DNA of 60,000 nt from Bolinopsis microptera (Eukaryota; Ctenophora; Tentaculata; Lobata; Bolinopsidae), in the NCBI RefSeq assembly GCF_026151205.1, contig NC_087076.1:20269919-20329918 (forward strand), read 5' to 3'. Under the pieces are notes generated by a model that saw only the letters and a program-made list of their open reading frames with translations, was not told the DNA's origin and ran no database searches. Within the stretch, counting starts at the first letter, position 1. The number at the start of each line of letters is the position of its first letter. Shown here in pieces: positions 1 through 60,000 of this stretch. Made by a program: the position numbers and the translations under genes.

Positions 1-922
1 AACAATTGTCTTAATTGTCATAATTTTTTCCATTTCATCCTTTTGTAAAAAGGCAATAGCAAATAGTGAAAGGTTACGAATGGACGTTTTTGCAGAAAAA
101 CGTGGATTTTGAAGATAGGGGTAGGCGGGTCTGATTTTCGTGTTCTGTCCTTCCGTTAGTAACCATGTCAACTTGCCGCGCGTACACGCGCGAGGATTGC
201 TTGCGGAGATGTGGTGTGTAGCTAGTCTGTGGTCAATGAATGTGCGGCACAAGCGTATTTTAATGTATACTTGTAGCGCGATGCATTACTGTGCCGCGCC
301 GCGCACTCAATGAGGCTTCTCACAGCGACACACAGCTAGATCGGCGAAATGCGCTACTGTGCCTCGCCGAGCTGCGATGAATTGACATCGTCAATTAAAA
401 TGTATACTATGTAATTTAAAGTATTATGTAATAAGCCTAACTTGTACGTGGCACGCGTAGTGTACTGATGTTTCAATATTATTATTATAAGGTGAGCTGA
501 TTAGAGCTTATATTAATAGTTATAGTGAGTGTGGAATGGACATCTAGCGTCCGCCAAAACAAAACAACGGGCGCAATTCTTGTTACTTTACTTTACTTTA
601 CTTTATCTCCACCGAAAGCACACTCCCCAAATTGCGCACATTGCAGTAACTTCTTTCAAATTTCACGAATCGAGATTAAATTTTTTGCCATGTATTCAGA
701 ATTAATATGTGCACTTATACAAATCACTTACAATACTTCTGAAAGAGAATGACAAGCTCAAATAGGCTAAGTTGTCCAATTTCTCCGTGAAAAGCACAAT
801 AGCGTGAGTGGTGAGTAGCTTTTGTCAAGATGTCTCGAAAGTGATTTTAAACGATTCCCCGTTCAAGTTTGGTCAGAGTACGTCAACTTAGTGCATAATC
901 AAGCAAGTTAAAGACATATTTC
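1..922. other. Non-coding flank, no gene recognised
   Basis: No ORF here resembles a protein I know. The stretch 140-410 is locally rich in CpG and GCGC tracts, with partly repeated phrases around TTAATGTATAC, while the rest is AT-rich. A short TTTAC repeat lies near 580-605. It may be an intron or intergenic DNA belonging to a gene left of the window. Confidence 0.4.
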
Positions 923-925
923 ATA

Positions 926-1884
926 CCCAGAAAACCTTACTGGCTGTGGCCTATCTCCGAAAGTAAGAGATAGATACCAGAGGCGGCTATTGAGGGCGTC
1001 CAGGTGTCCGTGGACACCCTAAAATTATTATCTGGTGGCTGGTGCTTGATAATAGAAATGGAGATTAGTAATAGTATTAGGAAATATCTAATCGCAATAT
1101 AAAGCTCTTTATTCACTCAAACGTTTGAATGTAAGCGCACGCATGATCTTTGTGAAATTTTGTGTTGTAGGGTGTCCAATCCTCGTTTGGACAACTAAGC
1201 GCGCAGTTTTAACACATATTTAATTGTAAACGGTACAAAGCACATCAAGCGCATCCCACTACAGGTAATCTATATGATTTGGTCGTCCAGGACACCTTGC
1301 AATTTGAACTATTGACCGCTTTGAAACTGCGCGGCTGAGATCGTACACGTGTGGTACTGGTGTCCTGTCTCACCCATGTTATAAGTTTTTGTTTTTGTTT
1401 GCTGTCGCCTGTTAAGTGTGACACATTACATACATGAGGCCCTATGTGTAACTGTAATGTACGGTGGAATAATTTAACTAATTAATTAACTCTCTGCTGT
1501 AGCTATGGTAATGGTATTGTATGCAGTCATATAGTGAATAGACATCGGTAGTTTGGGGGGAGCTTGGGGTGGCCCCCAAGCCCTGCCCCCCCCCCCTCCC
1601 CCAGTCCGTCGATTCACGATAGGACACCCAACAAAACTGCCAGCCAGCTCCCACAAGCCACCTCTGATAGATTTTGAGTTGTCCTGAAAAATCTCATTTT
1701 GGGCAGAATAAAAATTCGCAGCTTTAACTTTGCAGATTCCTGTCCTTAAATTGGCTGAATTGTGTCATGTGAAGCTTGGAATGTGTCACGCCGCGTGTGC
1801 AACAAACTTAAGCATGCAAGCATGAGCTCGCTGTGAAAACGCGATCACCTCTAGTAACACGCCCAGCCAGTAAGGTTTGCTGGG
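926..1884. mobile_element. MITE with ~22 bp inverted ends and TA duplication
   Basis: The left end (from 926) reads CCCAG followed by AAACCTTACTGGCTG, and the right end (to 1884) is its inverse, CAGCCAGTAAGG..CTGGG, with one mismatch. Both ends are flanked by TA, as expected of Tc1/mariner-type or PIF-type insertions. No coding capacity is seen. The element is itself interrupted by a second element at 978-1666, which makes it the older insertion. Assignment to a superfamily rests only on the TA and is weak. Confidence 0.6.
978..1666. mobile_element. hAT-like non-autonomous element
   Basis: The element starts CAGAGGCGGCT and ends with the inverse of CAGAGGTGGCT. This CAGRGGYGGCT terminus is typical of hAT transposons. 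The flanking 8-mers are atagatac and atagattt, so six of eight bases agree, which fits an eroded 8 bp hAT target duplication. A second inner motif, GTGGACACCC/GGACACCC, is repeated near both ends. It encodes no transposase and sits inside the older TA-flanked MITE. Confidence 0.6.
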
Positions 1885-1944
1885 TATCCAAATAGTTATT
1901 TTTGTCCTGAAATAAAGAAAATTTGCTGTTATTTATTGTTAATA

Positions 1945-2381
1945 CTAGAGTGGTTCATTTTACCAAAAGTTGTTCAAATAATTAGACATCATATCTTATT
2001 AGTTGCTCTATAGGGTCAGGAACGACCAAAAAAATTTTTTTGACTCTAGTGTTCCGGATATGGTCCGCACATGCCACGCCCATTTTTATAGCGGTTCTTA
2101 TACAGGTAAAATAGGGAAAATCGCATTTTTTAACATGAAAGCGTCATTTCTGTGCTTTGAGACTTTCTACTCTAATGTAAATGTGATGATGGCATTTCGT
2201 TTAAACATATTTTCAAAACTCTGTGACCACGCCCTGGCCGTGGACCACGCCCCTATTTCTTATACACATAAAAACACGAAAATCGCAGATTTTTAAATGA
2301 TTGGATTGATTTAGAGCTTTGAGACTTTCTACTCGAATATAAATGTGACCCAAGCATTTCGTTTGAACATGGTTTAAAATT
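1945..2381 (+). repeat. Left long terminal inverted repeat
   Basis: This is the left arm of the transposon, inverse of 5024-5479. It contains a short self-complementary tract (AAAAAAATTTTTTT near 2028-2041) and several GTGACCACGCCC-type motifs. The inner limit is near the phrase GGTTTAAAAT at 2371-2380, where the two arms stop matching. Confidence 0.85.
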
Positions 2382-2508
2382 CCTGTGACCACGCCCTATG
2401 TGCCACACCCATATTTTTTTAACAAATTTGTACATTAATTTTATTGTTAAAAGTTATGAAAATTAAATCATACATAATTGTAATACTACTTAAAAACATC
2501 TATTTAAA

Positions 2509-4729
2509 CTACAAAAACTTCTTCAGATCTTCTTTGGTCTTGATCGGGAACTTCTCGTGATGCGAAGCCACCACCCTCACCAGCTCCTGCCATGAGTCCT
2601 CGTCCCTTGTGATTGCCCCGTTGAGTCGAGTGGCTAGCGCTAGAGCCCGCTCGCAGGAGTCGTTCAGGGGGACAAGATTCCGGAGACCCCGCTTCATGTC
2701 GTCGTATTGAGGTAGAAGCCACCACTCATCTTTTGATAGGAAGGTGTGAGACTCCCCAAGTAGCTGGAAGATGAGGATGGAGCGGGGTCCCACGAAGTCA
2801 CCAAGGCAAGACTTCTCATTGATAGTGGGCAGCTTCGGTTTCTGTATAGGTAAAGATCGGGACGGTAGTTTTCCTATCTTAGCGTCAAGGATTTCTTTCT
2901 TCTCGTCCGGGACTTTATCTGAGAAGAGTGCAATAGGAATCAACTCTTCTGATAGGTACCAGGTGTGTCGCTGGATGATTTCGCTCGTCTTCTTCACGAT
3001 TTTCTTCGAAAGTCTTCCAGGAACTTTGCTAAACCTCTGTAGAGAGGTGAACATCTTGAGGTCGTTAACGGCTGCATCTTCTAGGGAGGGAGAAGAGAAC
3101 CAGAACTGCATGTAGCAGAATACTATCCAAGGAGCTAGGGTACGGACTTTCTCCTTCTTCTGCCAGGAGAGTTTCGATTGGTTCAGTTGATGACCAATGA
3201 GCGCCAACTTCAGGATGTAGATTGCTTTAGACATCCACCTGGCATGGTGGTCCGCTCCAGGACGGGATATCTTGAAGGTCCATCTCTTCTTTCGTTCCAC
3301 TGTCCCACCAAGGTAAAGCTTCGTCAGTTCCAGGAACTCCTTGTAGTCACCGCGAGGAAGGGAGAGTAGGGAAATGGATATTTGTAAGGTCTAGAGAATT
3401 CCATGTAGGGGGATCCTTCAGTACTTTGAATAGGGCTACGTTAGGAGACTTCGTACCGCCAAAGACCTCGTGGAAGGCTCCTCTGAGTAGGAGTTCTAGG
3501 ATGTGATGGCGACAGGGTAACCATAGGATTTGACGTTCAAGCAGCTGCTGTAGGATAGTACAACCTCCCTTGTGGACTCCCGTGTTAGAGGACGTCGTGT
3601 CAAAACCTGAAGCAACAACTTTATTAGTAAGATCCCACTCTTCAAGAGCTCCCGCAACTGCCCTGGCCTCTACCTCCCCAGTCCCATTTTCAGTCTTTGC
3701 AATAGCCAATATTTGATTACAGTCCTCTTGGACAGCCACTATGGCAAGTCGATTAACACTCCCAAACCCTCCCAAATTTGGTAATAATTTAGCATCAAAA
3801 TTAATTTGACAAATATCAGCACACTCAAAGTCATCCTTGATCTTCTTCGCTGCAACAGCTCGTGATTTTTGCCTCTGTCTCCGTGCAGTTGACTTGGACA
3901 GGGATAAATCGTCAATGTCTCCACCACAGTGATTGATTATAGTGGCTAGTGTAGCGACGAGTGTGTTGTTGCTAGCTCCGAGACGGTCAGCAGCTGGTCC
4001 GATCTTTTTAATTATGTCGGAAGGGACAGTAATAGTAGTAGATCGGGGAGTGCAGGATTCTCTACGAGGCCTCTTGGGTAGGAACTCTACGGAGGAGTCA
4101 GGACTGGAGTCATGGCTGGAGGCTGGGGGTGTAGAAGAAATGGAAGGAGTAGGGGTAGAAGGAGGTTCAGTGACGGACTGGGACTTAGCGTACTCCTCGT
4201 ACTTGGCTTCCCGAGCAAGCTTCTTCTCGACCACAGCCTTGGTTTTGAAGTCCCGAGTTGAAGAAATCTGCGCATCCCAGTGATGGAGTAGAAACTGTCT
4301 GTCATCTTTATGGACTCTAGAGGTGAAGATGAGGGATCTATTTGAGATGTCAAAAAGCTTAGGGAGGGATTCGACGAACTCTGCTATCTTCTTCAGGAAG
4401 GGGGCACTAGATTGTCGTGAAATCGGGGTTTTTAAAAGGGATTTCCACTTCTGGTGGAGAGGCTCGATCATCCTCTTCATGATGTTGCCCTGTGTCTTGA
4501 GGACGTCTCCAAAACCAGCATACTCCCAAACGGACACGACATCGTTCTTCACAGTAACTCTAGCTAACTCTCCCGCAGCATTACCGAAATTGTGCTCAAG
4601 AATAAAGAAGAGTCTCTGTAGAACAACTTGGTTAGTGGGTAGCTTGGAGTCAGGGATTCTGTCGAGGAGCTTTCCTATCAATGGAATCTCTCTTCTAGGC
4701 TTTCTTCGCTTTCCTTTGGAGGTTGACAT
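2509..4729 (-). pseudogene. Frameshifted transposase of the long-TIR element
   Basis: Two minus-strand reading frames, 4729-3347 (460 codons) and about 3355-2509 (~280 codons), form one protein interrupted by a single-base shift near 3350-3360. The coding sense continues without a gap in the other frame (PRGDYKEF..). The first part has a basic N-terminus, a Ser/Pro-rich linker (residues ~190-225) and then a likely RNase H-fold catalytic region with GFDTTSSNTG and LPCRHHILEL. The latter gives the CxxH signature found in hAT, P and related DDE transposases. Similar proteins of unknown function occur in many invertebrates, as far as I recall. The exact superfamily is uncertain. The shift could be mutation or, less likely, programmed frameshifting. 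Confidence 0.7.
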
Positions 4730-5023
4730 TGTTGGTTGACTGATAATTACTCATCGTTTTTAGTTCTTTTAAACGTTATTGCCGGTGTCAGCACTTACCA
4801 GGGTTTGTTATGTGACTCGTGGACGCTACAAGGATGTCAAGGGCCAGATCTTGTTCAACATTCATTGACCATGGTCCATGGTGTCAACGGTATCTTTTGG
4901 CTCACATTTCTGGACCTCGTTAGTCTTTAGTCATGTTATGCTGATCCAGTTAGTGACGAGCTATGAAGTAATCATTCGATCTCATTAATACTGATCCTAT
5001 CAATGACGATCTATAGAGTTATC

Positions 5024-5479
5024 AAATTTTAAACCATGTTCAAACGAAATGCTTGGGTCACATTTATATTCGAGTAGAAAGTCTCAAAGCTCTAAATCAA
5101 TCCAATCATTTAAAAATCTGAGATTTTCGTGTTTTTATGTGTATAAGAAATAGGGGCGTGGTCCACGGCCAGGGCGTGGTCCACGGCCAGGGCGTGGTCA
5201 CAGAGTTTTGAAAATATGTTTAAACGAAATGCCATCATCACATTTATATTAGAGTAGAAAGTCTCAAAGCACAGAAATGACGCTTTCATGTTAAAAAATG
5301 CGATTTTCCCTATTTTACCTGTATAAGAAACGCTATAAAAATGGGCGTGGCATGTGCGGACCATATCCGGAACACTAGAGTCAAAAAAATTTTTTTGGTC
5401 GTTCCTGACCCTATAGAGCAACTAATAAGATATGATGTCTAATTATTTGAACAACTTTTGGTAAAATGAACCACTCTAG
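5024..5479 (-). repeat. Right long terminal inverted repeat
   Basis: This is the inverse of 1945-2381. Relative to the left arm it carries one extra tandem copy of an 18 bp GTGGTCCACGGCCAGGGC unit around 5156-5195. Otherwise the two arms differ at only scattered positions. Confidence 0.85.
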
Positions 5480-6211
5480 ACTTAATACAGTACAGACCAA
5501 GAACAGTTACTCTTCATGTCCAGTCGACTCAATACAACTTGACAATGCAGCTGACCCTGTGGATGCATCCCACACAGTAAAAAGTTTAGGTGTCCTCTTT
5601 GATCAATTCCTTACATTTGAAGATCAAGTCAATTCAATTATCAGTTGTTGCAACATCCATTTGAGGAATCTTTGAGTTATAGGCTCAAAGCTTAACTATG
5701 ACCTAAAAAGACAGCTCATTCACTGTTTGATCTTTTCAAAACTAGACTATTGCAATGGACTTCTCTATGGTTTACCCGATTTACTCATAAAGAAACTCCA
5801 GAAGGTACAAAATTCCTGTGTACGATTCTTGTTTGGTAGAAAAGCTATTAAAAAATAGGAAAGTGTCACTCCATTCCTGAAAAAGGCCTATTTTCTTCCA
5901 ATTAGACAGCAAATAGAGTATAAGATTCTTCTAACAGTGTTCAAATGCATCAACAACATAGCTCCGCTCCAGACTATATCACCAAATGCATCGACATCAA
6001 GAGTCAACCTGTACGTGTGCTTCGAACTGAACAAGACTATTTCCTCCTAAATGTTCCTCCTGTCTCAAATTATAGTAAAACTGAGAGAGGTTTTAGTTAC
6101 TGTGGACCCTCAGTATGGAATCAGCTTCCTTATCAATTGAGAACATTGACTGATATTGTCTTGTTTAAAAAGAGACTAAAGACTCATCTATTTGAAAAAG
6201 TGTTCATATAA
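5480..6211 (+). pseudogene. Broken LINE reverse transcriptase, C-terminal part
   Basis: Reading three short plus-strand stretches together gives the familiar C-terminal part of an L2/CR1-like non-LTR reverse transcriptase: a SLGVLFD segment, then [14 protein letters not shown], an LFGRKAI segment and finally GPSVWNQLP..FKKRLKTHLF. Stop codons interrupt it near 5673 and 5857. The catalytic YADD region is absent because the fragment begins at the edge of the neighbouring transposon. It is a dead 5'-truncated copy. Confidence 0.75.
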
Positions 6212-6334
6212 GTATCTTCTTCTTCGTAGGGGGCAGTGGTCTTTACTACTAAGGAATAGATCAAAACCACTATAAGATAGAGCATTGAAGCCCTGTGCTT
6301 ACCCCGGTAAATTTAATCTGTGCAGAAAGCAAGG

Positions 6335-7690
6335 TTAAGCCTTGTCCTCTCCACATTTGGTAAAACGTTTTGTTGCTTGTATAAAGCCGATGATCCTTGG
6401 TAATGAGAACTTGTCCACTATATCTGTCACACTGAGGTAGAAGGAGTCAAAGTATCCTCCTCGCTGGTAAGACCATTTCAGGCACTGACTAATAAAGTGG
6501 TTCATTGTCTCCTCTTCCATGAGACAGTGTGGACAGGTTTTAGGGACAGTTGTCGGCTTGTACTTATTGATGTGATAGTTTAATTCACTATGTCCCGTGA
6601 GGAATTGTGTTGCTGTTCTTGTGCTCTCTTTGCCAAGTTTCGGGATTGATCTGGCGAACTTTTGTCTCCATACTCGTTTAAAGTGAGTGTTGGGTAAAGT
6701 TCTCCATCTTTCCCTCATCTTCCGATGACTTATACTCCGCAGTGCTCCCTTCCATAATACTTTTGGTATTGGTAGTTGCACTTGAACGGAGTCCAGATTG
6801 TCGGAGCCTTTTTTGGCAAGAGAGTCTGCCTTTTCGTTGCCATCGTAGCCTTTGTGAGCTGGTATCCATCGTAGTAGGACTTGATTGTCCATTGCTAGTT
6901 GGTTAAGCTCACTTATAGCCGTGCTGGTGCTTTTAGATTTGACTTTGATGTTGCTCATTGCCATTATTGTCGCCTGGCTATCGCAGTTTATGATTATTTT
7001 CCTAGTTTTGGTCCCAGATTCCCGTAATATTTTTGCCGCAGTGCCTACGGCAAAGGTTTCGGCCTGGAAGACGATTGAGTTGATTCCTAGGTGGTATGAC
7101 TCCTCACATGTGGGGTTGTCGTTGTCCACAATGTACACTCCTGCTCCAATTTTTTCATTCATTTTGGAGCCGTCTGTGTAACATTGTATAGTATTGGTAT
7201 CATTCTCGATTACCTCATACTCAGAGAGTCGGGGAATTTCTCTGTTGAAGCCAATGTCAACATTCAGTGATGTTGTCTGTTGATCTTGTCCTTCAGAGTT
7301 GAGACTGATAGCCTAAATAGTAACTGTTCATTAAGTTTTGTGTGGGTGGTTAGGTTGCCCTTCTTGTTTACCATCGGCTCATATATCCACTGGTTGTTGG
7401 ATTTGAGTCTGAGAGCTCCTTTTGCTGCTTCCTCTTCCATCACCAGATCAATAGGGATGATTCCGGTGATGATGTCTAGTGCTGCTCCGGGAGTCGATGG
7501 TAACCCTCCAGTTATGAGGATGTTCCCTAGCCGCTGTACACTGCTAAGGATTGTTAGGTTATGTTTTTTGGACACACCATTGAGCCAGATTGTCACAGTG
7601 TATGTCAGAGAGGGTCTGACAACGGCTGTATAAATCCATTTCATGGTCTTGGGGGTGAACCCCCATGTTGGTCCAATAAAGTATCATATA
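6335..7690 (-). pseudogene. Broken LINE: RT C-terminus plus RNase H
   Basis: The minus strand from ~7690 reads GPTWGFTPKTMKWIYTAVVRP, the thumb region of a non-LTR reverse transcriptase. After a frame change near 7265-7290 comes a complete RNase H domain with the four acidic catalytic positions: YTDGS near 7167, QAETFAV, NCDSQA and GNEKADSLAK. A CPHC..H..C zinc-knuckle-like motif ends the protein. An RNase H behind the RT points to the I/Nimb/Jockey-related LINE clades. The copy is 5'-truncated and frameshifted. Confidence 0.75.
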
Positions 7691-7936
7691 ATATCTTTCT
7701 CATACAAACCATACTTCATAAAATGCTAAGTTCTTATGCACATGTTCATAAGTCGCTTTAGATGGCTTGAACTGAATCTTTGGATTTTGAGTTCTTTTTG
7801 GCTATAAAGCGATGTATACATTTCTAGTTATTATTATTATTATTGTTAATAATTAAGTTATGGCTACTCAAAGCAATAGCAAGGAATCTGATTCATATTC
7901 AATTTATAACTGTACCTGTTTTCAATTAGCAACACA

Positions 7937-10900
7937 ATGGAACATGAGTGTGAAGTCAAACACTTCCAGTTCAAGTTCCTTCCTAAAATCATTGTTGGTA
8001 AACAAACAGATGTCGAGAGAGGCCAACTCATTTCTTCTACCAAGTTTGGACATATCATAGTATCACAGAGCAATGGTGAGTTTCTTTTGTTCATTTTAAA
8101 TCAGCTCAAATTTGTTATAACTTGAAACAGCCATTAAAGCTTAACTGCATAATAATGTTAACAGATTAACAAATTTCAAATGTTTAATTAATTTGTAGTA
8201 TGACAGTAAGGTATATAAGAAGGTATATAAGAAGGTATATAAGAAGTTATTTAATTTTGCTTGGGCTATTATATTGACTATTGAGGTTTAATGATGATAT
8301 GGAATTTGAATTTTATATAAATTTACACTATGTGGTTGGGCCATTTTGCATAGTAAATATGGTTACTACTCCTATATATCATTTTATTTGATTGGTATTC
8401 GATTTCTGATTATTTCCCTAGGAATATGATTATTATATCTCAATTTGGATTTAGGTAGGGTGCCCCGCTTAAAGAACTGGATTCTTCCAGGAAGCATCCC
8501 GTGCACAGAGCTTGGTCTACATATATAAAATTATTAACCATTCATTCTGTATGTGCACGAAAATTTATTTCAATCAATCAATGTTCCATAACCAGGCCAA
8601 AATTAACGTAATTGCTTGTATAACCTTTTCAAAAGTTCCCCAAGAAAGTTAAAAGTTGGGACTGTGATATAATCAAACCGCCAGGGCACAGAGCTGTGCC
8701 TGGATGAGTATTTTTAGACTTTAGTATTTTATACTTTAACTTTAGAGCATTTTCAGGGCCTGGGATGTGATGGTGAATCTGTTCCATCTCCAATATTTTC
8801 ATCACTAGGTTAGAATTTTCAGATGAAAATAGTTTGTATTTACCTGTTTTTGTGATGCTCAATTTCTCATGATTTCAGAGGTTACAGTGTACAAGAAGGT
8901 TGATATTCACAACATTTTCGACAAAGAAAAAGCCTCAGCATGTGTTGGCGCACCCCACCCAGTATCAGTCATGTCATTTGACACTAAAGTGACTCATCTA
9001 ACAGTTTCTTGTGACGACACGATGTTAGGTGTTGTTACGGAGGACAATAAGATATCACTAGTTGATGTTAGGACACTGAATAGTGATCCGGCTGTTTTCT
9101 CACAGGCTTCACTCTCTGCTAAATGTAAGTGTTTGAGTTATCAATAATAAAAAATCAGCCAATTTGTTTGGTCAGTTATTATTTTTGTTAGTTTTAGCTT
9201 TCATTTGAGAACAGGAAAAATATATCAGAGCTTTCATCAATAGATGCGCTCCCTCAGTGGGCTGTTCACTTGACAGAGATATTTGCTTGAGCTAGAGGCA
9301 ACATAAATGTCCAGTAATGTTCAGCGAATAGTGTGATTCCGCACCTGCCTAGATTTTTTAAAGCTGCAAATTTGGAGACAAAAACACTGCAATTAAGCTA
9401 TACAATTTTCCAAATTTGGAGCCCTTAGGCACTCTTAGGTTGAATTATTCAACATTATAGTTGAATTATTCAACATTATAGTATATAACGTTGCCTTACA
9501 CGATTGTTGAGTTTAGCACAACAAATAACTTCAAGTTTAATGTCTTAGACTGAGTTTCCTGACAATTTAAGATGTATAAATCTAGAACTACCCTCATGTC
9601 ATAGAAGTGTATATAACTATACTTGTAATATATCTAATCGTGACTCAATTTCGATCTGTTGAGGACCATATAATATTATGTCCCAGTTTGATAAGTTATT
9701 CATTTGCCAAGATTCACCCTCTTTTATTTTGTTTATCAAATATCGATAATATTAAAAGTCGCAGCATTATCAACATGTTATCTAAATGTTCAAAAATGTT
9801 AAATTTCCTGGGGGTATTTTAATCACTTTACTTGCCGAATCAATTGAATCAAAATGTATCTGCCTATATCATATACAAATATCCCCAGGTGCTGGATTGA
9901 TGTGGAATCCTGGTATACCCACACTGTTAGCCACAGCCACAGTGACCGGTGAGGTTACAGTGTGGGAGGTCCGTGTGGACTCTATTGTGCAGGCTAGCAC
10001 AAAACAGACATTCGGGGCCAGTTCTCTTTGTTGGAGTTCAAAGGTAACTTGCTTTTATTGGGGACTTTTTATTTTATTGTCTCTTGACTCAGAGCGTAAT
10101 ATAATATTAACCAGGGCATACAAAAAAGGGGGCTTGGATTATATAATTCATGCATTTGTGTTTCAGGGTAAACAGTTGGCTGTCGGTACAAACGACGGTA
10201 AAATCTTCAATTTGAAACCAACTCTGGACGAAGCTCGATGCACTCAAAACCCCCCACTTTTTAATGCTCCTGCACTTGTCAGGTACATTAAACTAATACC
10301 TTACGTTAAACCTCACTGTCCGTGACGTCAAGAGGTCCTAATATAGACACCAAGTCGGGTTGTTGAACAGATTTAACTCAAAATTAAATTTATTCTATGG
10401 CAAACAATGGAATGTAAAGTTACGCTGTGTTTGAGCAACATCTTTTCTAAACTATGATTTATACACAGGGATATTTTTTGGATAAGCACATTCGAGTATG
10501 TCGCTGTTTACGAAAGTAGTGATGTTATCAAGATCGTTCATGTTCAGAATGTTAGTTTTAAATCAACCACATTAATGATCGTATAAAAGTTGCTAGATCA
10601 GTATAAACACCTTTTTATGAATTGAATTATTTAAATTGTCTTGAAAAACTTGATTAAAATAAATATGAATGATCAATAAAGCTGTTCAGATTCGTGTAAA
10701 CATGAAAGCTTTAATTTCATTTTGCTAAGATGATAATAGGAAATAACCATGAACGTTTTTCAGCAAAAGGACAAAAAAATCCCAACAAAGTTCACTGATT
10801 TCGATGACATCTTCTACTCAGAACCAGGACGTGCTATATCAGTCCTGATGAGCCAAATCCTTCCTTGGAGCACACTCGTTCTCGGCTGCAGTCGTGGAAT

Positions 10901-13900
10901 GGAGTTGGGTGTAATAGGAGAGCCTCCAGGCAAAAAAGGACAGTTTCTCTTCAACCTGGACGAGGGTTCTCGTGCTGAAATGCCTTTCCAGGATGGAGAA
11001 CCAAGCTATCCCGTGGGAATGTGTGTCGATTATAACTACAACAAGCCCACTGTGATCGGGGAGAAATCTATCCCTCCTTCCCCTGTCCTTTTTACTCTGA
11101 CTTCCGAGGGAGTTATTTGTTCTTTTAAGCTGCTGAACTATACCGCTGCCGATACTCTTGTAACTCCTCTGGAAGCACCTTCTCTGGCTCCTCCATCTCG
11201 AACCAAATCAATTGTGAATGTCAAGAAGTTGCCTTCTGCAGCTCCTGTTAGTGCAGCGCCTTTCAACACTGCTCCACCTGCTGCAGCTCCACCCAGTGCA
11301 GTTTCAGCTAAACCGTCTCTGTTCAACGCACCAGCGCCATTTCCTTCCCTTGGAGCACCAAGTCTTGCTTCAACTCCTGCTGCTGCTCCTTCATTGCCTT
11401 CCTTTGCTGCACCAAATCCTGCACCAAAACTTGCACCAACTCCAAGCTTAGCTCCTTCCTTTGGAGAAAGCAAACCTGCTGCTCCGGTTTTTACAAAACC
11501 TGAAATCCCAAAGAATCCAGTGGTTAATTTAGTCAAAGAACCGCTCTCAAGAAAACCATCCTTGCCGATAGTGAATAAAGCTGTTGAGAAACCGGTAGCT
11601 GTAGATAAGAAGAAGGACTCTCAGGAAAATCAAGCCAATTTGGATAGTATATTTGCCAAAAGCATTGATGACGAGGTCCTCAACTTCAGCCACCAAATTG
11701 AGCAACACAAAGCTTCTTCAAAAAGATTAGATGACGTTAAAGATATTCTTAGTAAAGATGAACTTAAAGAGTTTGGCAACAAGGTTATTGCTCTGGAAAA
11801 GAAACTTTCAAAGGTACACAGCACTCTTCATACAGTGAACAAGGACGTCTCTGGTGAAAAGGATACGTTACTTGTTGCTCTTGCTTCACTTGAAGAAGCA
11901 AAGGGTTACTATAACTGCTACAATGATCCATCATACATTGCACTTCTGAAATCGAAGCCACTCGACAAAATGACTCGCAAGCTAAAAGATGATCTGTTTT
12001 CGAAGTTTGCTCAAATGCAGAACCTCATTGATGAGCTGAACATTCAGCTGGATACAGAGTGGGAAAACATGCATTCTAACAAGAAGACAACTCCAACCTC
12101 ACGAATGATATACAAGACACTGTCCCAACACAGGACTATCTCCAATGAGCAGGAGAAAACTATTGACACTTTGTTGAAGCAGCTTGGTAATGTGACCTTG
12201 AAGCCAAGAGAAGCCTCACCATCCCCTAACAAGTCGGTCATCACCAAGACCAAGACAATTTCCCCCCAAAAGCAAAAAATGTTACGGGGAATCTTTCAAA
12301 ACCGACTTCCGACGTCAAAGATTGTAACTTCTCCAGCCAAAATGAATATTTCAAGTTTCAGTGCCAGCTATGCTAAACCACCGGCCTTACCCCCAATGTC
12401 AGAAAACTCTGAGCCCGAAGATAATGAAGCTGAGAAAGAGAATCTAAACCTAAATAGCTCAATCAGTGGTAAACCTGAACCACTAAAATTTGGGATCCCT
12501 TCTCTCCAATACAGTGAAAAGCCCAAGTTTGACGTTGATGATCCAACCAGGCTGCTGGGTGGCGAGGAAAAAGTACCAACAGTAGTTCTCAAGTACATGC
12601 CTTCAACCCCTCAAGTGCTTCCCAGTGCTGAGGAAAAGGCCAAGGGCGCTCAGGAGTTGGTAAGCAAGCTCATGGACTTTGCTCAGAAGGAGAAAGATTC
12701 CGGGACAGGTAATGCAGATGCCACATTCGCTCAAATGTTTGTCCCTGTTATGAGGACCAAAGGCCCTGTGGCTCCTGGTCAAGCTCCAAATGCAGTAATT
12801 CAACCTGTATCTACTGTTAAGGATACTGGTTTGCAGGAGCCAGTGAGTACCGTGCCCAAGAGTGGAGGATTGTTCACTGCCCCTGCCTCAGGGACTCCTT
12901 TCTCGCTTGGTTCTGGATCTTCTCAGACTAGTTCTTTGTTCGGGCTCCCCAAAACCCAGTCCACTTCTCCTCAGCCCTCTGGTTTGTTCAGCTTTACTTC
13001 TTCTAAGCCACAAAGTGTAACAAAAACTCCAGTAGTCGATGCTAAAACCATGTTTGGGGCTCAACCTAATGCCCAAAGTACTGGGAGCTTGTTTGCTCCC
13101 GTATCTACCCCTCCTCTTAACGCGGCCCAGATTGGAGCTAAATCTACACCAATTCTGGTCACACCCAAAGCTACAACTCCTCCTACAACAAACATTTTCG
13201 GCACTCTAAAACCTGCAGCAGAGCCCCCTAAATCCCCTGGCGGTGATTTTCCTGTATTCGGAGTGCCAGCTTCTCAGTTTGACAAGGAAAGAGAGAGTCC
13301 CTCTGCCGGACTTCCCGACTATAACGAATCATCTGAGGAATCCTCAACAACCTCTCTTACGTCTTCTACCACCGAGGCAAATAATGGTGCTACTGTAGAT
13401 GTAGAGAGTACGGAACAAGAAAATGTGGTTCAGGAGAAAGCTGAACCAAAAGAAGCGCCAAATATCTTTAACTCAGATAATAGTCCAGCTAAACCAGCGC
13501 CCTCCTTTGGCTCCTCTACTGGTTCTCCTAAAAACTTATTTGCAGCTGCACCCTCTTCCGGGAATATATTTGCCATGGCTAACTCCTCCAGTCCATCAAG
13601 CAACATCTTCACTTCCTCAAGTTCCAGTGGAAATATGTTCGGCGGGTCTGGAGGATCCACTGTAGGATTCTTTGCTCCAGTCAGCAAAGCAGCGGACGAT
13701 CAAAAGAAAGGTAGTTCGCCCAGTATCGGTGGAAGTCTAGTTAGTAGTCAGGAAAAGTCACCAGCAACGCCGCCTCAAGCAGCGGCGGTAACCGCTGCCA
13801 CGCCACCTCAGGCTGCTGCTGTGGCTGCAGTTCCTGCTCCCGAGACCACAACCACTCCTCAACCCTCTGATAATCTCTTTACAACTGGAGTCAAGGATGA

Positions 13901-15806
13901 GGAGAAACCTACATCTGTCAAAAACCTGTTTGGGTCTGATTCCAAAGAGAATGAAGGTACATTTTTGCTTTATCTAATTTAAAAAAATAATTCGATTACC
14001 TTCCTATAAAACTGCAAAACCAAAAATAATGTACCAAGTAATTTTACCCCAAATTATCATACATAATTAAATGATTTATTTTAAATTCACGCAATTATAA
14101 GATAATCATTACAGTTATCAATGCTAACATTTCACCACATCATTCAGGTGAAAGTGAGGGCGGATTATTTAGTCTGAAGATCTCATCAGATGACACCAAA
14201 TCCTCAACCTCCCCTAAGAATCCCTTCGGTTTATTAGAAACAAAGAGCGCCGCCCCAGAATCTGGTGGCTTGTTTGGAAGTATGCCAGCTACTGGCACCA
14301 GCAGCCCCTTTACCTCTAACCTATTTGCCAAACCGGCAACAACTGGTCTGTTCAGCAGTGCACCCGCCAGCACTGTAAGCAGCGGGAACATATTCACCGC
14401 AGCAAGTAGTGCCACAACTCCAGCTGGTGGAGGAGGAGGAGGAGGAGGACTGTTCGGTAGCACCACTACCACTTCCAGCAGTGGTGGTTTGTTTGGTTCC
14501 ACTACCTCCACTGCTACAAGCACTACCCCTGCAGCTAGTAGTGGGTTATTTGGAACCCCTGTAGCAAGCACCCCCTCTTCTGGGCTGTTTGGGAGCACTG
14601 CTGCAATAACCCCCAGCTCAACAGGACTATTTGGGAGCACTGCTCCCAGCACTGGTCTATTCGGTGCTGCTCCTTCAGCAGCTGCTCCAGCAGCAGCGTC
14701 ACCATTCGGAGGTGCCAGCACAACCACCACTGGGTCAGGTCTGTTTGGTGCTGCTCCCAGTGCACAGCCCGGCAGTGTGTTCGGTGGTGGTGGAACTGCT
14801 GGTGGTGGTTTTGGTGGTGCTGCTAATAGTACAACTGCCGGTGGATTTGGAGGTGGTAATACTAATATGTTCGGAAATACTCAAGCACAATCTGGTAAGG
14901 TTCTGTTTTTTTAATTATTTCATGACATTAACTGATTGGTGGCCGAAAGCTTCGAAAACTTTTTAGAGCAAGCATTTTAAATGACCACTGTTTTTTGAAT
15001 AGGATAATACGATTTAAAAAAATTAATCATAACTATTTAATACTTTGGTAGGATTCGGCTCAACCACAACAAGCTCTGGCTTTGGTGGAACAAACGACTT
15101 AAACAGCGGCCAATCAGCTTTTGGAACAGCCCCAGCATTTGGTTCCACTCCTTCATTTGGTACTGAACCAGCTTTTGGTTCAACTCCGTCCTTTGGAGCT
15201 CCTGGTGGCTTCGGGGCTCCAGCTGCATCATCCTTCGGAACTCAGCCCACGTTTGGTGGTCAAGCAACAGGAGGTGGATCTGTTTTTGGGTCAAGTTCTG
15301 GATCTGTTTTTGGCGGTGGCGGTGGCGGCGGCCCATCATTTGGCGCCGTTGCAGCAACTGGTGGTGGAATATTTGGTGGAAACCAACAAAATCCAGCCGC
15401 TCCTCCAGCTGGAGGTGGTGGGATATTTGGTGGGAACAACAACCAGGCTGCTCCAACAGGTTTGTGTCCTTGCAGTATGTTGGTCATTATATTAACCGTC
15501 TGGGAACGAATTTGTAACCAAGTGCATAAGTGCATATGCACCAATTTTTTGTTGATGGAAATTTTAACGTATGAAGTGGTGAGCAAAACTCTTTCTCTCC
15601 GGTCCCAGTTTGCCAAACTGCGCCATTCTATTTTCGATCGATCAAATACCCCAAATAATTCACATGCCAGTGACTATAACTAAATACCAACAGGTTTTGG
15701 AGCAGCTAACAACCAGAGCAGTGGAGGTTTCCTTGGAAATACCAACCAAAACAACAACAACAACAGTTTTGGAAGCAAACCATCCTCCTTCGGGGGTTGG
15801 CGATAG
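7937..15806 (+). CDS. NUP214: Nucleoporin NUP214, complete nine-exon gene
   Basis: NUP214 sits on the cytoplasmic face of the nuclear pore, where its propeller recruits the DDX19 helicase for mRNA export and its FG tail binds transport receptors. Exons are 7937-8075, 8879-9124, 9889-10043, 10167-10282, 10469-10550, 10764-13956, 14148-14894, 15052-15459 and 15694-15806, giving 5,199 nt (1,732 codons) with every splice phase consistent. The first ~380 residues match the beta-propeller (KHFQFKFL, GKQLAVG, DIFWISTFEYVAVY, PVGMCVDY). An Ala/Pro-rich linker, a coiled coil and a long FG region follow, and the end SSFGGWR matches the vertebrate C-terminus. The human protein is ~2,090 aa, so this one is somewhat shorter. 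A pyrimidine-rich TTTTCAATTAG just before the ATG could be a 5' UTR or spliced-leader acceptor. Confidence 0.95.
8076..8878 (+). other. NUP214 intron 1
   Basis: The intron runs from gtgagt to ttcag. It contains a 12 bp GGTATATAAGAA motif repeated three times at 8210-8245. No gene or mobile element is recognised in the rest. Confidence 0.8.
8210..8245 (+). repeat. 12 bp x3 tandem repeat
   Basis: GGTATATAAGAA occurs three times in a row within NUP214 intron 1. Confidence 0.9.
9125..9888 (+). other. NUP214 intron 2
   Basis: Donor gtaagt, acceptor ccccag. The sequence is AT-rich with a short direct duplication (TTGAATTATTCAACATTATAG twice around 9440-9481). Nothing else is recognised. Confidence 0.75.
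10469..10550 (+). CDS. NUP214: NUP214 exon 5, short propeller exon
   Basis: This 82 nt exon is easily missed because it is too short to stand out as an ORF. It follows acacag and precedes gttagt, completes the split Arg codon of exon 4 and hands over in phase 0 to the exon starting 10764. Its product (DIFWISTFEYVAVYESSDV) aligns with the vertebrate segment VLDVLWIGTYVFAIVY of the beta-propeller. Confidence 0.85.
10764..13956 (+). CDS. NUP214: NUP214 exon 6: propeller end, coiled coil, FG region
   Basis: This 3.2 kb exon opens in phase 0 after tttttcag. It encodes the last propeller blades (up to VICSFKLLNY), an Ala/Pro/Ser linker (~11,160-11,620), an acidic/basic heptad-rich helical stretch (~11,640-12,200; ALEKKLSKVHSTLHTV, MQNLIDELNIQLDTEWENM) that corresponds to the coiled coil binding NUP88/NUP62, and then a Ser/Thr/Pro-rich region with scattered FG motifs (SLFGLP, TMFGAQ, NIFGTL). 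It ends phase 1 at a gtacat donor. Reading through gives a short false C-terminus. Confidence 0.92.
14148..15806 (+). CDS. NUP214: NUP214 exons 7-9: C-terminal FG repeats
   Basis: Three exons (14148-14894, 15052-15459, 15694-15806) encode a low-complexity Gly/Ser/Thr/Phe tail with many SGLFGS, PFGG, AFGS and IFGG motifs. These are the FG repeats that bind exportin and other karyopherins. All three join in phase 1 within a Gly codon, so exon number could vary without breaking the frame. The stop is TAG at 15804-15806. Confidence 0.92.
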
Positions 15807-15927
15807 GAATTGTTATATCGATAGGGCATAGAAACTAAATGAATTTTACCACACTGATTTGTTGATATTGCTGGGTTCGCTCTGTGATTAATATGGTTTC
15901 GATATAATTTATTATCTTTACAGTTTT

Positions 15928-15962
15928 AATAAATCGGCTGTCTATCACTTGCTCTGAATAAA
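15928..15962 (+). terminator. NUP214 polyadenylation signals
   Basis: Two AATAAA hexamers (15928-15933 and 15957-15962) lie 120-150 nt beyond the NUP214 stop codon. The T-rich stretch following them fits a cleavage site near 15,980. Confidence 0.7.
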
Positions 15963-16129
15963 CGTGTGATACTTTAAAAAATACTTGCATTTTCATTCTA
16001 TCACTATCTCGAAACTTAAAATTTGTATTAATTAAATATTTTCATCGTGCAATGAATGTTAAACTATTTTAATATTGTAGCATTTCTTTCAACTAAACTG
16101 TCCAACGCAGTCATGAGTTATAGTATACG
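15963..16129 (+). promoter_or_regulatory. NUP214-SLX4 intergenic space
   Basis: Only ~170 bp separate the likely NUP214 polyA site from the SLX4 start codon. The sequence is AT-rich without a clear TATA box. Either the SLX4 promoter is very compact, or the two genes are read in one transcription unit and separated by 3' processing. The latter would need spliced-leader trans-splicing. Confidence 0.35.
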
Positions 16130-17127
16130 ATGAAGCGACGTCGCCATGACATAGTTGAGCTATCAAGTGATGATTCCTTCGATGACTTCGTCCCCACAAA
16201 GCTCAAATCAAAACGAGTTTCCATAGTTTTAAACAAGGATCCGGTCAGCCTTAGGAGCTTGAAATCCCGGAAGAAAGTATCTCAAAAAGTTGCAAGAATG
16301 TAAAGAATGTTGCTGATCAGGGTATCCTCTAGCGCTAAACAGACTCATAAGGTAGATAAGGCTCACGTGCAAGATAAGGAACGAAGAGGACGGGGTCGTC
16401 CAAAGAAGGCTGATAAATCAGGCAAGCAGAAACTGACTGTGAAAATGAAATTTCCGTCCTCGTCCCCAGAACGGCTCAGTGAAAAGGACAGAGTGAATCG
16501 AACTGCTAAATTAAAACCAGAGTTCTCGGATTTAGATGATTCGTTGTTAATTGAAACTTTAAAGCCGGGTTCGTCTAAAGTCAATGCAGAGCAGTCTACT
16601 GTCAAAGAGGAGATTTCAGGGTCATCCGAGACTACTAGAAATTCAGAGTCTCCAATGTCAGAAAAGCTTGATTTTATTAAAATCAGTTCACCAATACACA
16701 GTTCAACACTACGGACACTAAACGCTTCTCCGATCCTTCCTTCTGCCAAATTAAACTGTACCTTAGAACAAAAGGAAACTATCACTAATGCGAACGATCA
16801 CGTGTTCCTTGATTGTCATGGTGATACATTTGTTAGTTTGAACGGTGATAAAAGTGACCATTCTAACGGTTTGAAAAGAGTTTTTACTTCTAGTAGTGAC
16901 AGAATTCCTGATCCTAACAAAAACACTGCTTTGCATCCTGATAATGATGCTTCCAGCAGTCGGGATGATGTAACTGGTTCAAGCGATTTAAACTGTGCTG
17001 AAAATCTCAGTAGATCGAGGAGCTCCCCCCGAAATACCGCAGAATCGTTGGGTTACAGTTTTTGTCAGATCTGTCAGAAGAATATATCTGGATACTCAGC
17101 TGATCAGCGGAGGAGTCATGTGAATAA
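16130..17127 (+). CDS. SLX4: SLX4 exon 1: acidic start, AT-hook, first UBZ4 half
   Basis: The ATG at 16130 opens MKRRRHDIVELSSDDSFDDF, which resembles the acidic start of other SLX4 proteins. The same frame meets TAA at 16301 and resumes at once. A 21 nt (16300-16320) or 33 nt (16300-16332) GT..AG segment around the stop could be excised without changing frame. Beyond it lies RRGRGRPKK (AT-hook), a Ser/Asp-rich disordered stretch, and CQICQKNISG..H, the first part of a UBZ4 finger. The final Cys of that finger is on the next exon. Donor gttagt, phase 2. Confidence 0.8.
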
Positions 17128-20100
17128 GTTAGTATCTTTATATAATATTATATAATTCGGAATTTCGCTGGATTGTACAACTTTCGTCTTGGTAGATTCC
17201 AAACACAAGGAAATTTTCCTTCTGGTTGGTAATATACTCAATGATGGAAGTATAGTGTATTGGCTATGCCCCGCTTACTAGTTTAGCTCTTTCTAGTCCC
17301 CTGCTACACGGCATGTAAACAGGGATTGGCTAGTTAGAGGCGGTCCGTGTAGGCCTTACACTGTGCTTTCAGCAATAGCTTCTTAATTTTGTGAAAAACT
17401 TGATATGTTGTTATGATCCATTGTTTACATTTTACTCTTTAGATTTTTGGCCAATACTTATGTCTTTATACACTGTAAGAGGCTAGTTTATTTTGTAGTT
17501 CTGTAACCTGAGAAACACAGAGGTAGGTTTATGTTTAAAACATCACGGGCCATTCCTACACTTTTACCTCAATGAATGTAATAGATGTGTAGTGTTGCAA
17601 TTAGTTTAAAATTTAAATTATTACTGATTTATTTATTATTGAATGAAGCCCATGAAAATATAATGTGCAATGTTAAAAAGAAGTTTTTAAAGATACCCTG
17701 AGGTATCTTAACTATATATATATATATACTGTACAGTTTATATATAAACTATAAGATTTTTGACAATCAATGAAAATTGTACCTCGATTAATATGACTCA
17801 CTTTTCTTCATTCTTGTTAAGACTTTAAGAAGATTCACGTGTAACTAAAGAAATCTCAGGTGCTGTGATGCGCTGGAAACAGCAAATAACTTTGGCAGCA
17901 GAAACAGTCTCAACTCTCAAGGAAAGAGACAAGTTCCCGCTCGCATCAACTGTCCGCTGTGCCCCAAGAACTACTGTGATAAGAGTGCGGTGAAGAAACA
18001 TCTGAAGACATGTTGTGAAGAACGTAGCAAGTGTTATGAAACAGTGTGTGAAATGTTGTTTGCTTCTTCCAGGTTGGTAATGTGTAGAGTAATGTATTAT
18101 GCATTAAGTTGATGTTCGGAGTTACTCTCAGTCCTAAGTAAATGGAGTTGAATAAGGTGATATTTTCTACTTAATTCTGTTGTGTATCATGTATGTAGCC
18201 TTTTTAATGGTTTTGATGTGCCCCCTTGCAGTAAGATATCGGTAGACATTGATGGTAGCAAACCAAAGAAGGAAACAACAAAAAAGACAAAATCAAAAGA
18301 GAAACAATCAACCCCTCTGCTTATGGAAAATAACGGTGCTATCAACGATGCCCAGAACAGAATACTGGATATAGTCGCTGACCAGGTAAAACTTATCAAT
18401 TTTGAAGGCCTGTGTTTGCTTTTGAGCAAATTCTTGCTGCTATTTACCTCTAAATTTACGTGAACGTAAAACCTAAAACTCGATCATTGTGCGAAACTTG
18501 ATCATTGTGCGAAACGGTCTTCCTTAGAAAGAGAGCGTGACGTTTCCTTGATTTGTGTATGCGATTTGTATGCGATTTCACCCCTGTATGCGATTTGTGT
18601 TCCGGGGTATTTGGAACAGGTTTAGGGTTTTAAATAGTTAGTACCTGTCCCAAACCATCATAAAAATCAAGTTTCGACCTCCCAACCCACTCAGGCCACT
18701 CCCAGGGGCCACGCCCATCCCAAAATAGCTGAAATCCTGGTAAAATCAAGATTGAAAATCTTTACCCCCGTATGCGATTTATGTTCCGGGGTAGGTGGCC
18801 CATGTTTTAGTATAAAAATGGGTACTGCCTATCCCAAACCATCATAAAAACCAAGTTTCAACCTCTCAAACCACTCAGGCCACTCCCAGGGGCCACGCCC
18901 ATCCCAAAATAGCTGAAATCCAGGTCAAATCAAGATTAAAAATCTTTACCCCCGTATGCGATTTATGTTCCGGGGTAGGTGGCCCATGTTTTAGTATAAA
19001 AATGGGTACTGCCTATCCCAAACCATCATAAAAACCAAGTTTCGACCTCGCAAACCACTCAGGCCACTCCCAGGGGCCACACCCATCCCAAAATAGCTCA
19101 AATCCAGGTCAAATCCCATACAAATCCAGACTGAGAATCTTTACCCCCGTATGCGATTTATGTTCCGGGGTAGGTGGCCCATGTTTTAGTATAAAAATGG
19201 GTACTGCCTATCCCAAACCATAAAAAAAACCAAGTTTCGACCTCCCAACCCACTCAGGCCACTCCCAGGGGCCACGCCCATCCCAAAATAGCTGAAATCC
19301 AGGTAAAATCAAGATTGAAAATCTTTACCCCCGTATGCGATTTATGTTCCGGGGTAGGTGGCCCATGTTTTAGTATAAAAATGGGTACTGCCTATCCCAA
19401 ACCATCATAAAAACCAAGTTTCAACCTCTCAAACCACTCAGGCCACTCCCAGGGGCCACGCCCATCCCAAAATAGCTGAAATCCAGGTCAAATCAAGATT
19501 AAAAATCTTTACCCCCGTATGCGATTTATGTTCCGGGGTAGGTGGCCCATGTTTTAGTATAAAAATGGGTACTGCCTATCCCAAACCATCATAAAAACCA
19601 AGTTTCGACCTCGCAAACCACTCAGGCCACTCCCAGGGGCCACACCCATCCCAAAATAGCTCAAATCCAGGTCAAATCCCATACAAATCCAGACTGAGAA
19701 TCTTTACCCCCGTATGCGATTTATGTTCCGGGGTAGGTGGCCCATGTTTTAGTATAAAAATGGGTACTGCCTATCCCAAACCATAAAAAAAACCAAGTTT
19801 CGACCTCCCAACCCACTCAGGCCACTCCCAGGGGCCACGCCCATCCCAAAATAGCTGAAATCCAGGTAAAATCAAGATTGAAAATCTTTACCCCCGTATG
19901 CGATTTATGTTCCGGGGTAGGTGGCCCATGTTTTAGTATAAAAATGGGTACTGCCTATCCCAAACCATCATAAAAACCAAGTTTCGACCTCGCAAACCAC
20001 TCAGGTCACTCCCAGGGGCCACACCCATCCCAAAATAGCTCAAATCCAGGTCAAATCCTATACAAATCCAGACTGAGAATCTTTACCCCCGTATGCGATT

Positions 20101-23100
20101 TATGTTCCGGGGTAGGTGGCCCATGTTTTAGTATAAAAATGGGTACTGCCTATCCCAAACCATCAAAAAAATCAAGTTTCGACCTCCCAACCCACTCAGG
20201 CCACTCCCAGGGGCCACGCCCATCCCAAAATAGCTGAAATCCAGGTAAAATCAAGATTGAAAATCTTTACCCCCGTATGCGATTTATGTTCCGGGGTAGG
20301 TGGCCCACGTTTTAGTATAAAAATGGGTATTGACTATCTCAAACCATCATAAAAACTAAGTTTCGACCTCTCAAACCACTCAGGCCACTCCCAGGGGCCA
20401 CGCCCATCCCAAAATAGCTGAAATTCAGGTCAAATCCCATACAAATCCAGACTGAGAATCTTTACCCCCGTATGCGATTTATGTTCCGGGGTAGGTGGCC
20501 CATGTTTTAGTATAAAAATGGGTACTGCCTATCCCAAACCATCATAAAAACCAAGTTTCGACCTCGCAAACCACTCGGGCCACTCCCAGGGGCCACACCC
20601 ATCCCAAAATAGCTCAAATCCAGGTCAAATCCCATACAAATCCAGACTGAGAATCTTTACCCCCGTATGCGATTTATGTTCCGGGGTAGGTGGCCCATGT
20701 TTTAGTATAAAAATGGGTACTACCTATCCCAAACCATCATAAAAACCAAGTTTCGACCTCTCAAACTACTCTTGCCACTCCCAGGGGCCACGCCCATCCC
20801 AAAATAGCTCAAATCCAGGTCAAATCCCATACAAATCCAGACTGAGAATCTTTACCCCCGTATGCGATTTATGTTCCGGGGTAGGTGGCCCATGTTTTAG
20901 TATAAAAATGGGTACTGCCTATCCCAAACCATAAAAAAAAATCAAGTTTCGACCTCCCAACCCACTCAGGCCACTCCCAGGGGCCACGCCCATCCCAAAA
21001 TAGCTGAAATCCAGGTAAAATCAAGATTGAAAATCTTTACCCCCGTATGCGATTTATGTTCCGGGGTAGGTGGCCCATGTTTTAGTATAAAAATGGGTAT
21101 TGACTATCTCAAACCATCATAAAAACCAAGTTTCGACCTCGCAAACCACTCGGGCCACTCCCAGGGGCCACACCCATCCCAAAATAGCTCAAATCCAGGT
21201 CAAATCCCATACAAATCCAGACTGAGAATCTTTACCCCCGTATGCGATTTATGTTTCGGGGTAGGTGGCCCATGTTTTAGTATAAAAATGGGTACTACCT
21301 ATCCCAAACCATCATAAAAACCAAGTTTCGACCTCTCAAACTACTCTTGCCACTCCCAGGGGCCACGCCCATCCCAAAATTACTGAAATCCAGCTAAAAT
21401 CCAGACTGAGAATCTTTACCCCCGTATGCGATTTATGTTCCGGGGTAGGTGGCCCATGTTTTAGTATAAAAATGGGTACTGCCTATCCCAAACCATCATA
21501 AAAACCAATTTTCGACCTCTCAACTCACTCAGGCCACTCCCAGAGGCCACGCCTATCCCAAAATAGCTGAAATTCAGGTCAAATCAAGAATGAGAATCTT
21601 TACACCTGTAGGGGATTTAACTTCCGGGGTATTCTTTTTGGTATGACTTACTATCACCACTCATTCGAGGAATATGTTAAATCAAAGAATATTCATGTTC
21701 ATTTTTTTCGAATGAAGGTTCATTATCGCATTTTTTAAATAGTTTTGATAATCAGATCGAGCCAAATTTTATAGGATTGTATTTAGCCATTCAAATTACG
21801 TTCGATCTGAAAAAATGAGAGTTGTAGCTTCTCAGATGTCCGAGATACGAGGCATAACGAGTTTATTCATTACGTGTGATCAGGTGATTGGATTACCTGC
21901 TCAGGTGATTAGATGGCCCCGTTAAATTGCAAGGGAACCCAATCAAGGTGTCCTATCACATAATCACCCAATCAATTTTGTTAACGAGATACATTCAATG
22001 CGTCATTTCAACTCCGATTGACCTCAATTTTTCAGATCAGATGCAACAATTAAATATCTACAGTAATCTGAAATAAATGGGCGTCTAGTATGTCTGGAAA
22101 GAACAATATAGGTGATTTAATATTAAATATGGACGTAGGCCGTAGTCTAAATATTCAAATTTTCAAACATTGGCGACGGAATCCTCGAATGAGTAGTTAC
22201 AGCATGCCATCTGCAAAGTTACAGGTCCATAATATGAAACACGGTGGTGGTGTAAGACCCAACATATGTAACGTTAGTTTTGCCCCACCCCCTGTAGCTT
22301 TTATGGGTTAGGCGTGGCCCCTGGGAGTGGCCTGAGTGGTTTGAGAGGACGAAACTTGGTTTTTATGTTGGTTTGGGATAGGTAGAACCCATTTTTACAT
22401 TAAAACATGGGCCACCTACCCCGGAACATAAATCGCATACGGGGGTAAAGATTCTCAGTCTGGATTTGTATGGGATTTGACCTGGATTTCAGCTATTTTG
22501 GGATGGGCGTGGCCCCTGGGAGTGGCCTGAGTGGTTTGAGAGGTCGAAACTTGGTTTTTATGATGGTTTGGGATAGTCAGTATCCATTTTTATACTAAAA
22601 CATGGGCCACCTACCCCGGAACATAAATCGCATACGGGGGTAAAGATTTTCAATCTTGATTTTACCTGGATTTCAGCTATGTTGGGATGGGCGTGGCCTG
22701 AGTGGGTTGGGAGGTCGAAACTTGATTTTTATGATGGTTTGGGATAGGCAGTACCCATTTTTATACTAAAACATGGGCCACCTACCCTGGAACATAAATC
22801 GCATACGGGGGTAAAGATTTTAAAGTCTGGATTTTAGCTGGATTTCAGTAATTTTGGGATGGGCGTGGCCCCTGGGAGTGGCCTGAGTGGGTTGAGAGGT
22901 CGAAACTTGGTTTTTATGATGGTTTGGGATAGGCAGTACCCATTTTTATACTAGAACATGGGCCACCTACTCCGGAACATAAATCGCATACGGGGGTAAA
23001 GATTTTAAAGTCTGGATTTTAGCTGGATTTCAGCTATTTTGTGATGGGTGTGGCCCCTGGGAGTGGCGTGAGTGGTTTGAGAGGTCGAAACTTGGTTTTT

Positions 23101-26100
23101 ATGATGGTTTGGGATAGGTAGTACCCATTTTTATACCAAAACATGGGCCACCTACCCCGGAACATAAATCGCATACGGGGGTAAAGATTTTAAAGTCTGG
23201 ATTTTAGCTGGATTTCAGTAATTTTGGGATGGGCGTGGCCCCTGGGAGTGGCCTGAGTGGGTTGAGAGCTTGAGAGGTCGAAACTTTGTTTTTATGATGG
23301 TTTGGGATAGGTAGTACCCATTTTATATAAAACATGGGCCACCTACCCCGGAACATAAATCGCATACGGGGGTAAAGATTCTCAGTCTGAATTTGTATGG
23401 GATTTGAGCTGGATTTGAGCTATTTTGGGATGGGCGTGGCTCCTGGGAGTGGCCTAAGTGGTTTGAGAGGTCGAAACTTGGTTTTTATGATGGTTTGGGA
23501 TAGGCAGTACCCATTTTTATACTAGATCATGGGCCACCTACCCCGGAACATAAATCGCATACGGGGGTAAAGATTCTCAGTCTGAATTTGTATGGGATTT
23601 CAGCTGGATTTCATCTATTTTGGGATGGGCGTGGCTCCTGGGAGTGGCCTGAGTGGTTTGAGAGGTCGAAACTTGGTTTTTATGATGGTTTGGGATAGGT
23701 AGTACCCATTTTTATACCAAAACATGGGCCACCTACCCCGGAACATAAATCGCATACGGGGGTAAAGATTTTAAAGTCTGGATTTTAGCTGGATTTCAGT
23801 AATTTTGGGATGGGCGTGGCCCCTGGGAGTGGCCTGAGTGGGTTGAGAGCTTGAGAGGTCGAAACTTTGTTTTTATGATGGTTTGGGATAGGTAGTACCC
23901 ATTTTATATAAAACATGGGCCACCTACCCCGGAACATAAATCGCATACGGGGGTAAAGATTTTAAAGTCTGGATTTTAGCTGGATTTCAGTAATTTTGGG
24001 ATGGGTGCGGCCCTTGGGAGTGGCCTGAGTGGGTTGAGAGGTCGAAACTTGGTTTTTATGATGGTTTGGGATAGGCAGTACCCATTTTTATACTAGATCA
24101 TGGGCCACCTACCCCGGAACATAAATCGCATACGGGGGTAAAGATTCTCAGTCTGAATTTGTATGGGATTTCAGCTGGATTTCATCTATTTTGGGATGGG
24201 CGTGGCTCCTGGGAGTGGCCTGAGTGGTTTGAGAGGTTGAAACTTGGTTTTTATGATGGTTTGGGATAGGTAGTACCCATTTTTATACCAAAACATGGGC
24301 CACCTACCCCGGAACATAAATCGCATACGGGGGTAAAGATTTTAAAGTCTGGATTTTAGCTGGATTTCAGTAATTTTGGGATGGGTGCGGCCCTTGGGAG
24401 TGGCCTGAGTGGTGTAAAGATTTTAAAGTCTGGATTTTAGCTGGATTTCAGTAATTTTGGGATGGGCGTGGCCCCTGGGAGTGGCCTGAGTGGGTTGAGA
24501 GGTCGAAATTTGATTTTTATGATGGTTTGGGATAAGCAGTACCCATTTTTATACTAAAACATGGGCCACCTACCCCGGAACATAAATCGCATACGGGGGT
24601 AAAGATTTTAAAGTCTTGATTTTAGCTGGATTTCAGTAATTTTGGGATGGGCGTGGCTCCTGGGAGTGGCCTGAGTGGTTTGAGAGGTCGAAACTTGGTT
24701 TTTTTAATGGTTTGGGATAGGTAGTACCCATTTTTATACTAAAACATGGGCCACCTACCCCGGAACATAAATCGCATACGGGGGTAAAGATTCTCAGTCT
24801 GAATTTGTATGGGATTTGAGCTGGATTTGAGCTATTTTGGGATGGGCGTGGCTCCTGGGAGTGGCCTGAGTGGTTTGAGAGGTCGAAACTTGGTTTTTTT
24901 TATGGTTTGGGATAGGTAGTACCCATTTTTATACTAAAACATGGGCCACCTACCCCGGAACATAAATCGCATACGGGGGTAAAGATTCTCAGTCTGAATT
25001 TGTATGGGATTTGAGCTGGATTTGAGCTATTTTGGGATGGGCGTGGCTCCTGGGAGTGGCCTGAGTGGTTTGAGAGGTCGAAACTTGGTTTTTTTTATGG
25101 TTTGGGATAGGTAGTACCCATTTTATATAAAACATGGGCCACCTACCCCGGAACATAAATCGCATACGGGGGTAAAGATTCTCAGTCTGAATTTGTATGG
25201 GATTTGAGCTGGATTTGAGCTATTTTGGGATGGGCGTGGCTCCTGGGAGTGGCCTAAGTGGTTTGAGAGGTCGAAACTTGGTTTTTATGATGGTTTGGGA
25301 TAGACAGTACCCATTTTTATACTAGATCATGGGCCACCTACCCCGGAACATAAATCGCATACGGGGGTAAAGATTCTCAGTCTGAATTTGTATGGGATTT
25401 CAGCTGGATTTCATCTATTTTGGGATGGGCGTGGCTCCTGGGAGTGGCCTGAGTGGTTTGAGAGGTCGAAACTTGGTTTTTATGATGGTTTGGGATAGGT
25501 AGTACCCATTTTTATACTAGATCATGGGCCACCTACCCCGGAACATAAATCGCATACGGGGGTAAAGATTCTCAGTCTGAATTTGTATGGGATTTCAGCT
25601 GGATTTCATCTATTTTGGGATGGGCGTGGCTCCTGGGAGTGGCCTGAGTGGTTTGAGAGGTCGAAACTTGGTTTTTATGATGGTTTGGGATAGGTAGTAC
25701 CCATTTTTATACCAAAACATGGGCCACCTACCCCGGAACATAAATCGCATACGGGGGTAAAGATTTTAAAGTCTGGATTTTAGCTGGATTTCAGTAATTT
25801 TGGGATGGGTGCGGCCCTTGGGAGTGGCCTGAGTGGGTTGAGAGGTCGAAACTTGGTTTTTATGATGGTTTGGGATAGGCAGTACCCATTTTTATACTAG
25901 ATCATGGGCCACCTACCCCGGAACATAAATCGCATACGGGGGTAAAGATTCTCAGTCTGAATTTGTATGGGATTTCAGCTGGATTTCATCTATTTTGGGA
26001 TGGGCGTGGCTCCTGGGAGTGGCCTGAGTGGTTTGAGAGGTCGAAACTTGGTTTTTATGATGGTTTGGGATAGGTAGTACCCATTTTTATACCAAAACAT

Positions 26101-29100
26101 GGGCCACCTACCCCGGAACATAAATCGCATACGGGGGTAAAGATTTTAAAGTCTGGATTTTAGCTGGATTTCAGTAATTTTGGGATGGGTGCGGCCCTTG
26201 GGAGTGGCCTGAGTGGTGTAAAGATTTTAAAGTCTGGATTTTAGCTGGATTTCAGTAATTTTGGGATGGGCGTGGCCCCTGGGAGTGGCCTGAGTGGGTT
26301 GAGAGGTCGAAACTTGGTTTTTATGATGGTTTGGGATAGGCAGTACCCATTTTTATACTAAAACATGGGCCACCTACCCCGGAACATAAATCGCATACGG
26401 GGGTAAAGATTTTAAAGTCTGGATTTTAGCTGGATTTCAGTAATTTTGGGATGGGCGTGGCTCCTGGGAGTGGCCTGAGTGATTTGAGAGGTCGAAACTT
26501 GGTTTTTTTTATGGTTTGGGATAGGTAGTACCCATTTTTATACTAAAACATGGGCCACCTACCCCGGAACATAAATCGCATACGGGGGTAAAGATTTTAA
26601 AGTCTGGATTTTAGCTGGATTTCAGTAATTTTGGGATGGGCGTGGCCCCTGGGAGTGGCCTGAGTGGGTTGAGAGGTCGAAACTTGGTTTTTATGATGGT
26701 TTGGGATAGGCAGTACCCATTTTTATACTAGAACATGGGCCACCTACTCCGGAACATAAATCGCATACGGGGGTAAAGATTTTAAAGTCTGGATTTTAGC
26801 TGGATTTCAGCTATTTTGTGATGGGTGTGGCCCCTGGGAGTGGCGTGAGTGGTTTGAGAGGTCGAAACTTGGTTTTTATGATGGTTTGGGATAGGTAGTA
26901 CCCATTTTTATACCAAAACATGGGCCACCTACCCCGGAACATAAATCGCATACGGGGGTAAAGATTTTAAAGTCTGGATTTTAGCTGGATTTCAGTAATT
27001 TTGGGATGGGCGTGGCCCCTGGGAGTGGCCTGAGTGGGTTGAGAGCTTGAGAGGTCGAAACTTTGTTTTTATGATGGTTTGGGATAGGTAGTACCCATTT
27101 TATATAAAACATGGGCCACCTACCCCGGAACATAAATCGCATACGGGGGTAAAGATTCTCAGTCTGAATTTGTATGGGATTTGAGCTGGATTTGAGCTAT
27201 TTTGGGATGGGCGTGGCTCCTGGGAGTGGCCTAAGTGGTTTGAGAGGTCGAAACTTGGTTTTTATGATGGTTTGGGATAGGCAGTACCCATTTTTATACT
27301 AGATCATGGGCCACCTACCCCGGAACATAAATCGCATACGGGGGTAAAGATTCTCAGTCTGAATTTGTATGGGATTTCAGCTGGATTTCATCTATTTTGG
27401 GATGGGCGTGGCTCCTGGGAGTGGCCTGAGTGGTTTGAGAGGTCGAAACTTGGTTTTTATGATGGTTTGGGATAGGTAGTACCCATTTTTATACCAAAAC
27501 ATGGGCCACCTACCCCGGAACATAAATCGCATACGGGGGTAAAGATTTTAAAGTCTGGATTTTAGCTGGATTTCAGTAATTTTGGGATGGGTGCGGCCCT
27601 TGGGAGTGGCCTGAGTGGTGTAAAGATTTTAAAGTCTGGATTTTAGCTGGATTTCAGTAATTTTGGGATGGGCGTGGCCCCTGGGAGTGGCCTGAGTGGG
27701 TTGAGAGGTCGAAACTTGGTTTTTATGATGGTTTGGGATAGGCAGTACCCATTTTTATACTAAAACATGGGCCACCTACCCCGGAACATAAATCGCATAC
27801 GGGGGTAAAGATTTTAAAGTCTGGATTTTAGCTGGATTTCAGTAATTTTGGGATGGGCGTGGCTCCTGGGAGTGGCCTGAGTGGTTTGAGAGGTCGAAAC
27901 TTGGTTTTTTTTATGGTTTGGGATAGGTAGTACCCATTTTTATACTAAAACATGGGCCACCTACCCCGGAACATAAATCGCATACGGGGGTAAAGATTTT
28001 AAAGTCTGGATTTTAGCTGGATTTCAGTAATTTTGGGATGGGCGTGGCCCCTGGGAGTGGCCTGAGTGGGTTGAGAGGTCGAAACTTGGTTTTTATGATG
28101 GTTTGGGATAGGCAGTACCCATTTTTATACTAGAACATGGGCCACCTACTCCGGAACATAAATCGCATACGGGGGTAAAGATTTTAAAGTCTGGATTTTA
28201 GCTGGATTTCAGCTATTTTGTGATGGGTGTGGCCCCTGGGAGTGGCGTGAGTGGTTTGAGAGGTCGAAACTTGGTTTTTATGATGGTTTGGGATAGGTAG
28301 TACCCATTTTTATACCAAAACATGGGCCACCTACCCCGGAACATAAATCGCATACGGGGGTAAAGATTTTAAAGTCTGGATTTTAGCTGGATTTCAGTAA
28401 TTTTGGGATGGGCGTGGCCCCTGGGAGTGGCCTGAGTGGGTTGAGAGCTTGAGAGGTCGAAACTTTGTTTTTATGATGGTTTGGGATAGGTAGTACCCAT
28501 TTTATATAAAACATGGGCCACCTACCCCGGAACATAAATCGCATACGGGGGTAAAGATTCTCAGTCTGAATTTGTATGGGATTTGAGCTGGATTTGAGCT
28601 ATTTTGGGATGGGCGTGGCTCCTGGGAGTGGCCTAAGTGGTTTGAGAGGTCGAAACTTGGTTTTTATGATGGTTTGGGATAGGCAGTACCCATTTTTATA
28701 CTAGATCATGGGCCACCTACCCCGGAACATAAATCGCATACGGGGGTAAAGATTCTCAGTCTGAATTTGTATGGGATTTCAGCTGGATTTCATCTATTTT
28801 GGGATGGGCGTGGCTCCTGGGAGTGGCCTGAGTGGTTTGAGAGGTCGAAACTTGGTTTTTATGATGGTTTGGGATAGGTAGTACCCATTTTTATACCAAA
28901 ACATGGGCCACCTACCCCGGAACATAAATCGCATACGGGGGTAAAGATTTTAAAGTCTGGATTTTAGCTGGATTTCAGTAATTTTGGGATGGGTGCGGCC
29001 CTTGGGAGTGGCCTGAGTGGTGTAAAGATTTTAAAGTCTGGATTTTAGCTGGATTTCAGTAATTTTGGGATGGGCGTGGCCCCTGGGAGTGGCCTGAGTG

Positions 29101-32100
29101 GGTTGAGAGGTCGAAACTTGGTTTTTATGATGGTTTGGGATAGGCAGTACCCATTTTTATACTAAAACATGGGCCACCTACCCCGGAACATAAATCGCAT
29201 ACGGGGGTAAAGATTTTAAAGTCTGGATTTTAGCTGGATTTCAGTAATTTTGGGATGGGCGTGGCTCCTGGGAGTGGCCTGAGTGGTTTGAGAGGTCGAA
29301 ACTTGGTTTTTTTTTATGGTTTGGGATAGGTAGTACCCATTTTTATACTAAAACATGGGCCACCTACCCCGGAACATAAATCGCATACGGGGGTAAAGAT
29401 TTTAAAGTCTGGATTTTAGCTGGATTTCAGTAATTTTGGGATGGGCGTGGCCCCTGGGAGTGGCCTGAGTGGGTTGAGAGGTCGAAACTTGGTTTTTATG
29501 ATGGTTTGGGATAGGCAGTACCCATTTTTATACTAGAACATGGGCCACCTACTCCGGAACATAAATCGCATACGGGGGTAAAGATTTTAAAGTCTGGATT
29601 TTAGCTGGATTTCAGCTATTTTGGGATGGGCGTGGCTCCTGGGAGTGGCCTGAGTGGGTTGAGAGAACAAAACTTGGTTTTTATGATGGTTTGGGATAGG
29701 TACTAGCTATTCAACCACTAAAACATCTGTCACCTACCCCGGAACACAAATCACATACAGGGCCGAGTAAAGATTTTTGACTTGAATTATAGCTTTTCTG
29801 GGGTCGGTGCGGCCCTTGGATGTGGTTCCAAGTTGGGTTCAAGGTGTTATTTAGTTATTCATATCATAGTGTCTATAAATATACGAGCAGTTTATTTTGA
29901 CTTTTGAAGGGTTACCGTCATAAATTCTACAAATATAATTATTTTAACGTACGTGCGGCGCGCAAATCGCATACAAAATCGCATACACATTTCAGGGAAA
30001 CGTCTTCTGCTTAGAAAATTTTGGAATACGCATACTTCAAAATTTGATGTTTTAAGCGCAAGCGCGCCCTTTCCAATATATTTATTAGATTTGCGCGCAG
30101 CAATATGACTGAAAAGTAAAAAGAAATTACGTTGCTTTCTTTTTTGATTGGACCTCATCTTACAATTTTCACCCTTTATTCTTGTGTTAATAGGATATGA
30201 AAAATTTAAAACTGAGCTGTAGCAGTATTGTAGTAGATGGACCGTATGGGTAACGCCAGCGGCGGAGAGACGACAACATCGCCCTCCGTAATGTTTACCT
30301 CAGCTGCAGGACGATCCCTGTTTGCTACACTCCTCATCAGCTTCGCCACCTTTAACATACGTGGCCTCGGTTCTTGTGATGATCCAGACGACATCCACAG
30401 CAAACGGGAGCAACTGGGTACCGATTGTCTACGGTACGGCATAGATATCTGCGCTATTCAGGAGACTAAGGTTGTAAAACCGGATTCTTGCAGTCTTAGC
30501 AACGGATACAAACTATTATTGTTTGAGCAGAAAAATGGCCGGCACTATGGACTCGGTTTTGTTATCAGTCCCCGATTTATTGACTATGTGGTATGCTGGA
30601 ACAGTATCAGTGATCGAGTAAGCTTTTTGGACCTAGAACTCCCTACAAAATCTGGAAAATTTATCAAATGTAGGGTGGTCAATGTATATGGGCCACACAA
30701 GAAACTTGCAGAAAATGATCAACAACTGTTGATTAATTTTTACGGCCAAGTTAGGGACGCTCTAAACGTCCCTGCTAATGTTGAGATATTTGTTTTGGGA
30801 GATTTAAATTCAAAGTTGGGAAAAATGACTGCTTCAGATAAGGACTTTGGTTTTGGTCGTTTCATGGGTAAACATGGTATGGGTTTGCGCAACGATATGG
30901 GAGAAAACTTGTTAGACTTGTTATCAGAATTTGACCTCTTTGCCTCCAACACTGGTTTTTATCATCCTGCCCGACATACGACCACCTACACTGGCTGGAG
31001 GAAGGACTGGAGTGCCGGGCGAAATAGTAAAAAGACGATCCCGGTCTATTCTCAGATCGATTTCATCCTGTGTCGAAGTAGGTCAAAGCCAATGCTACAA
31101 GATTCTAGATCTTATGCAGGCACCTTGACATACTCTGATCACAGATTTGTTGTCACTAGAGTAGATTTTAAGGACATCTGTCTTTGCTATAAACGCCACT
31201 CCAAGTCATCCTTAAAGTTCAACACCTCTGAACTCACCTCGAACCCCACCATTCAGGTGAAATATCGTCAATCCTTAGATGATAACTTAAGTAACACTGT
31301 TTCTGCTCTGGATCCAAATTAAGACTTGAATGGCTTACTTGAGTCCATAAAGGATGCTGCAAAATCGTCAATTGGTGTCATCAGACACAGGAAACGTAAT
31401 CGCAGCGACGATGATGAGGTGAAAAACTTATCTAGCCAGCGTTACTTGTTGAGACAGCAGCTTAATGATAACCAGTCTTTAGACAGAACCTCACTTAGAT
31501 CATCTATTAACTGCCTCACCAATCAGATCAAGCAGAGACTTTCTAACATACGATCAGCTGCTGCTGATGCTATCTGTAATACCATCAGTTCAACAACAGA
31601 TAGTAAGAAAATGTTTGAAGCTGTTCGAACCCTGAACTTACCTAAAAGTAAAGCCCCTTCTAGTATTGGTGTTCATGACGAGCAAGGGTGCAATATCGCA
31701 ACAGACACTGGTAAAGCTGCCGTAGTTGCTAAGTACCTTGAGCAACAACTTACTCGTGATGAAGCACCTTTAGAACCTTTTGTAGGACCTCCTCGCCCAC
31801 TAGTTAAGCCATTCACTAGTGAAGAAATCGGATCAGCTGCTAGAAGTCTCAAAAATGGTCGAGCTAACGGCCCAGATGGGATTCCTAATGAGCTTCTCAA
31901 GTATTCTACTGGATCAGTACACAGACGTTTTGCAGACATTATCAATAGAAGCTTCGAGACCAATTCCTACCTTGACCCCATTGGACAGGCAAACATTACC
32001 CCCTTACAGAAGCCAAATAAGCCCATTGGTCCAGTGAAGAATCTACGACCCCTCACTCTCTCAAATGCTGTTAGAAAGATTCTTTCAATGGCAACCTTGA

Positions 32101-35100
32101 AGAGAATTGAGAATAAAGTCAATGCCTTCACTGGTCCATGGCAATGTGCTTACAAGCAGGGTAGATCATGTGCTGACATTGTATGGTGCCAGCGTGTGAT
32201 GTTATCAGTTGTTCAGAGGAAGAGGTGGGAATACCATCGCATGGGGATCGACATGTCTAGTGCCTTTGACACTATACGACGATCTACCATCCTCGATCTT
32301 CTTGTTGAGTGTGGCTGTGATGATGACGAAGTCCGTTTGGTAAGACTTTTGCTTTCCAACACCAAGCTCAAAGTCAACATCAACGGTACACTGTCTGCTG
32401 AATTCCAGAGTTTTCTCGGTGCATTCCAAGGTGACTGTCTGTCTGGATGCTTGTTCACACTTGTCTTAGCGGGTGCCTTGCGTGACCTCCGTAACAGGCT
32501 TGAAACTGCAACGAATAGGCCTAACCCACCTATCACCGATATTGGTCTTCCACTTGACAGTGAGTATGCTGATGATATCGACTTCAATGATGAAGATGAA
32601 GACAATCTGAGGGAGCTGTTGCCTATTGCAACAGAAGTCCTTAAAGATTGGAATCTCTTCGTTAACGAAGACAAAACTGATTTCACTCATGTGTACTTAG
32701 CTGAAAAGGGAGCTAAAGACGATCAGGGTAAGCCAATTGCAGGGAACGAGCTCTGGAGAAAGAGTATCACGCTTGGCTCCATGCTTTGTAGTAAGGAGGA
32801 CATCTCTAGAAGGATATGTCTGGGATATGCCGCGTTTAACAAATACAAGAAAGCTTGGAACCATAAGATCCCTCTGAGCAAGAGGCTTCTGTTGTATGAG
32901 GCTCTGGTAGTATCCGTTTTAATGTACAATTCATCTTGCTGGGCTGCCCCTAAATCAGTATTGGAAAAACTAGATATTGCTCACAGACGTCATCTGCGAT
33001 CAATTTTGAACTACAAATACCCTCACATCATCTCCAACAAGAACTTGTATAAACGCTGCAATAGCGAACCATTGTCAGCTAAAGTGGCTCGTAGTCGGTG
33101 GAGGATGCTCGGACATGTACTGCGTGGGCCTACAGATGGCCCTGCCTATTCGTCGCTTGTTTTTGCTGTCAACACCCTACAGCTTCAAGGGCGGCGTGGA
33201 AGACCGCAGTCAAACCTTTTCTCACTGATTCTACACGACCTTAGTGTCCGAAAATTATCGTTAAATAATTTATGTGATTTGAACTATTTAACGTTAATTG
33301 CTCAGTATAGAGTTAAATGGAGAAGTATGCAAATTGCATGACTTTTGTTTGAGAAAGATTAGGGGACAGAAATGTTTACTATCTGTTTCTTAGAGCTTTT
33401 GTTTATATGTAGCAGTATTATAATTTTCTACTACATTACATTTCCACATACATCCCTACAATACGTAATTTATGCTTTTGAAACAGATACAAATCTTCAC
33501 CCAAAGGTCTCGTATTCCAATCGGCTAATGTAAGATAGCTACGTTTAAAAGTGTTAAACATACCCCTCTCCTCAGGATTCTAAGGATGAAGTACCCGCCA
33601 CACCAGCTCTAAAAGTCAGTAAACTCACGACATACCGTTCTAAACGGAACTCGATTTGGAACGTAGCAGGCTCCGCAACTACAACAGTCCCCAATGTGTT
33701 GAAACACGAGAACTCACTCATAAACACCCAGAAATCTGAAGATATCGTCCAACCCTTACCGGCCTCTGTTCCCGACGATCCTATTTGTATGGAGAAATCT
33801 TCTCTCCCTTCCCAAGCTGACATAACCCAGTTAACCCAGTTTCTGACGGATCTTGGGAAGAACGATTCAATGAAAGAAACGTTGAGCAACATAATGCTCA
33901 GTCCCACTAAACTGAGAACTGATTCAGCAAGTTTAAGTCAAGGATCAGATGTGAACTCTTTGGTGACAGAAAGTTTTACAAAGATGGCTGAATATGTGTG
34001 CCCAGAAGTGAGAACAATTCAGATTAAGAATTCTTTCAAAAAGAGATCAAATTCTTCCCTTAGCTGCCCAGAAAAATCAAGGACTGATTCAGATGAAACT
34101 GAGGAATCAGAAGAAGAAAATGAAGAAATTGAGAATAAAAATGGGCAATCTTGTGGCTCTAAAACAGAAAGCTCGCCTGCCCCTATAAATCGCAGCAAAA
34201 GTGATCCCGGACCCAAATCAGAGGAGGAAATCATTCACAGATGCGAAACGGTGCCCAACATTTTAACAGACAGATCACCCAACCCTTCAGACATATCAGC
34301 AGTTGGGGAGAGCTTACACATCAGGACACCAGCAAGGGACACGTCAGAGATTGTATCTTTAAGAGATGCTGAGTCCATTTTACCAGATCATTGCTCAGTT
34401 CAAGAGGACTCCAATTTGGACTTGTTCGGGGAAGGGAATGGTAGGTTTTGCGAACAATTTCCATGCATTTTTGATTATTTAATTTTTGAAGTGATTGAAT
34501 GTGTTGATTAAGTGCCGCTTTATTTATCATGAGCGGTCTATACTTGGTTTGTGTTTCACGAGGAAAACTCGCAGGTATGGAGCGGAGAGAGTTTGATAGG
34601 TCTCCTGATAGGTCCCTTCTTAACGTGTCTCCGATCACTGACTCCGGACTGAATGAGGTTGATGTGGTCAAAGAGGAGAGGAAGGTTAAAAAATCTGTCT
34701 CAGTTCAGATACCAGAGGAAAACAGGATTTCACCCATATACCGGTGAGAAACTAAGGCTTTGTTAAGGGTTTATTTGAAAAGTCTGCAACATGACCAGTT
34801 TTATTGGAAGATCACTTTTTCTGTCTAACCGTTCACCTCCATCAGGCCCAAGCACTGTTCCTCCACTACCCGGGATTGTAATGTCCTGACAGTTCCTGCT
34901 CCCCAGTCGCACAAGAACGTGAGCTGCAACTACTTTGCTGCTTCATACCAATCTTTGCAACTTGTTCAAAAGCATTCACAATTTTATCTTGACATAAGTT
35001 ATAACCGATCATTCTCTAATTGAGCAAATTAGAAAATTACCAAATTTTGATATCACTTTCCCTGCAGATACAGGTAGATAAAGAAACTAGAAACATAGCA

Positions 35101-38100
35101 GCGGGAACTGACGTCACAACCCGAGCAAAAGGAACCAACACCGACATAGTCCGGACTCGCAACGTGGCGTGTGACATAAGTCACATCGACACACGCTCTG
35201 TACCAACACAAGCTGACGGTACGTTTAATTTATTAGAGCCTTTGCTTAGAGACTCTAACTCGAGCAACTTAGAGTTGAACTCGAGCAAGCCTGCAATATT
35301 TGGAGTTGTCTTACAGTAACGGTCACGTGCCAAATATAAATAGCTATTGGCTGGCTACCCAGAGTCTAATTAAATTTCGGAACTGCTGAAATGCGAGTGG
35401 CGGATACTTGTGTCTGTTGTTTGTTTGCTTGTTTATAGAACCCGTCCCCAATCTCTTATCGGAAAATGACTGAATACGGGTGGTACCCGCAAGTCTGTTC
35501 ATTAAGCATTTAGAGTTCTGTAAAACTGCAGTTACAATTGTGCTAGGGTCTTTAGTATTTACGATCGATATTAGGTCTCTATCCCTACATGCTTCCAAAA
35601 TTTGTAATCTCCAACTTTCTGCACAAATGTACTGGAATTTTTTGGAAAAAAAAAAGAATGTGATATAGAAATAAAATTAACGATTAAATGTTAGGATACT
35701 TGTTATTGTGTATAATTGCTAATCAATTGATTTGTCAGATACGGCAAAGTGCTTGCCTCACTACACAATCACATAAGATACCCTTACAGACTCCCACCTC
35801 TCTCAGGAGAGCACGGTTTAGCAGCCATGATGCGCCGTCTCCTCGCTGACACACCCTCCTCTGACGTCACACTGCTCTGCACCGACTGGACAGAGAAACG
35901 CGCGCACCGCGTCATCCTCAACGCGTCCTGCCCTGCCCTCCTCGCTTGCTCCGGCCCCCAGATCCCGGACGATAGCTCCCTGGTTAAACTGGAGATAGGC
36001 CCTGAAGCTGCGGATAAGTTCATGGAGTACGTGTATACTAGGGAGATAGAGGATGAGGATATACGCCCTACCATACTGAGTGAACTCTTCGATATCGCTG
36101 AGAGGTATGGTGTTTTATTTTTCTTTATTGTTTGGTTTGCTTTTCTTTTTATTTAGGTGATTGTTAGATTAACAAGAATACGAGTTTGTTGTTATGGCAT
36201 AAATGTTTTATTCACATAGTTGTAATAGCATGATACTATAATCTTAATGACAATTTTATTGAGAGAAGTATGAACTTAAGTTCACCAAAATGGTGCCCAA
36301 ATGACAAAAAGCAGCAAAAAATATACATGATATATGCAACTTAAATTTGTCCGTTCAATACGCTTAAAATTTTGAAAACTAACCTAGACTCAAGTTACTC
36401 AGCAGAGTTTATCATGAGACAGGAACATCTCCAACAAGATTCTAAGTTTTGTCACGTTACCCAATAGGTCACATGATGTGGCCAGTTCAGTCTTGTGACT
36501 TGTGACTTCACTTGGATCTCCATTTCTGGTCGGCTTTGCCTCATTCACTCCCAAGTCTAGTTCATTAAGGCAGATCTCTATCCTGCTAAGATATCCTCTC
36601 TGTTTGATCCCTGCCATGTTAGATAGAGTCCTCATAGCATGTCGTATCTCCACCAGTGTGTCCTGTATCTCGTTCCTCAGTTCTGTGGTCGTTCTCATCG
36701 GCCGGTAGAACAGACAATGTTTGTTAGTCGGGCTGTTCCGCTGTAGTTCCAGCTTCTCAAGCATCTTGGTATTTTGCCAGCAGATCTTCAGTGTGTTTGC
36801 TGTGTTGACTGTTGACGCGGAGACTGAAGATGCCGTAACCAGCACCAAAAGCAGGATCATCTTGAAAGTTGAGAGGGACGGTCGAGTTCTGATATCAGTT
36901 CAAGGTGTTCAAACTCAAAGTTAAGCATCTTTCACAATTCCTTTCAAGCCCAGCTTAGGTTGCGAAATATTCAACATTTCCCGATTAATTTCGATGAATG
37001 GTGAATTTTAATATGGAATTGTTGGCATCGGTAATATCATTATGCGACTTGAATAGTTCATGAATACGATTAATATCCAGCTAAGTACGCACAGCTTTGT
37101 AAATGTGTTTCTAAACTCTGTTAAAGCTTTCATTGACCTGGTTTATTATTTGAAAGAAATGCAGATTATTTTATGTGACCGAGAGTAATGCAATCTATAA
37201 ACATGTTCAAGCTTCTTCCCGCTTGAATTTATAGACATCTTACAGCAATAGCAGCAAATCTGGGGAAACTTGGTGGACATTGACTTTTTTCACAAAATTT
37301 GTGTATGTTGACTTCAAAATGATATTGCAGCTTATTGTGGTTAATCTCAATGTTGGAGTGATGTTTTTCTGGTGCACAAAACACTGCAGTACAGTTATGT
37401 TGAATAATTGAGGTTAATGAATCCTCTATGTGGCCACTATGGTGGTTAAAATACCAGTTTTAGGGTTAACCACCATTTTGAGATATGATATTATGAAATG
37501 AGTAGTCATTATATTGAGATCATCCCATGGTGCAACTATTACAAAAGTTTAAAACCCTCATTGGGGGCATTTTGTGGTCCTAATGGTGGTTAAATGGAAG
37601 ATGAACGATGAGCAATAAATATTGCTCTGGTTATAGATGTATAGTGGTGGTTGCTCATTTGTACATGGATGATAATTTTTCATCACAAATGTGCAATTTA
37701 ATAGTACGGTTAATTTTAGGTGGTTAATATTCGTAAAAAGTGCTAAAAAGATGGTTAAAACGTCAAAATATTTTGTTAACCACCAATCAAAACAATATTA
37801 ATGCTTTTAGTCAACTTTTTCTGGTCAACAAAGGACATTTGAAGGGTTTTGATAAAAGTTATCAAGAAATGTTGTCATAAAAGTGGTTAAAAGGGCTATA
37901 TGACTTGCTAGGCTGTTGAACAAGGCATCTATTAAAGTGAAAATTAACCACAATATGAAGTTCGGATAATGGTTTGCTATCCAATTGAGTGTATAATTGT
38001 TTGCAAATCCATAATTGACCCCAAGTTCATGCATTATGATCAATGTGCAGCTATGGTGGTTAAAATGTCTCGAAAATACCCTATATTTGCTCTAATTAAC

Positions 38101-41100
38101 CATTTTTAGAGCACATATTAGCTTTGTAAAGCTATAGCTGGCCATGCTGCATTATCTAGATATAACTACCAGCTCATCTATGTGCACAAAAACATTGCTG
38201 AGTCCTTTGTTGTGTCCAGCATGGTTAATAAAGGTCTAAAATTGACCTAAATCAGTGTTTTTGGTCGTTTTAACCGCCATATGGCCACACATTCTGTTGC
38301 ATTATCTTTAAAATCACTTATTATCCTTCAGCTATCTCTCATAATCAAATATCAAAACAAAATAAGGCACAAAAAGTTCGGAGGTTGCTGAATAATGGTT
38401 AATTTGTGATTGCTTCTGTTGACCGAAAGTCCAAAATAAACATGTTTTAACCACATTGAGGCCACATCTAAGGTATTATGGTATTGGGACCATAGCCAAA
38501 AGTTTTGGGCACCTGGATGGTGTCCTCTGCCTCTGAAATTATAGTGATATTTCAATGCTGTGCCATACCAGGTGGTTAAGTACGCGCAAGCGCGCGCGCA
38601 CGCGTACAAACATGGTTTTTTTGATATACCACAGTTGGTGGTTAACTGTTCTACATCAGACCTTCACTAAAAGTATTGGGCACCATAGTGGTGACATAAT
38701 ATATAAAGAATTTAAGCATAGACTAAATATGTTGGCCTACAGATGGTTAAGTACGCGCAAGCGCGCGCGCACGCGTACACTATAACATAAATAAATAAAC
38801 CACTCCACAGACCACATTTATTAATTTTTTTTATTTCCTTCTTCAACTATGTGTCAATGAACCATTTTTGTTTAATAATGACCATCAATTTTAACTGTAC
38901 TACTCATATCTTCACTGTAGTAAGGGTTTGGGTGTAAGAGGTATAAAAAATGTCCACTAACAAATCAGTCATTTTTCGACTACTTAACCACCTAACTCAG
39001 CACCAAAATGTTCTGAGATTTTTTTCGTTGCACTATCATAAAGCTATGACATTTTTGAACCTATGTAAATATTCAGATTACTAGAATTCATATTCTGTGA
39101 TTTTTAAGGGGTGGTTAAATGCTTCAAAGTGGTGTATTTCAAAGTTTCCCCAGATTTGCTGCTATTGCTGCTTACTATATATAAAGCGAGACGATATATA
39201 TATATATATTTATCCGTGCCATTTTACTGACACCACGGCATCAACTTTAACGCGAATTTCCGCAGAAATCGTAAAAGATATACAACTGAAACTTTTTTGA
39301 CTGGGTCAAATGCTTTAATGGCCTCCAAATCAGCATGAAAAAATAAAAAATTGGCCAAGAAATAGGAGTTTTAGAGCCGAAAATTTGGACCACCAAGTGG
39401 TGTCAAAAACGCGAATTAAATAGGTAATAATTATTTAAGTCTCTTGAGTCTTGACACCATTTTAGGGTTATACGGGTTCCTGCTAGTATATATAATATAC
39501 AAGGAATACAAGGAATACAAGGAATACAAGGAATACAAGGAATACAAGGAATACAATACAAGGAATACAAATTTAAAATCTTTAGTTACAATAGTAACTG
39601 TTAAGATAATAACAATATCATATGATTTAAATTTATTATATTATATAACTTAAACCAAAGTGAAAAATAAAGATTTTGACAATAAATATTTTGTTTACAG
39701 TCGCCTTGGTAATGCTGTAATGCTTGAGCCAGGTCACTCTGCACTCATTGTTGCGCGAAAAGAAACAGCGCTGGTACAGTGATGTTTAATATTCATGTAC
39801 TGGCCAGAGAGTCGACGAATTTCTTGCTGTTGTTAACACACGTAGTGGCAAATCTAGCAACGACTCTCGTGAGGTGGACTTGACTTTCGTTCGTGATTAA
39901 TTCAATGATTTCACTGTTGTTGCTGATGAGTTTGAGAACGTTTGATCCAGGGATGACAGCGTGAACAGGATAAGATGTCGCAGATGGTTTGTTTGGATTT
40001 GATATGATTGACTGGATCTTGTCTAGGACTTTTCGCCTTGATGCGGCGTTAAGATCACAATGGTTAAGGAAGTGATCTTCACTCTCAATAATACCAGAAC
40101 CTAAGACTATATTGCACCAAGAGCATATTCGCTCGTCACGAGGAGTTTGATTATATCGGCCAAGTTCAATTTCGAGTCGATGTGCACTGATCCGTAGTCT
40201 TGTGATATTAGCACGGTCGGCATATTTAATGACACTGTCTAGGTAATATTCTTTGTTGAATTTGGATTTTAGGTCACGATAAAATTCTAATTTCCGAGAA
40301 GTGTTGATACAGGACCCCCAATATTCTCTAAAGCTACATTTCAAACTTTTAGTAATGACGTGGGGTGTGAATATTTTACTCCCGATGGGTTGTGTTGATT
40401 GCGGAGGAATTCGTTTCTTGAAACCGTTGTGAATAAGAAAGTCCTCTTTTGGTGGTTTTGTGATATTCGGGTTTCTTTCAGAAATTAACTTGGAGTGATT
40501 GTTTTTGAGTGTGCGGTAGGCTGTGACATGATCGGTAGAGAAACATGGGTCTAGCGCGAGGACAGGCTCCAGACCTCTGTACCAGTCTAATTTCATGTTC
40601 ATCTGTTCCTTGAAGGCTAATGAGACAAGGGAGTTATCTTTGAGATTTTTCAAGCGTTGGCTATATTTGAGAGTAAGGTTAATGCATTCATAGATCAATG
40701 GGTAGCGGCCTGACTCACCCCAGACGCCTGCGTTGCTGGCTTTACGGTTTACACCCAGTGACCATTTAAGAAAGTGAAGGTGAACTTTTTCGCTGTTCAG
40801 AAGGCTAATTTTCTTGAGGATACTAGTGTGAAATTTTGTTTTTGTGTCGGGATCCATATTGAGATCGACTTGTTTTGAGATGTGTTTTATGATAGCCATA
40901 TTAGGTGTGTAAATAGGCGCTCCGTAAAGAACGATAGGTTTAATAAGACCATCAAAGAGTGTTGTTTGAGAGCGGAATGATAATTTGGATTTGTTTACTG
41001 AGCTTTTCATGCCATAAAGTGCACGCATGGCTTTCTTTTTGAGCTCAGTTCGTGCATTTGTGAATGAGCCGGATTTGTGTATTTCGATTCCTAGATAACA

Positions 41101-44100
41101 GTATGACTCGACTTCTTCTAACAAGTGATTACCAATTTTGAGGGGAACCGGCTGATAGTTGTCGAAACGGGCATTAAATTTCATGAGTTTAGTTTTATCT
41201 GCATTAATTTCGACGCCCCATTCCAAGCAGAAATTGTTCAAAGCATCGAGTTGCTTTTGGAGGGTTTTGGGGTCGAGTGCCAAGAGTATCAGATCATCTG
41301 CCCATAGTAAGTGACTGATAAGTTGGTTCATTAGTTTTGGACAGTTATCATATTCTAGTCGAGGGGAAAGATCTCTGATGTATATCTTAAAAAGATCAGG
41401 GGAAAGTGGATGACCCTGTTCAGTTCCTTTACTGATATCAAATTTTTCGCTGACAAATCCAGATAGTTTTATCTGGCCAGTGGAATTTTTGTACATATGT
41501 TTAAGAACATTAAAAGTTTTGCCAGTGATGCCTAGTTTAGCTAATTTTAAGAAAAGAGCTTCACGGCAAACAGAGTCGAAGGCTTTCCGGAAGTCCACGA
41601 AAACAGCATGAACGGGAACCTTGAGCTTTTTGTATTTAGACGTAATGGTGTTGAGTGTGAGTATGTGGTCGTATGTTTGAGCTCCTTTAGCGAAGCCAAG
41701 TTGATTTATGGGGTCCGGGTTGTATTCATTTTTGAACTTGATTATCCTGTTTAGCATAATGGTCGAGAATATGTAGACTGTAGATGAATTATTCCAGGGA
41801 TTGATAACTTTAATCAATTTCTAAAGGTTAAATTATATTAGAATTTTACCTATTTGAAACCCTGCATGATAAAATGCCCTGTAATGACGCACACCATGCA
41901 CGTGTTATTTTGTTTCAACGTCGAATATAGTAAGGAATAGTTGTTTATCCACCTCTTATATCGAATCCAATTAGTTATTTTTGAGAGAATTTCGAGAACA
42001 CAAAAGAAAGCTCTGTCACATGTTTCTTTGTCAATTATCTCAATGAAACACAGCACGTGCAATGAGAACACTATTTGTGGTTTCAGCTTGATCTGATATC
42101 TTCAAAGTTTTTCAAAGTATTTTTGAATGGCTTTGGAGATCACAAAAGAACGCTATCTTACTTAATTCTTGAACGATTTTCAGAGTAAATAGCAGGGTGC
42201 GCAGGGAGGAGGTTACCTATTGTTTCAGCTTGATATCTTCAAGGTTTTTCAAAGTATTTTTGAATGGCTTTGGAGATCACAAAAGAACGCTATCTTACTT
42301 AATTCTTGAACGATTTTCATAGTAAATAGCAGGGTGCGCAGGGAGGAGGCTACCTATTGTTTCAGCTTGATCTGATACCTTCATCGATCTATAACCCAGT
42401 CGAACAGCTGTTGTTCAAGTTATCCTATTTTGTTGCGTGGTCATTTAAAGATATCGTGCAGTCGATCTTTCATCAAGACACAGTTTGACAACTCTCATGT
42501 ATACAGAAATTGGTTTGTGGTCTTCTGAAAATAGTGCTAAGATAACAAGCCACCGTGTCATGATAGGGATATTAATTGTAATTACCAACCTTGATGCCCT
42601 TCTCGGCTCCAACTGTCCACAAGAAACTTATTCTAAAGAAAAGATAGTTATAACTGGTGGACTGTACAATGGACTAGGTGGCTTACACCCGATGGATTCG
42701 GAAAATGACATCACCTGCATAGATGATGCAAGTAGTTTCGTCCAATCGAATGGGACTTCACTTACTTATAATCGGCCTTATTATTTGTACCTAGTGAGAA
42801 AAAGACACAAATTACTTCGATCCAAGAATTACAGTTGCCCCATGGCAATGAACGTTGCCAATATATATAATCATTGGAATTCCGGAGGACACGTGTATAA
42901 AACATTGGACACAACAAATTGGACGTGTTTGATCCCTAGATCATATGTGTGTGATGGTTTCTCTAATTGCCTAACTGACGAATGTGGGTGCGGAAGAAAG
43001 ACTACTGAGCAGACAGATATTCAGATGCCAGTCTTCTACTGTGCTGAACAGCCTGGATGTATTTCTTTTTCACAGGTAACGAAAACATATTACTATTTTT
43101 TTCATACGGAGTGAATTATCAACAATAACTTTGGAAATTTGTAAGAATTTTTCTCTAATTGAACAGGAATGTTATAGTTAAACAAACAGTCTCATACAAA
43201 ATTCAATAAAAAATAACACATCGCACATTTCTGCAATTATATCCCTGTTTGTATTAATTAAAGACTGCACCTCCCACGACAGGTCTGTGATAACATTATG
43301 GACTGCTTGGACGGGAGTGACGAGTGTTTCTGTCAAAACCATGTGCAGATAAAACTGAACAATCAAACAATTGGCTGTGTCTCGCAAAGACAGTACTGTG
43401 AAAAGCTGGCATTCTCAGATATCTACCAATTAGCTAAAATTCAACCTCGAGTTAACTGTAGTGCTTACAACTTTAGCCTGCCATATTATTTCAATCCAAT
43501 CGAACAATGTTTGTCAGAGTATTTTTATATATTATATCAGCTTTCGGATGATCAGATAATAAATCTCTGTGAAAATAATTGCAGCAGTTTCTTTAAACAA
43601 AATCACTGGCAACATTTTTGCAAGCTTCTATCCCTGGGCATACATTCATTTCCAGAACTATCATGTGAAGTAGGGAGAGTATCAGAGGGAAGCTATCAAA
43701 GACCCGGCATGGACTCACTTTGTGACGGTAAGGTAGACTGTTTAAATGGGGCAGATGAAAAAGGATGCCCGGACAGATTCTACTGCTACAACCATTTGGA
43801 GAATGTGTCTAATCTTAGCAATAGCACAATGTGGATCCCAGCGTATAAAAAATGCGACAAAGTGAAAGATTGCCCAAATAGCATGGATGAGTGTAATATT
43901 GACTGTGGCCTCGGCAATATAGCTTCTCCTAAATCCCTCATAAAATCGAATGCTCTATCCTGTCTAAATGCCATCTTTGGATTAGCTGTTTTGATTCTGA
44001 ATGTAAGGAACGGTTATAAAGCAATGAAAAGCGATCCCTCTAATTTGATCGCGAAAACTGATAGAATTCTGTGCATACAAATATTTGTATATGACTTTAT

Positions 44101-47100
44101 AATGGGAATATATCTCTGCTTCATCGTGTTGGCATCTCTCGTTCTCCGATATAAGGGGGACTATTGTGTACTCTCTGACTGGTGGAGGTCGAGCGTTTAC
44201 TGTGATATTCTAGGGGTAATCTTCTCTTTTGCAACTCACGGATCTCTCTTGATAGTTTCTCTGATGAGTATTGTAAGAAGCATCCAGTGCACTGTAACAT
44301 TCATCAGGATTCCTTACAAAGTCATCATTCTACTTTCCTACATCATTTTCATACTTAACTTGATTCATGCAATGATTCCTGCAGTAAAGCTCCCCCAAAT
44401 AGAACACATTTTCAAATCGGAAATCTTCTTGGTCAACATGGCGGATAATCCCCTGTTGAGCTCCTTTGATGAACAGTACATTAAAGATCTGTATCACAAA
44501 TTCATCCCAAACCAGACCACTGAGTACATTGCAACAATGCTGGATGAATTGAAACAAATAACAAACAAGCCTAACATCTTTGACTTCACAGTGATTGGAT
44601 ATTACGGATCCACACCGATTTGCATTCAAAACATATTTCAGGACCAGGAATCTTACCGAGCTTATAAAATTGGATATTGTACTGCCATATCGGTGCTGCT
44701 AGCAGTAGTTTCAGTATCATATATTGTAATTGTGGTAAAACATAACAAGTCATCTGAAATCGCCAACCGCAACCAGGAAGATCATCAGCAAAACAAAGAC
44801 CTCCTTATCAAGGTTTTCTTGATGATCGGATCTCAACTGATAAGCTGGGTATCCCTAATGATAACCGCTAACTATTTCTTCGGCGCGGACGGAAGTACTG
44901 CACCAGAATATGTATTTGAAGTTTTTGCCCTGTTTGTGATGCCCATCAACAGTTTGCTAAACCCAATATTTTACAGTGACATGTACAAAACCTGCAAGAA
45001 GAAAGTTTCACATATTATCAGTGTTATTAACGAACGCATGAATCCACATGACCAACCGGAAGAGATTGAAATGAACGGTATCAACCCAACTTAAGAAACA
45101 GAGGAACCTTAGTAATATCTCGTTACATATCTGGGCCCAGCGTAATAGATCCAAATATAGTCGTTTCAATTGTAGGTTCACAGGGGGCCGGGGGGGTCTT
45201 CATCAAAATTATCTCGAAATTGATTTTATAGTTGTTTCTGATAGAGGGGAGTGATATCTATCAGCTGCTTTTGGTCCCATGGAAAAACATTGTTCCTAGC
45301 CAAAATTATCGCCAGTCAAAGGTCAGCGCTTATGTGTAATTGTATTGCGCGAGCGATTTTTAATCGCGCGTCCTGAAAATCGACTCTAAAAATCTATTTT
45401 CTCCTACATTTTTTGAGCAATCACCCTGAAACTTTCAGGATATGTTCTAGGGATCATTTAGAAGATATCTGTCGAGCCGAATTTTAAGATAGGCCTTAGA
45501 AGATTTTTTATTCAATTTTGAAAATCTTGGACCTGGAAAAATCGTCAAAAAATGAGGTCCAAGATTTTCAAAATTGAATAAAAAAACTATAAAGTCAATT
45601 TCGAGAGAATTTTGATGAAGACACCCCCCCCCCCCCCCCCCCCCCCCCGGCCCCCTTAATAAGATGACAAAACTTTGCGGATAACGAAATCCGACTTCCA
45701 ACCATCCCCATGAAAGCTTCTCACTTTGCGTTTTGCTGCTTTGCAATCGACACCCTCAATGACAAAGCTTTGCGGATAACGAAATCCGACTTCCAACGAT
45801 CCCCATAAAACTACGAAAGCTTTTCGCTTTGCGTTTTGCTGCTTTGCTTGATGGAGACCTTGGGCTTTTGCAGATGGCACATTAAGTTAACAAAAAGAAA
45901 AAGAAAAAAAAAATATTTTATTTTATTTTGGAATATGATGAAGCTTTTGCGAAAGGGATGTTATGTTTATCAATCTTTAGTTTTCGTTTTGTTAGTAAGG
46001 TGTTTTATTTGTCCAGCTGATAAGCCGTAAAATGTTACAAAATTTAAAAACTGTATTTTCGGAAGAAGAAAAAAACAAGAGAAGATGCGAGTGTTCCGGG
46101 GTGGTCTCGTTAAGAGTTGTCGCCGATGAGCTTCATATTTTCTTGTATAGTCACGTGGTTGAAATAAAAAAATAATGCAGTTCTCCGGCTCTGGAATGTT
46201 GCAGAGTAAAATTATTATTAATTTTTAGAAATTCGCGAAATTGAGTACCCGTGACGATATCTGGTTTCACAGTATAATAAAACGCGGTGGGAATTACAGC
46301 AAATTTTCAACCTTTTGGCTGATCAGTGCTCCAAAGCTGCAAAGCACAAAGTTAACACTATCTTCTGATTCCAACTGCTGGCTATTTAAACCAGCTGTTA
46401 ATACTATTGCAAGCACTAATCGCTAATTAACATTTTTTAAATTTCAGGTTAGACATGGCTGAGCTCACGAACCACCTCCACACGAAACGAACGGAAACAA
46501 TAGAAATAGAGTTCAAACAAGAATCAGGAACAAAAATCCAACTGAACTTGTCAGCTCAAGACATGTTGAACCTATCCCAACAAATCCAAACGATCTCGTC
46601 CCAGAACCGTAGCAGTGTATCTCTAGACAACACATTCCAGCAAGACATCCCTTCTTTTCAGGAACATGGCATCTTCCCAGCCCCTTCACCTGAACTCTGT
46701 GACCGTAGTCAGGGTCATATTTTAGACGGGGATTTGTTTGAAGAGGTGGAAGTGTCTAACCAGACTGCTCCGAATGAAGGTAGTGGTGAGGATGAAGGTG
46801 ATCGTGGTGATCGTGAGGTGGAGGGAGGTGTAATGGAGGGAAACATCTCTGATCTAGAGGATCTGCCATCTACAGGTAAATACATAATTAGGTGTAGATT
46901 GTAGATTGATAATGATAAGCTTTGATAAATTCTTGGAATTTCACATTTTTCGAATTATGAAATTGACCTTAAATACCTATTAATTTTCGAATGCTTTGTT
47001 TAATATTAAATTCAATTTAAATTCCGAATGGTACATATAATGACAAAGTTTTTAAGACTCCTAATTCCTACAAATAATAAATGTTCCCAGGTTTGATACT

Positions 47101-50100
47101 GGAGGAGTATACCGCTCAAACTCCCCCACCTCAAACTCCTCCACCTCAAACTCCTCCACCTCAAACTCCTCCACCTCAAACTTCTCCACCTCAAACTACT
47201 ACACCTCAAACTCCTCAAGCTGTCACCACTGAAGAGGATAGGAGGTTAATAAAGTTAAACTATACATGCTTTTAAGTTCGAATTTTTTCGCGCGTTTTCG
47301 TCGTTAAAAGCTGTCTTACTCTATTTATTATCTTCATCATATATGCCAGATTTACTATGGAGTTTGAAATTTGAGTAAACTCACACTTCAATGCTATGTT
47401 CCAGTAATAGCCAGTTCCACCTTTAAACCTCATGCCCTTCAGGGTCAGCCAGCTCATCCAGGATGTAGAATTCATTGATCTGGTTAAGAAACTTGATGAC
47501 CCAATCGTCAACTCCCCTCTGTCTTTTATAGATAATCTAAGTCCGATAAGACTTGACACTGTGCCAACTAAACTCCCGGCTGATAAAAACCAAGATATAT
47601 CCGTGATAGACTTGGACGATAGCGCCACCGAAGCACCCATTTCCCGTAACAAATTATTGGACTCAACTCCAAAACCCTCTTCTAAAAACAAAGGTGTAAT
47701 GAGGAGACCGAACTTAGAATTAGAGTTGTCAGTTTATGATAAGACACCTAACTTCAAGGGGATGAACACTCCTAAATTGAAAGCGGAGGTGGGGAAGTAC
47801 GGGTTAAAGCCACTGTCTAAAAAAAGAGCTGTAGCCAAGTTGGAGGAGATTCACAGGTAGAACAGTTTTAAGATTTCACAGATTGCGCTCTGCTATTATT
47901 TTTGGTTCATTAAAGTTTTGATACAAACATCAAAACAAATAATAGTATTTGGGACCAAAACAAGCAAGTTCAATCGGCCTTTAAAACCAAATGTTTTCTA
48001 GGTTCACCAACAAGAAGTTTTTGAAACGACCCTCAGAACTCGAGGACGAGATGGGAGGGAGCGAGAAATCCAAGTAAGTGTCTGATCAAACAGTAGAAAT
48101 ATCTTTAGTTCCTTACGAAAAGCAGAGGAAGATCTGCCTTTCAATAACTGTAAATTTCAACGCACCTACCAATCCTAGATTCGGTCTTATCAGACCTGAG
48201 ACCGTTTGTCCGAAAAACTTATAAGTTACGTAGAATTTTATTTTCATGATTGATTTATCGTTTATAGGACAGAAAATTGGCATGGGCTGAAAGCTGACCA
48301 ATTTGACCTTCAATTTGTTCAAATACCCAAGAAGTCCAAAGATGAAACGTACGCAGTCCTCAATGGATTCCGGTTCAATATCGACAGAAATCGGATTGAA
48401 ACGGATGGAACATCCTACTGGAGATGTAGTTTACATCGTTCAAGTGGTGAAACTGAGCGCTGTAAAGCTACCATAACCACGGCACACAGACAGCTTACGT
48501 CTCCAGTTCCTCTCCATAACCACCTTCCTCGACCACCGTTGGTTCATTGTCATAGCATTAATGTTTCGTTGCATGTCACCATTGTAGCTTAATTATGCTC
48601 CGTGTTTTAAACACATCAACTTAACTCATGGGACAACCCCGAATCTCGCACTAAGGCCCTTCTTTCCATGTCATGTAAACATTCTTTCTCTGTTGACTTT
48701 TAATTCCTTTTGGCCTTCCTAACTATCCATGTCAAGTCCAATTTTTAGTTCATGTCGATTTCCATTTTATGTTGACATAAAGTCCTTATAAACCCCTCCG
48801 GGTCAGAATAAGATGCTGATAATCCCGGCTCCCGCTAAATAGATTCTGATAATCCCGGCTCCCGCTGTTAGTTTTTTCCCGCTGAATAAATAACCCCGGC
48901 ACAGCTTCTATAATCCCGCCCCGGTAATTTGGCTCAACTAGATTTATTTTGTTTTGATATTCCATGAGAATTTCAACCGCGCACTGTCACGTGTTTTGAT
49001 GACGTATATCACGTGACTAACTACTACGACGCGCATTGGTAAAAAATGTCACGTGACCTATGGCTTAACGTAAGAACTATTTAATACACTTGATCTACGT
49101 ATCGGTCTAATTGCAGGCGCTGGCAAAACTCCAGCACACTGCTTACATTACTTAAACTCTTACATTAATTGGACCAGTTCCAGAACTTATCTCGACGGTT
49201 ACATTTGATTTTGTCCGGTTAATTTTGTCGTGTTTGTTATAAGCCATGTATTATATTATATATAGTCCTCTACTTTGATGGACTTCATGACACGATATCA
49301 TTATTAGCTCCACCTTTTATCGCTTGCCAGGCTTAACTCGACGCCCCTTATCGACATTCATATTCATTCTACGTTCTGACTGAGGAATAATGTTTAGATA
49401 TAACGCCAATTTCAAATGTCATAGTACCTTAGTTGTATTTATTTGGTAGTACTAGTCCCCAATTCCATTTCATATTTTCCATACTGATCTCATGTAGCTA
49501 GAATTAAGAGTAAAATGTCAAATTGCTGGTCCTAGCACTAACCCGGAGGGGTTTATAACACATAACACCGGCACGCTTAAGTTATATTAAAATAACCCCT
49601 CGTGCTAAAGCACGTCGGGGTTATTTTCATAATAATCCCTCGTGCTTCGCACTCGAAATTATTATAAATTTTTCCCGCGCGTCGCGGGAAAAATTGAAAT
49701 ATAATCCCTGCGCTTGCCGGGGTTATGTGTGTTATAGATATCGTTCACCGGATGAATCTCCTTATTAGGTCAATTGTGTTTTTTTGAAGCACTCCCAGAA
49801 ACATGCTACCTCAGCAGTTTTTAAGCTCTTAACTTTGAAACTGAATGCTTTATACAACTTTTTGGCAGCTTACTTCATCCTTCCACTCTTTCTACTCAAA
49901 GTTGAATTGAGGCTACGCCCTCATGCTAGCTCTCGTCTATTGCACATCCAGTAACGATACACATGAAAAACTGAACTAGTGAACTACACATTGTTAGTGA
50001 CCTCCATCAGTTCACAACCGTCCATTGTCATTGACGGCTATGTGTTATTAGGATTATATCAATTAGCTCTAATATAAGTCGTTAAGATCTTAATTCTTAT

Positions 50101-53100
50101 GGGCTTTTTTTTTGTTATTCCGTGGAATAATAAAAAACTGGAGATCTTCAGAATTATAATCAAATCAGTACCTCTCAGTTCTTTGCAAAGGGTTAAGACA
50201 TCCTTGACTGCTGCCCAATGAACCGTTGAATAGTTTCTGTTACCTGAAAAGAGCAGTTTCCCTTGGTCGCATGTACGGAATTATCAGAAATTTTAAACTC
50301 TGAACGCCAATGTTCAAGTTATTTGCGCCGAATACCTGAAGAAGGCCCGACCGGTCAAACTTCATAAAGCCAGTAACGATGTATATTTAACAGGACAAAG
50401 TTCACGCCGACCAAGTCTCAGCCCAGCAGAGCTGTCTCTAGTTCTACAACGTCTAACAAGAAACAGCAGAGTAGATCGAGAAAACGGAGGAATTCTTCGT
50501 CCAGTTCAAGGTAACAGACTGTGTGAACTATATGGTTGAAGTCTACTTATAATTTTGGTCAGGGTCGCCATAGCTGTCAGGCTTTACAATTCACAGCTAA
50601 AACATACTACCGCCAAATCTGTAATCTCTGAAATGCCCAGTTCAGAGAAGGAGTGCCCGGTAGGAGACATAACAGTGAGCGAGAAGTTGCCCAAATCAGC
50701 AGCAGGGGAGGTATCAGACCAGATCAGATCAGCTATCAGGAGTAAAGAGACCCTCCACACGCAGGTCCTGTTGTATCAGGCTGTTGACATTCTGGAGATC
50801 AAGGTTTGTGTTCTCATCTATGTCCTTTTTATCTTCAATGAACGGGACTACTGTCCATTTTTTTATACAATATTCCATCCTACTATACTTGTCATACAAA
50901 TTGATTAAATGATAATGTAACCCTGATGTGGTTAAATTTGATAATTTTCCACTCATTAACGATAGATCGCATTTTCATTTTTTAAGACTGAGGAGCACTT
51001 CTGCGGCGCTGATATTAGTTAAAGTACCTCCTAACTTTCAATTATGCTTCACACTAAGGGTACAGTACACAGAGTACAGCTATCATTATATGAGGTACTT
51101 AGTGAAACATACCTCCTCCACCTGGAGATATTCTGGATTATTGTACTTAGTTCCCAACTTGGATGTTTTTAAAAAGATTGGGCAGGTGGTTTCTGCCGGA
51201 GTCGAACCGACAACCTTTGAATTCACAGATTAAAATCATACCATCATTAGACGAAGTAACCTGTAACCACGACACAGAGCTGACCATTCAGCTGTATGTA
51301 TTATAAACTAATTACAACAACAAATCTATTACATTTATTCAGTATTATGTAACGCGATGGAAATATTTTAAGCGGGTAATATCCTGTCAAAACTCATGAT
51401 ACATGACATGAAGACTTTGTTGTAACTTTGTATGAAAAGCATTAATAGTACACATGATCCTGTCTACTCATTATAGCATGGTGCACTGGAGCGTGTTTAT
51501 TGTATTTAAATGTACTTGTATTAAATGTATTGTATTATGTACTTTATTATGTACTTGTATTAAATGTACTTGTATTAAATGTATAGTCAATCAGCTGGCA
51601 CTTATTGAGTTATGGTTTGTGAGAGGTCGTGTAATATGAGAGTATAATAATATGGAGTATGAGATCCCGGTAATGGTAACGTCCTAGTCAGCTAACTAGT
51701 TACATTGCTTATGAACAATTAATTGCAGGAAAACTGTCGAAAACACCACTCACGCCATCTGATTCCTTAAACTTTACATTTAGATAACTTAGTTTATTTA
51801 CTTATTTTATTTACTTAGTTTATTTACTTAGTTTATTTACTTAGTTTATTTACTTAGTTTATTTACTTAGTTTATTTGTGTTATTTTAGTTTGTTGGTCT
51901 AAGTTACGCAGGTGGTTAATATAATAAGCTCCTGTCTTCTGGCACTAATTAGGTTGTGAGTTCTGGAACACCCTACACTGAGGAGTACATTACAATATAC
52001 AATATTGTGTACTGTTTAATCAGTATATTGTATCACTAGTGACACTACAAGGTAACATATATAAATATCCACTTATTGCATGATTACTGTCGGCTATGTA
52101 GCGTGGTTACTTCGTATTTCTACACTTGACCTAATCAAACTTGCCAGTTAGCCCTGGCAGTATACCACCTGCGCCAATTGACTTTAGAAACTTTGTATAG
52201 AATCTTAATTTTGTGACTCATTTTTAGTTGATTTGTCTAAGTATCTCAGCTGGTCAATCTTGTAGTGCAAATTTCTGCTGATCTTGAGGTTGCGAGTTCG
52301 AATCCCGTACATCGTACTTATTACGTGGTATACATATAAATATGTACCGAGATATATTTGTATACAATGTACAGTGTGTACCGTGTATAGTGTATACTGT
52401 ACATTGGGTATCAAGTTGGAGTATATGAGCCCGATAATTTTATCCACACTGTCGGCTTAGTATCGTGGTTACTTCGAATAATTGTTATATTTACCTCCTA
52501 TTGACTAGGGTACCTTACCCCAGCAATGGAAACCACTTACGCCATCTGACCTTTTAAACGTTGTACTTCAATAAGGTATGTTAGTTTATATGTGTTATTT
52601 TAGTTTGTTGGTCTAAGTTGCTCAGGTGGTTAATATAATAAGTCCCGTCTTCTGGCACTTAGGTTGTGAGTTCGAATCCCGGTCACCATATCTTATATCA
52701 TTGGACACACAAAATATAACATGAATAATTAAATATGACGTCACTACAATATGACGCATGCAGAATTTAATTAATTAGATTCAGTTTGCTGTGCCACACT
52801 ACCACATTATCGTATGTTTACATAGAGCCATCGTAAATATGAATGATATTAAGAGCTCTACATAATATATGCATAAAGTGTTTATATTGTGCAGCACTAT
52901 ACATTATATTGTACTATGTGTATTGTGTGCTGTATAATCTGTATATTGTATCATGTATCACTAGTGACACTACAGGGTTAAGTTTAAGTACCTTCTAATT
53001 ATATAATTACTGTCGGCTATGTAGCGTGGTTACTTCGTACTTCTGTAACACTTTGACTACCACTCAAACTTGCTGGGTTAATCCTAGCAGTATACCACCT

Positions 53101-54404
53101 GCGCCATCCGACTTTATAAACTTTATATACAACTCGATAATCTTACTTATGTGGCTTATTTTAAGTATCTCAGTTGGTCAATCTAGTAATCTGCATGTCT
53201 TCTGGTCTTGAGGTTGCGAGTTCGAATCCCGGTCAAACCAAGATTTCATAACTGAAGAGTAGCCGTCACGCACCAAACCAATGTAGCGGGGCTTATTAAC
53301 ATATTATAAAAGTTCAGAATATTTGATTATTGATAGTGTTGCCTTATCTCAATATCTCAGTCCAGCTTCCATATCTTAGATTCGATTAGTAGCTTGCTCT
53401 CTCGTTATTTGTTAGGACACTATGTATAATGTATAATGTATATGTATATGAGATCACAATAATACTTATCATGCTCATTTTAATTATATATGTTGTAAAC
53501 AAACTCAAACGGTAACAATGACATGTTACCTATTGTTAATACTATAAAGTGTTGTACTTACTTGTGCTATTGACACAATTCTATTATTACACACCTAAAT
53601 ACATTACATCAAGACAACAGGTCTCTCCTCGAGTCTTTAATAGCTCTATGCAATGATGCAATGATGCACTATTAACTATTTCCTAATGAGCAGCTCAAAC
53701 TACGTAAGTTATGTAGTTTGTTACATACATGGAGGGAGGGAGGGAGGGAGGGAGGGAGGGAGGGAGGGAGGGAGGGAGGGAGGGAGGGAGGGAGGGAGGG
53801 AGGGAGGGAGGGAGGGAGGGAGGGAGGGAGGGAGGGAGGGAGGGAGGGAGGGAGGGAGGGAGGGAGGGAGGGAGGGAGGGAGGGAGGGAGGGAGGGAGGG
53901 AGGGAGGGAGGGAGGGAGGGAGAGAGAGAGAGAGAGAGAATGATGTATGATGTATGATGTATCCTTCAGTATTGTAAGCACAATCCAAAGTTACCCCGTA
54001 AGTAGCTTGTTACGTGTACAATGTACATAATATATACATAATACAATTATACATGAGGGACAGTGTGGGTGATATAATAGTCATTGCAGAGAGCTATCTA
54101 TAATCTATATCTGTTCATTAGTTCGTATCCATGGAAATATCATTTTATGTATTACAATCCGTATTGTTTGAGTATGTATATAGCACAATCTATTGTTTTT
54201 GTCTTAGCGTAAAACTTAATAATTCACTATACTTCACTCCGAATGTATTCAACTTTACTTCACCGCACATTTCACCAGGGGTTACTAAAACGACGAACCG
54301 GCGTGGGTCTGATAGCCCAAGTCCTTGACGATCTAGGTATAACATACTTCAACTCTGAGACTAAGGGGAGAAAGGGAGGAGCTGGCAAAAGAGCTAAAAA
54401 GTAG
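16130..54404 (+). CDS. SLX4: SLX4 structure-specific nuclease scaffold, 38 kb gene
   Basis: SLX4 (FANCP) is the scaffold for SLX1, MUS81-EME1 and XPF-ERCC1 in crosslink repair and Holliday-junction resolution. Exons with agreeing phases: 16130-17127, 17860-18072, 18232-18385, 33576-34440, 34575-34743, 34846-34918, 35068-35218, [gap], 35739-36104, 46449-46875, 47091-47244, 47443-47856, 48002-48073, 50394-50510, 50563-50803, 54279-54404. Together they give ~1,510 codons (human 1,834). Domains in order are an acidic SSDDSFDDFV N-terminus, an AT-hook (GRGRPKK), two UBZ4 fingers, BTB, SIM, SAP and the C-terminal SLX1-binding region. Two problems remain: an in-frame TAA at 16301-16303, and phases 1 versus 2 at the 35,218/35,739 join, where a small exon near 35,439-35,477 may be missing. 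Confidence 0.9.
17128..17859 (+). other. SLX4 intron 1
   Basis: The 732 bp intron has a gttagt donor and a ctcag acceptor. It contains a short TA-rich palindromic tract (tatatatatata near 17,715). No gene or recognisable mobile element is seen. Confidence 0.75.
17860..18072 (+). CDS. SLX4: SLX4 exon 2: UBZ4 zinc fingers
   Basis: This exon completes the first finger (C-x2-C-x15-H-x3-C across the intron) and contains the whole second finger, CPLCPKNYCDKSAVKKHLKTC minus none of its ligands (C-x2-C-x11-H-x3-C). UBZ4 fingers bind K63-linked ubiquitin, and in vertebrates they bring SLX4 to crosslinks. The exon is bounded by ctcag and gttggt and joins phase 2 to phase 2. Confidence 0.9.
18232..18385 (+). 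CDS. SLX4: SLX4 exon 3: Lys-rich linker
   Basis: This short exon lies between ttgcag and gtaaaa and ends in phase 0. It encodes a Lys/Thr-rich linker (KKETTKKTKSKEK) and a helical NAQNRILDIVADQ segment. The next exon in the gene is 15.2 kb away, beyond the foldback array and an RTE LINE. Confidence 0.8.
18578..21625 (+). repeat. Left tandem array, ~184/195 bp monomers
   Basis: About 16-17 monomers, each with CCCCCGTATGCGATTTATG, TTCCGGGGTAGGTGGCCCAT, a CAAGTTTCGACCTC motif and a CCAGGGGCCACGCCCATCCC motif. Spacing measured at the TTTACCCCCG motif is 184 or 195 bp, set by an 11 bp indel. Between 18,761 and 19,887 the order 184-184-195 repeats exactly, a 563 bp higher-order unit. The first monomer is the most diverged. 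No ORF persists through the array. Confidence 0.9.
21626..22299. other. Centre of the inverted repeat structure
   Basis: This is non-tandem AT-rich sequence joining the two opposed arrays. It has imperfect internal inverted pairs (GATCTGAAAAA..TGAG near 21,806 against the inverse near 22,030; CTCATTCGAGG near 21,656 against 22,182). A 73-codon plus-strand ORF at 22,090-22,311 ends inside repeat sequence and looks like chance. No transposase or recognisable domain is present. Confidence 0.7.
22300..29760 (-). repeat. Right tandem array, inverted, with 1,402 bp higher-order units
   Basis: Roughly 35-40 monomers occur in the orientation opposite to the left array. A distinctive deletion junction (GAGTGGTGTAAAG) recurs at 24,412, 26,216, 27,618 and 29,020. 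The last three are spaced exactly 1,402 bp, which shows recent duplication of a multi-monomer block. Another marker, GAGAGCTTGAGAGG, recurs near 23,266, 23,845, 27,041 and 28,443. The last monomers near 29,650-29,760 are diverged. Confidence 0.9.
26216..29021 (-). repeat. Tandem pair of 1,402 bp higher-order repeats
   Basis: The segments 26,216-27,617 and 27,618-29,019 are nearly identical over their full length and are followed by a third partial copy. Each holds several monomers, including one truncated at the TGGTGTAAAG junction. Such length homogeneity suggests unequal exchange or slippage in recent times. Confidence 0.85.
30237..31322 (+). CDS. LINE apurinic-type endonuclease domain
   Basis: The 361 codons begin at the ATG seven bases inside the element. 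The APE fold motifs appear in order: FATFNIRGLG, CAIQETKV, VVNVYGPH, LGDLNSKLG, QIDFILC and YSDHRFV. These supply the catalytic Asn, Glu, Asp-x-Asn and Ser-Asp-His residues that nick target DNA for target-primed reverse transcription. The frame stops at TAA just after SALDPN and continues in the same frame as the RT. Confidence 0.85.
   Translation: MDRMGNASGGETTTSPSVMFTSAAGRSLFATLLISFATFNIRGLGSCDDPDDIHSKREQLGTDCLRYGIDICAIQETKVVKPDSCSLSNGYKLLLFEQKNGRHYGLGFVISPRFIDYVVCWNSISDRVSFLDLELPTKSGKFIKCRVVNVYGPHKKLAENDQQLLINFYGQVRDALNVPANVEIFVLGDLNSKLGKMTASDKDFGFGRFMGKHGMGLRNDMGENLLDLLSEFDLFASNTGFYHPARHTTTYTGWRKDWSAGRNSKKTIPVYSQIDFILCRSRSKPMLQDSRSYAGTLTYSDHRFVVTRVDFKDICLCYKRHSKSSLKFNTSELTSNPTIQVKYRQSLDDNLSNTVSALDPN
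31326..33341 (+). CDS. LINE reverse transcriptase domain
   Basis: This is the in-frame continuation of the endonuclease ORF, ~670 codons. RT blocks are visible: LKNGRANGPDGIPNELLK, LRPLTLSNAVRKILS, GIDMSSAFDTI, GAFQGDCLSGCLF and the catalytic SEYADDIDF. A thumb region with RRHLRSILNYKYP and a terminal GRRGRPQSN, common in RTE proteins, follow. No RNase H domain is present. In the absence of readthrough of the upstream TAA it would not be made as one protein. Confidence 0.85.
   Translation: MNGLLESIKDAAKSSIGVIRHRKRNRSDDDEVKNLSSQRYLLRQQLNDNQSLDRTSLRSSINCLTNQIKQRLSNIRSAAADAICNTISSTTDSKKMFEAVRTLNLPKSKAPSSIGVHDEQGCNIATDTGKAAVVAKYLEQQLTRDEAPLEPFVGPPRPLVKPFTSEEIGSAARSLKNGRANGPDGIPNELLKYSTGSVHRRFADIINRSFETNSYLDPIGQANITPLQKPNKPIGPVKNLRPLTLSNAVRKILSMATLKRIENKVNAFTGPWQCAYKQGRSCADIVWCQRVMLSVVQRKRWEYHRMGIDMSSAFDTIRRSTILDLLVECGCDDDEVRLVRLLLSNTKLKVNINGTLSAEFQSFLGAFQGDCLSGCLFTLVLAGALRDLRNRLETATNRPNPPITDIGLPLDSEYADDIDFNDEDEDNLRELLPIATEVLKDWNLFVNEDKTDFTHVYLAEKGAKDDQGKPIAGNELWRKSITLGSMLCSKEDISRRICLGYAAFNKYKKAWNHKIPLSKRLLLYEALVVSVLMYNSSCWAAPKSVLEKLDIAHRRHLRSILNYKYPHIISNKNLYKRCNSEPLSAKVARSRWRMLGHVLRGPTDGPAYSSLVFAVNTLQLQGRRGRPQSNLFSLILHDLSVRKLSLNNLCDLNYLTLIAQYRVKWRSMQIA
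33576..34440 (+). CDS. SLX4: SLX4 exon 4: long disordered region
   Basis: The exon follows cctctcctcag in phase 0 and ends before gtaggt in phase 1. It encodes a Ser/Glu/Asp-rich stretch with an acidic block (TDSDETEESEEENEEIENK), KKRSNSSLS-type basic patches and several SP/TP sites. By position between the UBZ4 fingers and BTB it corresponds to the region that binds XPF in vertebrates. I cannot point to a conserved motif. Confidence 0.8.
34575..35218 (+). CDS. SLX4: SLX4 exons 5-7
   Basis: Three small exons with consistent phases: 34575-34743 (starts GMERREFDRSPDRS, phase 1 in, 2 out), 34846-34918 (RPKHCSSTTRDCNVL, phase 2 in, 0 out) and 35068-35218 (IQVDKETRNIAAGTDV, phase 0 in, 1 out). 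No domain is recognised. The last exon leaves phase 1, which does not fit the BTB exon (needs phase 2). A candidate exon at 35,439-35,477 lies between ttatag and gtggta, but its phases do not solve the problem without changing the exon 7 donor. Confidence 0.65.
35739..36104 (+). CDS. SLX4: SLX4 BTB-domain exon
   Basis: It encodes a BTB/POZ fold, used for SLX4 dimerisation in vertebrates: LAAMMRRLLADTPSSDVTLL, AHRVILNASCPALLA, DKFMEYVYTREIED and LSELFDIAER. Acceptor tttgtcag, donor gtatgg, phase 2 out. The fold continues across a 10.3 kb intron into 46449, where ..IAER joins LDMAELTNHL. The exon is noticeably GC-rich in its middle compared with its surroundings. Confidence 0.9.
36207..36260 (-). 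terminator. PolyA signals of the nested secreted-protein gene
   Basis: AATAAA on the minus strand at 36255-36260 and 36207-36212 follows the stop codon at 36399 at a suitable distance. Confidence 0.5.
36399..36860 (-). CDS. Small secreted protein, nested single-exon gene
   Basis: The 153-codon ORF lies opposite to SLX4 in its BTB intron. It begins MILLLVLVTASSVSA, a good signal peptide with likely cleavage after ~15-20 residues. The mature part is predicted mostly helical (for example TTELRNEIQDTLVEIRHAM and SRIEICLNELDLGV) with five cysteines and no transmembrane segment. Two minus-strand AATAAA signals lie 140-190 nt past the stop (36255-36260, 36207-36212). I do not recognise the family. 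The size, helices and secretion are compatible with a helical-bundle cytokine-like or hormone-like ligand, but that is speculation. Confidence 0.6.
   Translation of the reverse strand: MILLLVLVTASSVSASTVNTANTLKICWQNTKMLEKLELQRNSPTNKHCLFYRPMRTTTELRNEIQDTLVEIRHAMRTLSNMAGIKQRGYLSRIEICLNELDLGVNEAKPTRNGDPSEVTSHKTELATSCDLLGNVTKLRILLEMFLSHDKLC
37243..39170. mobile_element. 1.9 kb inverted-repeat element rich in GGTTAA motifs
   Basis: The left end starts CAGCAATAGCAGCAAATCTG and the right end is its inverse, with ~29 matching bases. Both sides are flanked by CTTA, a possible 4 bp target duplication. The interior has no credible ORF but contains about twenty TGGTTAA/TTAACCA motifs in both orientations and two copies of a GC-rich block. 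A non-autonomous DNA transposon with many transposase-binding-like subterminal repeats is the simplest reading. The superfamily is unknown. Confidence 0.7.
38573..38779 (+). repeat. Duplicated GCGC-rich block
   Basis: A 36 bp block (TGGTTAAGTACGCGC followed by a run of alternating GC/CA to CGCGTACA) occurs identically at 38573-38608 and 38744-38779, 171 bp apart. It is an alternating purine-pyrimidine tract, a sequence type able to adopt Z-DNA, in otherwise AT-rich DNA. Confidence 0.85.
39501..39570 (+). repeat. AAGGAATAC microsatellite
   Basis: A nine-base unit AAGGAATAC is repeated about seven times with one short irregular copy, inside the SLX4 BTB intron. Confidence 0.9.
39793..41817 (-). 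CDS. LINE reverse transcriptase ORF, 5'-truncated
   Basis: An uninterrupted 674-codon minus-strand ORF holds the later half of a non-LTR reverse transcriptase. Motifs are NQLGFAKGAQTYDHI, HAVFVDFRKAFDSV, GTEQGHPLSPDLF and the catalytic LLWADDLILLA. A long C-terminal region ends with a CSWC..H..C zinc-knuckle-like motif typical of these elements. The endonuclease and the first RT fingers are absent, so the copy is 5'-truncated near 41,818. Absence of any stop or frameshift over 2 kb suggests a young copy. The ORF start shown is simply the frame edge. Confidence 0.8.
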   Translation of the reverse strand: MIKVINPWNNSSTVYIFSTIMLNRIIKFKNEYNPDPINQLGFAKGAQTYDHILTLNTITSKYKKLKVPVHAVFVDFRKAFDSVCREALFLKLAKLGITGKTFNVLKHMYKNSTGQIKLSGFVSEKFDISKGTEQGHPLSPDLFKIYIRDLSPRLEYDNCPKLMNQLISHLLWADDLILLALDPKTLQKQLDALNNFCLEWGVEINADKTKLMKFNARFDNYQPVPLKIGNHLLEEVESYCYLGIEIHKSGSFTNARTELKKKAMRALYGMKSSVNKSKLSFRSQTTLFDGLIKPIVLYGAPIYTPNMAIIKHISKQVDLNMDPDTKTKFHTSILKKISLLNSEKVHLHFLKWSLGVNRKASNAGVWGESGRYPLIYECINLTLKYSQRLKNLKDNSLVSLAFKEQMNMKLDWYRGLEPVLALDPCFSTDHVTAYRTLKNNHSKLISERNPNITKPPKEDFLIHNGFKKRIPPQSTQPIGSKIFTPHVITKSLKCSFREYWGSCINTSRKLEFYRDLKSKFNKEYYLDSVIKYADRANITRLRISAHRLEIELGRYNQTPRDERICSWCNIVLGSGIIESEDHFLNHCDLNAASRRKVLDKIQSIISNPNKPSATSYPVHAVIPGSNVLKLISNNSEIIELITNESQVHLTRVVARFATTCVNNSKKFVDSLAST
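42081..42380 (+). repeat. ~140 bp tandem duplication upstream of the LDLa-GPCR
   Basis: The unit beginning TTTCAGCTTGAT occurs at 42081 and 42223, with a third partial start at 42360. The copies are ~142 and 137 bp and nearly identical, including AGCAGGGTGCGCAGGGAGGA. It ends ~115 bp before the GPCR start codon and may be part of its promoter region. Confidence 0.85.
42497..45094 (+). CDS. LDLa-repeat class A GPCR (relaxin-receptor/GRL101-like)
   Basis: Two exons (42497-43075, 43283-45094; phase 0 join at ttcacag/gtaacg and cgacag) encode ~796 residues. A second Met at 42560 starts a clear signal peptide (MIGILIVITNLDALLGS). The ectodomain has LDL-receptor class A modules, with CDGFSNCLTDEC, VCDNIMDCLDGSDEC, LCDGKVDCLNGADEKGC and KCDKVKDCPNSMDEC as the Ca-binding ends. 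Seven hydrophobic segments follow, with an unusually long second extracellular loop (~90 residues) and NPIFY in TM7. No leucine-rich repeats are visible, unlike RXFP1/2. The gene lies in the SLX4 BTB intron on the same strand. The ligand is unknown. Confidence 0.85.
45182..45656. mobile_element. 475 bp MITE with G/C-run ends
   Basis: The left end AGGGGGCCGGGGGGG followed by TCTTCATCAAAATT..TCTCGAAATTGA is mirrored at the right end after a ~23 bp poly-C run (45626-45648). An inner hairpin (AAAATCTTGGACCT / AGGTCCAAGATTTT, 45522-45572) is also present. It is non-coding and no target duplication is evident. Confidence 0.7.
45664..45850 (+). repeat. ~105 bp tandem duplication
   Basis: The phrase CTTTGCGGATAACGAAATCC begins two near-identical copies (45674 and 45770), each ending with TTTGCGTTTTGCTGCTTTGC. 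The spurious reading frames over it are not coding. Confidence 0.8.
45857..46448 (+). other. 3' part of the SLX4 BTB intron
   Basis: This AT-rich intronic sequence runs up to the aaatttcag acceptor of the next SLX4 exon. No gene or mobile element is recognised. Confidence 0.7.
46449..47244 (+). CDS. SLX4: SLX4 exons 9-10: BTB end and TPPPQ repeats
   Basis: Exon 46449-46875 completes the BTB domain (phase 2 in) and continues with a helical QLNLSAQDMLNLSQQIQT segment and an acidic, Asp/Glu-rich tail. Exon 47091-47244 adds a perfect-to-near-perfect 15 bp coding minisatellite translated as TPPPQ about six times. The Met at 46455 is internal, and its neat match to an ORF start is coincidental, because the acceptor and phase fit the BTB exon exactly. 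Confidence 0.8.
47443..48073 (+). CDS. SLX4: SLX4 exons 11-12: SIM and SAP domain
   Basis: Exon 47443-47856 contains DISVIDLDDS, a SUMO-interacting motif (VIDL followed by acids), and then the SAP DNA-binding fold NFKGMNTPKLKAEVGKYGLK followed by PLSKKRAVAKLEEIHR. This mirrors vertebrate SLX4 (..TPVLKKELDRFGVRPLPKRQ). Exon 48002-48073 finishes the SAP region (RFTNKKFLKRPSELEDEM). Both joins are phase 2. In vertebrates the SAP domain recruits MUS81-EME1. Confidence 0.92.
48268..48592 (+). CDS. FLYWCH-type zinc-finger exon, possible alternative SLX4 end
   Basis: After the acceptor tttatag an open stretch of 107 codons encodes a FLYWCH zinc finger: YAVLNGFRFNIDRN, SYWRCSLHR, TERCKAT and PLHNHLP supply the Phe, Trp-x-Cys, Cys and His-x-His positions. 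It ends at TAA 48590. The first base completes a codon left in phase 2 by the SLX4 exon ending 48073 (AA|G), exactly as the regular next exon at 50394 does. It could therefore be spliced as an alternative last exon that replaces the SLX1-binding end with a DNA-binding finger. Otherwise it is a remnant of a FLYWCH-carrying transposon. Confidence 0.6.
48786..49558. mobile_element. 773 bp inverted-repeat element
   Basis: The ends read TTATAAACCCCTCCGGGT and its inverse. Short tandem motifs (GATAATCCCGGCTCCCGCT twice, 48819-48866) lie near the left end. There is no coding capacity and no clear target duplication. It is directly followed by a row of hairpins at 49585-49740 that share the GGGGTTAT/ATAACCCC theme. 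Confidence 0.55.
49585..49740. repeat. Cluster of strong hairpins
   Basis: Three successive palindromes are visible: AAAATAACCCC..CGTGCTAAAGCACG..GGGGTTATTTT, AATAATCCCTCG..AAATTATT, and AATTTTTCCCGCG..CGCGGGAAAAATT. A further ATAATCCC..GGGGTTAT pair encloses part of the region. They are likely subterminal structures of the neighbouring element. Confidence 0.75.
49741..50393 (+). other. SLX4 intron sequence before exon 13
   Basis: No gene is recognised. A short hairpin (TTATTCC-GTGG-AATAA, near 50,118) is the only structure noted. The intron ends at aacag. Confidence 0.7.
50394..50803 (+). CDS. SLX4: SLX4 exons 13-14: basic linker and start of SLX1-binding region
   Basis: Exon 50394-50510 encodes a Ser/Lys/Arg-rich linker (NKKQQSRSRKRRNSSSSS). 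Exon 50563-50803 leads into SDQIRSAIRSKETLHTQVLL and YQAVDILEIK, which matches the first helix of the conserved C-terminal domain that binds SLX1 (human ..LYEPLELAEL). Phases are 2-2 and 2-0. The donor is gtttgt. Confidence 0.85.
51190..51290 (-). repeat. tRNA-like SINE, minus strand
   Basis: Read on the minus strand the sequence contains a B-box GGTTCGACTCC (plus 51198-51208) preceded at tRNA-like distance by an A-box-like TGGTCAGCTCTGTG. A GTGGTTAC..ACTTCG phrase shared with the other copies in this intron is also present. The arms do not pair as a proper tRNA. Confidence 0.5.
51781..51885 (+). repeat. TTTACTTAGTTTA minisatellite
   Basis: A 12-13 bp AT-rich unit is repeated seven to eight times immediately upstream of a degenerate tRNA-like SINE. 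Confidence 0.85.
51892..51972 (+). repeat. Degenerate tRNA-like SINE copy
   Basis: It shares TTGTTGGTCTAAGTT, CAGGTGGTTAATATAATAAG and TCTTCTGGCACT with the copy at 52,604, but the B-box is mutated (GAGTTCTGGAACACC). Confidence 0.55.
52230..52316 (+). repeat. tRNA-derived SINE head
   Basis: An A-box-like TAAGTATCTCAGCTGGTCA (52239-52257) and a canonical B-box GAGTTCGAATCCC (52294-52305) are spaced as in a tRNA gene. The acceptor ends cannot pair, so this is a tRNA-derived SINE and not a working tRNA. Confidence 0.65.
52604..52690 (+). repeat. tRNA-derived SINE head
   Basis: It has an A-box-like TAAGTTGCTCAGGTGGTTA and a B-box GAGTTCGAATCCC at 52669-52680, ending CGGTCACCA. It is closely related to 51,892 and 53,152. 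Confidence 0.65.
53152..53238 (+). repeat. tRNA-derived SINE head
   Basis: It contains TAAGTATCTCAGTTGGTCA and GAGTTCGAATCCC, followed by GGTCAAACCA. Like the other copies, it is preceded by a block with TGTCGGCTATGTAGCGTGG and CACCTGCGCCATC motifs, which itself looks tRNA-like (A-box TGGCGCAGGTGG on the minus strand). Confidence 0.65.
53729..53939 (+). repeat. GGGA microsatellite with AG tail
   Basis: The GGGA unit is repeated uninterrupted for ~190 bp and then passes into (AG)n. Long open frames over it on both strands (poly EGGR or PSLP) are artefacts of the four-base repeat. A G-run every four bases on one strand could form G-quadruplex or triplex structures. Confidence 0.95.
54279..54404 (+). 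CDS. SLX4: SLX4 last exon: end of SLX1-binding domain
   Basis: After ttcaccag, phase 0, it encodes GLLKRRTGVGLIAQVLDDLG followed by ITYFNSETK and a basic tail ending KRAKK, then TAG at 54402. It continues LLYQAVDILEIK of the previous exon and aligns with the human C-terminus (..GLRVSSRRLLDFLDTHCITFTT, then a basic tail). It is too short to appear as an independent ORF and is easily missed. Confidence 0.85.
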   Translation, partial: GLLKRRTGVGLIAQVLDDLGITYFNSETKGRKGGAGKRAKK

Positions 54405-55258
54405 AGATCTTTCCTTGGTATCCTGTTAATAATTGGCAGTCACGTGGTTATCGATTATTCAAATCACTTTTTTATCTTGATTGATTGAAAAATGAGAATT
54501 TTGTCAAAAAGATTTTCCATATTTGAAGAATATTTGATGTTAGTTAAACATACAACTATCGTCAAACTATACTGCATACCTTTCATTCAGTGATATTGAT
54601 ATTCGCGATTTTTAAGATTTTGGTTATATTTTGCAGCTGAATTATTTTTAATAACTGTATTTTTTACCAGATACTTGATTGTAGTTTTAGCAAACGTTTT
54701 TCACTGGAACAACGGTTATCAATGGAACATGTCTTCTCGTTTATTTTGGTATAATTATCATCGCGTACAAATTTTATAAGCTATCAACAACATTTCTGAG
54801 TTCCCTTCCTATTTCAATTTTTTTCCTGCATACAATTTATTCGATGGAAATTCAGCAGTTTCAACCTTTGTCCTCGACATGTTTTAGTAAATATTGATAG
54901 ATAAATAATCGAGCCAGCACAAAATATTGCGTTAAAGCTACCAAAAAGTCAAACATTATAATCGGATCGAGAACTCATGGTCCATTAATTGTTGTTCGCA
55001 AACAAATATTTTTACTTTTAGACTGTAGTGGTACAATATATCATCTTCTAATTTATTTGAATTGATCGTTCTGATCACTTTCCTTAAACCTGTTCTCTTG
55101 TTCTCCAACACACAGAAATCAATATCGAGTTTTAAAGCAATTTGTCTTACGTCATCTTAAGGTATCACCATCTACTTGTACGAAACAGTACCTCATTATC
55201 TTAATTAAAATGACCCTCTTAACTTAATTAAAACTAACCTCACCCCAATAATAGCAGT
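54405..55258. other. SLX4-UPP intergenic region
   Basis: AT-rich sequence with no gene. TTAATTAAAA-type repeats lie just before the UPP start codon (55,200-55,235). No convincing polyA signal was found close to the SLX4 stop. Confidence 0.6.
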
Positions 55259-57288
<2,030 letters not shown>

Positions 57289-57494
57289 GTAGGCTAATGT
57301 CTGAGATATTTTGATTGTTGATGGTATGTATACAATTAAGAAAAAATCTCAGGATATAGAAATGTAAGATATTTCACTACAAAGTACAGAATATAAACAT
57401 CAATGTTGGGCACATGCACAGTTTCTGGTGGCAATAAAGTTGAAGGCACCAGAACACCAAATTTACTTATATCTCTACTTATATCAGTTCCATT

Positions 57495-58523
57495 CTACTT
57501 CCTAGTTTGATTTACCGCTGGCTGCATCTCCAAATCAGCCCTTTTCTTGACCTTTACCCTCCGTGCCAACAGAGTCTCAACATATGCGCATGTCTTAGGG
57601 TGAGCTGCAAAGTATATCAGAGGATTGATGATACCATTGGTTATTACAATCCCTGAAGCAGTGACCAGAAACCGTCCGAATTTTAGATTCCTCCGGAAGA
57701 TGATGAAGAGCATGTTGATGTACATGAGAGTGATGAGGATAAAGGGGACAATAATGAAGCAGACCCCCTTTATCTCATAATCTCCTGGATAAATAGTAAT
57801 ACATCCGTGGTACTGTTCGAAGTACTTAACAGTTATGGTTCCTATGGTATAACCCACTGTTTCATAGAGCAGTAGACAAAAAATAGGTAGCCAATTTGCT
57901 ACAAACATGATAACAGAAGTCTTGATGGTAATGATGGAGCTGTGTCGAAGTGGAAGGGTTATAGCCACAGCTCTGTCGATGGTGAGAGGCAGCAAGGCTA
58001 GCATACTGGAGTGTCCCAGGGTATTAAGGGAGATAGCGTATAAAGCACATGATAAGGTAGAAGTATTGTGTGGGGCGCCCACAAACTTTCTGTTTATTAA
58101 CCCTAGTCCCCTGAAAACTCCCAAGAGAGACACGAAGACATCACTGACGGCCAAGTTGATGATGAAGAGGCTTTTGCAGCTGGCAAGTTGAATTCTACGG
58201 AAGGCAAGGAAGTAAATGATGGCGCTGCTGAAAAGAATACCGAGGAGTCCTATAGCTGCTAGTATCGAGCCCTGGGTACGGATTGGAATGTTTAATTTAA
58301 TATTAATAATATTAAACACGAAATAAATACGAAACAATTTATTAACTTTATGATGACCAATGAGCCAGATCAATTGCCAAAGATGGCACAAGAAAATTTT
58401 ATAAGACATAAATGTAAAATAATTTGCCACAAAACTTTAAAAAGAACTTACGTTGACCATTCTGAATGGACAGACAGGCTCACTATCAATAACACACGAG
58501 TTGTTTTCAATATTGTAAGCCAT
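57495..58523 (-). CDS. Class A GPCR lacking TM6/TM7 part
   Basis: Two exons on the minus strand: 58523-58452 (24 codons, MAYNIENNSCVIDSE.., donor AAC|gtaagt) and 58271-57495 (after cgtacccag, phase 0), ~282 residues. TM1 (SILAAIGLLGILFSSAIIY), TM2 (NLAVSD), TM3 with TIDRAVAI in place of DRY, TM4 and TM5 (IVPFILITLMYINMLFIIF) are clear. After TM5 the sequence goes RRNLKFGRFLVTASGIVITN straight into GIINPLIYF. It therefore lacks the second half of TM6, the third extracellular loop and the first half of TM7. No splice sites surround the junction. The gene lies downstream of UPP exon 5, probably in its next intron. Ligand unknown. Confidence 0.75.
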
Positions 58524-59175
58524 AGTTGTTCCAAATCTGAACGTTAATCTTAATTGACATAAATTTATTTAACAGAGGGTTCCTTGTATAGTGGAATATT
58601 TGCGAATCGAGTAGCATAAACATTTAGGCATAACAAACTCGTAAATCATCTCTACTATAATTCAGAGAATTCTTTCTGCTGTACGACCGCCCACGTGCAA
58701 ATCAGACGAAAAATAGGAAGTTGCAAAGATACCATGGTAACAATGATTGCTACACGCACGTGCACGTGCAATGATTGTTTCAACGTCATTTTGATCGGTT
58801 TTGTTGATATTACGCTGTGTTTAGTACAAGCAACATTTTAATTGGCTGTATCTTCGGTTGTGTAGGATATTTTTTGACGCGATTTAAACTTACTAACAAA
58901 AAAATACTAATACTATTACTATTAGCTTCCTCCCTGTGACTACGGGTTTTCTAGTTTATACATAATATAGACTTATAGAGCTTTTTCAAGAATCAAAGAA
59001 AAGCATCAGTCGAAAAGTGTACTTGACCTTAAAGGAGTTATCAGTAATAGTAACTGTGACAAATTTTTAATTCTGTTGTTTTTATTCTGGAATTTGTTTT
59101 ATGTGCCCACGCCCTGAGAAATACCATACTTCAGTTTTGGTTATCCTGTAATCAGAGGAATGCTGTTCAATTTCC
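58524..59175. other. Flank of the GPCR, no gene seen
   Basis: Upstream (promoter) side of the minus-strand GPCR. Palindromic CACGTG-containing tracts (GCACGTGCACGTGCAATG near 58,757) are present. None of the missing UPP exons is found. Confidence 0.55.
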
Positions 59176-59276
59176 ATTTCAGAAGACATGAACAGTGTTC
59201 AATGAACAGTGTTCATTGAACAGTGTTCATTGAACAGTGTTCATTGAACACTGCCAGTGTTCATGTCTTCTGAAAT
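59176..59276. repeat. Palindrome with GAACAGTGTTCATT tandem core
   Basis: ATTTCAGAAGACATGAACAG at the left and its inverse at the right enclose four copies of GAACAGTGTTCATT, each itself nearly palindromic. GAACAGTGTTC also resembles a steroid-receptor-type inverted half-site, though the tandem origin is the simpler explanation. Confidence 0.8.
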
Positions 59277-59460
59277 TAGTTCTCTTTAGAATTTAAATCA
59301 CCGGCCAATAAGTATAGCAATACCAGGACGTGACATAAATCATAACTCTGTCTCCATATAATAAGCCCTAATATTATGATTGAACTTAGTATTCAAACTG
59401 GGCCTTTTGTCATGTACAATTGCTTACGCCGGCGAGGTTGAATCACCTATAGAGCTGTTG

Positions 59461-59681
59461 GGGGTCGTTCACATATTACGTAATCTAATAAAACAAATAT
59501 TTAAAACAAAAAATAAACAATCAGCTGAGGGGGGGTTTCCAAATGCTTACGGTTGATTACGGGGGGGGGGGGGGGGGGGGGGGGATGGGGTTGGATCTTG
59601 ATGACGGTTGATTACGGAGGGGGGAGGGGGTAAAAATTGCTAAAATATTGATTACGTAATATCAAATATGTGAACGACCCC
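59461..59681. mobile_element. Small MITE, GGGGTCGTTCACATAT ends
   Basis: GGGGTCGTTCACATATTACG (59461) is mirrored at the right (..ATATGTGAACGACCCC, 59681), with an inner TTACGTAA pair. The core holds two GGTTGATTACGG copies and a 23 bp G-run (59561-59583). It is non-coding. Confidence 0.75.
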
Positions 59682-60000
59682 AAAAAACCTAGACATGCAA
59701 CCTGCAATCCGAAGGTGATTGGAGCCCTTACGGGCTAGCTACTATTTACTATGGGAATTTAAAACGCTTTTTAAAGATTCGATGTAATCATAATCGATTC
59801 TAATAATCACTTAGTGGAAATGTTTGAATCGATTGTGATAGACAATTATTCTTTAAAAACTCTTGATCGCAGGTGCTTTTACTGTATAATAGATCTTTAG
59901 TTATCAGGTTGTAATCTTAACTCTTAGTTGTTAGTAAAGACTACAAGTAAAACTCTAACAAATAATACTCATAATATCCTGCGCTCTAATTCAAGATGGG
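59682..60000. other. Window end, nothing recognised
   Basis: AT-rich sequence without ORFs of note. It could be intron of UPP or intergenic. Confidence 0.5.

Follow-up and report, generated by a model that had tools for sequence, protein, structure and literature searches.

Layout of the element and its host gene

The window, that is the whole 60,000-nucleotide stretch of Bolinopsis microptera DNA analysed here, contains at positions 18531-30009 a structure made of two opposed satellite arrays around a non-coding core, bordered on the left (18523-18530) and on the right (30010-30017) by identical copies of an 8-bp target-site duplication, CTTAGAAA. A preceding sequence-only reading had placed this 11.5-kb structure at 18539-30004; the structure stands, with exact limits that start 8 bp earlier and end 5 bp later. 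The left terminal repeat (18531-18600, plus strand) has GAGAGC as its outermost letters, next to which 3 bp differ from other copies, and bears the 11-bp word GTATGCGATTT twice in direct succession (18557-18578, plus strand); with a 120-bp query, 19 other left ends match it at 96-98%. It leads into a left arm of 16 head-to-tail matches to a 184/195-bp monomer (18580-21600, plus strand; periods of 184, 195 and 379 bp), then the 661-bp core (21640-22300, plus strand, present in either direction in other copies) and a right arm of 42 monomer matches on the minus strand (22296-29762), in whose distal part the blocks detected by Tandem Repeats Finder recur at about 1.4 kb. The right end is a 235-bp non-monomer segment (29775-30009, plus strand) terminating in ...GGAAACGTCTTCTG; it matches 17 other places at 97-100% and more at 77-96%, some of them partially, and contains two 11-bp words on the minus strand, as AAATCGCATAC (29964-29986).

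The opposed arrays of one monomer around a centre are thus found as first described. GTATGCGATTT occurs twice in each terminal repeat in mirror orientation, which bears out the proposal that the extreme ends are mutually inverted, and the inverted pieces reported within the centre were recovered by eye as a short segment, TCCTCGAATGAG, with its complement. Inverse pairing of the two arms extends over about 2.16 kb at 90%, which represents a potential for base pairing. No ORF of at least 130 aa lies inside the arms and core of this copy; one extends across the border between the right end and the flank.

The element sits between plus-strand ORFs, one of which stops near 18.4 kb and the next of which resumes at 33.56 kb. 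The BTB exon at 35731-36156 passes Pfam BTB and has as its closest solved structures the BTB chains of SLX4 (4zou, E-value of 3.3e-4; 4uyi, 9.2e-4), the next solved relative being a Kelch protein (7.6e-3); the other two ORFs tested against Pfam gave no match above its cut-off. Judged from the DNA, the host gene is SLX4-like, in line with the earlier assignment, and the element is intronic, with exon limits predicted from sequence rather than from a transcript. A kilobase-scale inverted repeat would thereby be placed in an intron of a DNA-repair gene of the host.

Copies across the genome

Exact matches to the end patterns number 101 for the left end and 105 for the right end, versus 8 and 1 for reversed-pattern controls. 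Pairing 96 left and 100 right matches within a distance limit of 26 kb yielded 69 convergent (head-on) pairs spanning 0.2-21 kb and no same-strand pair. Identical 8-bp flanks border 23 of the 39 loci examined that have both exact ends, corresponding to 22 distinct sites because two C2 copies have their flanks and site in common; within the window's subfamily, the 8/8 duplication is found in 18 of 19 loci. The 16 other loci comprise one with 7/8 identity, 10 copies of one nested insertion and five that lack a matching duplication with no reason apparent (C11_5508, with 6/8, C3_584, C6_11069, C2_11519 and C8_1181). Perfect duplications surround short copies (0.57-1.8 kb at five sites and 3.1 kb at a sixth) as well as long ones that measure 9-21 kb and contain dozens of monomers. 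The sequence-only reading had proposed a search for other loci sharing both ends and for empty sites: the former exist, at unrelated sites and with 8-bp duplications of their own; the latter were sought once, through a repeat carrying short (615-bp) relatives, and none appeared, all 37 matches covering one side only.

The arrangement of the arms is constant. Among the 32 loci found by their left end, plus monomers precede minus monomers in 25 and the reverse order is never seen, the right arm being absent from the stretch examined in the remaining seven; with opposed arms in 25 loci, the satellite does not run head-to-tail only, an outcome that had been named beforehand as speaking against a foldback. 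Seventeen further short loci, most of them copies of one old insertion, show both arms (2), one direction only (14) or no monomer match (1). Where both arms are present, they differ greatly in length, with 1-51 monomer matches on the left and 1-63 on the right. In subfamily A, the mean best match of a left-arm monomer in other elements is 0.9885 to left arms versus 0.969 to right arms, and that of a right-arm monomer is 0.982 to right arms versus 0.962 to left arms. On these comparisons the left and right arms are distinct monomer lineages common to different elements; mosaic copies also occur, such as C8_9438.

The core lies in plus direction in 12 and in minus direction in 8 of the 20 core-bearing loci (6:6 in subfamily A). 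A tree of 15 cores requires 4 direction changes versus a mean of 5.2 with shuffled labels, which is not clearly fewer, as 22% of shuffles give 4 or less. The monomer adjoining the core tracks the core and not the arm (0.929 versus 0.841; 0.966 versus 0.888), and this tracking fades by the third monomer. That the adjoining monomer moves with the core is as expected from arm-arm recombination, and crossing-over between opposed arms near the core may have inverted it repeatedly.

Repeat-bearing inverted ends, a duplication of constant length and dispersed copies with the same ends, by which Foldback-type elements are recognised, are all present. We consider, with a probability of roughly 0.85, that the window element is one member of a family of non-autonomous DNA transposons that are of cut-and-paste type and have Foldback structure. 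Both the foldback interpretation and the lack of a transposase, as first proposed, hold for the window copy because its fixed ends recur elsewhere with duplications of their own, its arrays are opposed, and its arms and core contain no ORF of the size given above.

The 11-bp word in ends and monomers

Each end contains the word GTAnnnnATTT two times, and each monomer contains it once. In the 22 loci of subfamily A, the monomer word is the end word in 534 of 594 cases, 50 of the 60 exceptions being GTATGCAATTT or GTATGTGATTT; in the nine loci of subfamily B, it is so in 120 of 131. Neither subfamily carries the word of the other in any monomer, which amounts to no crossover in 725 monomers of large copies. 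In the 17 short loci, the outer left-end word is matched by 7 of 31 monomer words. Individual copies depart from uniformity: C11_2930 has GTAGTGGATTT as its outer word and GTAGTGCTTTT in the inner left end and all four monomers, the right ends of C3:8019394 and C2:18035742 bear GTAGTGGATTT but GTAGGGGATTT is found beside the core, and the inner left-end word of C12_14940 (subfamily B) is GTATGGGATTT. Among 174 windows of the monomer ranked by conservation, the block holding the word comes 2nd in A and 8th in B; the idea that the word evolves more quickly than other parts of the monomer was rejected, with only 2 of the 18 fixed A-B monomer differences falling in it. At the left end, the word is present three times in about 40 bp, a series that extends into the first monomer; the two words of the right end are set in unrelated sequence, with about 200 bp separating them from the closest monomer.

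Mobilisation, alternatives and related elements

A transposase encoded elsewhere would have moved the window element, and this movement was probably recent because the ends are 96-100% identical. Neither a transposase nor an autonomous copy came to light in the family when hAT and MULE profile matches were set against the 69 end pairs: none of the 148 located hAT matches (PF05699; 150 in total) and none of the 88 MULE matches (PF10551; compared by eye) falls inside them. Three hAT matches are located on the element side of unpaired ends, at distances of 5.7-17.7 kb. The 8-bp duplication has the length typical of the hAT superfamily. The target preference of hAT elements is nTnnnnAn, which the 23 duplications do not follow (T at position 2 in 9, A at position 7 in 3). 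As no domain match falls in the 69 pairs, hAT and MULE were set aside as the mobilising family, although a distant partner, or one in unpaired copies, could still belong there. The P-type (PF21787) and KDZ/Zisupton (PF18758) profiles gave no match and were likewise silent in control genomes (14 of 14 for the P-type). Four apparent autonomous copies (C12_2017, C11_20629, C11_4169 and C9_1694) turned out to be a left end with two monomers that another repeat has captured (98-99% alike), and the neighbouring transposon at 1939-5485 was rejected as a helper on account of its different ends.

We tentatively propose, as a possibility that may well prove wrong, that the satellite represents an array in which the transposase's predicted recognition word has been amplified; in large copies, the variable letters of this word would have switched between subfamilies at the two sites in each end and in hundreds of monomers together, locking the arms of each subfamily to one specificity. 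The transposase would recognise GTAnnnnATTT; as the word stands twice in each end and is repeated in the monomers, each arm would be an enlarged landing platform, and unequal exchange may have driven arm growth and shrinkage. Nearly an even chance must be given to a passive agreement, in which slippage and gene conversion homogenised the word, or each subfamily inherited it, and no protein reads it. The triple word of the left end, the mosaic copies and the prevailing disagreement in short loci all fit such a process, as does C11_2930, which resembles a conversion intermediate in that its inner left-end word is that of its monomers and its outer words differ. On the other hand, the concord of ends and monomers in large A and B copies comes with no A/B crossover, and the right-end words stand some 200 bp away from any monomer in a segment that resembles the monomer in little beyond the word itself, which would be short for ordinary conversion.

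It is unlikely that only short ancestors jumped and that the arrays expanded after insertion, site by site. The wide range of arm lengths and the short copies with perfect duplications are in keeping with this, but the arm lineages are separate and common to different elements, and long copies have the core and its adjoining monomer in common; because of these shared features, the arrays were already in the common source, with later growth being likely. Tandem arrays are generally error-prone in assemblies; an ordinary satellite whose inversion arose in the assembly is nevertheless extremely improbable, and is ruled out in our view by the 23 exact duplications among 39 loci and the same fixed-end architecture in 25 of 32.

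We regard the element as a further, distinct form of the foldback kind already known from Foldback, Tetris and Galileo. Drosophila FB and sea-urchin TU elements also have long inverted ends of tandem repeats, with units much shorter than in the Bolinopsis family. Tetris of Drosophila virilis, treated in a paper that also names foldback elements, is a non-autonomous foldback whose long inverted ends contain tandem repeats of about 220 bp. Its complete copies have duplications of 8-9 bp, its repeats have a 37-bp stretch in common with the outer end and also build long satellite-like arrays, and an autonomous partner was not found (PMC4079207). The same paper gives only three structurally complete copies with inverted ends of at most 1,735 bp and suggests that large arrays may disrupt transposition (PMC4079207), whereas in Bolinopsis perfect duplications flank elements that measure 9-21 kb and contain dozens of monomers, and the core is found in both directions; the two are likened by description only. 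Galileo of Drosophila (P superfamily) likewise has long, internally repetitive ends; one subfamily has direct repeats of about 210 bp, and in D. buzzatii the tandem repeats hold additional sites to which the THAP domain of the transposase binds; unlike the Bolinopsis family, in which none was found, it includes transposase-coding copies (PMC3573991, PMC3688188). Helentron-borne satellite repeats of the Pacific oyster (PMC7492417) similarly illustrate mobile elements dispersing short satellite-like arrays, but belong to another mobile class, the Bolinopsis family having an 8-bp duplication.

The origin and spread of satellite DNA is an old question. If the arms are indeed arrays of a recognition word, selection would favour arm growth for the transposase that it captures, entire arrays as long as about 20 kb would move as one unit, and the short loci whose words disagree would be relics that have decayed or cannot move. 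A single genome here offers many copies of one element, with arms of 1-63 monomers, a flipping core and two large-copy subfamilies in which end word and satellite word agree, and the family thus allows a direct test of whether transposase binding drives satellite growth.

The foldback element in the SLX4-like gene

The foldback element lies at 18531-30009 of the window and consists, in order, of a left end, 16 plus-oriented matches to the 184/195-bp satellite monomer, a 661-bp core, 42 minus-oriented matches to that monomer and a right end of 235 bp, which bears out the opposed satellite arrays around a short core described in the sequence-only reading. CTTAGAAA is present at both flanks as the target duplication, and base pairing at 90% is possible between the two arms along about 2.16 kb. 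Coding segments of an SLX4-like gene lie before and after the element, which has ORFs on the same strand on either side; the BTB exon of this gene (35731-36156) has SLX4 chains 4zou and 4uyi as best matches and is also over the Pfam BTB cut-off. The same intron holds a LINE-type pair of endonuclease and reverse transcriptase ORFs (30237-33341), about 220 bp from the foldback right end. Elsewhere in the window, the minus strand carries an additional reverse transcriptase ORF and one for RNase H (39793-41820 and 6335-7312), and there is a (GGAG)52 tract with 99% matches (53731-53938). A second DNA transposon, at 1939-5485, has ends CTAGAGTGGTTC and two inverted arms, 314 and 157 nt long, with 99% complementarity; its two minus-strand ORFs (2509-4750) gave no Pfam match.

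Shared ends and target duplications

The genome search covered the 264.65-Mb assembly (232 contigs), and repeat counts are lower bounds because the first repeat search, which reported 533 matches, scored 39 of 336 candidates. Counting the window copy, a 120-bp left-end query was found at at least 20 places at ≥96% identity, besides weaker ones, and a 236-bp right-end query at at least 18 places at ≥97%, with more at 77-96%, some of them partial. Exact 14-base end patterns gave 101 left and 105 right matches (their reversed versions gave 8 and 1), in line with the expectation that other loci share the ends. Among the matches listed (96 left, 100 right), pairing within a maximum distance of 26 kb yielded 69 convergent end pairs, 218 bp to 21.1 kb long, and no same-strand pair; 27 left and 31 right ends had no partner among the matches listed, partly because partners have altered ends or fall outside these matches. 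In five cases, a gap of 3-28 bp separates the right end of one copy from the left end of a second copy in the same direction (C5:4523862/4523891, C2:17740028/17740042, C7:2197380/2197394, C11:2930668/2930689 and C11:8200506/8200510), possibly reflecting a preference for insertion beside the family's own ends.

Taking the best end pair where a locus contained several ends, identical 8-bp flanks occur in 23 of 39 loci examined with both exact ends, which, together with the inverted satellite arms and fixed ends, upholds the interpretation as a foldback transposon. One further locus matches at 7 of 8 positions and 15 at six or fewer; ten of these 15 have the same flanks, being copies of a single nested insertion, and the other five are misses without explanation. 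C2_3951, a relative of this ten-copy insertion, has an exact duplication, as do 18 of 19 loci of the window's subfamily. Two C2 copies are alike in length, flanks and duplication, and therefore represent one insertion, duplicated later. The sequence-only reading had proposed checking for other copies sharing both ends, with empty sites elsewhere: the former stands (at least 69 pairs), and for the latter the joined flanks of the one nested insertion used as query gave 37 matches, all of them to one side only and none spanning the junction. Twelve short relatives (L051, L052, L054-L062 and L064) have one monomer direction only and common flanks, of which no empty copy was found; they apparently sit inside a different repeat, which dispersed once the insertion had taken place.

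Arm lineages and core direction

In the main set of 32 loci, picked by left-end similarity, monomers run plus-then-minus within the element in 25, seven have no right arm in the stretch examined, and none shows the reversed order. Where both arms exist, the left holds 1-51 and the right 1-63 monomer matches. Another 17 short loci have both arms in two cases, one monomer direction in 14 and no monomer match in one. Furthermore, in four repeats 98-99% alike (L045-L048), a foldback left end with two monomers is enclosed by inverted copies of a different sequence, and the likeness of the four repeats ends at one common place.

We compared 640 monomers of 16 elements with their best matches in other elements. 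Same-arm matches exceed opposite-arm matches in subfamily A (left 0.9885 vs 0.969; right 0.982 vs 0.962) and in subfamily B (left 0.9828 vs 0.975; right 0.9735 vs 0.9564), and likewise within single elements (0.98 vs 0.94-0.97). Judged by monomer similarity, left and right arms are separate lineages; since monomers are closer to the same arm of other elements, the arrays were inherited together with the element, and later lengthening and shortening are likely.

The core is present in 20 loci, 12 in plus and eight in minus direction; subfamily A has six of each when C8_9438, with a core match of only 70%, is not counted. For 15 of the 20 cores, a tree with weak support for inner branches requires at least four direction changes by parsimony; this is not clearly fewer than after shuffling the labels, which gave a mean of 5.2 changes, and four or fewer in 22% of shuffles. 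The monomer adjoining the core resembles that on the same core side in opposite-direction copies more than that of the same arm, on one side (0.929 vs 0.841) and on the other (0.966 vs 0.888); this effect is weak in the second monomer (0.894 vs 0.885 and 0.897 vs 0.882) and gone in the third. Core-adjoining monomers thus go with the core and not with the arm, as would follow from inversion by arm-arm crossing-over no more than one or two monomers from the core. C9_6391 and C3_223 are plus-core copies, yet to the right of their core, too, the adjoining monomers are of left type; several inversion rounds are therefore likely, unless the averages make the pattern look cleaner than it is. Past movement of the family is evident from the sequence, as are its fixed ends, its 8-bp duplication, its inverted satellite arms and the two directions of the core.

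A word common to ends and monomers, and a putative transposase

In large copies, an 11-bp word, GTAnnnnATTT, occurs twice per end and once per monomer. At 22 A loci, GTATGCGATTT makes up 534 of 594 monomer words and GTAGGGGATTT none, with GTATGCAATTT or GTATGTGATTT in 50 of the 60 exceptions; conversely, nine B loci have GTAGGGGATTT in 120 of 131 monomer words, two of the 131 apparently from a neighbouring copy, and GTATGCGATTT in none. In subfamily C, defined by GTAGTGGATTT, end and monomers agree in 2/2 words at C8_1181, in the one partial monomer of C6_11069 and in 0/4 at C11_2930. Among 20 further right ends, GTAGTGGATTT is found twice in 13, the other seven being A-type, B-like, single, mixed or without the word, and in two end-paired copies whose right end is C-type, GTAGGGGATTT stands beside the core. 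At the 17 short loci, only seven of 31 monomer words match the outer left-end word. Agreement between ends and monomers is therefore strong for A and B in their large copies, thin for C, and poor at the short loci. The word ranks 2nd and 8th of 174 among 11-base windows of the monomer by conservation, with a small margin, and contains only two of the 18 fixed A-B monomer differences.

The copies read are non-coding, and the sequence-only reading had likewise assigned no transposase to the copy in the window. An 8-bp duplication is compatible with hAT, P, KDZ and some other superfamilies. Of 150 genome matches to hAT domains, none of the 148 located ones falls inside the 69 end pairs listed, nor does any of the 88 MULE matches, compared by eye. 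Neither the P-type RNase H profile nor the KDZ profile matched the genome, and the controls likewise gave no match in both searches.

In the open-access literature (titles and abstract starts, subscription papers lying mostly outside), we found no description of agreement between end and satellite words across subfamilies, nor of a foldback family with both core directions. Tetris is a known foldback element with satellite-like arms, as in the present family, and extra transposase sites in its repeats have been proposed (PMC4079207). In Galileo, additional transposase sites are described inside the tandem repeats of its long ends (PMC3688188), and because of this precedent GTAnnnnATTT may be read as a putative transposase binding site. 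Foldback copies were probably mobilised by a transposase supplied from elsewhere. Their arms would lengthen through unequal exchange, and the core would be inverted by recombination.
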